Shown: positions 1 to 44,649 of the stretch, in pieces
Layout of the letters: each line of letters opens with the position of its first letter
Numbering within the stretch: position 1 is the first letter of the stretch
Virus record (IMG/VR): IMGVR_UViG_3300032516_000055
Coordinates: 1-44,649 of that record
Length of the DNA stretch: 44,649 nt
Source of the DNA: a virus
Direction: 5' to 3' (one strand)
The notes under the pieces: model-generated
Database searches by the model: none
What the model was told of the DNA's origin: nothing
The model's input: the letters and a program-made list of their open reading frames with translations, nothing else
Program-made: the position numbers and the translations under genes

Positions 1-50
1 AGTTCAAAATATTTTTCATTAGAATTTGTTACTTTTAAAGTAAACCCCAT
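1..50 (-). CDS. Partial CDS, N-terminal part of small hypothetical protein
   Basis: The start codon lies at 48-50 and is preceded on the minus strand by AGGAG. The reading frame runs off the left edge. The complete copy is at 44373-44552, so this is not a separate gene but the other side of the circle junction. Function unknown. Confidence 0.8.
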   Translation of the reverse strand, partial: MGFTLKVTNSNEKYFE

Positions 51-126
51 AATTTTATCTCCTTTCATCTTTAAATTCAGTGCATAATGATTACCTACAC
101 TCCTCTTTAAATTAGTAAATATAACG
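1..126. repeat. Terminal direct repeat, left copy
   Basis: Bases 1-126 are identical to 44503-44628. They include the 5' part of a small leftward gene that is complete only at the right end. This is the usual signature of a circular molecule, or a terminally redundant one, opened at an arbitrary point, with a unit length of about 44,502 bp. The identity stops at base 127, where the two copies continue differently. Confidence 0.95.
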
Positions 127-294
127 GTCACAAGCTTTGATCACACATTCTTTACTGCAGAATATATAATCTTTTTCTTCTTCATTCTTGGTAACGGAAT
201 CAGGTTTTTTTAAGTTAAACGACTCTAATCTGAAAAACTTATCTTCTATTATCTTGTTGCAGAAAGAACAACATAAAGAACAGCGTGTTTTCAT
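112..294 (-). CDS. Small putative zinc-binding protein (60 aa)
   Basis: The N-terminus carries clustered cysteines (Cys5, 8, 9 and 12 in a CSLCCSFC string). A second motif, FCSKEC, lies near residues 45-50. The pattern CxxC...FCSxxC resembles treble-clef/TRASH-type small zinc domains. A strong GGGAGG ribosome site precedes the ATG. It is the last gene of the leftward left-end cluster before the circle junction. Exact function unknown; DNA-binding or adaptor roles are guesses. Confidence 0.7.
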   Translation of the reverse strand: MKTRCSLCCSFCNKIIEDKFFRLESFNLKKPDSVTKNEEEKDYIFCSKECVIKACDRYIY

Positions 295-315
295 ATCACC
301 ACCTCCCTTCTTATT

Positions 316-525
316 TTATGTCAAATCCATAATATTTTTATAATGAATTTTAGTATTAAAATGAATTTCTATTTGAGGTTTTTCATACATTAAAGGATCT
401 TGTACACGAATATCTTTAAGATTGTTTAAAACATACAAATGTTGTTTTGCATTTAACCAAGAAAAATTTTCTTCTAAATATTTTTTCGCTTTAACAAAAT
501 CACAGGTTGAAAAAGATATATTCAT
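316..525 (-). CDS. Hypothetical protein (69 aa)
   Basis: A short, soluble, mixed-charge protein without a recognised family. Its start has a GGAAGGA ribosome site. It lies 21 bp upstream of the next leftward gene, so it is probably co-transcribed with the cluster. No motif, signal peptide or membrane segment is visible. Confidence 0.6.
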   Translation of the reverse strand: MNISFSTCDFVKAKKYLEENFSWLNAKQHLYVLNNLKDIRVQDPLMYEKPQIEIHFNTKIHYKNIMDLT

Positions 526-598
526 TTTTTATTTCCTTCCTTATTTTACTTTCAGCGTCTAAAGGATAATATAGATTTTCTTATTGTCATTTAATTTC

Positions 599-811
599 TT
601 AATCGAAATTTTCTGGATGTTCTAAAACTCTTCTTATTGGAGATATATAGGTTTCTTGATCATCAACAAAAAATGTATTATTAAGTAATAAACCTATTAA
701 TGCTTCTTTATCGATTGAATTAATAAATTCATAAAAACTATAGACATGTAACTTATAAGATTTTTCTTGTGCATCACTTGATTTCCAAGATATGTGTGTC
801 GTAAGTTTCAT
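599..811 (-). CDS. Hypothetical protein (70 aa)
   Basis: A small soluble protein with no recognised family. The ATG at 809-811 lies two bases past the stop of the upstream RHH gene, an arrangement typical of translational coupling, and there is only a weak ribosome site of its own. The 73-bp gap downstream (526-598) shows no gene or clear signal. Confidence 0.6.
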   Translation of the reverse strand: MKLTTHISWKSSDAQEKSYKLHVYSFYEFINSIDKEALIGLLLNNTFFVDDQETYISPIRRVLEHPENFD

Positions 812-813
812 GT

Positions 814-966
814 TTAGTTTATTTTCTCATGGTCTCTATTCAACTTTTCTTGAATAGCTGATAGAATATACTCGTTCATATCATATCTTTTAACCCTGGC
901 CATGAATTTTAACGCGTCGTGCATTTCTGAAGTCATACACAGTAGAAATTTTTTAATTATTGACAT
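814..966 (-). CDS. Ribbon-helix-helix protein (50 aa)
   Basis: A 50-residue Arc/CopG-like protein. It has a short basic N-terminal strand (SIIKKFLLCM), a first helix (TSEMHDALKFMARVK), a turn and a second helix (MNEYILSAIQEKLNR). That is the whole length of a minimal RHH domain, which binds DNA as a dimer with the N-terminal strand in the major groove. It overlaps the end of the upstream gene by 14 bp. It is probably a local transcription regulator, perhaps acting on the shared operators near 1977-2201; the target is inference. Confidence 0.7.
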   Translation of the reverse strand: MSIIKKFLLCMTSEMHDALKFMARVKRYDMNEYILSAIQEKLNRDHEKIN

Positions 967-1174
967 TTTCCCACCCTTCTTCTTTTATTTTTTTAACACA
1001 TTGTTTTATTAAATAATCAATTTCCGATTCATTTTTTTTTAAGGATTTAGGATGGAATAAATTTTTGACTTCACAAATCCTAGAATAATCTTCTATTTCT
1101 TGTGCTATCTTTGATATTTCTTGCATAACTTTTTCTTTTAAGATGTCAGTTTTTTTCTTTTTGAATAGCCACAT
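953..1174 (-). CDS. Hypothetical helical protein (73 aa)
   Basis: The N-terminus is MWLFKKKK. The rest is predicted mostly helical and charged, possibly coiled-coil (residues 10-35). It could attach peripherally to the membrane through the Trp-Leu-Phe plus lysine start, but no true membrane span is present. It overlaps the downstream RHH gene by 14 bp. No family recognised. Confidence 0.6.
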   Translation of the reverse strand: MWLFKKKKTDILKEKVMQEISKIAQEIEDYSRICEVKNLFHPKSLKKNESEIDYLIKQCVKKIKEEGWENVNN

Positions 1175-1192
1175 GGTTATTTTTCCTTTATT

Positions 1193-1378
1193 TTAGTTTA
1201 TTTCTCTTGGTGTTTGCTGTATTGTAATGATACATTTATCTATTAACTCATCTTGTTTATTTTTATAAAACTTTTTGAGGTAGGTTAGGTAGACAATTAT
1301 ATCTGTATCAGAGATTTTTTTAGGTTTTTTTCTTGTTATAACCCGTTCTGCAACATCACATAATTTGTAAGTTAGCAT
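1193..1378 (-). CDS. Hypothetical protein (61 aa)
   Basis: A small basic protein with no family recognised. Its start overlaps the end of the upstream gene by 7 bp (1372-1378), which supports translation as part of one transcript from the promoter at 1633-1661. No metal, membrane or DNA-binding motif is obvious. Confidence 0.55.
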   Translation of the reverse strand: MLTYKLCDVAERVITRKKPKKISDTDIIVYLTYLKKFYKNKQDELIDKCIITIQQTPREIN

Positions 1379-1593
1379 TTTGAATCCTCCTTATTTATCT
1401 TTTTGAGTATTCCTTTTGGTTTTCTAGTTCCTTTTCCAGTAAGAAAATTATTTTTTATATAATCATCATGAAGAATACATTTTCTAATAATTTGTTTTTC
1501 AATATAATGAGCAAGGTAACCATCATCATTATGGTTATATATTACCTCACATGTTTCATTATCATATTTTTTTAATAATATTTCTTTTTTCAT
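1372..1593 (-). CDS. Small protein with a capsid-like C-terminal motif (73 aa)
   Basis: Preceded by a strong AGGAGG site. The C-terminal half contains FLTGKGTRKPKGIL, preceded by a charged helix. The layout is very like the helix-plus-loop of HK97-fold capsid proteins; the capsid protein of this phage has ILTGTGIKEPQGIL at the same relative place. The N-terminal half is unrelated to capsid. This could be chance, a relic, or a capsid-derived small protein. Function unknown. Confidence 0.6.
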   Translation of the reverse strand: MKKEILLKKYDNETCEVIYNHNDDGYLAHYIEKQIIRKCILHDDYIKNNFLTGKGTRKPKGILKKINKEDSKC

Positions 1594-1632
1594 TTTGCCT
1601 CCTTTTATTTGTTAATTATCAACCATGATATT

Positions 1633-1661
1633 ATTATAATATAATAATAATGTTTAGTCAA
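1633..1661 (-). promoter_or_regulatory. Sigma70-type promoter, leftward
   Basis: On the minus strand: TTGACT (1656-1661), a 17-bp spacer, then TATAAT (1633-1638). It lies just upstream of the gene starting at 1593 and so can drive the left-end cluster independently of the promoters near 1977 and 2173. Confidence 0.75.
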
Positions 1662-1669
1662 GAAAAATT

Positions 1670-1930
1670 TTATATTTTTTCAAAAAGAGGTTGGGCGAAA
1701 GGATTTAATTTTGATATTATCATATAACCATCCCCTATATATTCTATATCAACCATAATTCCATCAAAATATATTCCTGCTGTTACGACTCTTGCTGTTC
1801 CTTCTATCTTTTTTTCCCATTGTCTCATAATTCCTTTTGCTGTTTTAGATTTTCCAAGTATTTCAAATATATATGTGAAGCCTTCATTATTAGTATTCAT
1901 TATTTTATTTTTAATTTCAAACCTTTTCAT
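1670..1930 (-). CDS. Hypothetical protein (86 aa)
   Basis: A soluble, probably alpha/beta small protein of unrecognised family. It is the first gene downstream of the consensus promoter at 1977-2005, and the AT-rich 5' leader has a weak ribosome site. The alternative start at Met11 would shorten it by ten residues. No catalytic or metal motif is visible. Confidence 0.6.
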   Translation of the reverse strand: MKRFEIKNKIMNTNNEGFTYIFEILGKSKTAKGIMRQWEKKIEGTARVVTAGIYFDGIMVDIEYIGDGYMIISKLNPFAQPLFEKI

Positions 1931-1976
1931 TTTATTTCCTCATTTTTTTTTCTTGGTTAATTTTGATTACATTCAT

Positions 1977-2005
1977 ATTATATCACACATGAGACATCAT
2001 GTCAA
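1977..2005 (-). promoter_or_regulatory. Consensus promoter with operator-like spacer
   Basis: On the minus strand: TTGACA (2000-2005), exactly 17 bp, TATAAT (1977-1982). The spacer holds ATGTCTCATGTGTGA, a near direct repeat of a 7-bp unit (ATGTCTC, ATGTGTG). The same spacer recurs at 2179-2193, on the other side of the RHH gene. A GACAT-C-ATGTC palindrome overlaps the -35 box. This is likely a regulated promoter controlled by one of the small DNA-binding proteins. Confidence 0.8.
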
Positions 2006-2014
2006 GCATTTATT

Positions 2015-2149
2015 TTAACTTTTTTCAAAAAACTTTTCTATGATATATCTTGCCGTTTCTGTCTTTGTTTCTTCTCTTGCCTCCGCTAATTTAACCAGCT
2101 TTTCTTCAATTCTGTTCGTTATTCTTATATGTATATATTTTGGTTTCAT
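2015..2149 (-). CDS. Minimal ribbon-helix-helix regulator (44 aa)
   Basis: The beta-strand is KYIHIRITN, followed by helix one (RIEEKLVKLAEAREET) and helix two (KTETARYIIEKFFEK). This is the canonical Arc/CopG topology in the shortest workable length. A strong GGAGG site precedes the ATG. Its own promoter (2173-2201) and the downstream promoter (1977-2005) share the same spacer sequence, which suggests autoregulation plus control of the next operon. It faces the small HTH gene at 2286 across a divergent control region and is therefore a candidate lysogeny or copy-control repressor (inference). Confidence 0.8.
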   Translation of the reverse strand: MKPKYIHIRITNRIEEKLVKLAEAREETKTETARYIIEKFFEKS

Positions 2150-2172
2150 TTCTTATTCCTCCTTTCATTATT

Positions 2173-2201
2173 AATATATCACACATGAGACATTTTGTCA
2201 A
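2173..2201 (-). promoter_or_regulatory. Promoter of the RHH gene with operator-like spacer
   Basis: On the minus strand: TTGACA (2196-2201), 17 bp, TATATT (2173-2178). The spacer repeats the ATGTCTCATGTGTGA seen in the 1977-2005 promoter. The start codon of the RHH gene is at 2149. Confidence 0.8.
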
Positions 2202-2232
2202 ACATTTGTTTTAAAAAATAATAAAACTTATC

Positions 2233-2261
2233 TTGACAAATCAAAGAGATTGTAATATAAA
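2233..2261 (+). promoter_or_regulatory. Rightward promoter, start of the late-strand block
   Basis: TTGACA (2233-2238), 17 bp, TATAAA (2256-2261). It is divergent from the leftward promoter at 2173-2201, with only 31 bp between the two -35 boxes. It reads into the small HTH gene at 2286. Confidence 0.75.
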
Positions 2262-2285
2262 TAAACAAAACGAAAGGATAATAAA

Positions 2286-2462
2286 ATGCAAATAACCAAA
2301 AATGAATTAGAAAAAATATATTATGAAAATAAAAATCAAATAGTATGCGAAAGATTGAATATCTCTCATCCAACACTTATTAAGAAATTAAAAGAAAATA
2401 ATATAGCACTTAAAGGGAAGGGTGCGGGTAATATAAAATTAACCATAACGGACAAAGAATAA
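2286..2462 (+). CDS. Small helix-turn-helix protein (58 aa)
   Basis: Too short for routine ORF lists but well supported. AAAGGA precedes the ATG and a 17-bp-spaced promoter lies upstream. The sequence reads LEKIYYENKNQIVCERLNIS, then HPTLIKKLKENNI. This is an HTH of the resolvase/Hin-like or homeodomain-like type, with recognition helix around residues 26-37. A GKGAGN stretch follows. It sits in the divergent switch opposite the RHH gene, so it is probably a regulator, perhaps of the packaging genes downstream. The precise family is not certain. Confidence 0.7.
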   Translation: MQITKNELEKIYYENKNQIVCERLNISHPTLIKKLKENNIALKGKGAGNIKLTITDKE

Positions 2463-2540
2463 TTTAAAATTATGATAACCCGTGTTATAATTTCAAGAAA
2501 AGTTATATTATCACCAAATGATTATACAAAATGGAGTAAA

Positions 2541-2735
2541 ATGGAGAATGAAAAAATAAACAAAATTTCTAGGGAATTATATGAGAATATTGTTAATTAT
2601 ATTATAAGACTAAGAAAAAGTGGTTGTCCTGATAATACTATTCATAATATGATAACTAAAAAATACAATATAGATGACATTTTGGCTTATAAAATAAAAA
2701 ATATTGCTTATAAAATTATTAGAGATGAAGATTAA
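2541..2735 (+). CDS. Hypothetical protein (64 aa)
   Basis: The frame is open from an upstream ATG at 2472, but that start lacks a ribosome site. The ATG at 2541 has GGAG seven bases upstream and is preferred, giving a 64-residue, Lys/Ile-rich helical protein (NIVNYIIRLRKSG). It may be a small DNA-binding protein, because phage genes just before a terminase are often of this kind. No family is recognised. Confidence 0.5.
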   Translation: MENEKINKISRELYENIVNYIIRLRKSGCPDNTIHNMITKKYNIDDILAYKIKNIAYKIIRDED

Positions 2736-2788
2736 GACAATAAAATAAAATATAATGAAATAAAAATTAAATACTTTTATATAAAATA

Positions 2789-2839
2789 TGTTCTACATAG
2801 AACAATAAAGTTTGAACTTATTATGTTCTATGTGGAACT
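2789..2839. promoter_or_regulatory. Pair of palindromic sites (operator or parS-like)
   Basis: TGTTCTACATAGAACA (2789-2804) is a perfect 16-bp palindrome. TGTTCTATGTGGAACT (2824-2839) is a near-perfect second copy, with centres 35 bp apart. Together they can also form a long stem. The perfect copy matches the chromosomal parS consensus at 11 of 16 positions. They lie 16 bp upstream of the gene whose product begins with a ParB-like domain. They could be an operator, a ParB-type site or an attenuator. Confidence 0.7.
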
Positions 2840-2854
2840 TGAGGATGAAAGACA

Positions 2855-4156
2855 ATGGAAAATAATAATAAATTAGATGTTATATGGAAAATTGAAAAAA
2901 GAAAAGTTGATGACCTTATTCCATATTCAAAAAATCCTCGGAAAATATCAGAAAAACAAATAGAAGATTTAAAAAAATCTATTGAAAAGTTTGGTTTTGT
3001 TGAAATACCTGTAATTAATAGAGATAATACTATTATTGCAGGACATCAAAGATTAAAAGTAATGCAACTATTAGGAAGGGGGAAAGAAGAAATAGATGTA
3101 AGAATACCAGAAAAAGAAATGACCGAAAAAGATTTCAAGGAATATTGTATAAGAAGTAATAAAAATGTAGCTGATTGGGATTTTAATATTTTAGATGAAT
3201 TTTATGAGAAAAAAGATTTGATTGAATGGGGTTTTGAAAAACAAGATTTATTTTTTGAACAAGGAATAGAAGAAACTCAAGGCGATGATGATATTCCTGC
3301 AACACAAGAAAAAATTATAACTATCAAGGATGATTTATATGAACTAGGAAATCATAGATTATTATGTGGGGATAGTATATTAATTGATGATGTTGAAAGG
3401 CTTATGAATAGTAAGAATGCAGATATGGTTTTTACTGACCCGCCATTTAATATCGGATATACTTATAATTCCTATAATGATAATAAAACAAATGAGGAAT
3501 ATTATAAATTTATATGTGATTCTTTAAGTCCATATATTCAAGAAAATATAAGTTATTATATAATGCAAAGACATTCTAATATATTTATGCAGTGGAAAAT
3601 TTTAGAAGAGTTAAAATTAGAATATAAAAATTTAATTATTTGGAAAAGTCCAAGTCAAGCTCAACCTAATGATAGATTTTCTTATATGTATCAACCTATT
3701 TTATTTTTTAAAAAAGGGAATGTTATATTTAATGAATATTGTCAAAAAAGAGATATGCCAGAAGATTATGCTGGATTAAATAAAGGATTCAAAGGTAAAA
3801 TTAATGATATTTGGGATGATATTAAAAGAATAGCAGTTGGGGCTATTTGTTCTAAAGAAACTATATTATCTGGAAAAAATAAGGCACATCCTGCTCAAAT
3901 GCCAATAGGATTACCAGAAAGAGCTATATTATTTAGTTCAAATATAAATAATATTATTGTTGATCCATTTTTGGGTTCAGGCTCAACACTTATAGCTTGT
4001 GAAAAAACAAATCGTAATTGTTATGGCATAGAAATAGACGAAAAATATTGTGATGTTATAGTTAGAAGATATATTAAGTTTTGTAAAGACAATAATATAA
4101 AATTTGTAATAAAACGAAATGGACAAGAAATAGATTACCAGGAGTTTGGAATATAA
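2855..4156 (+). CDS. ParB-like domain fused to DNA adenine/cytosine-N4 methyltransferase
   Basis: Residues 13-75 form a ParB/Srx-type domain (LIPYSKNPRK, then IIAGHQRLKV at 60-69). The methyltransferase part carries the catalytic DPPF at 195-198, a KAHPAQMP motif at 343-350 and the SAM-binding DPFLGSGST at 370-378. DPPF coming before the SAM motif marks a beta-class N6-adenine or N4-cytosine enzyme. At 433 residues it is typical of phage ParB-MTase fusions found next to terminases. It probably methylates phage DNA, either for protection against host restriction or to mark DNA for packaging. It overlaps the next gene by one base (TAATG). The target sequence is unknown. Confidence 0.9.
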   Translation: MENNNKLDVIWKIEKRKVDDLIPYSKNPRKISEKQIEDLKKSIEKFGFVEIPVINRDNTIIAGHQRLKVMQLLGRGKEEIDVRIPEKEMTEKDFKEYCIRSNKNVADWDFNILDEFYEKKDLIEWGFEKQDLFFEQGIEETQGDDDIPATQEKIITIKDDLYELGNHRLLCGDSILIDDVERLMNSKNADMVFTDPPFNIGYTYNSYNDNKTNEEYYKFICDSLSPYIQENISYYIMQRHSNIFMQWKILEELKLEYKNLIIWKSPSQAQPNDRFSYMYQPILFFKKGNVIFNEYCQKRDMPEDYAGLNKGFKGKINDIWDDIKRIAVGAICSKETILSGKNKAHPAQMPIGLPERAILFSSNINNIIVDPFLGSGSTLIACEKTNRNCYGIEIDEKYCDVIVRRYIKFCKDNNIKFVIKRNGQEIDYQEFGI

Positions 4157-4557
4157 TGGCTTACAGTAAAAAATACATGATAGAAGAATCATTAAAAGCA
4201 ATTCAAGAAAATAAACTATTTTTTATAGATGACATTTTTGCCTACGTAGAGTTTTGTGCGGCTACATTTTATAATCATGAATTGGAGAAAGTAGAGACAA
4301 TAAAAAGAGCATTGGCAGAAAATAGCATTAAAGCAAGACAATCATTAAAACAAAAATGGTATATGTCAGATAATCCAACATTACAAATTGCACTATATAA
4401 ACTTCTTTGTCCAGAGGAAGAATATCATAGATTGGCAAATACTAAACAAGCTATAGACCATACTTCAAAAGGTGAAAAAATAGATTTTATAGGTCAAGAT
4501 GCTCGAGAAAGAATTAAGGAATTAAAAGAAGAAAATAAAGAAGAAGATAATGGTTAG
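4156..4557 (+). CDS. Terminase small subunit (putative)
   Basis: A 133-residue, mainly helical protein directly before and overlapping the large terminase, and directly after the methyltransferase: the usual place of a small terminase. The N-terminal region (about 8-60) is compatible with an HTH DNA-recognition domain and the tail (115-133) is very acidic and lysine-rich. It would bind the packaging start site and recruit the large subunit. The call rests mainly on position and size; sequence similarity cannot be tested here. Confidence 0.7.
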   Translation: MAYSKKYMIEESLKAIQENKLFFIDDIFAYVEFCAATFYNHELEKVETIKRALAENSIKARQSLKQKWYMSDNPTLQIALYKLLCPEEEYHRLANTKQAIDHTSKGEKIDFIGQDARERIKELKEENKEEDNG

Positions 4558-6001
4558 TATTGTATTAAAAGAAGAATTAGATATAATTGAAAAGTCTCTA
4601 TCTAAAAAAAAAATATCTAACGAGGAAGCTAATTGGTTAATTAATAAATTAGTGATAAAAGATAGAGAAAAAAATATATTACAATGGGGTAAATATTATT
4701 TCCCAGAAAAATTTACTAAACCTTTTTGTAAAGAACTTCATAATTATTTTATAGATATAAGACATCATGATTTTACTGATACATTAGCCCCAAGGAATCA
4801 TGCAAAAACAGTTATAAAGTGTTTCTTAATACCTATATACCAGTCTATAGTAGAACCTCATTTATTCCAACACTATCTCAACATACAAAACACAACAACA
4901 AAAGCTATATCTATAAATATAACTATAAGAAATGAATTTGAGTTTAATGAAAAATTAAGGAATGATTATGGAGATTTAATAGATAATAAAAAATGGACAG
5001 AAAAACAATTTGTTTTAAAAAATGGTGTTGTTTTTACCGCAATAGGTGCAGGTGAATCTATGCGAGGTTTAAATTATCTAAATAAACGCCCTGATTATAT
5101 TGTCGGTGATGATTTATATGATGATGAAGATATTCATAACTTAGAAAGATTAAAAAAGAAAAAAAATTGGTTTTGGTCTTCTATCTATCCAGCTAGAGAC
5201 CAGATGAAAAAAACTTCGATACATTTACAAGGTACAGCCATAAACAAAAACGATTTATTACATGAAAATTTTGGTAAAGAAGGAATTACAAGCAGAAAAT
5301 TCCAATCAATTATAGATTATGATAAGAAAATAACATTATGGTTTGATTACGATAATTTGATAAGAGATAAAGAGTTAATGGGATCTATACAATTTGAGCG
5401 TGAAATGCAAAATAATTGCAGAGACGATAGCTCATCTATTATTAAAGAAGCTTGGATTAATTTTAAAAAGTGTGATTTAGTAGAAAAAGAAGGTATCCTA
5501 TATTTAAATAATGAAAAAGTTATTAAAAAAATAGGAAATGTTGATCCAGCAATTGGTGAAAAAAATGTAAATGATTTTACTGGGAAGGCTTATATAATTA
5601 AAACAGAATATCAAAATTTTTATATTTATGAGATTAAGAATGACCATTTTTCTTTTAATACAAACCTAGATGACATTAAAAATTGGCATTTAAGACATAA
5701 ATTTGATATATTTAAAATAGAATCTATAAGTGCATTTCAAGCATTTGGTCAAGAGATAAGAAGGACAACAGATATTCCTTTAAAAGAAATTAAAACAGTT
5801 AAAGATAAAATAAGTCGTCTTGAAGGTGTGTCATCTTTATTTGAAAATAATAAAGTTTTTATAAATGAAAATATTCCTATAGATTTAAAAAATGAATTGG
5901 TAGAACAATTGATTAATAACGAACCCAACCATGATGATATAAGAGATGCTGTAATATTAGGATTAGAGGAATCTAAATTATTAATTTGTGAAGTATTTTG
6001 A
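4550..6001 (+). CDS. terL: Terminase large subunit
   Basis: ATP-driven packaging motor with a C-terminal nuclease. The Walker A-type motif APRNHAKT lies at 80-87 (the common phage form APRGxGKS) and Walker B, PDYIVGDDLYDDE, at 181-193. The RNase H-like nuclease has its first Asp in VDPAIG (Asp332), Glu391 in IES and Asp463/Asp466 in HDDIRDA. The length of 483 aa is normal. The start overlaps the small subunit by 8 bp. The mechanism (cos or headful) cannot be told; the similarity looks closest to Mu-like and related contractile phages. Confidence 0.93.
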   Translation: MVSIVLKEELDIIEKSLSKKKISNEEANWLINKLVIKDREKNILQWGKYYFPEKFTKPFCKELHNYFIDIRHHDFTDTLAPRNHAKTVIKCFLIPIYQSIVEPHLFQHYLNIQNTTTKAISINITIRNEFEFNEKLRNDYGDLIDNKKWTEKQFVLKNGVVFTAIGAGESMRGLNYLNKRPDYIVGDDLYDDEDIHNLERLKKKKNWFWSSIYPARDQMKKTSIHLQGTAINKNDLLHENFGKEGITSRKFQSIIDYDKKITLWFDYDNLIRDKELMGSIQFEREMQNNCRDDSSSIIKEAWINFKKCDLVEKEGILYLNNEKVIKKIGNVDPAIGEKNVNDFTGKAYIIKTEYQNFYIYEIKNDHFSFNTNLDDIKNWHLRHKFDIFKIESISAFQAFGQEIRRTTDIPLKEIKTVKDKISRLEGVSSLFENNKVFINENIPIDLKNELVEQLINNEPNHDDIRDAVILGLEESKLLICEVF

Positions 6002-6018
6002 AAAAGAATTTAATAATT

Positions 6019-6049
6019 TTGTTTATAGAAAAAATAAACATGGTATAAT
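6019..6049 (+). promoter_or_regulatory. Possible promoter upstream of the portal gene
   Basis: TTGTTT (6019-6024), a 19-bp spacer and a perfect TATAAT (6044-6049) sit in the 136-bp gap between terminase and portal. The long spacer makes it weaker than the other promoters. It may give head genes their own transcript. Confidence 0.45.
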
Positions 6050-6137
6050 AAAAATGTCAATTAATATTTTTTAGATAGTCTATGATAAAAATATAAATAT
6101 GTTGTGCTTAAATTTAAAAAATAAATAGGGGTATATT

Positions 6138-7520
6138 GTGAGTATATTTTCAAATATGCTAGATAATTTTGCTTTTAGTAGAATGAAAAAAAAATCTCTT
6201 AATTTAAACGAATTACTGGGATATAGTACATTAAATAGTTTTGATTGGCACGATGTTAAAGCGACATTAGCTTGGTATTATTGGGCTAAGGTGCATACTA
6301 TTTGGAGATCTACAAATTTAATATCTCAAGAATTAGCAAGCATAAAACCTATAATTATAAATAATAAAACTAAAGAAATTTATAGAGAATATGATTCAAG
6401 AATTCCTGCCACATATCCTTTAAAATTATTAATAGAACCTAATTCAGACACAACACATATAGAATTTATAACATCAAATATTGAAAGTCTTTTGGTTACA
6501 GGTGAAACATATATTATAACTGGAGGATTAAAAGAACCTGTTCAAATGTTTTGGCAAAATCCTAATGAAATAAATATTATATCAGATAATTTTTATATGC
6601 CAAAACAAATAATAGTTAATAATCCTACTGATACTATTATCTTTACAAGAAATGATAATGATTATAGGTATTATACTAGTGATGGCTTACGCCAGATATA
6701 TCAGATAATAGATTTTAATCCATTTTATAAATATGGAAATCAAAGAGGATTTAGTAGATTATCACCATTATTTTTTTCAATAGAAGAATATATTAAAGGT
6801 AATCTTCATAATATAAATATGATGAGAAAAGGAGCAAGGCCGTCTGGAGTATTAACTGTTGATGATACTATTACAAACGATCAATTATTAAGCATAAAAG
6901 ACCAAGTTAATAAATTTTATTCTGGAGTTGAAAACTCAGGAAATTTAATGGTTTTAAATAATGGTAGAGAGTTTAAAACTATAGATATAAGCAATAGAGA
7001 TATGGAATATTCTGAATTAAATAAAATAGCTAAACAAAACGTATATGAGGTTTTTGAGATTCCATCTTCTTTTTTTGATAATGCAACAAGTACATATAAC
7101 AATAAGCTTAATGATAGAATAAATCTTTATATTTTTGCAATTATACCGTTAGCTTTACGGTTATATGGAGAATTAACTAAGCTGTTTTATTATGATAAAA
7201 ATAAATATAGGGATTATGAAATAAGTTTTTTAATAAAAGAAATTCCTGCCCTTGAAGCAATGTTTGATGATTCTAATTTAAGGAAATCACAATCAGGAGT
7301 ATTTACTATCAATGAATTAAGAGAAAGATATTCGTTAGAAGATATTGGAACAGAAGGAGATATAGTATATCAACCTATGAATTTATTACCTGTTGGAAAT
7401 TCTACTAAAGAAATTAAAAAATATGATATAGAAATGATAGAAAAAAAATTATTGAATAAAAATATTAGCAAAGATGAGATAGGTAAAATTATTAATGTTA
7501 TTAATAAATCCAACGCGTAG
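6138..7520 (+). CDS. Portal protein (HK97-type family)
   Basis: A 460-residue portal. Recognisable features are the early Trp-rich clip region, the stretch GFSRLSPL, the typical NMMRKGARPSGVL, the KDQVNKFYSG helix, and IPSSFFDNATSTYNN near residue 320, which is typical of the Phage_portal family (PF04860). It forms the 12-subunit vertex ring that docks terminase and the neck. It starts with GTG after an AGGGG site. The 3' end overlaps the MuF-like gene by 26 bp, which fits the usual portal-MuF coupling. Confidence 0.9.
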   Translation: MSIFSNMLDNFAFSRMKKKSLNLNELLGYSTLNSFDWHDVKATLAWYYWAKVHTIWRSTNLISQELASIKPIIINNKTKEIYREYDSRIPATYPLKLLIEPNSDTTHIEFITSNIESLLVTGETYIITGGLKEPVQMFWQNPNEINIISDNFYMPKQIIVNNPTDTIIFTRNDNDYRYYTSDGLRQIYQIIDFNPFYKYGNQRGFSRLSPLFFSIEEYIKGNLHNINMMRKGARPSGVLTVDDTITNDQLLSIKDQVNKFYSGVENSGNLMVLNNGREFKTIDISNRDMEYSELNKIAKQNVYEVFEIPSSFFDNATSTYNNKLNDRINLYIFAIIPLALRLYGELTKLFYYDKNKYRDYEISFLIKEIPALEAMFDDSNLRKSQSGVFTINELRERYSLEDIGTEGDIVYQPMNLLPVGNSTKEIKKYDIEMIEKKLLNKNISKDEIGKIINVINKSNA

Positions 7521-8358
7521 ACAATTAAATAATGAAATTTTAAAAATAGACCAATTAAAAAGAAAATTAGAGATAAATTTTGAAAAAGATTTAAATATTT
7601 TTTTTAGACGTATATTAAAAGATTTAGAAGATACTTATTCAAAAATTGGATTAATACCAAGTAGGAAAAGATATGAAAATGATTTAGAAGAATTGATTAA
7701 GAAATATATGCTTAAAACCAGTGAGATATTTAGTGGAAATATAAGAGATATACAAATAAAATCAATTAATTTTTTTGAACGTAAAACAGAAACATTAAAA
7801 ATAAATAAAGAAGAAGACGAAAAAATTGAAGATGAAATTGCAATATCTTTATTACTTTGGATAAATAAACAATCAACTGAACAAACAGGATTAATATTAG
7901 ATACAAACGAAAAAGAGATAAAAGAAGAAATTAAAAAAACTAAAGAAGAATTATTAAAGGGAGATAAAGTTTTTAATACAAAGGAAATTATTGCTTTAAC
8001 AATTTTAAATTTAAAAAATAAATTTTATAACAGAAGTAAAATGATAGCAATACAAAACATAGGAGCTTCTGCAAGTGAAGCTAAATTAAAAGAAGCTGAA
8101 AAAATTAATGAAAGTAATGCTATTGTTGAGGGAATTGCTATTACAGGATTAATGAAAAAAACTTGGAATGCTATTTTGGATAATAGAACAAGACCATCAC
8201 ATGCTGAAGCTGATATTATATATAATACAAACCCTATTCCTATAACAGAAGATTTTATTGTAATGGGTGAATCTTTAAAATATCCACGAGATCCAAGTGG
8301 AAGTCCTGAAAATATAATAAATTGTAGATGTGAAGACCAATATATTGTTTCAATATAG
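7495..8358 (+). CDS. Head morphogenesis protein, Mu gpF / SPP1 gp7-like
   Basis: 287 aa. The C-terminal domain has the family signature: KTWNAILDNRTRPSHAEAD, then a proline-rich linker and NCRCEDQY at the end, with the Cys and His residues of the MuF domain (PF04233). The N-terminal two thirds are helical and charged. In Mu and SPP1 this minor head protein sits with the portal and helps genome ejection or procapsid assembly. No toxin domain is fused after the MuF domain. The start lies inside the end of the portal gene. Confidence 0.88.
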   Translation: MLLINPTRRQLNNEILKIDQLKRKLEINFEKDLNIFFRRILKDLEDTYSKIGLIPSRKRYENDLEELIKKYMLKTSEIFSGNIRDIQIKSINFFERKTETLKINKEEDEKIEDEIAISLLLWINKQSTEQTGLILDTNEKEIKEEIKKTKEELLKGDKVFNTKEIIALTILNLKNKFYNRSKMIAIQNIGASASEAKLKEAEKINESNAIVEGIAITGLMKKTWNAILDNRTRPSHAEADIIYNTNPIPITEDFIVMGESLKYPRDPSGSPENIINCRCEDQYIVSI

Positions 8359-8372
8359 AAGGAGAATAATAT

Positions 8373-9980
8373 ATGCCTTATCCAACACAACATGCGGCAC
8401 GGATTAGAGACCCTAAAGATTTTGAAGAAGATAGTTTTAAAAGAAAAAACATTGCAGAAGGTATAGATATTATAATAGGTCATTTAAAAGGCGAAACAAC
8501 AATGACTACTCAAGCATATAGATTTGAAAAAGATAAATTTACAGTTTCAGAAGCTAAAAAATGGCTAAAAGACCATAATATAGAATATATTCTTTTTGAA
8601 CCTGCATCAGAACCTAACGAAAAAGATAGAGCAACGTATCCAATGTTTATTTTTGATAGATTTGATGATAGATTAGCAAATAATATTGTTTCAAATCTTT
8701 TATATTATGAAAATTTTATGAGTGATGAAGTTGTTGATAATATAGATGAATCTAATTTTTATAAACCTCAAAAATCTAAAATTAAAATGTGGATAAATAG
8801 CCCAGGTGGATATGTTACAGATTTAATGAGTATTGTTGATACTATGAATAATATTAAAACACCTATTGAAACATATTGTTTGGGAATTGCGGCTAGTTGT
8901 GCGGCTGTATTATTAGCCAATGGTACAAAAGGAAAAAGATTTATTGGTAAAAATTCACATGTGTTATTGCATCAAGTATCTTTTGAAACAAGTGGTAATA
9001 TTCAAGATGTTGAAAAATCAGTAGAACAATCAAAGAAATTTAATGAACAAATACTTGATTTACTTTCTAAGGTAACAGGAAAAGATAAAGAAATAATAAG
9101 AGAAGATATTGAAAGAGATTTATGGTTAAATGCCGAAGAAGCTTTAAATTATGGAATAGTCGACAAGATACTTGATGATAATTCAAATGAAGTAAAATCA
9201 TTTAATTTATTAATGGAAAAAAAGAATAATGATATTGCTACTAAAGAATTTAAAAATTTTGATGTAAAATTAGAAATTAAATCAATAGAAGAAGATGATA
9301 ATATTTTTACATTTAAAGCTTATGCTTCTGTTTTTGATGAAGAAGATTTGGGGAATGACATTGTTTGTAAAGGAGCTTTTAAAAATACATTATTACAATA
9401 TAAGATATTAGATAAAACAAATGAAAGAACGTTATTATGGCAACATGATATTAAACAACCAATAGGTAAAACTTATTTAAAAGAAGATGAATATGGTTTA
9501 TTTGTTGAAGGAAAACTTCCAAAAGATGATGATTTTGTTAAGGGAAGAGTTATCCCACAGATGAAAATTGGCGCAATAAAAAATATGTCTTTTGGATATA
9601 TTACAAAAGATTCTTATATTAAGAACGGTAAAAGATTTATAACTGATATTGATTTATTTGAAATATCACTTGTAACAATACCTATGCAAACAACATCTAA
9701 AATAATAAGTTATAAATCTAAGGATATAAAGAATTTAGAATTAAATGATTTATCTAAATTTAAAAATATATCTGATTTAAGGAATTATCTTAAAAATAAG
9801 GATTACACTGTATCAGAAAGAAATAATATAATATATCAATTAAAACAAATTTTTATTTCTCCTTGCGATGAGGAGATTAAAAATAATATTCCTTGTGATG
9901 AGGAAAAAGAATCTTGTGATGAGATTCTAAATAGCATCAAAGAAAATTTATTATTAATTAATCAATCAATTAAGGAGTAA
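8373..9980 (+). CDS. Head maturation protease: ClpP-like plus HK97 S78 prohead protease fusion
   Basis: Three parts in one 535-aa protein. Residues 1-75 hold the phage motif YPTQHAARIRDP through SFKRKNIAEGIDIIIGHLKG. Residues 90-270 are a ClpP-like S14 protease: NSPGG oxyanion loop at 142-146, Ser175 in GIAASCAA, His200 in LLHQ, Asp249 in ERDLWL. Residues 310-440 are an S78 prohead protease: His358 in LLWQHD, Ser406 in NMSFGY and Glu430 in DLFEISLVTIP. All catalytic residues of both enzymes appear intact. The tail has three CDE(E/I) repeats near 503-520. It would digest scaffold and the capsid delta domain. Two complete proteases in one polypeptide is unusual. Confidence 0.85.
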   Translation: MPYPTQHAARIRDPKDFEEDSFKRKNIAEGIDIIIGHLKGETTMTTQAYRFEKDKFTVSEAKKWLKDHNIEYILFEPASEPNEKDRATYPMFIFDRFDDRLANNIVSNLLYYENFMSDEVVDNIDESNFYKPQKSKIKMWINSPGGYVTDLMSIVDTMNNIKTPIETYCLGIAASCAAVLLANGTKGKRFIGKNSHVLLHQVSFETSGNIQDVEKSVEQSKKFNEQILDLLSKVTGKDKEIIREDIERDLWLNAEEALNYGIVDKILDDNSNEVKSFNLLMEKKNNDIATKEFKNFDVKLEIKSIEEDDNIFTFKAYASVFDEEDLGNDIVCKGAFKNTLLQYKILDKTNERTLLWQHDIKQPIGKTYLKEDEYGLFVEGKLPKDDDFVKGRVIPQMKIGAIKNMSFGYITKDSYIKNGKRFITDIDLFEISLVTIPMQTTSKIISYKSKDIKNLELNDLSKFKNISDLRNYLKNKDYTVSERNNIIYQLKQIFISPCDEEIKNNIPCDEEKESCDEILNSIKENLLLINQSIKE

Positions 9981-9985
9981 AAAAA

Positions 9986-11191
9986 ATGTCTGATTTAAAG
10001 TTTAATACAGAAGAACTAAGACAAATAAATAGCTTAGTTACTGATTTAAGGGATTCCGTAGATGGAAAATCTAAAAAAACTCAAGATGAAATTTCTAAAA
10101 TAAATTCAGTATTAAATGAATTTGAGAAAAAAAATCAAGAAATTATTATAACAAAAACTAAAATAGAAAATGAAGCAAGGGAGCAAAAAGAAAAAATTGA
10201 AATGCTTGAAAAAAAATTAATTGATGTATCTACTTTTAATACAAAAAGTATAGTTAACTCTAAAGAATATAAAGATACACCTGAATATAAAGCATTAAAT
10301 CTATATTCTAAAAAAGGTATTAATGGCGTTTCAATGGAATATAAGGATTATTTACGAACAGACGTGGGTGCTCAAGGTAATTTTTTAGTTCCTACAGCAA
10401 TGGTTAATTTTATGCTAAATGAAATACAGGAAATTTCTCCTGTTAGACAATTAGTAAGAAAAATTACTATTGAAACAAAAAGTATTGAAATTCCGATTGG
10501 TGTTGGTATTCCAGATGCACCTTTTGAAAAAGAACTTGAATCAGGAACAAGATCTACACCAACTTACAGAATGGAAACACTGACAGCTTTTGCTCAACAA
10601 ACAACGATACCAGTATCAAGAGATATTTTAGCATTCTCTAGTTTTGATGTAGAAGCAGAAGTTGTATCAAAAGCAAATCAAGCCTTTGCTAAAGCAGAAG
10701 GAAATAAAATTCTGACTGGTACAGGAATAAAAGAACCGCAAGGCATTTTAAATTCTTCTGTTGCTAAGATTGAAACTGCCTCATCTGGAGCAGTTACATT
10801 TGATGAAGTAATTAAATTAGCAGGAGAAACAAAACAAGGCTATAAAGAATCTTATTTTTTTAATAAGAAAACATTAGTTTTTTTAAGAACTATGAAGAAT
10901 GGTGCTAATGAATATCTTTGGAGAATTGGCGGAGAAAGTATGCCAACGGAAATAAATGGTTATCCTTATATAATTTTTCAAGATATGCCAGACATTGCAT
11001 CTGCCGCTCTTCCAATTGGGTTCGGAGATTTATTTGAAGGATATACGATTTTAGATTCACTCAATATGTCTATGTTAAGAGATGAATATACACCAAAAGA
11101 TAAAAGAGCAATTGAGTTTACTTTTTATCGCTATTTAACAGGTCAGGTTATTATGCCAGAAGCGATTAAATTGATAAAAATAAAAGCTTAA
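9986..11191 (+). CDS. Major capsid protein, HK97 fold
   Basis: 401 aa with a strong AAGGAG site. Residues 1-85 form a coiled-coil delta (scaffold-like) domain, likely removed by the upstream protease. The mature part contains TDVGAQGNFLVPTAM, then the E-loop/P-domain region and the hallmark ILTGTGIKEPQGIL. The C-terminal part runs DEYTPKDKRAIEFTFYRYLTGQVIMPEAIKLIK, a pattern standard for Phage_capsid PF05065. The gene follows the protease directly, which is the normal order. Confidence 0.93.
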   Translation: MSDLKFNTEELRQINSLVTDLRDSVDGKSKKTQDEISKINSVLNEFEKKNQEIIITKTKIENEAREQKEKIEMLEKKLIDVSTFNTKSIVNSKEYKDTPEYKALNLYSKKGINGVSMEYKDYLRTDVGAQGNFLVPTAMVNFMLNEIQEISPVRQLVRKITIETKSIEIPIGVGIPDAPFEKELESGTRSTPTYRMETLTAFAQQTTIPVSRDILAFSSFDVEAEVVSKANQAFAKAEGNKILTGTGIKEPQGILNSSVAKIETASSGAVTFDEVIKLAGETKQGYKESYFFNKKTLVFLRTMKNGANEYLWRIGGESMPTEINGYPYIIFQDMPDIASAALPIGFGDLFEGYTILDSLNMSMLRDEYTPKDKRAIEFTFYRYLTGQVIMPEAIKLIKIKA

Positions 11192-11200
11192 TATAATAAT

Positions 11201-11225
11201 AGAATAAACAATTTATGTTTATTCT
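11201..11225 (+). terminator. Hairpin between capsid and downstream gene
   Basis: AGAATAAACA (11201-11210) pairs perfectly with TGTTTATTCT (11216-11225) around a 5-base loop. No U-run follows, so it is more likely an mRNA-stabilising or processing element at the end of the capsid coding region than a full terminator. Confidence 0.5.
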
Positions 11226-11251
11226 GACTTTAAATTTTAGGAGGATATAAA

Positions 11252-11665
11252 ATGCAAGCTTACGATTTATTTTCAAGAATAGAAGTTGTAAATGCTCTTG
11301 ATTCTACTGCTATATCAACTAGTACTACAACTGTAGGAGAAACAATTGATACAAGCTCATGTGAAAGTCTTGTTTTTGCTATTAAATCAGAAACATTAAC
11401 AGATGGTGCTTATGCTGTACAGGTATTTGTTAGTGATGATTCTGGTATGGCAGGAGAAGTACAAGTAATAAAAGACTATGATAGTGCAGATACTTTAATC
11501 AGTTCTGCAATTTCTTTTGCTCTTGCAGACGATAATATAGTTAAGATTGTAGGAGTTGTTAGCGGAAAAAGATATGCAAGAATTAAAATTGTTTCAACAG
11601 CAGTTACTACTGGTGGAACATTCAGTGCTACGGCTATAAAAGGAAATAAAAGACACATTGCATAA
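11252..11665 (+). CDS. Putative capsid decoration/stabilising protein (137 aa)
   Basis: A Ser/Thr/Ala/Val-rich, predicted all-beta small protein with a strong AGGAGG site, directly after the capsid gene. In many contractile and siphophages this slot encodes a head decoration or stabilising protein; the sequence pattern (symmetric beta-sandwich, few lysines, no membrane segment) fits. It is bracketed by hairpins on both sides, which suggests a separately dosed transcript. Family not firmly recognised. Confidence 0.6.
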   Translation: MQAYDLFSRIEVVNALDSTAISTSTTTVGETIDTSSCESLVFAIKSETLTDGAYAVQVFVSDDSGMAGEVQVIKDYDSADTLISSAISFALADDNIVKIVGVVSGKRYARIKIVSTAVTTGGTFSATAIKGNKRHIA

Positions 11666-11674
11666 TAATTAATT

Positions 11675-11703
11675 TTAAGGGCGGAATTTTATTCCGCCCT
11701 TAA
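11675..11703 (+). terminator. Strong GC-rich hairpin, likely partial terminator
   Basis: A 13-bp perfect stem, TTAAGGGCGGAAT (11675-11687) with ATTCCGCCCTTAA (11691-11703), and a 3-base loop. It is the most GC-rich palindrome of the late region. The U-run after it is poor, so it may attenuate rather than stop transcription and lower neck-gene expression relative to capsid. Confidence 0.7.
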
Positions 11704-11723
11704 TCTAAAACAGGAGAATAGAG

Positions 11724-11984
11724 ATGTTAATAACAATATTAAAAGATGTTATATGGAGTATTGATTATAAAGCTGTTCCTTTTCGTAAAAATGAAAATAT
11801 AGAAATAAAAGATGATATAGCAAAAGAAATGATTAAATATAATTATGCTATTGAAACAATAAAAAAACAAGAGATAGAAATACCTGAAAGTATTTTAATA
11901 AATAAAATACAAAATTCTTCTATTCAAAATGTAGATATTGAAACTATTGATAAAAAAAAAGGTCGTCCTAGAAAGATAAGATAA
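11724..11984 (+). CDS. Small head-region protein with basic GRPRK tail (86 aa)
   Basis: An N-terminal beta-like segment, a middle linker and a C-terminus ending in KKGRPRKIR, an AT-hook-like Gly-Arg-Pro core. Similar short proteins with this tail lie between capsid and gp6-type connectors in many phages. Its function is not established; DNA or nucleoid contact inside the head is only a guess. Its stop overlaps the start of the next gene by one base. Confidence 0.65.
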   Translation: MLITILKDVIWSIDYKAVPFRKNENIEIKDDIAKEMIKYNYAIETIKKQEIEIPESILINKIQNSSIQNVDIETIDKKKGRPRKIR

Positions 11985-12568
11985 TGATTAATTTAATAAC
12001 TAAAACAAATACATTATTGATATCTTTAAATGATATGAAATTATATCTTAGAATAACAAATTCTATTGAAGATACTTTAATTGAAAATTTAATAAGGCAA
12101 GCCCAAAATGTAATAGAAAATTACACAAGCAGAGCCATCACTATTAATACTTATGAATATATTTATGACTCTTTGAATACAACAGAATATTACCCTGTTG
12201 ATAGAATTCAAATTTATAAAGGTAAAATTACAAGTATAGATTCTATAAAAACTTATAATCTAGCAGGAACAGAAACAATTAAAACATTAACTGATTTTGA
12301 TTACATTAATTTTAATCAATATTCATATATAGCAACAAAAGATGGTTCAGATTTTCCAATAGGTGATAGAAGTTATTCACCTTTAAAAATTGAATTTAAA
12401 GCAGGGTATGACATAACAACAATCCCTTACGATTTAAAAGAAGCTATATATAAATTAGTAGCTGATTATTATGAGTATCGTGAATCTACTAATTCTGAAT
12501 ATATAAAAGATATATCAACTGGAGTAATTAATATTATCAATAGATGGCGTATTGAGTTAATACCATGA
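11984..12568 (+). CDS. Head-tail connector, gp6-like
   Basis: 194 aa. Residues 14-60 (SLNDMKLYLRI, then DTLIENLIRQAQNVIENYTSRAI) are the signature of the phage gp6/QLRG connector family (PF05135). A region with YPVDRIQIYKG and a C-terminal helix (LKEAIYKLVADYYEYRES) follows. It forms the first ring below the portal. The gene overlaps the next by 4 bp. Confidence 0.87.
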   Translation: MINLITKTNTLLISLNDMKLYLRITNSIEDTLIENLIRQAQNVIENYTSRAITINTYEYIYDSLNTTEYYPVDRIQIYKGKITSIDSIKTYNLAGTETIKTLTDFDYINFNQYSYIATKDGSDFPIGDRSYSPLKIEFKAGYDITTIPYDLKEAIYKLVADYYEYRESTNSEYIKDISTGVINIINRWRIELIP

Positions 12569-12951
12569 CAATAACAAGGACTTCAAATTATAGCAAAAAA
12601 TTAAATATTAGAGTAGGGGATTTAAAGCATTATATTACTCTTCAAAGAAGAGTTTTAGAGGTTCCGATTAACGTAGATTTTAGAGAAACATATAATAATA
12701 TTGCAAACGTTTGGGCTTCAGTAGTTACAAATAATGATTATTTAAAATTTAATGATATTAATATAAATGAAGAAGTAACACATATATTCTATATTAGAAA
12801 TATTGATGGCATAGATATAGATGTTTGGATATTATATGATAATCAAAGATATAAAATTATTTCAATTAGGGATATAGATTTTGAAAAGAAGTTTTTAGAA
12901 CTTAAATGTAATCTTAAAGGTATTGTATCTAAAGAATCAAGCAAATGGTGA
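12565..12951 (+). CDS. Head-tail joining / head closure protein
   Basis: 128 aa. IRVGDLKHYITLQRRV near residues 15-30 and IANVWASV near 45-52 are the marks of the phage head-tail joining family (PF05521, SPP1 gp16-like). It closes the neck after DNA packaging and sits under the gp6 ring. The start overlaps the connector gene by 4 bp. Confidence 0.85.
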   Translation: MTITRTSNYSKKLNIRVGDLKHYITLQRRVLEVPINVDFRETYNNIANVWASVVTNNDYLKFNDININEEVTHIFYIRNIDGIDIDVWILYDNQRYKIISIRDIDFEKKFLELKCNLKGIVSKESSKW

Positions 12952-12955
12952 TGTA

Positions 12956-13501
12956 ATGGAAAATATAACAGTCAATATGGATTCTCAGACTAAAAAAGTA
13001 TTAATAGAAAAAAATGGTGGGATAAAATTAATAAAATCTGGTTGTAGAAAAGCATTATCTGAAATAGGAAATATTATTAAAAAAAAAATAAGCGAAGGCA
13101 TAAAAAGTCCACCTAAAACAGGTAAATATTATAAATATAAAAGTAGAAAAAAGAGAGCATCTATTAATTTAGAATTAGCAGAATATCCTGCAAATCGTAG
13201 TGGAAAATTAAGACGTTCTATAAATTATAAAGTTAATAATAAAGCACAAGTTATTATAGGTTTATCAGCTGAATATGCAAAATATTTAGAAGAAGGTACG
13301 GGATATGTGAAAAAAAGAAAATTATCAGAAGATACAGTTAAAGAAGTTGTAGAAAAAAAAGCAGATATGATAAAGGATAAAATTAGCAAAATGAAAAAAA
13401 GAAAATTATTAGAATATACAGTTAAAGAAGTTGTAGAAAAAAAAGCAGATATGATAAAGGATATAATTAGAAAAAATATTGATGCTTCATTAAAAAAATA
13501 A
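12956..13501 (+). CDS. HK97 gp10-like neck / tail completion protein
   Basis: 181 aa from the ATG at 12956. A longer frame opens at 12923, inside the previous gene, but the later ATG, just after that gene's stop, is preferred. The middle (SPPKTGKYYKYKSRKKR, then YPANRSGKLRRSI and GLSAEYAKYLEEGT) is typical of the HK97-gp10_like family (PF04883). The C-terminus carries two tandem copies of a 28-residue segment (KKRKLxExTVKEVVEKKADM), so the terminal helix has been duplicated recently. Confidence 0.82.
   Translation: MENITVNMDSQTKKVLIEKNGGIKLIKSGCRKALSEIGNIIKKKISEGIKSPPKTGKYYKYKSRKKRASINLELAEYPANRSGKLRRSINYKVNNKAQVIIGLSAEYAKYLEEGTGYVKKRKLSEDTVKEVVEKKADMIKDKISKMKKRKLLEYTVKEVVEKKADMIKDIIRKNIDASLKK
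13310..13477 (+). repeat. 84-bp tandem duplication inside the neck gene
   Basis: Copy one, 13310-13393, and copy two, 13394-13477, are nearly identical and keep frame (28 codons each). The few differences change Ser-Glu-Asp to Leu-Glu-Tyr and Lys-Ile to Ile-Ile. This points to recent slipped duplication in the coding sequence. Confidence 0.9.
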
Positions 13502-13520
13502 GTTTAGAAATGGAAAAAGA

Positions 13521-14624
13521 ATGCCAAAAAAAGAGGATGTTATAAAACAATTACAAGCTGTCCTGCCTAAGTATACTGATTATTTTAGCGAAAAAATTCA
13601 AGTATCTAATGTTTCTTATATTTCAGGAAACACATATCAAATAACAACAACTACACCTCATAATTTATCTAATGGTTTGCTAATCAATGTTGAAAAAATT
13701 CTATCAAAAAATAAAATAATAACTATCACAAATTTAGGAGATGGATGGATAAAATTTAAAACAGAAGTTTCACATGATTTAACAAAAAATTTTGATCAAA
13801 TAAAATTAGAAAATTGGACAAAGCAAGTTTACTTGCAAGGATTTACTAATTTAGCAGATGGATACTATGATTTTACTGGTGATGTTCCAAGTAAAGATGA
13901 ATTTACTATCATTCTTCCAGTAGTTCCAACTGGAACAGGATATTTATGTGAAGATAGGATTGATGGTATTAATGGAAGGAAAGCAATAACATTAGTAGAT
14001 ACAACAAATTTTAGAATACAAGGTGCCAGCAATGATTTTACAAGTTTTGCTTTGACTACAAATTCTAATATCACTACAGATATAAGAATATCTGGTGTAG
14101 GAAATCCTGCAAGATTTATACAATATTATACAAAACATAGTATAAATAAGTTTTGGGCATTTGTTTCAACTGGTGAGACAAATGTTTCTTATAGTCGTAA
14201 TATTGAAAGTGATGCAAATCAAAGATTTAAAAAAGGCGAGGATATACAATTTGAATGTATACAACCGATATTTGTTTATGTTATTGCTCCCGATATAGAT
14301 ACTTATGGCGGTAGATATATAAGCGACATAATGGTAGATATTAGAAAATATTTATGCAAAGCATTGGTAGGTGTTTCTTTTCCTTCGGGTTTTGATACAG
14401 AGCCAGATAGTTTTTTAACATCATTTAGAAGTGATGATTTTTTTGATTATGATGGCGCTTATTATATTCATCTTTTTATGTTTGAAACAGTCTTTAATTT
14501 TTATTCAAGAGATGGAATTGACCCATTAAATACAAGAGCATTTAGAAGATTTGAAATAAATTACAAGCTAAATTTTGATAATTTTGATACAATAAAAACA
14601 ACAATAGAAGGTGATTTGCCATAA
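13521..14624 (+). CDS. Tail terminator/neck-associated structural protein with beta-domain insert
   Basis: 367 aa, at the position of the Mu gp37-like or tail terminator gene between gp10-like and sheath. The last 160 residues (YYTKHSINKFWAFVSTGET onward, with DIMVDIRKYLCKALVGV) look like the globular neck domain. Residues 25-150 hold an added beta-rich segment with TTTTPHNLSNGLLINV and VSHDLTKN. A similar segment occurs in the baseplate J-like protein of this phage (THDLVNDINITIAG). The product is a structural protein for certain; the exact role is inferred from order. Confidence 0.65.
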   Translation: MPKKEDVIKQLQAVLPKYTDYFSEKIQVSNVSYISGNTYQITTTTPHNLSNGLLINVEKILSKNKIITITNLGDGWIKFKTEVSHDLTKNFDQIKLENWTKQVYLQGFTNLADGYYDFTGDVPSKDEFTIILPVVPTGTGYLCEDRIDGINGRKAITLVDTTNFRIQGASNDFTSFALTTNSNITTDIRISGVGNPARFIQYYTKHSINKFWAFVSTGETNVSYSRNIESDANQRFKKGEDIQFECIQPIFVYVIAPDIDTYGGRYISDIMVDIRKYLCKALVGVSFPSGFDTEPDSFLTSFRSDDFFDYDGAYYIHLFMFETVFNFYSRDGIDPLNTRAFRRFEINYKLNFDNFDTIKTTIEGDLP

Positions 14625-14632
14625 AAATTATT

Positions 14633-14664
14633 AAAGTAAAATATAAATTTCCTTATTTTACTTT
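14633..14664 (+). terminator. Hairpin after the neck genes
   Basis: AAAGTAAAATA (14633-14643) pairs with TATTTTACTTT (14654-14664), followed by a single further T. It is an AU-rich, fairly weak stem that separates the neck module from the promoter of the tail module. Confidence 0.5.
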
Positions 14665-14669
14665 TAAAA

Positions 14670-14698
14670 TTGAAAGTAAAATATAGATTGATTATAAT
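14670..14698 (+). promoter_or_regulatory. Promoter of the tail module
   Basis: TTGAAA (14670-14675), exactly 17 bp, TATAAT (14693-14698). The sheath gene starts 41 bp downstream after a TGGAGG ribosome site. It is a near-consensus promoter and so probably recognised by the host's main sigma factor. Confidence 0.75.
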
Positions 14699-14738
14699 AT
14701 AAAAATAATTAAGAAACAAATAAATCTGGAGGTTAATA

Positions 14739-16355
14739 ATGAATATTATTTCTAAACCATTCGTAACTGTTAATAAGCTTCCTGCTATTGTTCCAGCTGG
14801 TATGGAAGACCAAAAAATATTAGTAATAGGACAAAAATTATCTACTGGTTCTGCCACAGAAAAAATTTTATATGAAGACGTAACTAAAGCAGATGTCAAT
14901 ACTCTTTTTGGGAAAGGTTCTTTCTTACAGAATTCTTTATCAGGAATTTTTGATGTATTTCAAAGGTCAGGTTCAATAAAATTGCCTCGTGTAGATGTTA
15001 TCCCTCTTGATGATGTTATTGCTGGAGTTAAAGCAACATCAACATTAATTGTTTCTGAAGTTGGTGGTTCAACAAATGCCGCAACAGTTACTGGAAATAT
15101 AGAAGTAATAATTGGCTCTAAATTTTTATATACTTTTCCTATAACGATAGCAGACGGACAGGCAATAGTTACTGGTACTGGTAATATTGCAGATGCTATC
15201 GCAAATGCAATTAATGATAATGATGAGTTACCTGTAACAGCTGTAAATGTAGCAGGAACAATAACATTAACTTGTAGGCACAAAGGTACTATCGGAAATG
15301 GTATTACATTTAGAGTTAAAGGTTTGTCTTATGATGGTGCTAATTATGTTTTGGGTAATGTTAAAATAGCTATTACTGCTTTTACAGGAGGAGTTACAGA
15401 CCCAACTGTTACAACAATTCTTTCAGTAGTTGGAGATAAAAGATATCAGACAATAACTCATCCAATTGAATACGGAATAGTTTTTTCTGTAACTAATTTT
15501 CTTGATAATAGATTTAATGTTGATAACGATATTCAAGACGGTGTTTGTATAGTATCAAATACAGATACTACTTCAAATTTAAAAACCGCACTATCATCTT
15601 TAAATTCTCAATCATTAGTTTATTTTTGTAATAAAAAAGTATCTGAATCTATGTATAACGGAAGTACTGTAATAGATTTAGATTTTGTAAGTTCAGCAAG
15701 ATTTGCAGCAATACGGGCATTAAGACTTACAGAAGATGCTAATATAATTAGATTCGTAGCAAGTAATGTTCAATCAAAAGATTTAAGAGGTGGAAAACAT
15801 ATTTCAACATTGCCTTATCCTAATACACCTGTCTATGCTATATCACCAATAGAAACTATTTATGGTTTTACTCAAACAGAAATTCAAGAATTAGAAGATT
15901 TAGGCGGTTCTGTAATGGGTAATAATAATGTTGGAAATCAGATTCTTCTTGGTGATATTGTAACAACTTATAAGACAGATGCTCAAGCAAATCCTGATCC
16001 AACATGGCATTATCTTGAAACTGTAGATACATTAAGTATAAGTGCAGAATATATGTTTAATAATTTAAAACAAGATTTTGCACAATCAAGATTGACAGAA
16101 GGTAATTTAATTAATGGTTTTACTATGGTTAATGAAATAGCATTTAAAGGTCAATTGAAAAAATATTATATTGATTTATCAGAGGAAGCTATTACACCGG
16201 AGGGAAAAGATGCTGTAGATTATTTTTATAATAATATATCAACAGTGATAGATATGTTAAACGGCAGAATTAGTGCTACTTGTAATTTGCCAATTGTAGT
16301 TCAGTTAAGAGAAATACTTGTTAATTTAAGAACAACTTTTTCAATAGGAGGATGA
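14739..16355 (+). CDS. Contractile tail sheath protein, Mu gpL-like
   Basis: 538 aa. The N-terminus (ISKPFVTVNKLPAIVPAGMEDQKILVIGQKL) and domain order match the Mu-type sheath family. The C-terminal part includes WHYLETVDTLSISAEYMFNN and a terminal beta-strand used for strand exchange between subunits. The sheath makes this phage a myovirus. It is preceded by its own promoter and followed two bases later by the tube gene. Confidence 0.88.
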   Translation: MNIISKPFVTVNKLPAIVPAGMEDQKILVIGQKLSTGSATEKILYEDVTKADVNTLFGKGSFLQNSLSGIFDVFQRSGSIKLPRVDVIPLDDVIAGVKATSTLIVSEVGGSTNAATVTGNIEVIIGSKFLYTFPITIADGQAIVTGTGNIADAIANAINDNDELPVTAVNVAGTITLTCRHKGTIGNGITFRVKGLSYDGANYVLGNVKIAITAFTGGVTDPTVTTILSVVGDKRYQTITHPIEYGIVFSVTNFLDNRFNVDNDIQDGVCIVSNTDTTSNLKTALSSLNSQSLVYFCNKKVSESMYNGSTVIDLDFVSSARFAAIRALRLTEDANIIRFVASNVQSKDLRGGKHISTLPYPNTPVYAISPIETIYGFTQTEIQELEDLGGSVMGNNNVGNQILLGDIVTTYKTDAQANPDPTWHYLETVDTLSISAEYMFNNLKQDFAQSRLTEGNLINGFTMVNEIAFKGQLKKYYIDLSEEAITPEGKDAVDYFYNNISTVIDMLNGRISATCNLPIVVQLREILVNLRTTFSIGG

Positions 16356-16356
16356 A

Positions 16357-16761
16357 ATGGCAATAAATACATTAAAAAATATTATTTTATTTGACCCAGA
16401 AATTAGAATTAATAATAGCACAGTTGCTACTATTGCAAATTCAATTAAAATTATATGGGGAAATGGTGAATCGAGTCTAATTGCTCAATCTGTTGGGAAT
16501 GGAGCTGTACAACATGTTTATTCTGAAAATGTAGAAACTAAAATTGCTAAACTTAAATTTTCTCTTGCATCTACATCAGAAAATATGGATTTAATTATCA
16601 CATTGAAAAACAATAGAAATACAAATTATATTGTTTTAAACTCATCTACTTCAAATAAAAGCATTGTTATGAAAAATGTAGCATTGACAAATGATCCTGA
16701 AATGTCATTATCTAATGAAGGGCAAATGGATTTAGAATTTGTTGGTAAAATTCAAGGTTAA
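16357..16761 (+). CDS. Tail tube protein, Mu gpM-like
   Basis: 134 aa, immediately after the sheath and with an AGGAGG site, the invariable position of the tube protein. It is predicted all-beta, with the pattern of a Hcp/gpV-like tube fold (ETKIAKLKFSLASTSENMDLI, then EGQMDLEFVGKIQG at the end). It forms the inner channel for DNA. Confidence 0.82.
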   Translation: MAINTLKNIILFDPEIRINNSTVATIANSIKIIWGNGESSLIAQSVGNGAVQHVYSENVETKIAKLKFSLASTSENMDLIITLKNNRNTNYIVLNSSTSNKSIVMKNVALTNDPEMSLSNEGQMDLEFVGKIQG

Positions 16762-16787
16762 TATTAATTTTTAAAAAAGGAGTTATT

Positions 16788-17288
16788 ATGCAGGAATTAA
16801 AGAATTTTTTTGAATATGAATTTAAAGGGCAATTAAAATATATAAGAACTGGTAAAGGTGAAGAAGTTATTGCCAAAAAAATTTCTATCAAAGCTCCTTC
16901 GTATAATAATACTAAAGATGCAACAGTAATTGAACAAGAATATAAAAGAGGATTATTAAACTTAACAAAATTACAAAATAATCTTAGTGAGGAAGATAAA
17001 GAAGAATTACGAAAAATAAAAAATAAAGCAACGTCTAAAAAAAATGAAAAAGAAACAATGCCAGAAGATTTTATTTTTATACTTATGAGCAGTAATGCGG
17101 ATATGGATAAATGCTTTAGAGCTTTAGAAAATATTATATTAAGTAATTATTCAAATAAACCTACCGCATATATTGATGATACAGAAGTTTTAACAGAAAC
17201 TATTTATAAAGATTTTATGTTTGCAGATATAAAAAATATTCTAGGAGAATATATAAAAAATTTTTTGAATACTTCCCAGGGCAATTAA
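16788..17288 (+). CDS. Tail assembly chaperone, short form (gpG-like)
   Basis: 166 aa. It lies between tube and tape measure, the standard slot of the gpG/gpGT chaperone pair that coats the tape measure during tail assembly (gp41-like in Mu). It is helical and lysine/glutamate-rich, with the conserved-looking EDFIFILMSSNADMDKCFRAL. The stop at 17286-17288 is bypassed by a -1 slip at 17255-17267, see the longer form. Confidence 0.8.
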   Translation: MQELKNFFEYEFKGQLKYIRTGKGEEVIAKKISIKAPSYNNTKDATVIEQEYKRGLLNLTKLQNNLSEEDKEELRKIKNKATSKKNEKETMPEDFIFILMSSNADMDKCFRALENIILSNYSNKPTAYIDDTEVLTETIYKDFMFADIKNILGEYIKNFLNTSQGN

Positions 17289-17467
17289 AAGAAGCAGGTT
17301 TCGACTACAATTTTATAGTAGGTATGTTGTGTAGATTTTTTAAAGGTGGTATTACTTTTGAATATATTGATAATTTACCTATTCCTGATATAATTAATCT
17401 TAATAATACTGCTGTTAAAATTTCAGAAAAAGAAAAAAAAGAAATGGATTCTCAAAATGGCAACTAA
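16788..17467 (+). CDS. Tail assembly chaperone, -1 frameshift product (gpGT-like)
   Basis: Two heptamers of the X XXY YYZ class lie in the right phase, A AAA AAT (17255-17261) and T TTT TTG (17261-17267). A -1 slip there leaves the stop at 17286 and continues in an open frame, FFEYFPGQLKEAGFDYNFIV onward, to the stop at 17465-17467, overlapping the tape-measure start. The product would be 226 aa. The extension contains CRFFKGGITFEYI and other hydrophobic blocks, so it is a genuine domain. This matches the conserved gpG/gpGT frameshift of long-tailed phages. Confidence 0.82.
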
Positions 17468-18821
17468 TTCAATACAATATATTGTTGAGTTAATAGATAA
17501 ATATAGTCCTGTTCTCAATAAAATTAATGAGGATATGAAAAAATTTAAGAAACAACAAGAGGAGGCAAGTTTTTCTATAAAAAAATTAAGTGATAATTTA
17601 GAGAAAAGTGGCAAGAGCATGATAGGTCTAGGAAAAAAATTCTCTCTTAGATTAACTACTCCAATTTTAGCATTAGGTGGTAATGCTTTAAGATTATGGA
17701 ATGAAGAAGCGCAAGCAATAGAACAAGTAAGAATAGCTCTTGAATCTACAAAAGGAGTATCTGGCAAAACTTTAGATGGTTTAATAGCAAGTGCAAAAAA
17801 ATTACAAAGAGAAACATTATTTGGAGACGATACAATAATTGGAGGAGTAACTGCACAATTATTAGCATTTACAAATATTGCCAATAATCAATTTGACAGA
17901 ACGCAACAAGCTATATTAAATATATCAACAAGATTATCTGCCGCTGGTGATAAAACAATGGATTTAGTATCTGTAACAAAAATTTTAGGCAAGGCATTGA
18001 ATGATCCTGTGAATGCAATAGGTAATTTAAGTCGTTCAGGTATTCAATTTTCTAAATCTCAAAAAATTTTTATTAAATCTTTAGCAGAAAGTGGAAGAAT
18101 AGCAGAGGCGCAAAATATAATATTGACAGAATTAGAAAAAAAATATGGAGGAGCGGCAAAGGCGGCGGCATTAGCGGGAACGGGACCGATTAAACAATTA
18201 TGGACATTAATTGGAGATTCCCAAGAAGGATTTGGTAAATTAATAATGGAAGGTATAAGTCCTTTTATAGAAAAACTGAAAGAATTAGCAATTAAGGTAG
18301 ATAATTTAAATCCATCAACAAAATTAATGATTATAAAAATATTAGCACTTACAGCGGCATTACCACCATTAGCAATATTTATAGGTAGTGTAGTTTTTGC
18401 ATTGGGTTATTTACTTACTCCAATTGGTCTTGTTGTAGGAGCAATAACATTATTAAGTGAGGGTATAGTTTTTTTAATAGCAAATTGGGATAAAATTAAA
18501 GCGGCTTTTGGTGAATATAAAGTATTGATATATATACATGCTTGGTTTATATTAATAAAAAACGTGATAGTAAACATAATTGATCTATTTGGTTATTTTA
18601 TAGATAAACTTTCTTCAAGTCCTATTGGAAAATTAGGTAAAATACATAGTAGTATAAAAGAAAATATAGGTGAATTTATAACTGCAAAAGTTAATCCTAC
18701 TGTTAATATTGGTGGTGCAGTTAGTATAGATATAAGCGCGGCAAAAGGACTTAGTGGAATCGCTACAGGCAGAGGAGAGTATTTGAAATTAAATACTGGT
18801 AAGAATATGAAAGGTAGATAA
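17457..18821 (+). CDS. Tape measure protein (short, 454 aa)
   Basis: The N-terminal 60 residues form a coiled coil. The middle has the typical LTTPILALGGNALRLWNE and the AAKAAALAGTGPIKQLW repeat-like region. Residues about 290-345 are strongly hydrophobic and probably insert into the host membrane at ejection. At 454 residues it is small for a tape measure, which predicts a short tail. No lysozyme or peptidase domain is visible. It overlaps the chaperone extension at the start and touches the gpN-like gene at its end. Confidence 0.85.
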   Translation: MATNSIQYIVELIDKYSPVLNKINEDMKKFKKQQEEASFSIKKLSDNLEKSGKSMIGLGKKFSLRLTTPILALGGNALRLWNEEAQAIEQVRIALESTKGVSGKTLDGLIASAKKLQRETLFGDDTIIGGVTAQLLAFTNIANNQFDRTQQAILNISTRLSAAGDKTMDLVSVTKILGKALNDPVNAIGNLSRSGIQFSKSQKIFIKSLAESGRIAEAQNIILTELEKKYGGAAKAAALAGTGPIKQLWTLIGDSQEGFGKLIMEGISPFIEKLKELAIKVDNLNPSTKLMIIKILALTAALPPLAIFIGSVVFALGYLLTPIGLVVGAITLLSEGIVFLIANWDKIKAAFGEYKVLIYIHAWFILIKNVIVNIIDLFGYFIDKLSSSPIGKLGKIHSSIKENIGEFITAKVNPTVNIGGAVSIDISAAKGLSGIATGRGEYLKLNTGKNMKGR

Positions 18822-20005
18822 TGTTATTATTAGATAGATTAAGAACAGCAACATTTAAAGGTGTAGAATTTCTTGTTGAAAATTCATCTATAAGTTTTGG
18901 ACAAAAAACAGTTGTACATCAATATCCAAACTCTGATAGAACAGAAGTAGAATTTTTAGGACAATCCGAAGATATTTTCACATTAGATATATACATAAAT
19001 AGCATAGAAGAAGATTATATTGGCAAAAGAAATTTACTTAAAGATATATTAAATTCTAGCGGGGCAGGATTACTTGTTCATCCATATGAAGGTGAAGTTA
19101 GATGTTCTGTTGTAGACAAAATAACTTTAGTAGAGAATGATAGAAGTTTTGGACTAGCTAGATTTAGTGTTACATTTCAAAAAACATCTCTATATCTATA
19201 TCCTACCAATGCACTTGATAATATTACTAAGATAAGAAATTTATATGTACAACTACAAAATGCCTATAAAAATAAAGTTATAGATGAATATTATTTTGAC
19301 AATTTTTTACCAGAAAATTTTATAAAAACAAAACAAACATTGTCTGCTTTATATCATGAATTTGAAATAGTAAAATCAATTGTTCCTTTAAATAAAGACC
19401 AAGAAGTTGAATATAATAAAAGCATTAATACTTTTAATAATAATATAAATTCTAGTGTTAGTGACCCAAATGTTATGGCTGAAAGTCTTGATAATGTTAT
19501 TACTAATATCGATGGACTTGCTACCAATGAAATAGATAACATAGAAATATATAAAAAATTATATGAATTTGGAGGATATTATTTAATATCTCCTGAGTTA
19601 ACTGCACAGGCTAAAATAGTCAATGGTAACTATAGATTAATTTCTAATTATATAAATATAATAATGCTTGGACTGTCTTATAATTCAATAGCATTAATAA
19701 AATTTGAAACAGACGAACAACTTAATTCTTTTGAAGCTTTACTTGAATCACAATATAACTATATATTTCTTAACTTAGATTCTGATATAGCTTTTTTAAT
19801 AAATAGTTTAAGAAATGAAATTACTAAATTTTTTAATAGTCAAGACGTCAGGCGCGTAATTACAAAAGAGGTTACTGGCAATCCTTTAGTTAAGTTATGT
19901 TATTTATTATATGAAAATACAAATGATTATGAGAAAATATATAATCTAAATAACAAAATATCTCCTATTTGGTATGAAGGAAATATTAGGGTTTTGACTA
20001 ATTAA
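18821..20005 (+). CDS. Mu gpN-like DNA circularisation / baseplate-hub protein
   Basis: 394 aa. The N-terminal 120 residues match the DNA_circ_N family (PF07157): TATFKGVEFLVENS, then GQKTVVHQYPNSDRTEVEFLG and FSVTFQKTS. The remainder is helical. In Mu, gpN is in the tail tip/baseplate and was first implicated in DNA circularisation. The stop overlaps, tail to tail, the stop of the leftward moron gene by 4 bp. Confidence 0.85.
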   Translation: MLLLDRLRTATFKGVEFLVENSSISFGQKTVVHQYPNSDRTEVEFLGQSEDIFTLDIYINSIEEDYIGKRNLLKDILNSSGAGLLVHPYEGEVRCSVVDKITLVENDRSFGLARFSVTFQKTSLYLYPTNALDNITKIRNLYVQLQNAYKNKVIDEYYFDNFLPENFIKTKQTLSALYHEFEIVKSIVPLNKDQEVEYNKSINTFNNNINSSVSDPNVMAESLDNVITNIDGLATNEIDNIEIYKKLYEFGGYYLISPELTAQAKIVNGNYRLISNYINIIMLGLSYNSIALIKFETDEQLNSFEALLESQYNYIFLNLDSDIAFLINSLRNEITKFFNSQDVRRVITKEVTGNPLVKLCYLLYENTNDYEKIYNLNNKISPIWYEGNIRVLTN

Positions 20006-20286
20006 TCTTTAATATTTTTATAATATCTTTCTAGAATTTCTTTTTCATTATTATTTTTATTAGATTTTTTTTCTAATTCTTTTATATATTTTTTATCTTT
20101 AATAAATTCTTTTTTTCTTTTTTTGTTTAATTTTATAACTTTATAGTAAAAATAATTATATGTATCTGTTATTAAAGCATCTAACTCACTTTGTCCATCA
20201 TATATTGAAAGGTCTCTTAGAATAACATTTACTTCAAATTTTTCTTCATCTGTTAGATATTGAATATTTTTCCCAAGTAATTCCAT
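20002..20286 (-). CDS. Hypothetical protein, second moron gene (94 aa)
   Basis: A lysine- and asparagine-rich protein with a charged helical C-terminal half (KKRKKEFIKDKKYIKELEKK). No signal peptide or membrane span. It is on the opposite strand to the tail operon, 22 bp behind the WG-repeat gene and probably co-transcribed with it. Unknown function; it is likely not part of the particle. Confidence 0.65.
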   Translation of the reverse strand: MELLGKNIQYLTDEEKFEVNVILRDLSIYDGQSELDALITDTYNYFYYKVIKLNKKRKKEFIKDKKYIKELEKKSNKNNNEKEILERYYKNIKD

Positions 20287-20308
20287 ATATTATCTCCATA
20301 TTATTTTA

Positions 20309-20869
20309 TTAATGTAACATTTCAAAAAATGTTTTCTTTTTCTTAATAACTGGCGTTCTAAATTCTTTGCCTTTTGTATTAATTGATAAACTTTCAATTT
20401 CTCTGTTAGGTTTCATAATCATTACTTTTGCAAATCCATTCTGCTCAAATGGTTGACAAAAGATATATTTAAATTTGCAGATTTCTTTACCTTGTTTGTC
20501 TATATATCCATATTGATTTTTTATCTCAACAATAGCAAAACCATTTAAAAAATCACTGCAACTATCATATTTTATTTGACAAATTTCATTCCCTTGACTA
20601 TCGACAAATCCCCATTTATCATTCTTTGAGACAGCCATTAATCCCTCATTTAATTCTCTATATGTATTATATTTTGCAAATAAATTTTCATAGACTGGCT
20701 TATCGGTATTGTTTGCATTGCCGATAACATCTAGTTTATTATTAGTTTCTCTAATAATACTAGTAGTTTCATAATCATTGATATTTACTACATTTTTATC
20801 AAGATTATCAGTACCAAAACAATTAGAACAAAACAAATTAATAATAATCACTAACAATAATTTTCTCAT
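20309..20869 (-). CDS. Secreted WG-repeat protein (186 aa), moron
   Basis: An N-terminal signal peptide (residues 1-19, hydrophobic LLLVIIINLFC). Two WG-type units follow: KWGFVDSQGNEICQIKYDS (85-103) and a degenerate unit beginning YGYIDKQGKEICKFKY (120-135). WG repeats occur in exported or surface proteins of host bacteria. The gene has its own near-consensus promoter on the opposite strand inside the tail operon, the classical arrangement of a lysogenic-conversion gene. The effect on the host is unknown. Confidence 0.8.
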   Translation of the reverse strand: MRKLLLVIIINLFCSNCFGTDNLDKNVVNINDYETTSIIRETNNKLDVIGNANNTDKPVYENLFAKYNTYRELNEGLMAVSKNDKWGFVDSQGNEICQIKYDSCSDFLNGFAIVEIKNQYGYIDKQGKEICKFKYIFCQPFEQNGFAKVMIMKPNREIESLSINTKGKEFRTPVIKKKKTFFEMLH

Positions 20870-20906
20870 TTTTATTTCTCCTTTTATTTTTATATAATTG
20901 ATATAT

Positions 20907-20935
20907 ATTTTATCAAATTAATAACACTTTGTCAA
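20907..20935 (-). promoter_or_regulatory. Promoter of the WG-repeat moron
   Basis: On the minus strand: TTGACA (20930-20935), exactly 17 bp, TAAAAT (20907-20912), followed by AAGGAG and the ATG at 20869. It should be active from the resident plasmid-prophage, independently of lytic control. Confidence 0.8.
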
Positions 20936-20984
20936 CAAAAATATATTTTTCTGACTTAACCCATATAAATATAATATGATAAGA

Positions 20985-21013
20985 TTGTTCTAAATAAATC
21001 ATTATGTTATAAT
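20985..21013 (+). promoter_or_regulatory. Promoter restarting the tail operon, leaderless
   Basis: TTGTTC (20985-20990), 17 bp, TATAAT (21008-21013). The gpP-like ATG begins only 7 bases after the -10 box, so the transcript would start on or next to the start codon and have no leader or ribosome site. Confidence 0.65.
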
Positions 21014-21019
21014 TAAATT

Positions 21020-22270
21020 ATGAATGAGAAAGTATCTCTTGAAGTAAATGGTATAAAATATTTAGGCTTTATGGAAATGAATTATTCTAAATCAATTGAA
21101 GATCTAGGAGGAGTTTTTTCTTTTACTGCTTCAACAGAAAAAAATAAATTTACTCCATTTAAAGGTCAAGAAAAATGCAGGGTCTACATAAATGATTATC
21201 CTCTTATAACAGGTTATATCGAGTCGATGAATTATTCTTATAATGAAAATTCACATGAAATAACTATTAATGGTAGAGATAAAACTTGTGATATAATAGA
21301 TAATAGCGTGGTTGGGGATATTGATTTTACTGCGCCTTTTTCATTAGAAAATTTAATTAGAAATGTTTTAGATCTTGCTGGTTTAGATGAAATTAAAATT
21401 ATAAATTATATAGGTGAAGTAGATTCTTTTCAAAGTAATGAAAAATTATCAAACGAAGTAGGCGAAAATATGTTTGATTTTTTAGAAAAATATTGCAGAA
21501 AAAGAGGGGTATTATTGACATCTGATGGAGATGGGGACTTAGTTATAACAAGGGCGGGAGACCAACAACTTAATACAATTCTACTTAATGAAATTGATGG
21601 TAATGGTGGAGGAAACAATATTAAGAACGCTTCTATAAATTATGATTTTTCAAATAGATATTATGGATATATCTGCAAATCTCAAAAAAATCCAAGTACA
21701 GAAAATTTTGAGGGTATTGTAGATGATTTGGGAGATAATCCAACTGCTGAAGAATTACAAGAAATTATAGAAAAAGATTTGAATTTTGAGAATCAAGTAG
21801 GAACAGCACTTGATAATGAAATGAGAAAAACAAGAATTTTAGAATTTCAAAACGAGACATCTTCTCCAGTTGTAAGTAATCAAGAACGGGCTAAATGGGA
21901 AGCTAATATTAGAAGAACACGGTCATTAGTTTATAACTGTGAAGTTAATTATGTCTTTGCTGATGAAAAAAATACGGCTTTTTTTATGCCAAATAAATTA
22001 ATAGCAGTTAGAGATGATTTTCTTGATATAAATGCGTTAATGTTAATAAAAAGTGTTAATTATAACATTTCTGTGTCATCTGGTACGAGTGTAAAATTAC
22101 AATTAGTTCCAAAAGATGCTTACAAACCAATGATTCAAATAAATACTAGAGATTCAAAATATAATAAAGTTGGTACAAATGTTTCTCAAACTGCTGTTGC
22201 TCCAACTACCAAACAAGTATCTGAATTTGAATTTGAAAAAGCATATTATAAAAGGTCATGGGGAATATAA
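21020..22270 (+). CDS. Baseplate hub protein, Mu gpP / gp44-like
   Basis: 416 aa. The start has no Shine-Dalgarno sequence and fits the leaderless promoter above. The pattern (VNGIKYLGFMEMNYSKSIEDLGGVF, then YPLITGYIESMNYSYNENSHEITINGRDKT) is the hub fold of gp27/gpD/Mup44 proteins. It forms the trimeric hub on which the spike sits. The C-terminus ends in an aromatic and basic tail. Confidence 0.87.
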   Translation: MNEKVSLEVNGIKYLGFMEMNYSKSIEDLGGVFSFTASTEKNKFTPFKGQEKCRVYINDYPLITGYIESMNYSYNENSHEITINGRDKTCDIIDNSVVGDIDFTAPFSLENLIRNVLDLAGLDEIKIINYIGEVDSFQSNEKLSNEVGENMFDFLEKYCRKRGVLLTSDGDGDLVITRAGDQQLNTILLNEIDGNGGGNNIKNASINYDFSNRYYGYICKSQKNPSTENFEGIVDDLGDNPTAEELQEIIEKDLNFENQVGTALDNEMRKTRILEFQNETSSPVVSNQERAKWEANIRRTRSLVYNCEVNYVFADEKNTAFFMPNKLIAVRDDFLDINALMLIKSVNYNISVSSGTSVKLQLVPKDAYKPMIQINTRDSKYNKVGTNVSQTAVAPTTKQVSEFEFEKAYYKRSWGI

Positions 22271-22275
22271 TATAA

Positions 22276-22770
22276 ATGTATAGCAATATTAAACTTGCTA
22301 AAACGACAAAGATACAAGATGATTCTAAATTATATCCTATCGTAGAAATAACATATTTAAGTAAAATTGCAAATGTAGCTAATTGTGAAAGCTATGGAAC
22401 ACATAGTAGTCCGCCAATTAATACACCATGTATTTTACTTGTTATAAATAATGATGAAGCAAATAGATTTATAATACCTCTTTCTGCATATACAAGAAAA
22501 AGAAATTTAAAAGAGGGTGAGTTTGAATGTGGAAATTTTAAAATAGGTTCAACTATAAAATTTGACGAGAATGGAAATATTTTTATCGATGCAGTTAATG
22601 ACATAAATATTACTGCTAATGGTGGAGATATTAATGTAATAGGTAATATACACGTAACAGGTGGAATAGACGCAACAGGTGATATTGTCGCTGGAACTAT
22701 AAGTCTAAAGACACATATTCATGGAGGAGTTGAGCCTGGTGGTGGCGTAAGTGGTCAACCTGTCCCATAA
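22276..22770 (+). CDS. Baseplate spike, Mu gp45-like
   Basis: 164 aa. The N-terminal OB-like domain is followed by repeated beta-strands (ANGGDINVIGNIHVTGGIDATGDIVAG). The end reads THIHGGVEPGGGVSGQPVP: His147-x-His149 and the Gly/Pro-rich tip of the iron-bound apex seen in Mu gp45 and P2 gpV. The apex is the membrane-piercing tip. It lies directly behind the hub gene, as in Mu. Confidence 0.9.
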   Translation: MYSNIKLAKTTKIQDDSKLYPIVEITYLSKIANVANCESYGTHSSPPINTPCILLVINNDEANRFIIPLSAYTRKRNLKEGEFECGNFKIGSTIKFDENGNIFIDAVNDINITANGGDINVIGNIHVTGGIDATGDIVAGTISLKTHIHGGVEPGGGVSGQPVP

Positions 22771-22787
22771 TAAATTAAGGTATTAAA

Positions 22788-23267
22788 ATGACTGATTATT
22801 CACATGATATAAAATTAAGACAAGATGAAGAAGATGGAATTTATGATATTCATATTACTGATGATGGAGATTTTGAGACTGATGATAGCTTTGATATAAA
22901 TATTATAATGTCTTTATTTGTAGATTCCAGAGCAGATTCTAGCGAAATAGTAGAGCCTTTAAGAAGGCGTGGATTTTGGGGTGATTTAGTTTTATTCTCA
23001 CAAGAAAATTTAAAATCTGGCAGTAAACTATGGCTTGTCTCTGGTAGAAATACAAAAGAACAATTAAATAAAGCTATCGATTATACAAGAAAATCTTTAC
23101 AATGGTTAATCAATGAAAAATATGTTAAAAATATAAATGTTGATGGACAACAAACTATTAATGGAATAATTATTAATATAGAATTTATTGTTGAAGATAA
23201 CAATATTTCTGAATTTAATTTTAAACTTTGGGAAAACGGAATCGTTGAAACCATAGAAACATTATAA
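22788..23267 (+). CDS. Baseplate protein, Mu gp46-like
   Basis: 159 aa. SHDIKLRQDEEDGIYDIHITDDGDFETDDSFDINI at the start and RRGFWGDLV near residue 60 match the phage GP46 family (PF07409), a gp25-like baseplate wedge component. Correct position between spike and gp47-like gene. Confidence 0.87.
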   Translation: MTDYSHDIKLRQDEEDGIYDIHITDDGDFETDDSFDINIIMSLFVDSRADSSEIVEPLRRRGFWGDLVLFSQENLKSGSKLWLVSGRNTKEQLNKAIDYTRKSLQWLINEKYVKNINVDGQQTINGIIINIEFIVEDNNISEFNFKLWENGIVETIETL

Positions 23268-23275
23268 GGACATAT

Positions 23276-24586
23276 ATGTTTAGAATACCTTCAAATCGTC
23301 AAGAAATCTATGATAAATTATCTTCTGATACGCAAGCAAATTTACCAAATACAAACCCTCAAAAAAAACAAAGTTGGTTAAGAGGTATTTTATCTGGCTT
23401 TTCAGGTGCATTTTATGATTTATATTTTCAACTTAAAGAATCAATAAAAGTTTATTTTGCTAATACAACCTACGGAGAATATCTCGAACAACAGTGTGCT
23501 AATAATGGTATTTTTAGAAATCCAGCAACGCAATCGTTTGGTTATATTTCTTTTTCAGGAACAGTTGGTTCTACAATTCCAGATGGTACATTATTAAATG
23601 GAATTTCAAATAATATTCAATATGAGACATTATCAACAAAAACAATAACACAAGAACAATTACAAGTTTTATCTATAACTTATACGTCAGGCGTAGCAAC
23701 TGTTATAACGAATGTTACACATGATTTAGTTAATGATATAAATATTACTATAGCAGGAGCGACACCATCTGATTTAAACGGAACATTTCCAGTTACTGCA
23801 ATTATTGATGGGAGCACTTTGCAATATGATACGACTCTTGTCGGTTCAGGTACAGCAACAGGAACAATTACATTAGATGTAACAAGAGCAATAGTAGATA
23901 TAGAAAGCACAAGTGCTGGTGAAATAACAAATCTTGATACTAATGACCAATTAAATTTAGTCTCTGCAATTGTTGGTGTTAATAATGTTACTAGAGTTAT
24001 TTATGATGGTCTTGGTGGTGGTGCAGATGTAGAAAATGATGAAGATTTACGCGCAAGATTAATTTATAAATTACAAAATCCAGTTACGTTATTTAATGCA
24101 GTTCAAATTGAATTATTATTAAAAACTTTATCTTGGGTAGATAGAGTTTTTGTTTTTAGGATTACCCCTGATGTTGGTCAGGTTACAATTTATATTTTAA
24201 AAGAAGATAATGAATTGCCAAATTACGTAGAATTACAAGAAGCAAAAGATTTAATAGAAGATACAATCCTACCAGTTAATACCGCGATTAGTGATGTATT
24301 TATTTTAGCGCCAACTCAAGTAATTGTTAATTTTGATTTTTCAAGTATTACTCCAGATACGCCAACAATGAGAACATCTATAACAAATAGATTAGTGGAA
24401 TTTTTTAGAAACAATACAGATATTGGAGAAGATATAACAGAAAAACAATATGAATGTGCAATTCATTCTACAATTGATATTGAAAGCGGAGAGTTGTTGG
24501 AAGATTTTACATTAACAACACCAACTGGAGATATAACAATAACCACAGGCGAAATTGGTGTTTTAGGTGGAGTTACTTTCCCATAA
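23276..24586 (+). CDS. Baseplate J-like protein, Mu gp47
   Basis: 436 aa. The core with GYISFSGTVGSTIPDGTLLNG and GGGADVENDEDLRARLIYKLQNP is diagnostic for baseplate J/gp47 (PF04865). Residues about 125-190 carry a beta-domain with YTSGVATVITNVTHDLVNDI not found in the shortest gp47 proteins. A similar domain is in the neck protein at 13521. The stop overlaps the next start by one base. Confidence 0.9.
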   Translation: MFRIPSNRQEIYDKLSSDTQANLPNTNPQKKQSWLRGILSGFSGAFYDLYFQLKESIKVYFANTTYGEYLEQQCANNGIFRNPATQSFGYISFSGTVGSTIPDGTLLNGISNNIQYETLSTKTITQEQLQVLSITYTSGVATVITNVTHDLVNDINITIAGATPSDLNGTFPVTAIIDGSTLQYDTTLVGSGTATGTITLDVTRAIVDIESTSAGEITNLDTNDQLNLVSAIVGVNNVTRVIYDGLGGGADVENDEDLRARLIYKLQNPVTLFNAVQIELLLKTLSWVDRVFVFRITPDVGQVTIYILKEDNELPNYVELQEAKDLIEDTILPVNTAISDVFILAPTQVIVNFDFSSITPDTPTMRTSITNRLVEFFRNNTDIGEDITEKQYECAIHSTIDIESGELLEDFTLTTPTGDITITTGEIGVLGGVTFP

Positions 24587-25206
24587 TGGATTTTAAATAT
24601 AATAATGAAAATAAAACAAAAATTTTAGCTTCATATCTTCCAGATGGAAAATCTCTTGAAGCAAAAAATATTCCATCTAAAAATATATATAAATTTTTAG
24701 ATGCAATTGCAAAAAATTTTGTTCTATTTGAAACTGACATACAAAATGTTATTAAGGAAATGAATCCCGCAACAACAGAAGATTTAATCTCAATGTGGGA
24801 AAAAGAATATGGTTTGCCTAATGCTTGTATGCCAATTGCAACAACGCTTGAACAAAGAAGAACAAATATATTAATAAAAATTGGTATGAATGGGATACAA
24901 ACAATTCCTCAATATCTTGCATTGTTTCAAAAATTTGGATTTCCTATAGAGATATATCCATACGGTTATTTATATGTGTATCCTTTTGATATTTTAGGTT
25001 ATCCAATAATTTTATCAGACCAAAGATATAATAAATTTACGATAGAAGTTAGATTGCCAAAAGCATTCAATGAAGAAGTCTACGATTTTAGTACAAATGG
25101 TTATCCTATTATTTTATTGAATGAATTAAACCAAACATTTATTGAGTGTTTATTAAAAAGATTAGTTCCTGCAAATGTTAATATTGTATTTAGATATGTC
25201 TTATAG
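24586..25206 (+). CDS. Tail protein, Mu gp48-like (DUF2313)
   Basis: 206 aa. The pattern MNPATTEDLISMWEKEYGLP, then TLEQRRTNILIKI and QYLALFQKFGFPIEIYPYGY, is the Mu gp48/YmfQ family (PF10076). It is the last baseplate gene before the fibres and connects the baseplate wedge to the tail fibre. Confidence 0.88.
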   Translation: MDFKYNNENKTKILASYLPDGKSLEAKNIPSKNIYKFLDAIAKNFVLFETDIQNVIKEMNPATTEDLISMWEKEYGLPNACMPIATTLEQRRTNILIKIGMNGIQTIPQYLALFQKFGFPIEIYPYGYLYVYPFDILGYPIILSDQRYNKFTIEVRLPKAFNEEVYDFSTNGYPIILLNELNQTFIECLLKRLVPANVNIVFRYVL

Positions 25207-25235
25207 TAGAATAATAAAAATGGAGAAAAAATTTT

Positions 25236-26048
25236 ATGATGGATTTAGATGCTACAAAAATAAATGGTGACCCACAACCACCAGATGAAATAAATAGTAT
25301 TTTTGATGAAAATAAAACAATAATTTCAAGTTTAGGTATATCTTTTAATGCAGGTTCAATTCAACAACTTGCACAATCAATTCTTGTACATAGCATGATA
25401 GGTTCTTATTATGCAGATGGTGGTACGGCTAATTCTTATGTATTAAGTTCTGTGCCAGTAACAAGAAAAAATCCACCTTCATATTTTACAGGGATGGAAG
25501 TTTATTTTTTACCTGCCAATACAAATACTGGGGCATCAACTATAAATGTTACTGGTCTTGGTTCAAAATCAATAGTTCTTCAAGATGGTTCAACTGCGCT
25601 TTCAGGTGGTGAAATAACAATAAATATTATAACAAGATTAATTTATGATGGTACTAATTTTAGATTAGCTAATATAGACTATACTTTTGATTCTGATATT
25701 TTTGATGTTATTGGTAATAATGTAAGTTTAAAAACTGCATCTTTTGTAAGTTCTACTATAGATTTAAGTTCACATTCTAGCGATACAGAATATTCTATTG
25801 CGCACGGATTAGGCACAGATATTAAAAGAGTAGAAGTACAATGGACAGATGGAACTTATTGGTATGTTATTGCAACAGGAATTGATGCTGGAAATGATTT
25901 AGGAACAGGAGTTAGATGGAATTCTACAAATATTTATTACGGTTCTGTTAATAAAATATGCAACGGTGGTTATTTATATACAATAGGTGCAGCAACTGTT
26001 GCACCAAATTATAATCAAGGTTATTTTAGATTTTTAGCATGGAAATAA
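25236..26048 (+). CDS. Tail fibre/receptor-binding region protein (270 aa)
   Basis: It has LQDGSTALSGGEITINI and LIYDGTNFRLANID, a common tail-fibre beta-domain. The N-terminus (INGDPQPPDEINSIFDE) is the sort of helical attachment segment seen in fibre proteins. The C-terminus (GYLYTIGAATVAPNYNQGYFRFLAW) ends in an aromatic-rich beta-strand suited to trimerisation. The second Met has an equally good ribosome-site distance. It could be a short fibre or an adaptor. Confidence 0.7.
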   Translation: MMDLDATKINGDPQPPDEINSIFDENKTIISSLGISFNAGSIQQLAQSILVHSMIGSYYADGGTANSYVLSSVPVTRKNPPSYFTGMEVYFLPANTNTGASTINVTGLGSKSIVLQDGSTALSGGEITINIITRLIYDGTNFRLANIDYTFDSDIFDVIGNNVSLKTASFVSSTIDLSSHSSDTEYSIAHGLGTDIKRVEVQWTDGTYWYVIATGIDAGNDLGTGVRWNSTNIYYGSVNKICNGGYLYTIGAATVAPNYNQGYFRFLAWK

Positions 26049-26063
26049 TAGGAGATATTTATT

Positions 26064-26414
26064 ATGACAGAGGTAAATAATTTTATAGGATTAGTTGTAA
26101 ATTCATTGCCAGTTAAAATATTGACTGGACAAACTAAATCAGAAATAGTTAATGTGATGGGTTCAACTTTAAAGACTCTCATTTTACCTGCTGTTTTTAC
26201 TGGCACAGAGATAAGTTTTGAAATTTCAATAGACGGTATAACCTTTTACCCATATTACAATATAGATAATAATTTAGTTAAATTTAGTTGCACACAAGGA
26301 AGAGCTTATGGTTTTGCAGCTATTGATTTTTATTCTATTCAATATTTAAAACTTGTTAGTAATGCAACAGAAGGCGCAGAAAGAAATTTAACATTAATCA
26401 CAAGAGGAATTTAA
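26064..26414 (+). CDS. Small structural protein near the fibres (116 aa)
   Basis: An all-beta, low-charge protein. ILTGQTKSEIVNVMGSTLKT leads into an Ig/jelly-roll-like segment (ISIDGITFYPYY). Its spacing and orientation fit the fibre module, and several contractile phages have a small protein of this type here. Function not established. Confidence 0.6.
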   Translation: MTEVNNFIGLVVNSLPVKILTGQTKSEIVNVMGSTLKTLILPAVFTGTEISFEISIDGITFYPYYNIDNNLVKFSCTQGRAYGFAAIDFYSIQYLKLVSNATEGAERNLTLITRGI

Positions 26415-26417
26415 TAT

Positions 26418-28679
26418 ATGGGGAATCCAATTATCGGATTGCTTACAAGTAATATAGCAACAGCCTCAAATGTTTTTATTTTCAAAGGTTCTATCTTTAT
26501 TCCCGCAGATTTTCCTACGCTTGCAGAAGTTAAAAATGGTTGGACATATACAATAGGCGCAAATGTTACAGATAATAACCCAGCAAAAACAAATACAGGA
26601 CAATCATTTTTAATAGGTGATGAAATTGCCTGGAATGGTTCAAGTTGGACAGAATTAGGTTCAGTAGATTTATGGAAAGATGATGGAATAGATTTATTTC
26701 CTGTTACAGACGGAAGAAATATAGATTTATTATCTGCTGGATTAAAAGATACTAATGTTACTATAGCAATAAAATTAGGAGATGCTTTAAATACTTCTTT
26801 TACGACAACTAATAAAACAATTGCTGGAGCAATAAATGAACTTAAATCATTAATTACAGCTGAAGATTTATGGGATAGAGCATTATTTAGTGTCGGAATT
26901 TATTATGTTACGCCACATACTTCTGGCGACCTTGTAAAAATAAAAGACTATATGTATTTTGGTTTAGTAGATGCTTTTTCAAGAACACAAATTTGGAATT
27001 ATGAAGCAAATTCTGTAATAAGGCTAGGTTCATTGCAACAAGATGGAGATGCGCTTAATGTTACTAGCGAAGGTATTGTTGTGTACGGTCAAAATGCTCA
27101 AGGTGCTGCAATGTCAAATCTTGATTGGAGCTACTTTCGAGCAAAACCATACCGATTGGGATTATATAATGCTAAGAGTGGTGGTTATGTTGGTTATTTA
27201 TTTCTTTTAGATACACAAACAAACGAATGTTATTTAAGAGACAATGCAGGCGTTAAGACTTTTGATTTTAATCGAGCAACAGGCGCATTAACGCTAAGCG
27301 GATTAAGTCTTGCAAATGGTATTGTTCAAACTAATTCGGCTGGATTATTAAGCACAAGTGTAACTCTTCCAAACGGAACACTTGCAACAACACAAACTCA
27401 AGGTGATAATTCAACAAAATTAGCAACAACTGCATACGTTGATTCTGCTGTTAGTGCAGAAAATACATGGGATAGAGTCAATCGTAATTTAATAATTCCT
27501 GACTGGTATTTAATTCCTCATACCAGCACGGATGGTTTAATAATAGGTAATGATCTAGGTGGAGATTATTTAAAATTTAAAAATATAACTTTAGAAGTTA
27601 GAAATGTAGGCTTAGCAACTAATGTATCTATTGGTACAGATGGAAGTATTGGAAGCATATATTATGCAGGTGTGAGTACAACTAATGCTTCATATTTTAA
27701 TTTATATAATTATAGTAATGCTGTTTCTATGGCTGGAACTGAACACGGTATATATTTTAGGCAAGCATATTATGATATTTCAGCTCCAAATTTTGTATCA
27801 GAAGGCTATATTGGATTTGGTACAGAAGGTAATTGGACATCTACTGCATCGACACAAAATAGTTATTATACTGTAAGAATAGCATCTTCTGGTGTACTTG
27901 TTGATACTTTAGAAATAGGACGAAATGAATTTTTATTATACGATATAGCAGGAAATAATAATTTAGATTTTAATATATCTACAGGAGCATTTCAAATATA
28001 CGGAACATCTCCATATATTTATATATCAGACTTATTAGTAAATAATTCCATAGAATTAAATGTTAATGATTATATTGGTAATACTTTAACTAGTAGTGGA
28101 ATACCAACTATTTTTTGGGGAAGGAATAAGTATAATGCAGCATCTATGACAGATACAGGGGTATCGTTATATTTTAGTCAATGGTATTATGATATAACTA
28201 CACCTGCCCAAGCACCGTTAGGAAATATAATTTTTGCTACAGAAGGCAACTGGACATCAACAGCTTCTACTCAAGATGGATATTTCCTGCTCCAAAATGT
28301 TTTAAATGGCTCTTTAAATGATGTGTTAAAAATATCTTCTGCTGGAGTAGGAACGCTATACGGTATTTGTTCTTATAATTTTACGCCTTCATTTACACCT
28401 GGAAGTAATCAATTAGCGACTGTTGGATATGTTGAAAGTTTGCCTGGAGCTAAACCTGAAATTTTACAAGAATTAACTATTTCAAGCGATGGACAAACAA
28501 TATTTACTTTAGCACAAACTCCTTATAATTTAAGTTATACAAAATTACACTTAAATGGTCAATTACGTAGATATTTAATAGATTTTACAATAGTAGGAAC
28601 AACTTTGACTTGGCTTAATCCAGGTGGTTTAACACTGAAAGCAACAGATACGCCACTTATTGTTAATTATACATATTAA
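26418..28679 (+). CDS. Tail fibre protein (753 aa)
   Basis: The N-terminal region contains IFKGSIFIPADFPTLAEVKN and WNGSSWTELGSVDLW, then beta-strand repeats. Two modules with the pattern EGNWTSTASTQ (near residues 470-480 and 609-619) are homologous to one in the next fibre. The C-terminus (LTISSDGQTIFTLAQTPYN, then LTWLNPGGLTLKATD) is a compact beta-domain known as a fibre tip. It lacks the S74 chaperone. It probably forms the shaft or first receptor-binding fibre. Confidence 0.8.
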   Translation: MGNPIIGLLTSNIATASNVFIFKGSIFIPADFPTLAEVKNGWTYTIGANVTDNNPAKTNTGQSFLIGDEIAWNGSSWTELGSVDLWKDDGIDLFPVTDGRNIDLLSAGLKDTNVTIAIKLGDALNTSFTTTNKTIAGAINELKSLITAEDLWDRALFSVGIYYVTPHTSGDLVKIKDYMYFGLVDAFSRTQIWNYEANSVIRLGSLQQDGDALNVTSEGIVVYGQNAQGAAMSNLDWSYFRAKPYRLGLYNAKSGGYVGYLFLLDTQTNECYLRDNAGVKTFDFNRATGALTLSGLSLANGIVQTNSAGLLSTSVTLPNGTLATTQTQGDNSTKLATTAYVDSAVSAENTWDRVNRNLIIPDWYLIPHTSTDGLIIGNDLGGDYLKFKNITLEVRNVGLATNVSIGTDGSIGSIYYAGVSTTNASYFNLYNYSNAVSMAGTEHGIYFRQAYYDISAPNFVSEGYIGFGTEGNWTSTASTQNSYYTVRIASSGVLVDTLEIGRNEFLLYDIAGNNNLDFNISTGAFQIYGTSPYIYISDLLVNNSIELNVNDYIGNTLTSSGIPTIFWGRNKYNAASMTDTGVSLYFSQWYYDITTPAQAPLGNIIFATEGNWTSTASTQDGYFLLQNVLNGSLNDVLKISSAGVGTLYGICSYNFTPSFTPGSNQLATVGYVESLPGAKPEILQELTISSDGQTIFTLAQTPYNLSYTKLHLNGQLRRYLIDFTIVGTTLTWLNPGGLTLKATDTPLIVNYTY

Positions 28680-28696
28680 AAATTGAGGAATAAATT

Positions 28697-31600
28697 ATGA
28701 GTCAAAAAATTAGAGTAGAGCAAACAAAAATATCTGACGTATACACTGACCAATCTGACCCATCTGGTTTTATAGATAAAACAGCTGTATTAAGTTTTAA
28801 CAATGGTACTCGAGAATTTACAATAACTGGCTCACATGATATTTATATAAACGGTATTAAATATACAAAACCAACAACAACAATTACTATTACAAATACA
28901 ATTGGTACGCATTATATTTATTATAATTCAAGTGGTGTTTTATCATTTTCTAATGCCTTTCCAGGTTTTTATGTGCCATTAGTTGCTATTATTTATTGGG
29001 ATGGAACAAAAGGCGTATTAGCTGAAGAACGTCACGGAATAAATATGCCAGGTTCGGTGCATGAATATTTACACGAAACAGTTGGCGCAAGATATATTTC
29101 TGGATTAGCTGGAACATTTACAAATACAACATTTTCAATAGGTGCAGGTGATTTTAGTGACGAAGATAATGATTTTACTTTTTTATCTCCATTAACATCA
29201 TGTAATGTTTTTTATAAAAATGGTACTTCTAATTTTACATGGGATGGTCCGCAAACAGCACCATATAAAACAGTTACTGGAACAATTCAATATAACAACG
29301 TGAATGCTTTAGCAAATGTTAGTACATCTAATTTTGTTGCATATTGGGTATTTATAACTAATGACATCAACACACCAGTAATGGTGTTAATGGGTCAGAG
29401 AGAAGATACAACAATACAAAATGCAAGAACAAATAACACCTATGAATCTCTTGTATTAGGTCAATTACCTTATCAAGAAGCAAAATTAATTTATAGAATT
29501 ATTTATAAAAATGTTGCAGGCACTCCAACTTATCAAGAAGCTCAAGATTATAGGACAGTAAGCAATTTGCCTTCTGGGTCTTATGTTGCAACAAGTCATA
29601 ATATATTAAGCGATTTGCAAATTGCTGGAAATAGTATTACCTTTGGACATATAACTGATCAATCACAAACCCTTTATGGGTTAAAAAGTTTTAATGATGG
29701 TATTAAGGTTGATACTATAACAGAATTAACTACAGGTGCAGGAATAAATATTGAAGGTCTGCATTATGAAAATGATTATATAAATAAAGGTGGTTCAGAT
29801 AATCAAGGATTAACATTTGACGCATCAGATAATGCAACATTTACAGAAAATTTATCTGTAATAGGAAATTTATTTGTAAATGGCGATAAAGTTGCAGTAG
29901 ATTCAAGAATATCAACATCAGATTATATTCTTGCAATGAATTTTGGTGAAACAGGGTCAGTTGTAACAAGCGGGCATTGTGGTATAGAAACGGATAGAGG
30001 TTCAGGTAATCCTTATGTCAATATGTTCTTTGAAGCAAATGATGATTATAGAATTGGTGAATATTATATAACAGTTAATTATACTGGAAAAACTGGTTCA
30101 TTTAATTTGAATAATGAAGTAAAACAAGCAACAACTAATGCTACTGGTTATGTTATTTCTGATTCAGGAAGTGCTTTAAAATTAAAAGTAGTAAAAGGAA
30201 CATTTACTGATACTTATGTTATAAATAATCAAACTACAACTGGTTCTTGTACTCAATCAGGAGTACAAGTTATCACAGATGATACTCAAGCCGTTGCAAC
30301 AAGACAGGATACTCCAACATGTGGAGGAGTATCTTATTGGAATAATACGGATTTAAGATTTGATACAAACTCAAATTTTACTTTTAATTCAGTGACAAAT
30401 TCTCTTGATATAACTGGTTCAATTACTTCTTCTAATTTTATCAGTGATGTTGCTATAGGAACATCACCGTATGCTTGTACTTCAACAACTCTAAATTCAA
30501 ATCTTAATGCAGATTTGCTTGATGGACAACATGGGTCGTATTATGTAGATACTGTGAATATTCAAAGTGTAGGTGGAAGAAAAACATTCACAGATTATAT
30601 GTCTATTACACATCAAGGCGTTGTAAGTAGTATAAATACATTTCTTGCTATAACAAATACTGCTAATGCAGTTAGTATGCCTTCAACAGGCACAGCAATA
30701 TCATTTTATCAATATTATTACGACCCATCAACTCCTGCCTCAGTTATGTCCGGAGAATTAATATTTTTAACAGAAGGTAATTGGACTTCTACGGCTTCTA
30801 CTCAAAACTCATTTTTAAGATTTTCTACTGCATTAAATGGTGTTGTTCAAGAAAAGGCTAGAATAGATTCTCTTGGTAATTTTAGAATTGGAGCATGTGC
30901 AAATCTTTATAGTACAAGCGTCTGGAGTGATTTTTCCAATAATGCTTATTGGGATTCTGCAAATTGGAGATACATAAAAAATGGAGTGGCACAATTATTC
31001 CAATATAATAATTTAGGAGATTTTAGTTTTCAAAGCGCTATTTCTGGACTTTTAGGAAATGTTATAACTTTTACCGAATATATGAAACTTACTTATGATG
31101 GTATTTTAAAAATTGATGATATTGCTGAATTAACTACTGATGCAGGAGTTACAATAGAAGGAAATTTATTAAAAGATTCAACAATAACATCACAAAAGAT
31201 ATTTGTAACAGTACCAACAGCAGGAGAGGCTTTAAAAATTACTGGCGATTCTAGTGATAAAACATATCAAGCATTTTATACATCAATAACAAGAAAAGGA
31301 TATTTGGGAACAAATGTAGGTGGAACAGGAATTATATTACATTCAGATGCTAATGGATTAATGTTGCAAACTGCCGCTGATGATGCACATAGAGCTTTTT
31401 TATCTTCAACTGGAAATTTTGGAATAGGCACATCAAATCCATCATATAAAGTTTCAATAGTAGGAACTGATAGCAATGCTACTGCTGGACCTAATATATT
31501 AGCATATACTTCTGATGCTTATCCTTTATTACAAATTTTTAATTTTACACATGATAATATGTCAATTAATTTTGATTCTTATTATGATGGAGCAGGATGG

Positions 31601-32416
31601 AAAAGTAGTGATGCAGGTTCAAATTTTCAAATTTATAAAATTAACGATAAATTATCTTTAAATTATGATTCAGGAATAAGCCAAGGATCAACAATAACTT
31701 TTGATCCAGGTATTGTATTAACAAATACAGGTAATGTTGGTATTGGAACATCAAGCCCAGCTTATAAATTACAAATAATAGGTTCTGGTGGATTTGGTAC
31801 AGGTGCTACTATTTCTATGGATACTAGTTCAAGTGTTGCTCCTAGAGTAACCTTAACAAGTAATTATGATGGAGGAATCCTTAATCAATTACTTGTTGGT
31901 GCTGGCCAAGTATTTTTTACTACTTATTGGAGATCTTACGCTAGCAATTACTACCCTGGACTAGGAATACAAGGAAGAGTATGGATATATAGTCCATCAG
32001 ATGGGTCAACTAACGATAATGCAGAAATATTGAATCTACCAAATAATAGCGCAACCGATAGAGGTTGTGCGAAAGCTTACGCTTGGAATACATATTCGGA
32101 TTCACGTGTTAAGATTAATCAAACAGAGATAAATTATGGATTAAATGAAATAATGAAAATTATTCCTAAACGATATAAACATTATAGTTCCACTGTTTTA
32201 AATGGAAAAATAAAAATGTGTGATAATTATTCAAATACAATAGGATTAATAGCACAAGAGATTTATTCAATTATTCCTGAAGCTGTGATTAAACCAGAAA
32301 ATGATACTACAACTTTGTGGGGATTAAATTATGATAAATTTATTCCAGTTATCATAAAAGCTATTCAAGAATTAAAAAAAGAGAATGATTTTTTAAAAGA
32401 AAAAATAAAACACTAA
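28697..32416 (+). CDS. Tail fibre with peptidase S74 chaperone (1239 aa)
   Basis: A long trimeric fibre: repeated beta modules including NADLLDGQHGSYY, an EGNWTSTASTQ module and two NVGIGTSSPAYKLQ-type repeats before the end. Residues about 1134-1239 form an intramolecular chaperone with Ser1134 in TYSDSRVKINQTEI and the Gly-Leu-Ile-Ala-Gln-Glu region GLIAQEIYSIIPEAV. The chaperone cleaves itself off at this serine after trimerisation. The longest gene in the window and the probable host-range determinant. Confidence 0.9.
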   Translation: MSQKIRVEQTKISDVYTDQSDPSGFIDKTAVLSFNNGTREFTITGSHDIYINGIKYTKPTTTITITNTIGTHYIYYNSSGVLSFSNAFPGFYVPLVAIIYWDGTKGVLAEERHGINMPGSVHEYLHETVGARYISGLAGTFTNTTFSIGAGDFSDEDNDFTFLSPLTSCNVFYKNGTSNFTWDGPQTAPYKTVTGTIQYNNVNALANVSTSNFVAYWVFITNDINTPVMVLMGQREDTTIQNARTNNTYESLVLGQLPYQEAKLIYRIIYKNVAGTPTYQEAQDYRTVSNLPSGSYVATSHNILSDLQIAGNSITFGHITDQSQTLYGLKSFNDGIKVDTITELTTGAGINIEGLHYENDYINKGGSDNQGLTFDASDNATFTENLSVIGNLFVNGDKVAVDSRISTSDYILAMNFGETGSVVTSGHCGIETDRGSGNPYVNMFFEANDDYRIGEYYITVNYTGKTGSFNLNNEVKQATTNATGYVISDSGSALKLKVVKGTFTDTYVINNQTTTGSCTQSGVQVITDDTQAVATRQDTPTCGGVSYWNNTDLRFDTNSNFTFNSVTNSLDITGSITSSNFISDVAIGTSPYACTSTTLNSNLNADLLDGQHGSYYVDTVNIQSVGGRKTFTDYMSITHQGVVSSINTFLAITNTANAVSMPSTGTAISFYQYYYDPSTPASVMSGELIFLTEGNWTSTASTQNSFLRFSTALNGVVQEKARIDSLGNFRIGACANLYSTSVWSDFSNNAYWDSANWRYIKNGVAQLFQYNNLGDFSFQSAISGLLGNVITFTEYMKLTYDGILKIDDIAELTTDAGVTIEGNLLKDSTITSQKIFVTVPTAGEALKITGDSSDKTYQAFYTSITRKGYLGTNVGGTGIILHSDANGLMLQTAADDAHRAFLSSTGNFGIGTSNPSYKVSIVGTDSNATAGPNILAYTSDAYPLLQIFNFTHDNMSINFDSYYDGAGWKSSDAGSNFQIYKINDKLSLNYDSGISQGSTITFDPGIVLTNTGNVGIGTSSPAYKLQIIGSGGFGTGATISMDTSSSVAPRVTLTSNYDGGILNQLLVGAGQVFFTTYWRSYASNYYPGLGIQGRVWIYSPSDGSTNDNAEILNLPNNSATDRGCAKAYAWNTYSDSRVKINQTEINYGLNEIMKIIPKRYKHYSSTVLNGKIKMCDNYSNTIGLIAQEIYSIIPEAVIKPENDTTTLWGLNYDKFIPVIIKAIQELKKENDFLKEKIKH

Positions 32417-32437
32417 TTTAAGGAGGATTTTTTTGTA

Positions 32438-32917
32438 ATGAAATTTAAAAAAAAAGAATTATTTATTCTGTTTCAAAATCTTGAAAAATTAAATGATTTA
32501 GAAGGCATCAAGTTTGCTTATGCTATATCAAAGAATAAAAAAATGTTAAAAGATGAAATAGAATCATTACAAGAAATCATAAAACCTTCAAAAGAAATAG
32601 AAGAATATGAAAGAAAAAGAATAAATCTTTGTGAAAAATATGCTGAAAAAGATAAAAATAATAAACCCATTATTGAAGATAATCGTTATAAGTTTATTAA
32701 TGACGATAAAGATAAATTTGAAAAAGATATTAAAATTTTGATGGATGAAAATAAAGAATTGTTAGAAAAACAAAACAAAAAGAATGAAGAATATTTAAAA
32801 CTTTTAGAAGAAGATATTGAAATTAATTTATATAAGATAAATAAATCAGATATTCCAGAAAAAATAACACCAAGACAATTAGATTATATAATTGATTTGA
32901 TTATTGAGGATAAATGA
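32438..32917 (+). CDS. DUF1617-like phage protein (159 aa)
   Basis: The pattern LEGIKFAYAISKNKKMLKDE, then EYERKRINLCEKYAEKD, and an acidic lysine-rich C-terminal half, is that of a small phage protein family often placed just after fibre or tail genes. It is largely helical with a strong ribosome site (GGAGG). The role is unknown; it may be a tail accessory or chaperone. Family name from memory. Confidence 0.65.
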   Translation: MKFKKKELFILFQNLEKLNDLEGIKFAYAISKNKKMLKDEIESLQEIIKPSKEIEEYERKRINLCEKYAEKDKNNKPIIEDNRYKFINDDKDKFEKDIKILMDENKELLEKQNKKNEEYLKLLEEDIEINLYKINKSDIPEKITPRQLDYIIDLIIEDK

Positions 32918-33234
32918 TGGAAGTATTAAATAATACTGTTTTCCCTATTGCCGCTTGTGTTGCAGTCGCTAGTTTTTGTGCGTATGTTGTAAAATTTTTT
33001 ATGACATTATATATGAAAACTACTGAACAATTATCTGAGAATACTAAAAATAATTTAAAACTATGTGAGAATATAATTGAAAATATGAAAATATGGCAAG
33101 ATAATAGTAATACTGCTCATAAATATATCAGGGAAGAGCATTTAAAACAATTAGAATTACTGATTGATATTTCAAATAAATGTAATTGTAAAATTATAGA
33201 CACTGAAATATCAAATAATAATCATAAACAATAA
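32914..33234 (+). CDS. Small membrane protein, holin-like (106 aa)
   Basis: One strong transmembrane segment (residues about 7-33: FPIAACVAVASFCAYVVKFF), then a helical coiled-coil tail with cysteines (CNCK near 90). The layout resembles YvrJ or BhlA/UviB-type phage holins. It overlaps the previous gene by 4 bp (ATGA) and precedes the holin gene directly. Probably part of the lysis cassette. Confidence 0.65.
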   Translation: MMEVLNNTVFPIAACVAVASFCAYVVKFFMTLYMKTTEQLSENTKNNLKLCENIIENMKIWQDNSNTAHKYIREEHLKQLELLIDISNKCNCKIIDTEISNNNHKQ

Positions 33235-33245
33235 TAGGAGGATTT

Positions 33246-33596
33246 ATGGATTTAATCAAACAGTTAATGCCATTATTATTAATGGGTCTTATCTCAATTG
33301 CTATACCTTTAGTTACTAAATTTTTTATTGATATGCTTAAATCAAATAAGAAATTGAATGAACATATATTAATTAAAGAAGCTGTCTTTGCTTTTGTTCG
33401 TTATGCAAGTGAACTACTTGGAGCTAATACAAATAGGGGTGAAGAGAAACATAAACTTGTTAAAGATTTAATTTTAAAGAATTTTCCAAATGTTACAGAT
33501 GAACAGGCAGATGTTTGGATTAAATCTTGTGTAAAATCTCTCAAAGAAGGAATTGATTTAAACTTGGGGGAGTCGGGAAAACCAGTTACAAAATAA
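33246..33596 (+). CDS. Holin, LLH family (PF09682-like)
   Basis: 116 aa. The N-terminal hydrophobic segment (residues 3-31, IKQLMPLLLMGLISIAIPLV) is followed by a short conserved helical region (KHKLVKDLILKNFPNVTDEQ, then ADVWIKSCVKSLKEGID), the usual pattern of the LL-H holin family. It makes membrane pores that release an endolysin; no endolysin gene is visible next to it. It is the last gene of the rightward block. Confidence 0.8.
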   Translation: MDLIKQLMPLLLMGLISIAIPLVTKFFIDMLKSNKKLNEHILIKEAVFAFVRYASELLGANTNRGEEKHKLVKDLILKNFPNVTDEQADVWIKSCVKSLKEGIDLNLGESGKPVTK

Positions 33597-33632
33597 TAAA
33601 AACTGTCAATTTTATTAGTAAACATTTAGAAT

Positions 33633-33653
33633 TTGGAGAATTTTATACTCCAA
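33633..33653 (+). terminator. First hairpin after the late block
   Basis: TTGGAG (33633-33638) pairs with CTCCAA (33648-33653) around a 9-base loop and is followed by TTT. It may slow or partly stop late transcription. The following 100 bases up to 33758 are AT-rich with no recognisable gene. Confidence 0.5.
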
Positions 33654-33758
33654 TTTCACATACAAGATACACTGGTTTTAAGTTTTCTTTTTTATGGATT
33701 TTTATTTTTTTAATTTTAAATTTTAATATTTTAAACCCTCGCAATAACACACACACAT

Positions 33759-33788
33759 AAAAGGGAGGTTAAATTTCTCCCTTTTTTT
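33759..33788. terminator. Bidirectional terminator between late and early blocks
   Basis: A 9-bp perfect stem, AAAAGGGAG (33759-33767) with CTCCCTTTT (33777-33785), and a T-run. The A-run on the other side makes it work for the leftward genes too, since gene 33787-33999 ends here. It insulates two convergent operons. Confidence 0.85.
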
Positions 33789-33999
33789 ATTCTTTATTAT
33801 ATACTTCTTTAATTCTATTGTTAGTATTCCTAATCATAAAATTTAATTTTTTAGCTACTAATTTCCATACTAATTTTTCTGCATCACATAATTTTTCAAA
33901 AGGTATTTCTTCGTTAATTAGACCATATTCTTTAGATAAACATTGATATTCATTTTGTAAAAATAATGCCATGTGATAATCAAATATATCTTCAACCAT
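33787..33999 (-). CDS. Hypothetical protein (70 aa)
   Basis: A helical, charged protein (EKLCDAEKLVWKLVAKKLNFMI) with an AGGAGG ribosome site. It is the last gene of the leftward early block and stops inside the bidirectional terminator. No motif recognised. Confidence 0.6.
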   Translation of the reverse strand: MVEDIFDYHMALFLQNEYQCLSKEYGLINEEIPFEKLCDAEKLVWKLVAKKLNFMIRNTNNRIKEVYNKE

Positions 34000-34044
34000 T
34001 TAGTTATTTTCCTCCTATTATTTTTTATTACTTCTTATTTCGTG

Positions 34045-34155
34045 ATAGGAGTATATAAGCTGAGTACTCAGCCTCAATACTCCTATTTTAGGGCTCACGT
34101 ACATACCAGGAATCCCCAGTATGTAATAAATATTACTAGATTGAAGTTTTACTTC
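34045..34155. other. Structured non-coding region with nested palindromes
   Basis: In the 174-bp gap between two leftward genes. (a) ATAGGAGTAT (34045-34054) pairs with ATACTCCTAT (34077-34086), and inside it lies a perfect 14-bp palindrome GCTGAGTACTCAGC (34059-34072). (b) ACATAC (34101-34106) pairs with GTATGT (34119-34124). (c) GAAG/CTTC (34143-34155). GC is higher than the flanks. It could be a structured RNA, a terminator pair or a DNA site (replication or packaging). Confidence 0.65.
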
Positions 34156-34173
34156 TCTAATACTCTAATAATA

Positions 34174-34668
34174 TTATAAATTAATATGTTTAGATTCCAT
34201 CTTATTTATCATTTCCATTTTACCATCTAAATATCCTTCTTTCTTTGCAATTTCAAGAAATTTATCTTGTATTTTTTTACAATCACTACATTTAGAAATA
34301 CTTAAATCTTCTTTTGTTGATAATCTATTTATTTCAATATCTTTATTACTTATTTCTTGTTTTAAATGTTCTTTTTCTGCAATACATAATGCCAAATTTG
34401 TTCGTAAAGAATCTAATTCTTTTGTAAGATTTTCTAACATTATATTCTTATCTTTATCTATTTGCGTCATAAATTTTTTTTCTAAAGTAGGGTATAAGTC
34501 TTGATAATCCTCAATAGATGTTTCTAAAAAAGGTAAATTATTCATGTCTTCTTCTGGTTTTATTTCTCTAAACATTGGTTGTATAGCAATAAACTTTTTT
34601 TCATTTTCATATTTAGTTACAAACAATTTAATCTTTTCACCATTAACAATAAAAATTTGTTTTACCAT
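34174..34668 (-). CDS. Coiled-coil hypothetical protein (164 aa)
   Basis: The N-terminal 55 residues are beta-rich. A long coiled coil (about 70-125, LTKELDSLRTNLALCIAEKE) and a CSDCKK motif near 130 follow. AGGAG ribosome site. It lies after the hexapeptide-repeat gene and is probably on the same transcript. No family recognised. Confidence 0.65.
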   Translation of the reverse strand: MVKQIFIVNGEKIKLFVTKYENEKKFIAIQPMFREIKPEEDMNNLPFLETSIEDYQDLYPTLEKKFMTQIDKDKNIMLENLTKELDSLRTNLALCIAEKEHLKQEISNKDIEINRLSTKEDLSISKCSDCKKIQDKFLEIAKKEGYLDGKMEMINKMESKHINL

Positions 34669-34686
34669 AAATTAATCTCCTATTTT

Positions 34687-35532
34687 TTAAATTAACGATT
34701 TAATATATTGAATTGCACCAAGATATTCTTTGAGATACTGTGGATTATCTTTGTGATATTCGTTAACCGTAGCTTCAAACTCCTCCAATGTTCCTGCCCA
34801 ACAGCCACATCTAACAATAATTCCCTCGGTACAAAAAAAGAAATAAGTGCATGCCTTTCTGCTTCCGATACAATCTATTTTTTTCATAGAAACTAAATTA
34901 TATTTTTCTTCTATAGTTATATTTTTTCCAAAACTACAATCTCCTGCAAACCCACAACCTTTTGCAAAACTACAACCTTTTGCAAAATTGCAATTTTTTC
35001 CAAAACTACACCCTTCTGCAAAACTACACCCTTCTGCAAAACTACACCATTCTGCAAAACTACACCGTTCTGCAAAACTACACCGTTCTGCAAAACTACA
35101 ACCTCTTGCAAAACTACACCCTTCTGCAAAACTACACCATTCTGCAAAACTACACCGTTCTGCAAAACTACACCCTTCTGCAAAACTACACCGTTCTGCA
35201 AAACTACACCCTTCTGCAAAACTACACCCTTCTGCAAAACTACACCATTCTGCAAAACTACACCGTTCTGCAAAACTACACCGTTCTGCAAAACTACAAC
35301 CTCTTGCAAAACTACACCATTCTGCAAAACTACACCGTTCTGCAAAACTACAACCTCTTGCAAAACTACAACCTTTTGCAAAACTACACCATTCTGCAAA
35401 ACTACACCCTTCTGCAAAACTACACTGTTCTGTAAATATTTTTATATCCGAATAATCGCCAGATGGACAAATAATATAGCCATTTGCATCTTTCTCAAAT
35501 TTATTAAATTCTTCCTGTGTGTATTTTTTCAT
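34687..35532 (-). CDS. Cysteine hexapeptide-repeat protein, 28 units (281 aa)
   Basis: A 36-residue leader (NGYIICPSGDYSDI) precedes 28 consecutive hexapeptides, C-S-F-A/G-x-x, at residues 37-204. A conserved C-terminal domain follows (RCGCWAGTLEEFEATVNEYH). The period of 6 with buried Phe and small Ala fits a beta-helix; a Cys at the same place in each unit would form ladders along the surface. Similar proteins with CSFGE repeats exist in gut phages as I recall them, with unknown role. No signal peptide. It is in the early operon, so probably not structural. Confidence 0.8.
   Translation of the reverse strand: MKKYTQEEFNKFEKDANGYIICPSGDYSDIKIFTEQCSFAEGCSFAEWCSFAKGCSFARGCSFAERCSFAEWCSFARGCSFAERCSFAERCSFAEWCSFAEGCSFAEGCSFAERCSFAEGCSFAERCSFAEWCSFAEGCSFARGCSFAERCSFAERCSFAEWCSFAEGCSFAEGCSFGKNCNFAKGCSFAKGCGFAGDCSFGKNITIEEKYNLVSMKKIDCIGSRKACTYFFFCTEGIIVRCGCWAGTLEEFEATVNEYHKDNPQYLKEYLGAIQYIKSLI
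34921..35424 (-). repeat. 18-bp tandem repeat array coding CSFAxx
   Basis: 28 in-frame copies of an 18-bp unit (plus strand like TTCTGCAAAACTACACCG). Only the last two codons vary much (E/R/K then G/W/R). A six-unit block (RG, ER, ER, EW, EG, EG) occurs twice, so higher-order duplication is visible. Every frame is open over the array, which produces false ORFs on both strands. Copy number is likely variable and prone to assembly error. Confidence 0.95.
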
Positions 35533-35545
35533 AAATTTATCTCCC

Positions 35546-36367
35546 TTAAGCCTGTTTCGCCAGATTGATATATTCTTTCACATTCACATCAAATAATTCT
35601 TGCTGATAAGAGTCAATCACATTAGAGAAATCAAACCTTTTTTCTTTAAGTTTGTTTGATAGAAAATTATTATTATATAAATATAACAAATCTTTCTTTA
35701 GCAAGATAAACTCATTATCATTGGTTACTTTTTTATAAATCTCAAGTTCTAATCTTGCAAAGTCTAAGTCAGATATTTCTTTATAGATATGTAATGCTCT
35801 TAATAACTCATGAAGTATCAGATATGTATTAAAATTATTTATACTTTCATTCTCTAAAAATAGGGGATTAATTTGTATTATAAGGTTATTCTTTATGAAT
35901 CGGGCAGGGCAATCTAAATTTTCAATAAATTCTATAAGCAAATCTTTGCCGCGCAACTTAGAAAATCTAAATTCTTTTTCTAATATAGTTTTTGTTATCG
36001 CACAAAAATTTATATATATTTTTTTGCATCTCTTTGTCATGTAAGAATTCCTTTCAATCAATTTTCCATTTATTACCTCACCAATTTTTAATTCTTTTTT
36101 ACCTTGTAAATAGAAGTCTTCATTATCTATTTTATATAATTTAAATAATAAATATCGGAATATTTTTTGTTGAGGTGGATTTCGTTTTGCTACTACAAAA
36201 CAACTAAACTCCATATCATTTGCCCAGTTCTCTACAACATCAGGATAATATACTGTAGTAGAGTCATCTAATTCATCTAAAATAGCTACTATTTGTGTAG
36301 TAGGAGCTAAAGCAAAGGCATAAGAAATTTGTAACATAAATAAAAATAATATTAAAATTATTTTCAT
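35546..36367 (-). CDS. Secreted protein with a near-HExxH motif (273 aa)
   Basis: A clean signal peptide (1-19, ILILFLFMLQISYAFA). Near residues 186-193 lies HELLRALH: His-Glu followed by Arg where a zincin would have His, with a later His. This is reminiscent of a metallopeptidase active site but incomplete. Its Cys residues (56, 114, 122, 153) could form disulphides outside the cytoplasm. It might be a lysis enzyme, an exclusion factor or a virulence-type protein. Family not recognised. Confidence 0.7.
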   Translation of the reverse strand: MKIILILFLFMLQISYAFALAPTTQIVAILDELDDSTTVYYPDVVENWANDMEFSCFVVAKRNPPQQKIFRYLLFKLYKIDNEDFYLQGKKELKIGEVINGKLIERNSYMTKRCKKIYINFCAITKTILEKEFRFSKLRGKDLLIEFIENLDCPARFIKNNLIIQINPLFLENESINNFNTYLILHELLRALHIYKEISDLDFARLELEIYKKVTNDNEFILLKKDLLYLYNNNFLSNKLKEKRFDFSNVIDSYQQELFDVNVKEYINLAKQA

Positions 36368-36368
36368 A

Positions 36369-36671
36369 TTATTTATCTCCTATATAAATTATATTTAATT
36401 TAATTCTATTTCTATAAGATACTTCTGTATCGCCGCTTTCTAATCTTTCTAACATTTCATTACAATCCTCTTTAGTTTCTGCACCAAATCCAAATATCAA
36501 ATTTTCTGTTCCTCTTATATTTTCTTTTAAGTCAACTATTGTATATAAAACTGTCTTTTAAAGATTGAATGGCTTAGTGCAGATAATATATCTTTTACCC
36601 ATAGACATAACTGTATATTTTTGTTTTTCTTCGAGAAATTTTATTTTATCACCAACCTTTATTTTTTCCAT
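36369..36671 (-). pseudogene. Conserved small phage gene interrupted by an in-frame TAA
   Basis: The frame reads MEKIKVGDKIKFLEEKQKYT, then YIICTKPFNL, a TAA at 36558-36560, and continues in the same frame KTVLYTIVDLKENIRGTENL to the stop at 36369-36371, next to the following start. The two halves are the N- and C-parts of one widespread phage protein (the junction is normally N-P/L-K-K-T-V), so a Lys codon AAA has become TAA. It may be a nonsense mutation, a sequencing error or a readthrough site. Full length 100 codons plus stop. Confidence 0.75.
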
Positions 36672-36707
36672 GTAATTCCATTTCCTTTAGTATTTTTAAG
36701 AATATAT

Positions 36708-36758
36708 TCAATCCATTTTTTTATTTTTTTTATTATAACCTCTAAATTTAATGTCCAT
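36708..36758 (-). pseudogene. YopX-like gene remnant
   Basis: The start MDIKFRGYNKKNKK is the typical N-terminus of YopX-family phage proteins (PF09643), which are normally over 100 aa. Here it stops after 16 codons. Removing one A from the A-run restores KKWIEYILKNTKGNGI to a second stop at 36659, still far too short. So it is a truncated relic. It lies immediately upstream of the interrupted gene. Confidence 0.6.
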
Positions 36759-36759
36759 A

Positions 36760-37410
36760 TTATTTATCCTTTACAATTTTTATTACTTGGTTAGTATTAT
36801 TTCTCTTCTTTAGTTCTATAATCATAAGTTCTAATTTTTTCTGGCGGTTAGATAAGTTAGTCATCTCATTATTTAGAATAGAAATTAAATCAGTATTACT
36901 TTCTATGTTGCTAGATAATAACTTTTTAGTTATATTAATTTTACTATCTAAATTTCTATAACTATTTGATAAATAAATACTTGTGTCATATAACTTTTTT
37001 TCCATACTAAGACTTTTATTTTCTTTCATAATATTTTCTATTTCTAAAATTTTTACTTTTTGTTTCTCAATTTTTATAGAGGTACTATAATTTATAAGCA
37101 AAACTATTATCAGAAATAATATCAATAAAAAAAAGAGTAGAGTAGTGGAATTAAAATTTTTATCATTTTTTTTACGATTGTTATTTTTAACAAGATTAAA
37201 ATAGTTATTCACATAAGACCTTATAAATTCTTCTTCAAACTGGTATTTTATTGATTTGCCATTTTTAATTATTCTTACCTTGTTAGGCGGTATCTCTTGT
37301 GATTTTACCTTCCTAAATAGAGTGCGTTCTGATATGGCATTAGGTAATATGTCTAGCACTTCTGTAGTGTCAATATACTTCTTATTTGATAGTTCTATGA
37401 CTTCTGGCAT
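36760..37410 (-). CDS. Membrane-anchored protein with putative HTH (216 aa)
   Basis: The N-terminal domain (YIDTTEVLDILPNAISERTL, then RKVKSQEIPP) has the look of a winged/MerR-like HTH or excisionase-type domain. Residues 90-108 (LLFFLLILFLIIVLLIN) form one transmembrane span and residues 110-205 a coiled coil. A DNA-binding head on a membrane anchor with an external coiled coil is rare in phages; it may tether DNA to the membrane or sense the envelope. It lies between the recombination genes and the relics. The HTH is a pattern judgement. Confidence 0.6.
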   Translation of the reverse strand: MPEVIELSNKKYIDTTEVLDILPNAISERTLFRKVKSQEIPPNKVRIIKNGKSIKYQFEEEFIRSYVNNYFNLVKNNNRKKNDKNFNSTTLLFFLLILFLIIVLLINYSTSIKIEKQKVKILEIENIMKENKSLSMEKKLYDTSIYLSNSYRNLDSKINITKKLLSSNIESNTDLISILNNEMTNLSNRQKKLELMIIELKKRNNTNQVIKIVKDK

Positions 37411-37425
37411 ATTAAATCTCCTTAG

Positions 37426-38148
37426 TTAGAATGGAATCTCTTCTGTAAATGGTATTTCTTCTTCTATAGAAGCAGAAAGTTCACCAGATTCAATCTTCAT
37501 TTGTTTAACTTTGCTATGAATAATATCAATTTGTTTTGGAGATTTTAAATATACTACATCTGTTACGCCATTAAAAGTTTTTCCATCTTTCGTAAAAGTA
37601 GTTAATTCTTTTAATTTTTCTCCTGCTCTTCTTTTGTTTCCAGTATTCAAATCTAAAAGCCATTTTTCAATTTCTTCTAGTTTTTGTTTATCACTTTCAT
37701 CATGTAAATATTTTTTTGGAGTATTAGGTTTAGAAATATTTGTTTGTGCCTTAATCGCACTTGTTACTTCTTCAGCAGATGCGATTGAAGTATTAATCCC
37801 AATACCCATATTTGCTAACGCCCTGCCCAAGGCAGAGGTCTCACAATTTTCAATATAAGATGTTTTATTGATAAGTCCATTATTTGCCATTTCATAAGCA
37901 TGGCCAGTTGATATAACCTTTTCATTCTCATTTTTTATAGTAGCTTTCATAATAATTTTTTCATCAGTTACACTAATTATTTCTGTTATAATAGAATATT
38001 GTTTATAGTGTTCCCAAAAATAAAGCAATCTTTCATTCACCATTACATATTCTTTACCATGAATATTAACTGTTTTAAATTTAATTGGTTTGTTTTCTAA
38101 AACTGTATTACCTTCTAAAGATTGTTGTACTTTTTCTAAGTTTGTCAT
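37426..38148 (-). CDS. ERF-family single-strand annealing protein
   Basis: 240 aa. KFKTVNIHGKEYVMVNERLLYFWEHY, then TGHAYE and the highly conserved YIENCETSALGRALANMGIG mark the ERF/annealing family. The tail after residue 145 is a linker, with a highly acidic C-terminus (EEEIPFTEEIPF) like an SSB tail. It pairs homologous single strands; the partner exonuclease is the next gene upstream. Together they make a Red-like recombination pair. Confidence 0.87.
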   Translation of the reverse strand: MTNLEKVQQSLEGNTVLENKPIKFKTVNIHGKEYVMVNERLLYFWEHYKQYSIITEIISVTDEKIIMKATIKNENEKVISTGHAYEMANNGLINKTSYIENCETSALGRALANMGIGINTSIASAEEVTSAIKAQTNISKPNTPKKYLHDESDKQKLEEIEKWLLDLNTGNKRRAGEKLKELTTFTKDGKTFNGVTDVVYLKSPKQIDIIHSKVKQMKIESGELSASIEEEIPFTEEIPF

Positions 38149-38150
38149 AT

Positions 38151-39050
38151 TTATTTCTCCTTTTTATTTACTATTCTTAAAACTCTTGTTTTGTTTTCTG
38201 TTAGAAAATTATTATATAAATCGGGCATTTCTTCTTTTACTCTTTTTGTATCTAATGTTTTTCTTGATTGCGACTTCCAAGTAATTTTGTAGAAATCATT
38301 TTCTGAAAGTTCATTATCTTTTAGAAAAATTTTAACTTCGTTTTCTTGTTTTTCAATAATTGCTTCAAGACTGCGTTTATCTTCTTTTAATGCTTCTATA
38401 CTTTCTACTATCTTAATAATTTCTTCAGGTAATTCTATTTGTTTACCTTCAATTTCTTGAGGGAATAATTTATATAAGACGTCATCATCTTGTCTTAAAA
38501 CTTGTAATGGCATAACTTTAGGTATTACAAAATTATTCCAAAAATCTACTTCTTTTGAAACTATATTCTGTAACATTCTTTCATCTCTATTTATTTCACG
38601 ACAAAGAAATTCTCTATTTTTAACTAAAACTGCAATATAACATTTTTTATATCTAGTAACAGCAAGATAGTGCAGGCATTGCAAAATATATTCCTGTGGA
38701 ATATCATCATCTTTCCAATCTTTATTTTCAAATGTAGTTTTGCACTCAAGAATAGCATCTTCGCCAACAACTTTTCTATCAATATTGGCCGCCAAAAATG
38801 GATATTTTTGATGATAGATTGTTTCATTTACGCATCTTACTTTTTTTCCTATTCTTTTTTCAAATATTTTCGCAACTAATTCTTCCAGGTATTTTCCAGC
38901 CATACAAGGTAAACTATCAGATAAATCTTTTGGTTCTATTTGTCCAGTCTTTTCAGCCCAGATTTGTAGGGGAGTCTTCCATCTTGATAATCCAAGTACA
39001 CCAGCGGCATCACTACCGCCTATATATTCATTTCTTTTTTCTAAGTCCAT
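38151..39050 (-). CDS. YqaJ-like exonuclease
   Basis: 299 aa. The catalytic pattern of the YqaJ (PF09588) lambda-exonuclease-like fold is all visible: GGSDAA at 11-16, Glu56/Glu57, AANIDRK with Asp91, LECK with Glu102 and Lys104, and QCLHYLAV near 143. It degrades one strand from double-strand ends for the ERF protein two bases downstream. Confidence 0.92.
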   Translation of the reverse strand: MDLEKRNEYIGGSDAAGVLGLSRWKTPLQIWAEKTGQIEPKDLSDSLPCMAGKYLEELVAKIFEKRIGKKVRCVNETIYHQKYPFLAANIDRKVVGEDAILECKTTFENKDWKDDDIPQEYILQCLHYLAVTRYKKCYIAVLVKNREFLCREINRDERMLQNIVSKEVDFWNNFVIPKVMPLQVLRQDDDVLYKLFPQEIEGKQIELPEEIIKIVESIEALKEDKRSLEAIIEKQENEVKIFLKDNELSENDFYKITWKSQSRKTLDTKRVKEEMPDLYNNFLTENKTRVLRIVNKKEK

Positions 39051-39066
39051 TTTTAAAACTCCTATT

Positions 39067-39339
39067 TTAATTCAAAAAATCATCTATACATAAAGTATGC
39101 ACTGTCATTGTAATATACTTCAATTGTATTTTTTCCTTTTGTTTTCTTTCTTTTTCTATTTCGATATTAATTTCAATTTCTTCTTTTGCAAAGTTTTCTT
39201 CCATTTCTGTTATACAATCCTCACATAATTGCAAATCATCATCTACTGATGGATTGCCGCACTCGCAATAGATTGGTTTTTGAAAATCTTCTGGACACAT
39301 TCCTCTTTGTTTATACGATTCAATACCTATTCTTTCCAT
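39067..39339 (-). CDS. Small zinc-ribbon-type protein (90 aa)
   Basis: The first half contains YCECGNPSVDDDLQLCEDCI (two CxC/CxxC pairs, a likely zinc site). The rest is a charged coiled coil. It has a perfect AGGAGG-like site and is the first gene of the early recombination operon after the promoter at 39366-39394. Possibly a regulator or adaptor. Confidence 0.7.
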   Translation of the reverse strand: MERIGIESYKQRGMCPEDFQKPIYCECGNPSVDDDLQLCEDCITEMEENFAKEEIEINIEIEKERKQKEKIQLKYITMTVHTLCIDDFLN

Positions 39340-39365
39340 TTGATACCTCCTTTATTATTAATTAT

Positions 39366-39394
39366 ATTTTAACAAGTAAAGAATATTTTGTCAA
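39366..39394 (-). promoter_or_regulatory. Promoter of the early recombination operon
   Basis: On the minus strand: TTGACA (39389-39394), exactly 17 bp, TAAAAT (39366-39371). Six bases upstream of the -35 box begins a 20-bp element (39401-39420) that also lies upstream of the next promoter. Confidence 0.8.
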
Positions 39395-39400
39395 CACAAT

Positions 39401-39420
39401 TTATTAAATAAACAACATTT
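39401..39420. repeat. 20-bp promoter-associated direct repeat, copy 1
   Basis: TTATTAAATAAACAACATTT, identical to 39812-39831. It is located 6 bp upstream of the -35 of the early promoter, which fits an activator site or UP-like element. Confidence 0.8.
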
Positions 39421-39439
39421 AATTTGAAAAAATATTATT

Positions 39440-39577
39440 CTAATCTTCTGAACATATAGTAGTCATACAAAATAAACCTATACCAAATAAAGATGCCTTA
39501 ATAACTCCTAACTCTGGTTCTAAAGATATTATTATTAATGACATACCAATTAATTTTATAAATGTAATAAACTTCAA
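39440..39577 (-). CDS. Tiny membrane protein (45 aa, TTG start)
   Basis: From a TTG with GGAG seven bases upstream, the frame gives KFITFIKLIGMSLIIISLEP, then a second hydrophobic stretch (ASLFGIGLFCMTTI). It follows the RHH gene by 2 bp. Probably two short membrane helices; function unknown. The uncommon start makes this tentative. Confidence 0.45.
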   Translation of the reverse strand: MKFITFIKLIGMSLIIISLEPELGVIKASLFGIGLFCMTTICSED

Positions 39578-39579
39578 TC

Positions 39580-39750
39580 TTATTCTCCATCTTGTTTGAA
39601 TATTTGAATATTACCAGATAAATATTTCTTAACCAATACTCTTATAATCTGCGACATTGTAGAATCTTGTTGCTTTGCTTTTTCTTTAATTTTATCATGT
39701 GTAATTTTGTCAACTTTTGTATGGATATAGTGATAAGTGTATTGCTTCAT
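39580..39750 (-). CDS. Ribbon-helix-helix protein (56 aa)
   Basis: N-terminal strand KQYTYHYIHTKV, then helix DKITHDKIKEKAKQQD and helix TMSQIIRVLVKKYLS, a typical RHH (Arc/CopG-like) fold. Good AGGAGG ribosome site. Its promoter (39777-39804) shares a 20-bp upstream element with the early recombination promoter, so it may control that operon. Confidence 0.75.
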   Translation of the reverse strand: MKQYTYHYIHTKVDKITHDKIKEKAKQQDSTMSQIIRVLVKKYLSGNIQIFKQDGE

Positions 39751-39776
39751 TTTTAACCTCCTATTTGAATTTTTTT

Positions 39777-39804
39777 ATTATATATTAGTTTTATTATTTT
39801 GCAA
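39777..39804 (-). promoter_or_regulatory. Promoter of the RHH/tiny membrane gene pair
   Basis: On the minus strand: TTGCAA (39799-39804), 16 bp, TATAAT (39777-39782). The 20-bp repeat (39812-39831) starts 7 bp upstream of the -35. Confidence 0.65.
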
Positions 39805-39811
39805 ATATTTT

Positions 39812-39831
39812 TTATTAAATAAACAACATTT
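39812..39831. repeat. 20-bp promoter-associated direct repeat, copy 2
   Basis: Identical to 39401-39420 and placed at nearly the same distance (7 bp rather than 6) from its -35 box. Confidence 0.8.
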
Positions 39832-39843
39832 TAGACTTAATAA

Positions 39844-39876
39844 AAAACCCCAGAAGATTACCGAGACTGGGGTTTT
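39844..39876. terminator. Bidirectional terminator
   Basis: AAAACCCCAG (39844-39853) pairs with CTGGGGTTTT (39867-39876), a 10-bp stem with A/T runs on both sides. It separates the leftward early operon from the VRR-NUC gene and would also stop the antisense transcript from 40370. Confidence 0.88.
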
Positions 39877-39945
39877 CGTATAAAGAAAGAATAGTATTAT
39901 GTTATAATATAATATATTTTTAAAAAAAAATCAAGGAAAATTTTT

Positions 39946-40341
39946 ATGAATGTATCAGAATTTAAACATTTATACGAAAAAGAAAACAAAATACAAAGTA
40001 ATATAATGAAATATCTTGATTTATTATCAAAAAGAGTTCCTATTTATTTTTTTAGGGCGGGTAGTGGTATGATTAAAATACATGATGAAAAGAAAGATAG
40101 ATTTTTTCGTACTGGTAGAAAGGGTTGTCCTGACATTATTCTCTTAATTAGAGGTAAGTTTGTAGGTTTAGAATGCAAAAAAATAGATGGGAGATTAACT
40201 GCTTTTCAAAAGAGTGCTAGAAAAGAAATAGAATCAGCAGGAGGATATTATAGGGTAGTAAGTGATATAAGAGATGTAGAGGAAGTAATAAATCTAATCA
40301 TAAAAAAGAAAACTCCTGAAATTAATCAAGAGTCTTCATAA
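39946..40341 (+). CDS. VRR-NUC-domain nuclease (131 aa)
   Basis: The motif is GCPDIILLIRGKFVGLECKK: Asp63, Glu76-x-Lys78, then Gln88 in TAFQKS, the PD-(D/E)XK core of the VRR-NUC family (PF08774). Stand-alone VRR-NUC nucleases from phages resolve branched DNA or act in packaging/recombination. AAGGA ribosome site. It is the only rightward gene in this part and lies between two strong terminators, so it is an independent unit. Confidence 0.9.
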   Translation: MNVSEFKHLYEKENKIQSNIMKYLDLLSKRVPIYFFRAGSGMIKIHDEKKDRFFRTGRKGCPDIILLIRGKFVGLECKKIDGRLTAFQKSARKEIESAGGYYRVVSDIRDVEEVINLIIKKKTPEINQESS

Positions 40342-40369
40342 AAGAGGTTCAAGACCGAATGCTAACGGT

Positions 40370-40398
40370 ATAATATATTTTTATTTTAATTTTGTCAA
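40370..40398 (-). promoter_or_regulatory. Leftward promoter antisense to the VRR-NUC gene
   Basis: On the minus strand: TTGACA (40393-40398), exactly 17 bp, TATTAT (40370-40375). No leftward ORF of credible quality starts after it, so the RNA would be antisense to 40341-39946 up to the terminator at 39876. ACCG...CGGT arms (40353-40368) flank the expected start point, which may be an operator. Confidence 0.65.
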
Positions 40399-40400
40399 TA

Positions 40401-40435
40401 AAAAAAGACTTAGGCCTGAAACCTAAGTCTTTTTT
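40401..40435. terminator. Strong bidirectional terminator
   Basis: A 14-bp perfect stem, AAAAAAGACTTAGG (40401-40414) with CCTAAGTCTTTTTT (40422-40435), and a 7-base loop. It ends the VRR-NUC transcript and also the leftward operon from 42196. Confidence 0.92.
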
Positions 40436-40511
40436 ATTTTGTGTGTGCAGTCTTATAAAGGGGTTTAAGCTTTCTAAGAGCATTTTTAGTATATCACGTT
40501 TTAAAAGATAA

Positions 40512-40796
40512 TCAATCTTTATTTTTAAAATATGTGCAACCAAAACTCACAGGGTCATTGATTTTGTTAATTTCTACTTTAAAAGTATTTTCTGAACATA
40601 GGCAATCATTATCTGGAGTGAAATATCTGCAATGATTACAGGTGCATGGTTGGATAAGTCCTTCAATTATTTTTTTTAGAGTTAAATAAATAGACATATC
40701 AAAACTTTTTTCCTTTCTGTTTTTAACATCAATTTTAATTTTATCAGACTCTATTTTTTTTATATCTTCTATATAATAATCTTTAAGATATTTCAT
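40512..40796 (-). CDS. Cysteine-rich hypothetical protein (94 aa)
   Basis: A charged N-terminal half, then CTCNHCRYFTPDNDCLCSEN and a final CTYF. The four to six closely set Cys and one His are consistent with a zinc-finger or small Fe-S site. The start overlaps the upstream gene by 4 bp. Unknown function. Confidence 0.65.
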   Translation of the reverse strand: MKYLKDYYIEDIKKIESDKIKIDVKNRKEKSFDMSIYLTLKKIIEGLIQPCTCNHCRYFTPDNDCLCSENTFKVEINKINDPVSFGCTYFKNKD

Positions 40797-41041
40797 CTTG
40801 TAATATTGCCATCTGTCATGCCAAATACTCCATAACCTTTAATTGTAATAAGATGAGTATCCCAGTCAATTCTATAATCATAACAATATTTTTCAATATT
40901 TACCATATCGGGAGTAACTATAATATTATAAGGCGATAGAGATTTGTTTATTACGTCTACTATTGAATCTAAAGAATTATCAATTTCTAAAACTGTATCC
41001 ATACTATCTTTTAAAATTCTTCTATGTTCTCTTATCTTCAT
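40793..41041 (-). CDS. Hypothetical protein (82 aa)
   Basis: Small soluble protein, mixed alpha/beta, with no recognised motif. The ATG lies directly before the T-run at 41042, the ribosome site is weak, and the end overlaps the next gene (ATGA), so translational coupling is likely. Confidence 0.55.
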   Translation of the reverse strand: MKIREHRRILKDSMDTVLEIDNSLDSIVDVINKSLSPYNIIVTPDMVNIEKYCYDYRIDWDTHLITIKGYGVFGMTDGNITR

Positions 41042-41049
41042 ACTTTTTT

Positions 41050-41187
41050 TTATTTTTCCAATGCTTTCTTAGCTAAATAAACAAATTCCCTTATCCATTT
41101 TCTTAATGGTTCAGACTCTTTTAAGTCTATTATCCATTCATGGTCTATAATAAACTTAAGAACTTCTTCTGGTGTTATTTTTTGCAT
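41050..41187 (-). CDS. Tiny hypothetical protein (45 aa)
   Basis: MQKITPEEVLKFIIDHEW, then a helical, lysine-rich tail. AGGA about seven bases upstream of the ATG. It begins inside the preceding membrane-peptide gene, in another frame. Unknown function. Confidence 0.5.
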   Translation of the reverse strand: MQKITPEEVLKFIIDHEWIIDLKESEPLRKWIREFVYLAKKALEK

Positions 41188-41251
41188 AAACAAATCCTAT
41201 AATAAAACCAATTAGTACGCCCAGAGTATATATAATTACGCGTAAAATCAT
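41156..41251 (-). CDS. Membrane peptide (31 aa)
   Basis: MILRVIIYTLGVLIGFIIGF is a single membrane span with a short basic tail. The ATG follows the stop of the DUF1064-like gene directly (TAAATG) and its 3' end overlaps the next small gene by 32 bp in another frame. Size and type suit a lysis or membrane-modulating peptide, but this is only a guess. Confidence 0.5.
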   Translation of the reverse strand: MILRVIIYTLGVLIGFIIGFVYAKNNTRRSS

Positions 41252-41614
41252 TTATTTTATAATCTTATATTTAATTTTCGGATAGAGTGCCTTAAACAAT
41301 CTACTTTTGATATACCAAACATGAGTCATAGTCTCATCGCATTTAACCTCGTGTGCTTCTTTTTTTCTATTTTTTAATATCACTGTAAAATCTGGCTCTA
41401 TATCACATATTTTGTATCCATTAACTATAAGTGGATAACTCTTTGCTCGAATATATTTTCTAATAACGCCTTTATTTTTAAAATACTCTAGTTTTTGCGC
41501 ATATTGTTTTTCTAATTGTGAATCAAATTCTAAACCATTCCATTTACACGGTTTATTGAAAAATTCTTTATCATTATCATTTTTATTTTTTTTAAATAAC
41601 CATCCGAATAACAT
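41252..41614 (-). CDS. DUF1064-like PD-(D/E)XK nuclease (120 aa)
   Basis: FDSQLEKQYAQKLEYF, then Asp75 in DIEPDFTV and Glu89-x-Lys91 in HEVK form the nuclease core. The C-terminal WYIKSRLFKALYP is conserved in phage endonucleases of this family (PF06356), thought to cut branched or single-stranded DNA. It lies next to the structured RNA and the replication genes. Confidence 0.8.
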   Translation of the reverse strand: MLFGWLFKKNKNDNDKEFFNKPCKWNGLEFDSQLEKQYAQKLEYFKNKGVIRKYIRAKSYPLIVNGYKICDIEPDFTVILKNRKKEAHEVKCDETMTHVWYIKSRLFKALYPKIKYKIIK

Positions 41615-41633
41615 AAATTACCTATTCTTTTAT

Positions 41634-41855
41634 AAAAAACTAACAACGCAGGGATTTGCCAAGATTTTCAACCACGCGCTACCCATCACGGATTCTTACC
41701 GGCCAGAGCCTTGTCCGTTGTCTTGTAAAGTCACCCTGCAGATTCAGCGTTACAACATCACGTTTTTTATGGCAGTATGTATCTGAACGAGTTATTATCT
41801 TGCCATTTAAACAACTCCGCCTGCGTCTACCTATTCCGCCACTTGTTAGTTTTTT
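41634..41855 (-). ncRNA. tRNA-Leu-like structured locus, interrupted
   Basis: A locally GC-rich island with 13-bp perfect inverted ends (41634-41646 and 41843-41855). On the minus strand the 5' end reads CTAACAA, G, then TGGCGGAATAGGTAGACGC, which is the D-arm of tRNA-Leu; the 3' end TTGTTAG completes a 7-bp acceptor stem. GCGGA can pair with a distant TCCGT as an anticodon stem, and a T-stem (GCAGGG/CCCTGC) is also possible. About 125 extra bases lie between the halves, less than a normal group I intron. No CCA is encoded. Could be an intron-bearing or decayed tRNA, or a new RNA. Confidence 0.5.
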
Positions 41856-41876
41856 TCATACAAATTTAATATTTTT

Positions 41877-42196
41877 TTATTCTTCTATTTCTTCTAATTT
41901 TGGTATATTAGAGTTTTTTATTAAACTATCTAATATACATAGGATACAATACTTGCCATTATATTCTTTAAATTTTTCTTTAAAGTTAATTTTTATTCTA
42001 TCCATATCTTTTCTACCACATTTTGGACAATAATATGTAATTTTTTTGTTTTCTTTTTTTTTGTTTTTTTTTGAAAATATTTATCATAGTTTTTTTCATT
42101 CTCCAATATCAACTTAAAATTAAATCCAACCACAAAACCATAACCTAAACCCAGAAGAAAAGCCAGTATTAAGCCTGTTAAATCATATAGTGTCAT
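41877..42196 (-). CDS. Membrane anchor plus zinc ribbon, joined by likely -1 frameshift
   Basis: The zero frame (42196-41993) gives a membrane span (LTGLILAFLLGLGYGFVVGF) and a lysine tail, ending soon after. At 42059-42053 an in-phase A AAA AAG (the dnaX-type slippery heptamer) occurs. The -1 frame then gives KITYYCPKCGRKDMD and CILC, a two-CxxC zinc ribbon, to the stop at 41877-41879. The full product is 106 aa. The zinc-ribbon frame has no start of its own. The A9-C-A9 tract could also be a sequencing indel, or allow transcriptional slippage. Confidence 0.7.
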
Positions 42197-43274
42197 TTAC
42201 TTTATGCCTCTTTGATTCTATGTATTTATCAAATATTCTTTTAATTTCAAAATTAATAGAAGTCTCTGATAAATCAAATTCTGTTGTCTTCTTATTGTTT
42301 TTTTCAAATCTTTCTTTTATATTATTTATAGCTATCTTTTTTATTTTTTGTCTATCTTCAATACCTAAAGCATTATATTCCAGCATTACCTTATCAAATT
42401 CTTCTTTTTCTTGCATAGCAAGTCTTTGTTCTTCTGTAAGATTTTTTGTTAAATCATATATTTTTTTATTTACATTTTTATTATTTTTATAGATAGAAAA
42501 TATAATTTTATCTGCCGAATGATTTTTCATCAGCATTTTATATGTGAAAAATATGTCTGTATATTCAAATAAATCTCGCTTAGAGCGTTCTAAAACATAT
42601 TCCTTAAATGACTGAAACCGTTTATACTTATCTGAAACATCAAGTATTTTTTTTAATTCAGAATATATAAATGTCCTTTTACCTATTGATTCATATTGTT
42701 TTAATAATTCATATATCCTTATTGAATGTATACTTTTTAGTTTGATTATATTTTGAAGTGTATATGCCTTAAAGTGATCGTTTAATTCGAGAAGATATGG
42801 TTTAAGTTCATCTGAAAATTTAACTTCTATATAACCTAATTTTTTAAAATATTTTATACTAGAAGCCCATGCAACCTTAAGAAAACCTCCATCTTCACGA
42901 GGTATATGTATAATTTTTTTCATTAATAATTCAGATTTATTTGATACTTCTTTGTCGATTATATCTTCATCATCTTGCGAAATTTGTGGGGTAGGTATAG
43001 ATTTTTCAATTAATGATTCGATATCGTTATTTATTCTATCTTTTTTATTGCCATATTTTTCATTAATATTATTATGCATATTATGAGTATCTGATTCAAA
43101 TATGTTTAAAAAATCTTTTACATAAACTCGGTAAGCTTTAAAATCTTTATCATTTTTTTTTATTTGAGATAAAACACAAAGTATTATGCGTTGCTCTTCA
43201 AGAGTATATGAGTATCGTGCATTTATCAAGTCATTATGTTTCCTAACAATAGAATTTTTATTTATTAAGTTCAT
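42183..43274 (-). CDS. Replication initiator, Rep_3 (RepB/RepA) family
   Basis: 363 aa. The N-terminus (NDLINARYSYTLEEQRIILCVLSQI) and the middle winged-helix region (LQNIIKLKSIHSIRIYELLKQY, then LKKILDVSDKYKRFQSFK) are the marks of the Rep_3 plasmid initiator family (PF01051). It would bind the five iterons 180 bp upstream and open the origin with host DnaA. A typical plasmid gene, very unusual for a Mu-like phage. The stop overlaps the start of the next gene by 14 bp. Confidence 0.9.
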   Translation of the reverse strand: MNLINKNSIVRKHNDLINARYSYTLEEQRIILCVLSQIKKNDKDFKAYRVYVKDFLNIFESDTHNMHNNINEKYGNKKDRINNDIESLIEKSIPTPQISQDDEDIIDKEVSNKSELLMKKIIHIPREDGGFLKVAWASSIKYFKKLGYIEVKFSDELKPYLLELNDHFKAYTLQNIIKLKSIHSIRIYELLKQYESIGKRTFIYSELKKILDVSDKYKRFQSFKEYVLERSKRDLFEYTDIFFTYKMLMKNHSADKIIFSIYKNNKNVNKKIYDLTKNLTEEQRLAMQEKEEFDKVMLEYNALGIEDRQKIKKIAINNIKERFEKNNKKTTEFDLSETSINFEIKRIFDKYIESKRHKVNDTI

Positions 43275-43338
43275 GTAAAACTAACCTTAATTTTGTTTTA
43301 TTTATTTTACCTTATTATATATCTATAAGACAAGTTAT

Positions 43339-43366
43339 TTTTTATACACATGCTTTAATATGTCAA
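43339..43366 (-). promoter_or_regulatory. Promoter of rep, overlapping a DnaA box
   Basis: On the minus strand: TTGACA (43361-43366), 16 bp, TAAAAA (43339-43344). Within it, plus strand TTATACACA (43342-43350) matches the DnaA-box consensus TTATNCACA. DnaA binding could therefore regulate rep. Confidence 0.6.
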
Positions 43367-43455
43367 AATATTGATATATTAAATATAGAAAAATAAAACT
43401 CAATTGGATTGTAAAAATAGCGTCCCATGTGTCCCAAAAAAAAATATATTTCTTA

Positions 43456-43565
43456 ATCCCATTTTACTTGCTTCGTTATCCCATTTTACTTGCTTGTTAA
43501 TCCCATTTTACTTGCTTGTTAATCCCATTTTACTTGCTTGTTAATCCCATTTTACTTGCTTGTTG
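43456..43565. repeat. Five 22-bp iterons, plasmid origin
   Basis: Five head-to-tail copies with core ATCCCATTTTACTTGCTT at 43456, 43478, 43500, 43522 and 43544. The first copy differs near its end (CTTCGTT) and the last ends with G. The 22-bp period equals two helical turns, so the Rep binding sites lie on one face. The AT-rich stretch at 43566-43637, containing AAAGCTTT and TAACTAGTTA palindromes, is a candidate melting region. Confidence 0.95.
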
Positions 43566-43637
43566 ACCTTATAAATAATTGAAAACAAATAACTTATAAC
43601 TAGTTAAAGTCTTTAAAGCTTTTAAACATCTTAAACA

Positions 43638-43811
43638 TTATAAAGAGACCATTTTTAATTTTTTATGAATAAATTTTTGATAGAAGTTTGGACACCTGTG
43701 ATTATTGCAACCTACAATGATATTATTTCTATCTTGTACAATTGATATAAGAAAGTCGTTGCAGATATAACATTTCTGATAATTAACTTGTTCTAACATG
43801 ATCTGATTCAT
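43638..43811 (-). CDS. Small zinc-binding protein (57 aa)
   Basis: CYICNDF, then GCNNHRCPNF: a CxxC...CxxxxxC/HxC pattern, a likely zinc knuckle. The start overlaps the end of the upstream gene (TAATATG). Lies beside the origin; a role in copy control is possible but unproven. The ribosome site is weak; the second Met at residue 5 is an alternative. Confidence 0.6.
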   Translation of the reverse strand: MNQIMLEQVNYQKCYICNDFLISIVQDRNNIIVGCNNHRCPNFYQKFIHKKLKMVSL

Positions 43812-43812
43812 A

Positions 43813-43980
43813 TTATTTTTTAAAAACCTTCTTTTTTTTGTTTAACATATCTCTTAGCAAATAAGATATTATATCATAGATAGCCAATAGAATAATGCCA
43901 TCTATACTAGTCTTTTTAAACATTAAGGCATAGAATAGTACTTTTATAACAAGACAAAATAATAGGGTGTATAGCATCAT
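43813..43980 (-). CDS. Small membrane protein (55 aa)
   Basis: MLYTLLFCLVIKVLFYALMF and a second hydrophobic stretch (GIILLAIYDIISYLL), then a lysine-rich tail. Strong AAGGAG site. Two probable membrane helices. Part of the leftward operon that leads into the origin region. Function unknown. Confidence 0.65.
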   Translation of the reverse strand: MMLYTLLFCLVIKVLFYALMFKKTSIDGIILLAIYDIISYLLRDMLNKKKKVFKK

Positions 43981-43987
43981 TATCTCC

Positions 43988-44122
43988 TTATTTAGTTTTT
44001 GTTCTTAGTTTGATTATTTCTTTAGATAACTTTCCCATGTCTTTGCCAGACCATCCAACAGCGCATTTTAATAGTTTTTTTATACTAAATTCTTTTAGTT
44101 TTAGAATGTTATTAGTTTTCAT
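43988..44122 (-). CDS. Small basic protein (44 aa)
   Basis: MKTNNILKLKEFSIKKLLKC, then WSGKDMGKLSKEIIKL. It is predicted helical and highly basic, and may bind nucleic acid. AGAGGA ribosome site. The stop is 8 bp before the next start. No family recognised. Confidence 0.6.
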   Translation of the reverse strand: MKTNNILKLKEFSIKKLLKCAVGWSGKDMGKLSKEIIKLRTKTK

Positions 44123-44131
44123 ATAATCCTC

Positions 44132-44353
44132 TTAAGAATTTAAACATTTATTACTACAAAAAACATGGATATTGTTTAATAAAGGATTCTCTACAAATGA
44201 TTTAAAAATCCAACCTTCATATTCATTTTCCAATAATTGTTCTATCAAAGACTCTTCATTAGACGCCTGTATCTCAATAACTTTTTTACTTTTACACCTA
44301 GAACAATAAGCAATTATGGTTATTTTATAAGATTCAATTATTATACTGCCCAT
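44132..44353 (-). CDS. Zinc-binding hypothetical protein (73 aa)
   Basis: CSRCKSKK near the N-terminus and FCSNKC near the C-terminus, the same CxxC...FCSxxC layout as the protein at 112-294, with a helical segment between. AAAGGGA ribosome site. Likely treble-clef zinc domain. Unknown function. Confidence 0.7.
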   Translation of the reverse strand: MGSIIIESYKITIIAYCSRCKSKKVIEIQASNEESLIEQLLENEYEGWIFKSFVENPLLNNIHVFCSNKCLNS

Positions 44354-44372
44354 GATTTATTCCCTTTCTATT

Positions 44373-44552
44373 TTAAGATTCAAACATTTCTTCAAAGTAT
44401 TTTTTAAAAATCTTGAATAATTCATTTTCTGTTATCTCTACTTCTTTTTTTTCCTCATTTACTAAAATAAAAGAATCATTAAATTCGACATTAAGTGTCA
44501 ATAGTTCAAAATATTTTTCATTAGAATTTGTTACTTTTAAAGTAAACCCCAT
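44373..44552 (-). CDS. Hypothetical protein (59 aa), junction gene
   Basis: A longer frame opens at 44570, but the ATG at 44550-44552 has AGGAG at the right distance and is chosen. Small acidic soluble protein. Its 5' part is repeated at 1-50, which shows how the two ends join. Confidence 0.65.
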   Translation of the reverse strand: MGFTLKVTNSNEKYFELLTLNVEFNDSFILVNEEKKEVEITENELFKIFKKYFEEMFES

Positions 44553-44628
44553 AATTTTATCTCCTTTCATCTTTAAATTCAGTGCATAATGATTACCTAC
44601 ACTCCTCTTTAAATTAGTAAATATAACG
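44503..44628. repeat. Terminal direct repeat, right copy
   Basis: Identical over 126 bp to 1-126. After 44628 the sequence departs from what follows base 126 at the left end. Confidence 0.95.
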
Positions 44629-44649
44629 AGGAGTGAAGGTAATCATTAT
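44586..44649. repeat. Imperfect foldback at the extreme right end
   Basis: The last 21 bases (44629-44649) are the reverse complement of 44586-44606 with one mismatch, around a 22-base loop. The left-end copy of the same region has no such partner, since it continues into a gene. Either a chimeric read/assembly artefact or a real alternative end of the molecule. Confidence 0.85.

Follow-up and report, generated by a model that had tools for sequence, protein, structure and literature searches.

Can a phage with a contractile tail keep its genome in the host as a free circle, copied from a plasmid-type origin? This question is raised by IMG/VR record IMGVR_UViG_3300032516_000055, a single metagenome contig, which we analyzed over its whole length (positions 1–44,649, hereafter the window). 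An earlier preliminary description, made from the letters alone, had read it as a full Mu-type contractile phage joined to an iteron/Rep_3 plasmid replicon, with no Mu-type transposase and no integrase recognized.

The genome has a G+C content of 27%. Because the two contig ends are identical over 126 bp (Table 1), the contig probably represents an entire circular genome of about 44.5 kb (44,502 bp), which is its simplest reading and which the preliminary description did not note; IMG/VR classes the record as linear despite this identity. The last 21 bp (44,629–44,649) differ from what comes after the left copy of the overlap, and the simplest explanation is a second version of the junction, either in the population or in the assembly. 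Circular closure alone does not separate an episome from virion DNA with terminal redundancy; it is compatible with an episome and no proof of one. A 64-bp near-palindrome (44,586–44,649, 27/30 pairs) stops exactly at the contig end, and its right arm is this same 21-bp alternative to the left-end continuation. We considered a hairpin telomere made by a protelomerase for this palindrome (the myovirus Valp1, which has a protelomerase, has been proposed to be telomeric; PMC11054321) and rejected it, as no protelomerase was found and the left end joins up with the right. Searches of IMG/VR with Rep, the iteron sequence, and the end palindrome found no close relatives.

Table 1. Coordinates, strands, and supporting matches of the main features of the window
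Feature	Position	Strand	Support
End overlap, left copy (126 bp)	1–126	.	identical to 44503–44628
Consensus sigma-70 promoter (12/12) with operator copy 1	1977–2005	-	promoter/repeat match
Arc-like ribbon-helix-helix candidate repressor, 44 aa	2015–2149	-	PHROG 582 Arc-like repressor, E 0.019, weak
Sigma-70-like promoter (11/12) with operator copy 2	2173–2201	-	promoter/repeat match
ParB-N/DNA methyltransferase fusion	2855–4156	+	N6_N4_Mtase 8.3e-39, ParB_N 0.0017
Terminase large subunit	4550–6001	+	PHROG 38, 9.1e-49
Portal, HK97/lambda type	6138–7520	+	PF04860 2.9e-39
Fused ClpP-type/S78 head maturation protease	8373–9980	+	PF00574 1.7e-45, PF04586 3.1e-27
Major capsid protein, HK97 fold family	9986–11191	+	PF05065 3.7e-48
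Tail sheath	14739–16355	+	PHROG 165, 2.9e-47
Tape measure protein	17457–18821	+	PHROG 27166, 8.1e-48
Mu gp43-type DNA_circ_N baseplate hub	18821–20005	+	PF07157 1.1e-18
Mu gp44 (GpP)-type baseplate hub	21020–22270	+	PF21683 2.8e-14, PF22255 2.4e-9, PF21929 1.2e-6
Mu GP46-type baseplate protein	22788–23267	+	PF07409 4.1e-18
Baseplate J (Mu gp47)	23276–24586	+	PF04865 1.4e-35
Mu Gp48-type tail protein	24586–25206	+	PF10076 1.7e-19
Exonuclease-neighbor protein	37426–38148	-	PHROG 11717 (unknown function) 3.8e-39
RecE/lambda-exonuclease-type recombination nuclease	38151–39050	-	YqaJ 8.8e-32, PHROG 434 1.1e-87
VRR-NUC-like endonuclease	39946–40341		PHROG 93, 3.5e-15
DUF1064/Holliday-junction-resolvase-like nuclease	41252–41614	-	PHROG 190 1.1e-11; PF06356 2.7e-5 among small ORFs
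Rep_3 replication initiator, 363 aa (WH1 + WH2)	42183–43274	-	Pfam Rep3_N 3.3e-32, Rep3_C 1.6e-9
Possible DnaA box TTATACACA	43342–43350	+	between rep and iterons; weak
Iteron array, 5 x 22 bp, unit TTAATCCCATTTTACTTGCTTG	43453–43562	+	TRF period 22, 5.1 copies, score 208
End overlap, right copy (126 bp)	44503–44628	.	44629–44649 then continues into different sequence

Particle genes and the nearest relatives by sheath

The predicted genes hold a complete tailed-phage particle set (terminase, portal, protease, capsid, connectors, sheath, tape measure, baseplate, fiber, and holin); an endolysin was not recognized among them. The tail is of the Mu type, as the preliminary description had it, with DNA_circ_N, GpP-like, GP46, Baseplate_J, and Gp48 proteins. 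The "full Mu-type particle" does not extend to the head, where the portal (PF04860), the CLP_protease and S78 protease, and the capsid protein (PF05065) are of the HK97/lambda type. The further suggestion of a particle type that usually goes with transposition is unsupported, because only the tail is Mu-type and the head is of the kind found in SfV-type phages, whose integration is site-specific. SfI, SfV, and SfIV are among the named phages with the closest sheaths. SfV-type phages (Shigella/E. coli) likewise combine a lambda/HK97-type head with a Mu-type contractile tail, and their sheath is ~26% identical over 72%; unlike the window, an E. coli record with an SfV-like sheath, taken from a plasmid collection, has a site-specific integrase, and Rep_3 is not annotated in it. 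Inside the tail operon of the window, a gene for a secreted-looking WG-repeat protein (20,309–20,869, PF14903 9.3e-20) lies on the reverse strand and is likely a cargo gene.

Rep_3 was found in 0 of 49 IMG/VR sheath relatives (whole records were searched, many of them fragments), and the replicon therefore looks like a module swap. The non-structural genes of two long relatives (G003 and G004) include, among others, a gene with a Resolvase domain and another of the Rad52 family; neither Rep_3 nor a Mu transposase is among them. One lead to a host came from the terminase, which is 58% identical to the product of positions 10,001–11,293 of a 23.9-kb contig (L011) from a Gastranaerophilales MAG. 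A sheath search of 286 genomes of the order gave no match, and the Rep homologs of Gastranaerophilales are no closer to the window's Rep than plasmid ones are, leaving this lead unsupported.

The Rep_3 initiator and its iterons

Searched against the Rep_3 family, the 363-aa Rep matched both domains, Rep3_N and Rep3_C, above the Pfam cut-off, bearing out the initiator call of the preliminary description. The protein also matches PHROG 4402 (replication initiation protein, 8.7e-30), and structures of the F-plasmid RepE align with it. Its nearest homologs are plasmid Reps. In a tree, it falls beside the plasmid Reps of Desulfurella, Emticicia, Runella, and Bernardetia with modest support (86/92) and on long branches; the Reps of contigs carrying contractile-tail genes do not come together as a single group in it.

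The five-copy array of 22-bp iterons lies 179–288 bp upstream of the rep start. The earlier wording, "five exact" iterons, is overstated because only three copies match the unit at every position (21, 20, 22, 22, and 22 of 22). An 18-bp core, ATCCCATTTTACTTGCTT, is identical in all five copies and absent elsewhere in the window, with a chance expectation of 0.13 when up to 3 mismatches are allowed. The DnaA-like box noted earlier is present; it carries little weight because TTWTNCACA is found 11 times in the genome. For comparison we used 7 Rep homologs from plasmids and 24 IMG/VR contigs located with an alignment of Reps. In 6/7 plasmid and 21/24 viral-contig homologs (27/31 overall), the region up to about 480 bp upstream of the Rep match contains a tandem array of 21–22 bp; the arrangement seen in the window is thus the usual one for this replicon family. 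The 3.5-kb plasmid of Desulfurella acetivorans, whose Rep is the nearest homolog (36% identical), has 21-bp tandem repeats upstream; unlike the window, it is small and carries no virion genes.

The recognized replication and recombination genes comprise rep, the RecE-type exonuclease, the VRR-NUC-like endonuclease, and the DUF1064/resolvase-like nuclease. As Pfam and PHROG searches of the predicted genes recognized no polymerase, helicase, or primase, Rep is the sole recognized initiator. The protein encoded next to the exonuclease is, by position only, a candidate single-strand annealing or DNA-binding partner; its AlphaFold model (pLDDT 38) was discarded. We are nearly certain that the Rep_3/iteron replicon is correctly identified, and it is very likely that the phage replicates from it.

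Separately, we noticed that the most GC-rich stretch of the genome (41,634–41,855, minus strand; 44% vs. 27%) is bounded by a 13-bp perfect inverted repeat and contains an exact 20-nt tRNA-Leu D-arm, GTGGCGGAATAGGTAGACGC, at 41,823–41,842, where 0 are expected. Rfam, ARAGORN (with introns), and blastn gave no usable match to this element, its shuffled-fold z-score is only −1.05, and tRNA calls obtained by lowering the ARAGORN threshold were dismissed as noise. It is possibly a tRNA-derived phage RNA.

Comparable systems and recurrence of the combination

Contractile phage-plasmids are already known. P1 has iterons and a Rep initiator. P1, D6, and phiBB-1/cp32 are, like the window, contractile phages, and theirs are maintained as plasmids; by their general description, they differ in having virion genes unrelated to those of the window and dedicated partition systems. 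In tyPPing, P1, D6, and phiBB-1 are myovirus phage-plasmids (PMC12977533). The P2-like Burkholderia phage KS14 shares a contractile tail and a Rep-type initiator with the window, whose Rep matches that of KS14 at 25% identity over part of its length. KS14 has a Rep initiator and ParA, and its lysogens yield the prophage as circular plasmid DNA in minipreps (PMC3091744). It differs in having a P2-type head and tail, a ParA gene, and a repressor, whereas the window has a Mu-type tail, an HK97-type head, and no ParA. A plasmid of the Orbaceae bacterium lpD02 (CP133961) resembles the window in carrying Mu-type tail genes (DNA circularization N, GP46, gp47) and a plasmid replication gene on a non-chromosomal replicon; unlike the window, it has a CyRepA1-family replication protein and ParA/ParB pairs, its record is marked linear, and Rep_3 is not annotated. 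Baseplate J also occurs beside ParM genes on the 69-kb circular Aneurinibacillus plasmid pAT1. What is new here is a further example in which a Mu-type tail goes with a Rep_3 plasmid origin, which is uncommon.

The search for relatives with the same Rep and a Mu-like tail, proposed in the preliminary description, was run among the 24 Rep-bearing viral contigs. Baseplate_J was present in four, one of which, G310 (L057, IMGVR_UViG_3300023220_000904; 42,273 bp), also has DNA_circ_N and is thus a second case, with both Rep domains and a Mu-type tail. We found no tyrosine integrase in G310; another of the contigs with Rep and Baseplate_J, G314, does have an integrase. The head of G310 is of a different lambda type (GpA terminase, PF05136 portal, capsid E), and similarity to the window's proteins is detectable only for Rep and for the ParB-N/methylase gene. 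Because the head and most proteins of G310 are unlike those of the window, the combination of Rep_3 with a Mu-type tail probably arose at least twice, as far as these sequences indicate.

Maintenance of the genome

None of the predicted genes was recognized by Pfam or PHROG as an integrase, transposase, resolvase, or ParA, and a six-frame search of the window with PF00589 returned 0 matches, in agreement with the earlier statement on transposase and integrase. A search of the window and its sheath relatives with PF09299 (MuA) gave no match, but its controls were likewise silent, so this negative carries no weight. Several unannotated genes could hide an unrecognized enzyme. Neither a partition gene, a toxin–antitoxin pair, nor a classical CI/LexA-type repressor was recognized among the predicted genes; the ParB-N fusion, judged by its domain matches, is a methylase and not a partition protein. 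The searches support a phage genome that has a Rep_3/iteron replicon and lacks a recognized integration enzyme, and a prophage kept as a free circle is plausible.

A putative control region adds to this picture. The ribbon-helix-helix matches are weak (best E 0.0003–0.02). The 44-aa ORF with the Arc-like match is flanked by two leftward sigma-70 promoters, each of which contains one of two copies of a putative operator, ATATCACACATGAGACATNNTGTCAA, with 0 copies expected. Together they resemble a repressor that governs its own expression and the leftward operon, and such a putative repressor supports a temperate life without proving it.

On balance, we lean toward a temperate phage-plasmid with an HK97-type head, a Mu-type contractile tail, its own Rep_3/iteron replicon, and a circular plasmid prophage. 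Life as a free circle in a bacterial host is probable because the DNA appears to be copied by a plasmid-style replication gene and origin. In such a phage, Rep would bind the iterons, open the AT-rich region between them and rep with the help of DnaA, and load host replication proteins, resulting in low-copy theta replication of the circular prophage. The Arc-like repressor would keep the leftward early operon off through the two operator-bearing promoters. Upon induction, the RecE-type nuclease and its neighbor may drive the recombination-dependent formation of concatemers for packaging.

Against the phage-plasmid reading, a lytic phage with terminal redundancy or headful packaging would show the same closure, and the window could belong to an obligately lytic phage in which a captured Rep_3/iteron origin serves lytic replication only, with no plasmid prophage state. 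Circular closure suits lytic packaging equally, an initiator is needed in lytic replication too and none but Rep is recognized, and the failure to recognize par genes, a toxin–antitoxin pair, or a classical repressor points the same way. Iteron replicons, however, limit their own copy number, a property better suited to maintenance than to bursts; the Arc-like ORF and its two operator/promoters suggest a repression switch, and KS14 shows this type of Rep at work in a plasmid prophage. We consider a purely lytic life unlikely, if still a serious contender.

It is quite improbable that the phage integrates by means of an unrecognized or host-supplied recombinase and uses Rep_3 after excision. 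The tRNA-Leu-like block, 0.34 kb from rep, would then be a possible remnant of an att site, and G314 provides a case of Rep and Baseplate_J together with an integrase. The part of a tRNA gene that integration normally duplicates is its 3′ end, though, and the match here is to the D-arm; moreover, PF00589 was empty in six frames and neither integrase nor resolvase appeared by Pfam or PHROG. One might suspect that the assembly joined a phage contig to an unrelated Rep_3 plasmid, given a single metagenome contig that has no close relatives in the collections searched and whose right end diverges after the overlap. Yet rep sits within a continuous leftward gene series, between the phage recombination/nuclease genes and a small-gene operon that crosses the circular joint, the series shows no shift in base composition or strand skew, and the same combination recurs in G310, making a chimera highly improbable.

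Returning to the phage-plasmid reading, the occurrence of Rep_3 in a phage with an unrelated head, set against its absence from the sheath relatives searched, suggests a replicon that can be exchanged as a module. A bolder reading, which we consider less likely than not, is that in phages with Mu-type tails (the window and G310, whose heads are unrelated) integration modules have given way to Rep_3/iteron replicons more than once. The result would be a recurring class of phage-plasmids without partition genes, in which one iteron initiator would serve both quiet maintenance and lytic growth. Such genomes would probably escape detection in metagenomes by phage-plasmid tests built on known groups.

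The leftward genes of the window also include an ORF (34,687–35,532) in which an 18-bp coding repeat is present in 28 tandem copies (34,929–35,436, minus strand), encoding a protein of CSFAE[G/R/W] hexapeptides whose unit varies at its last residue.
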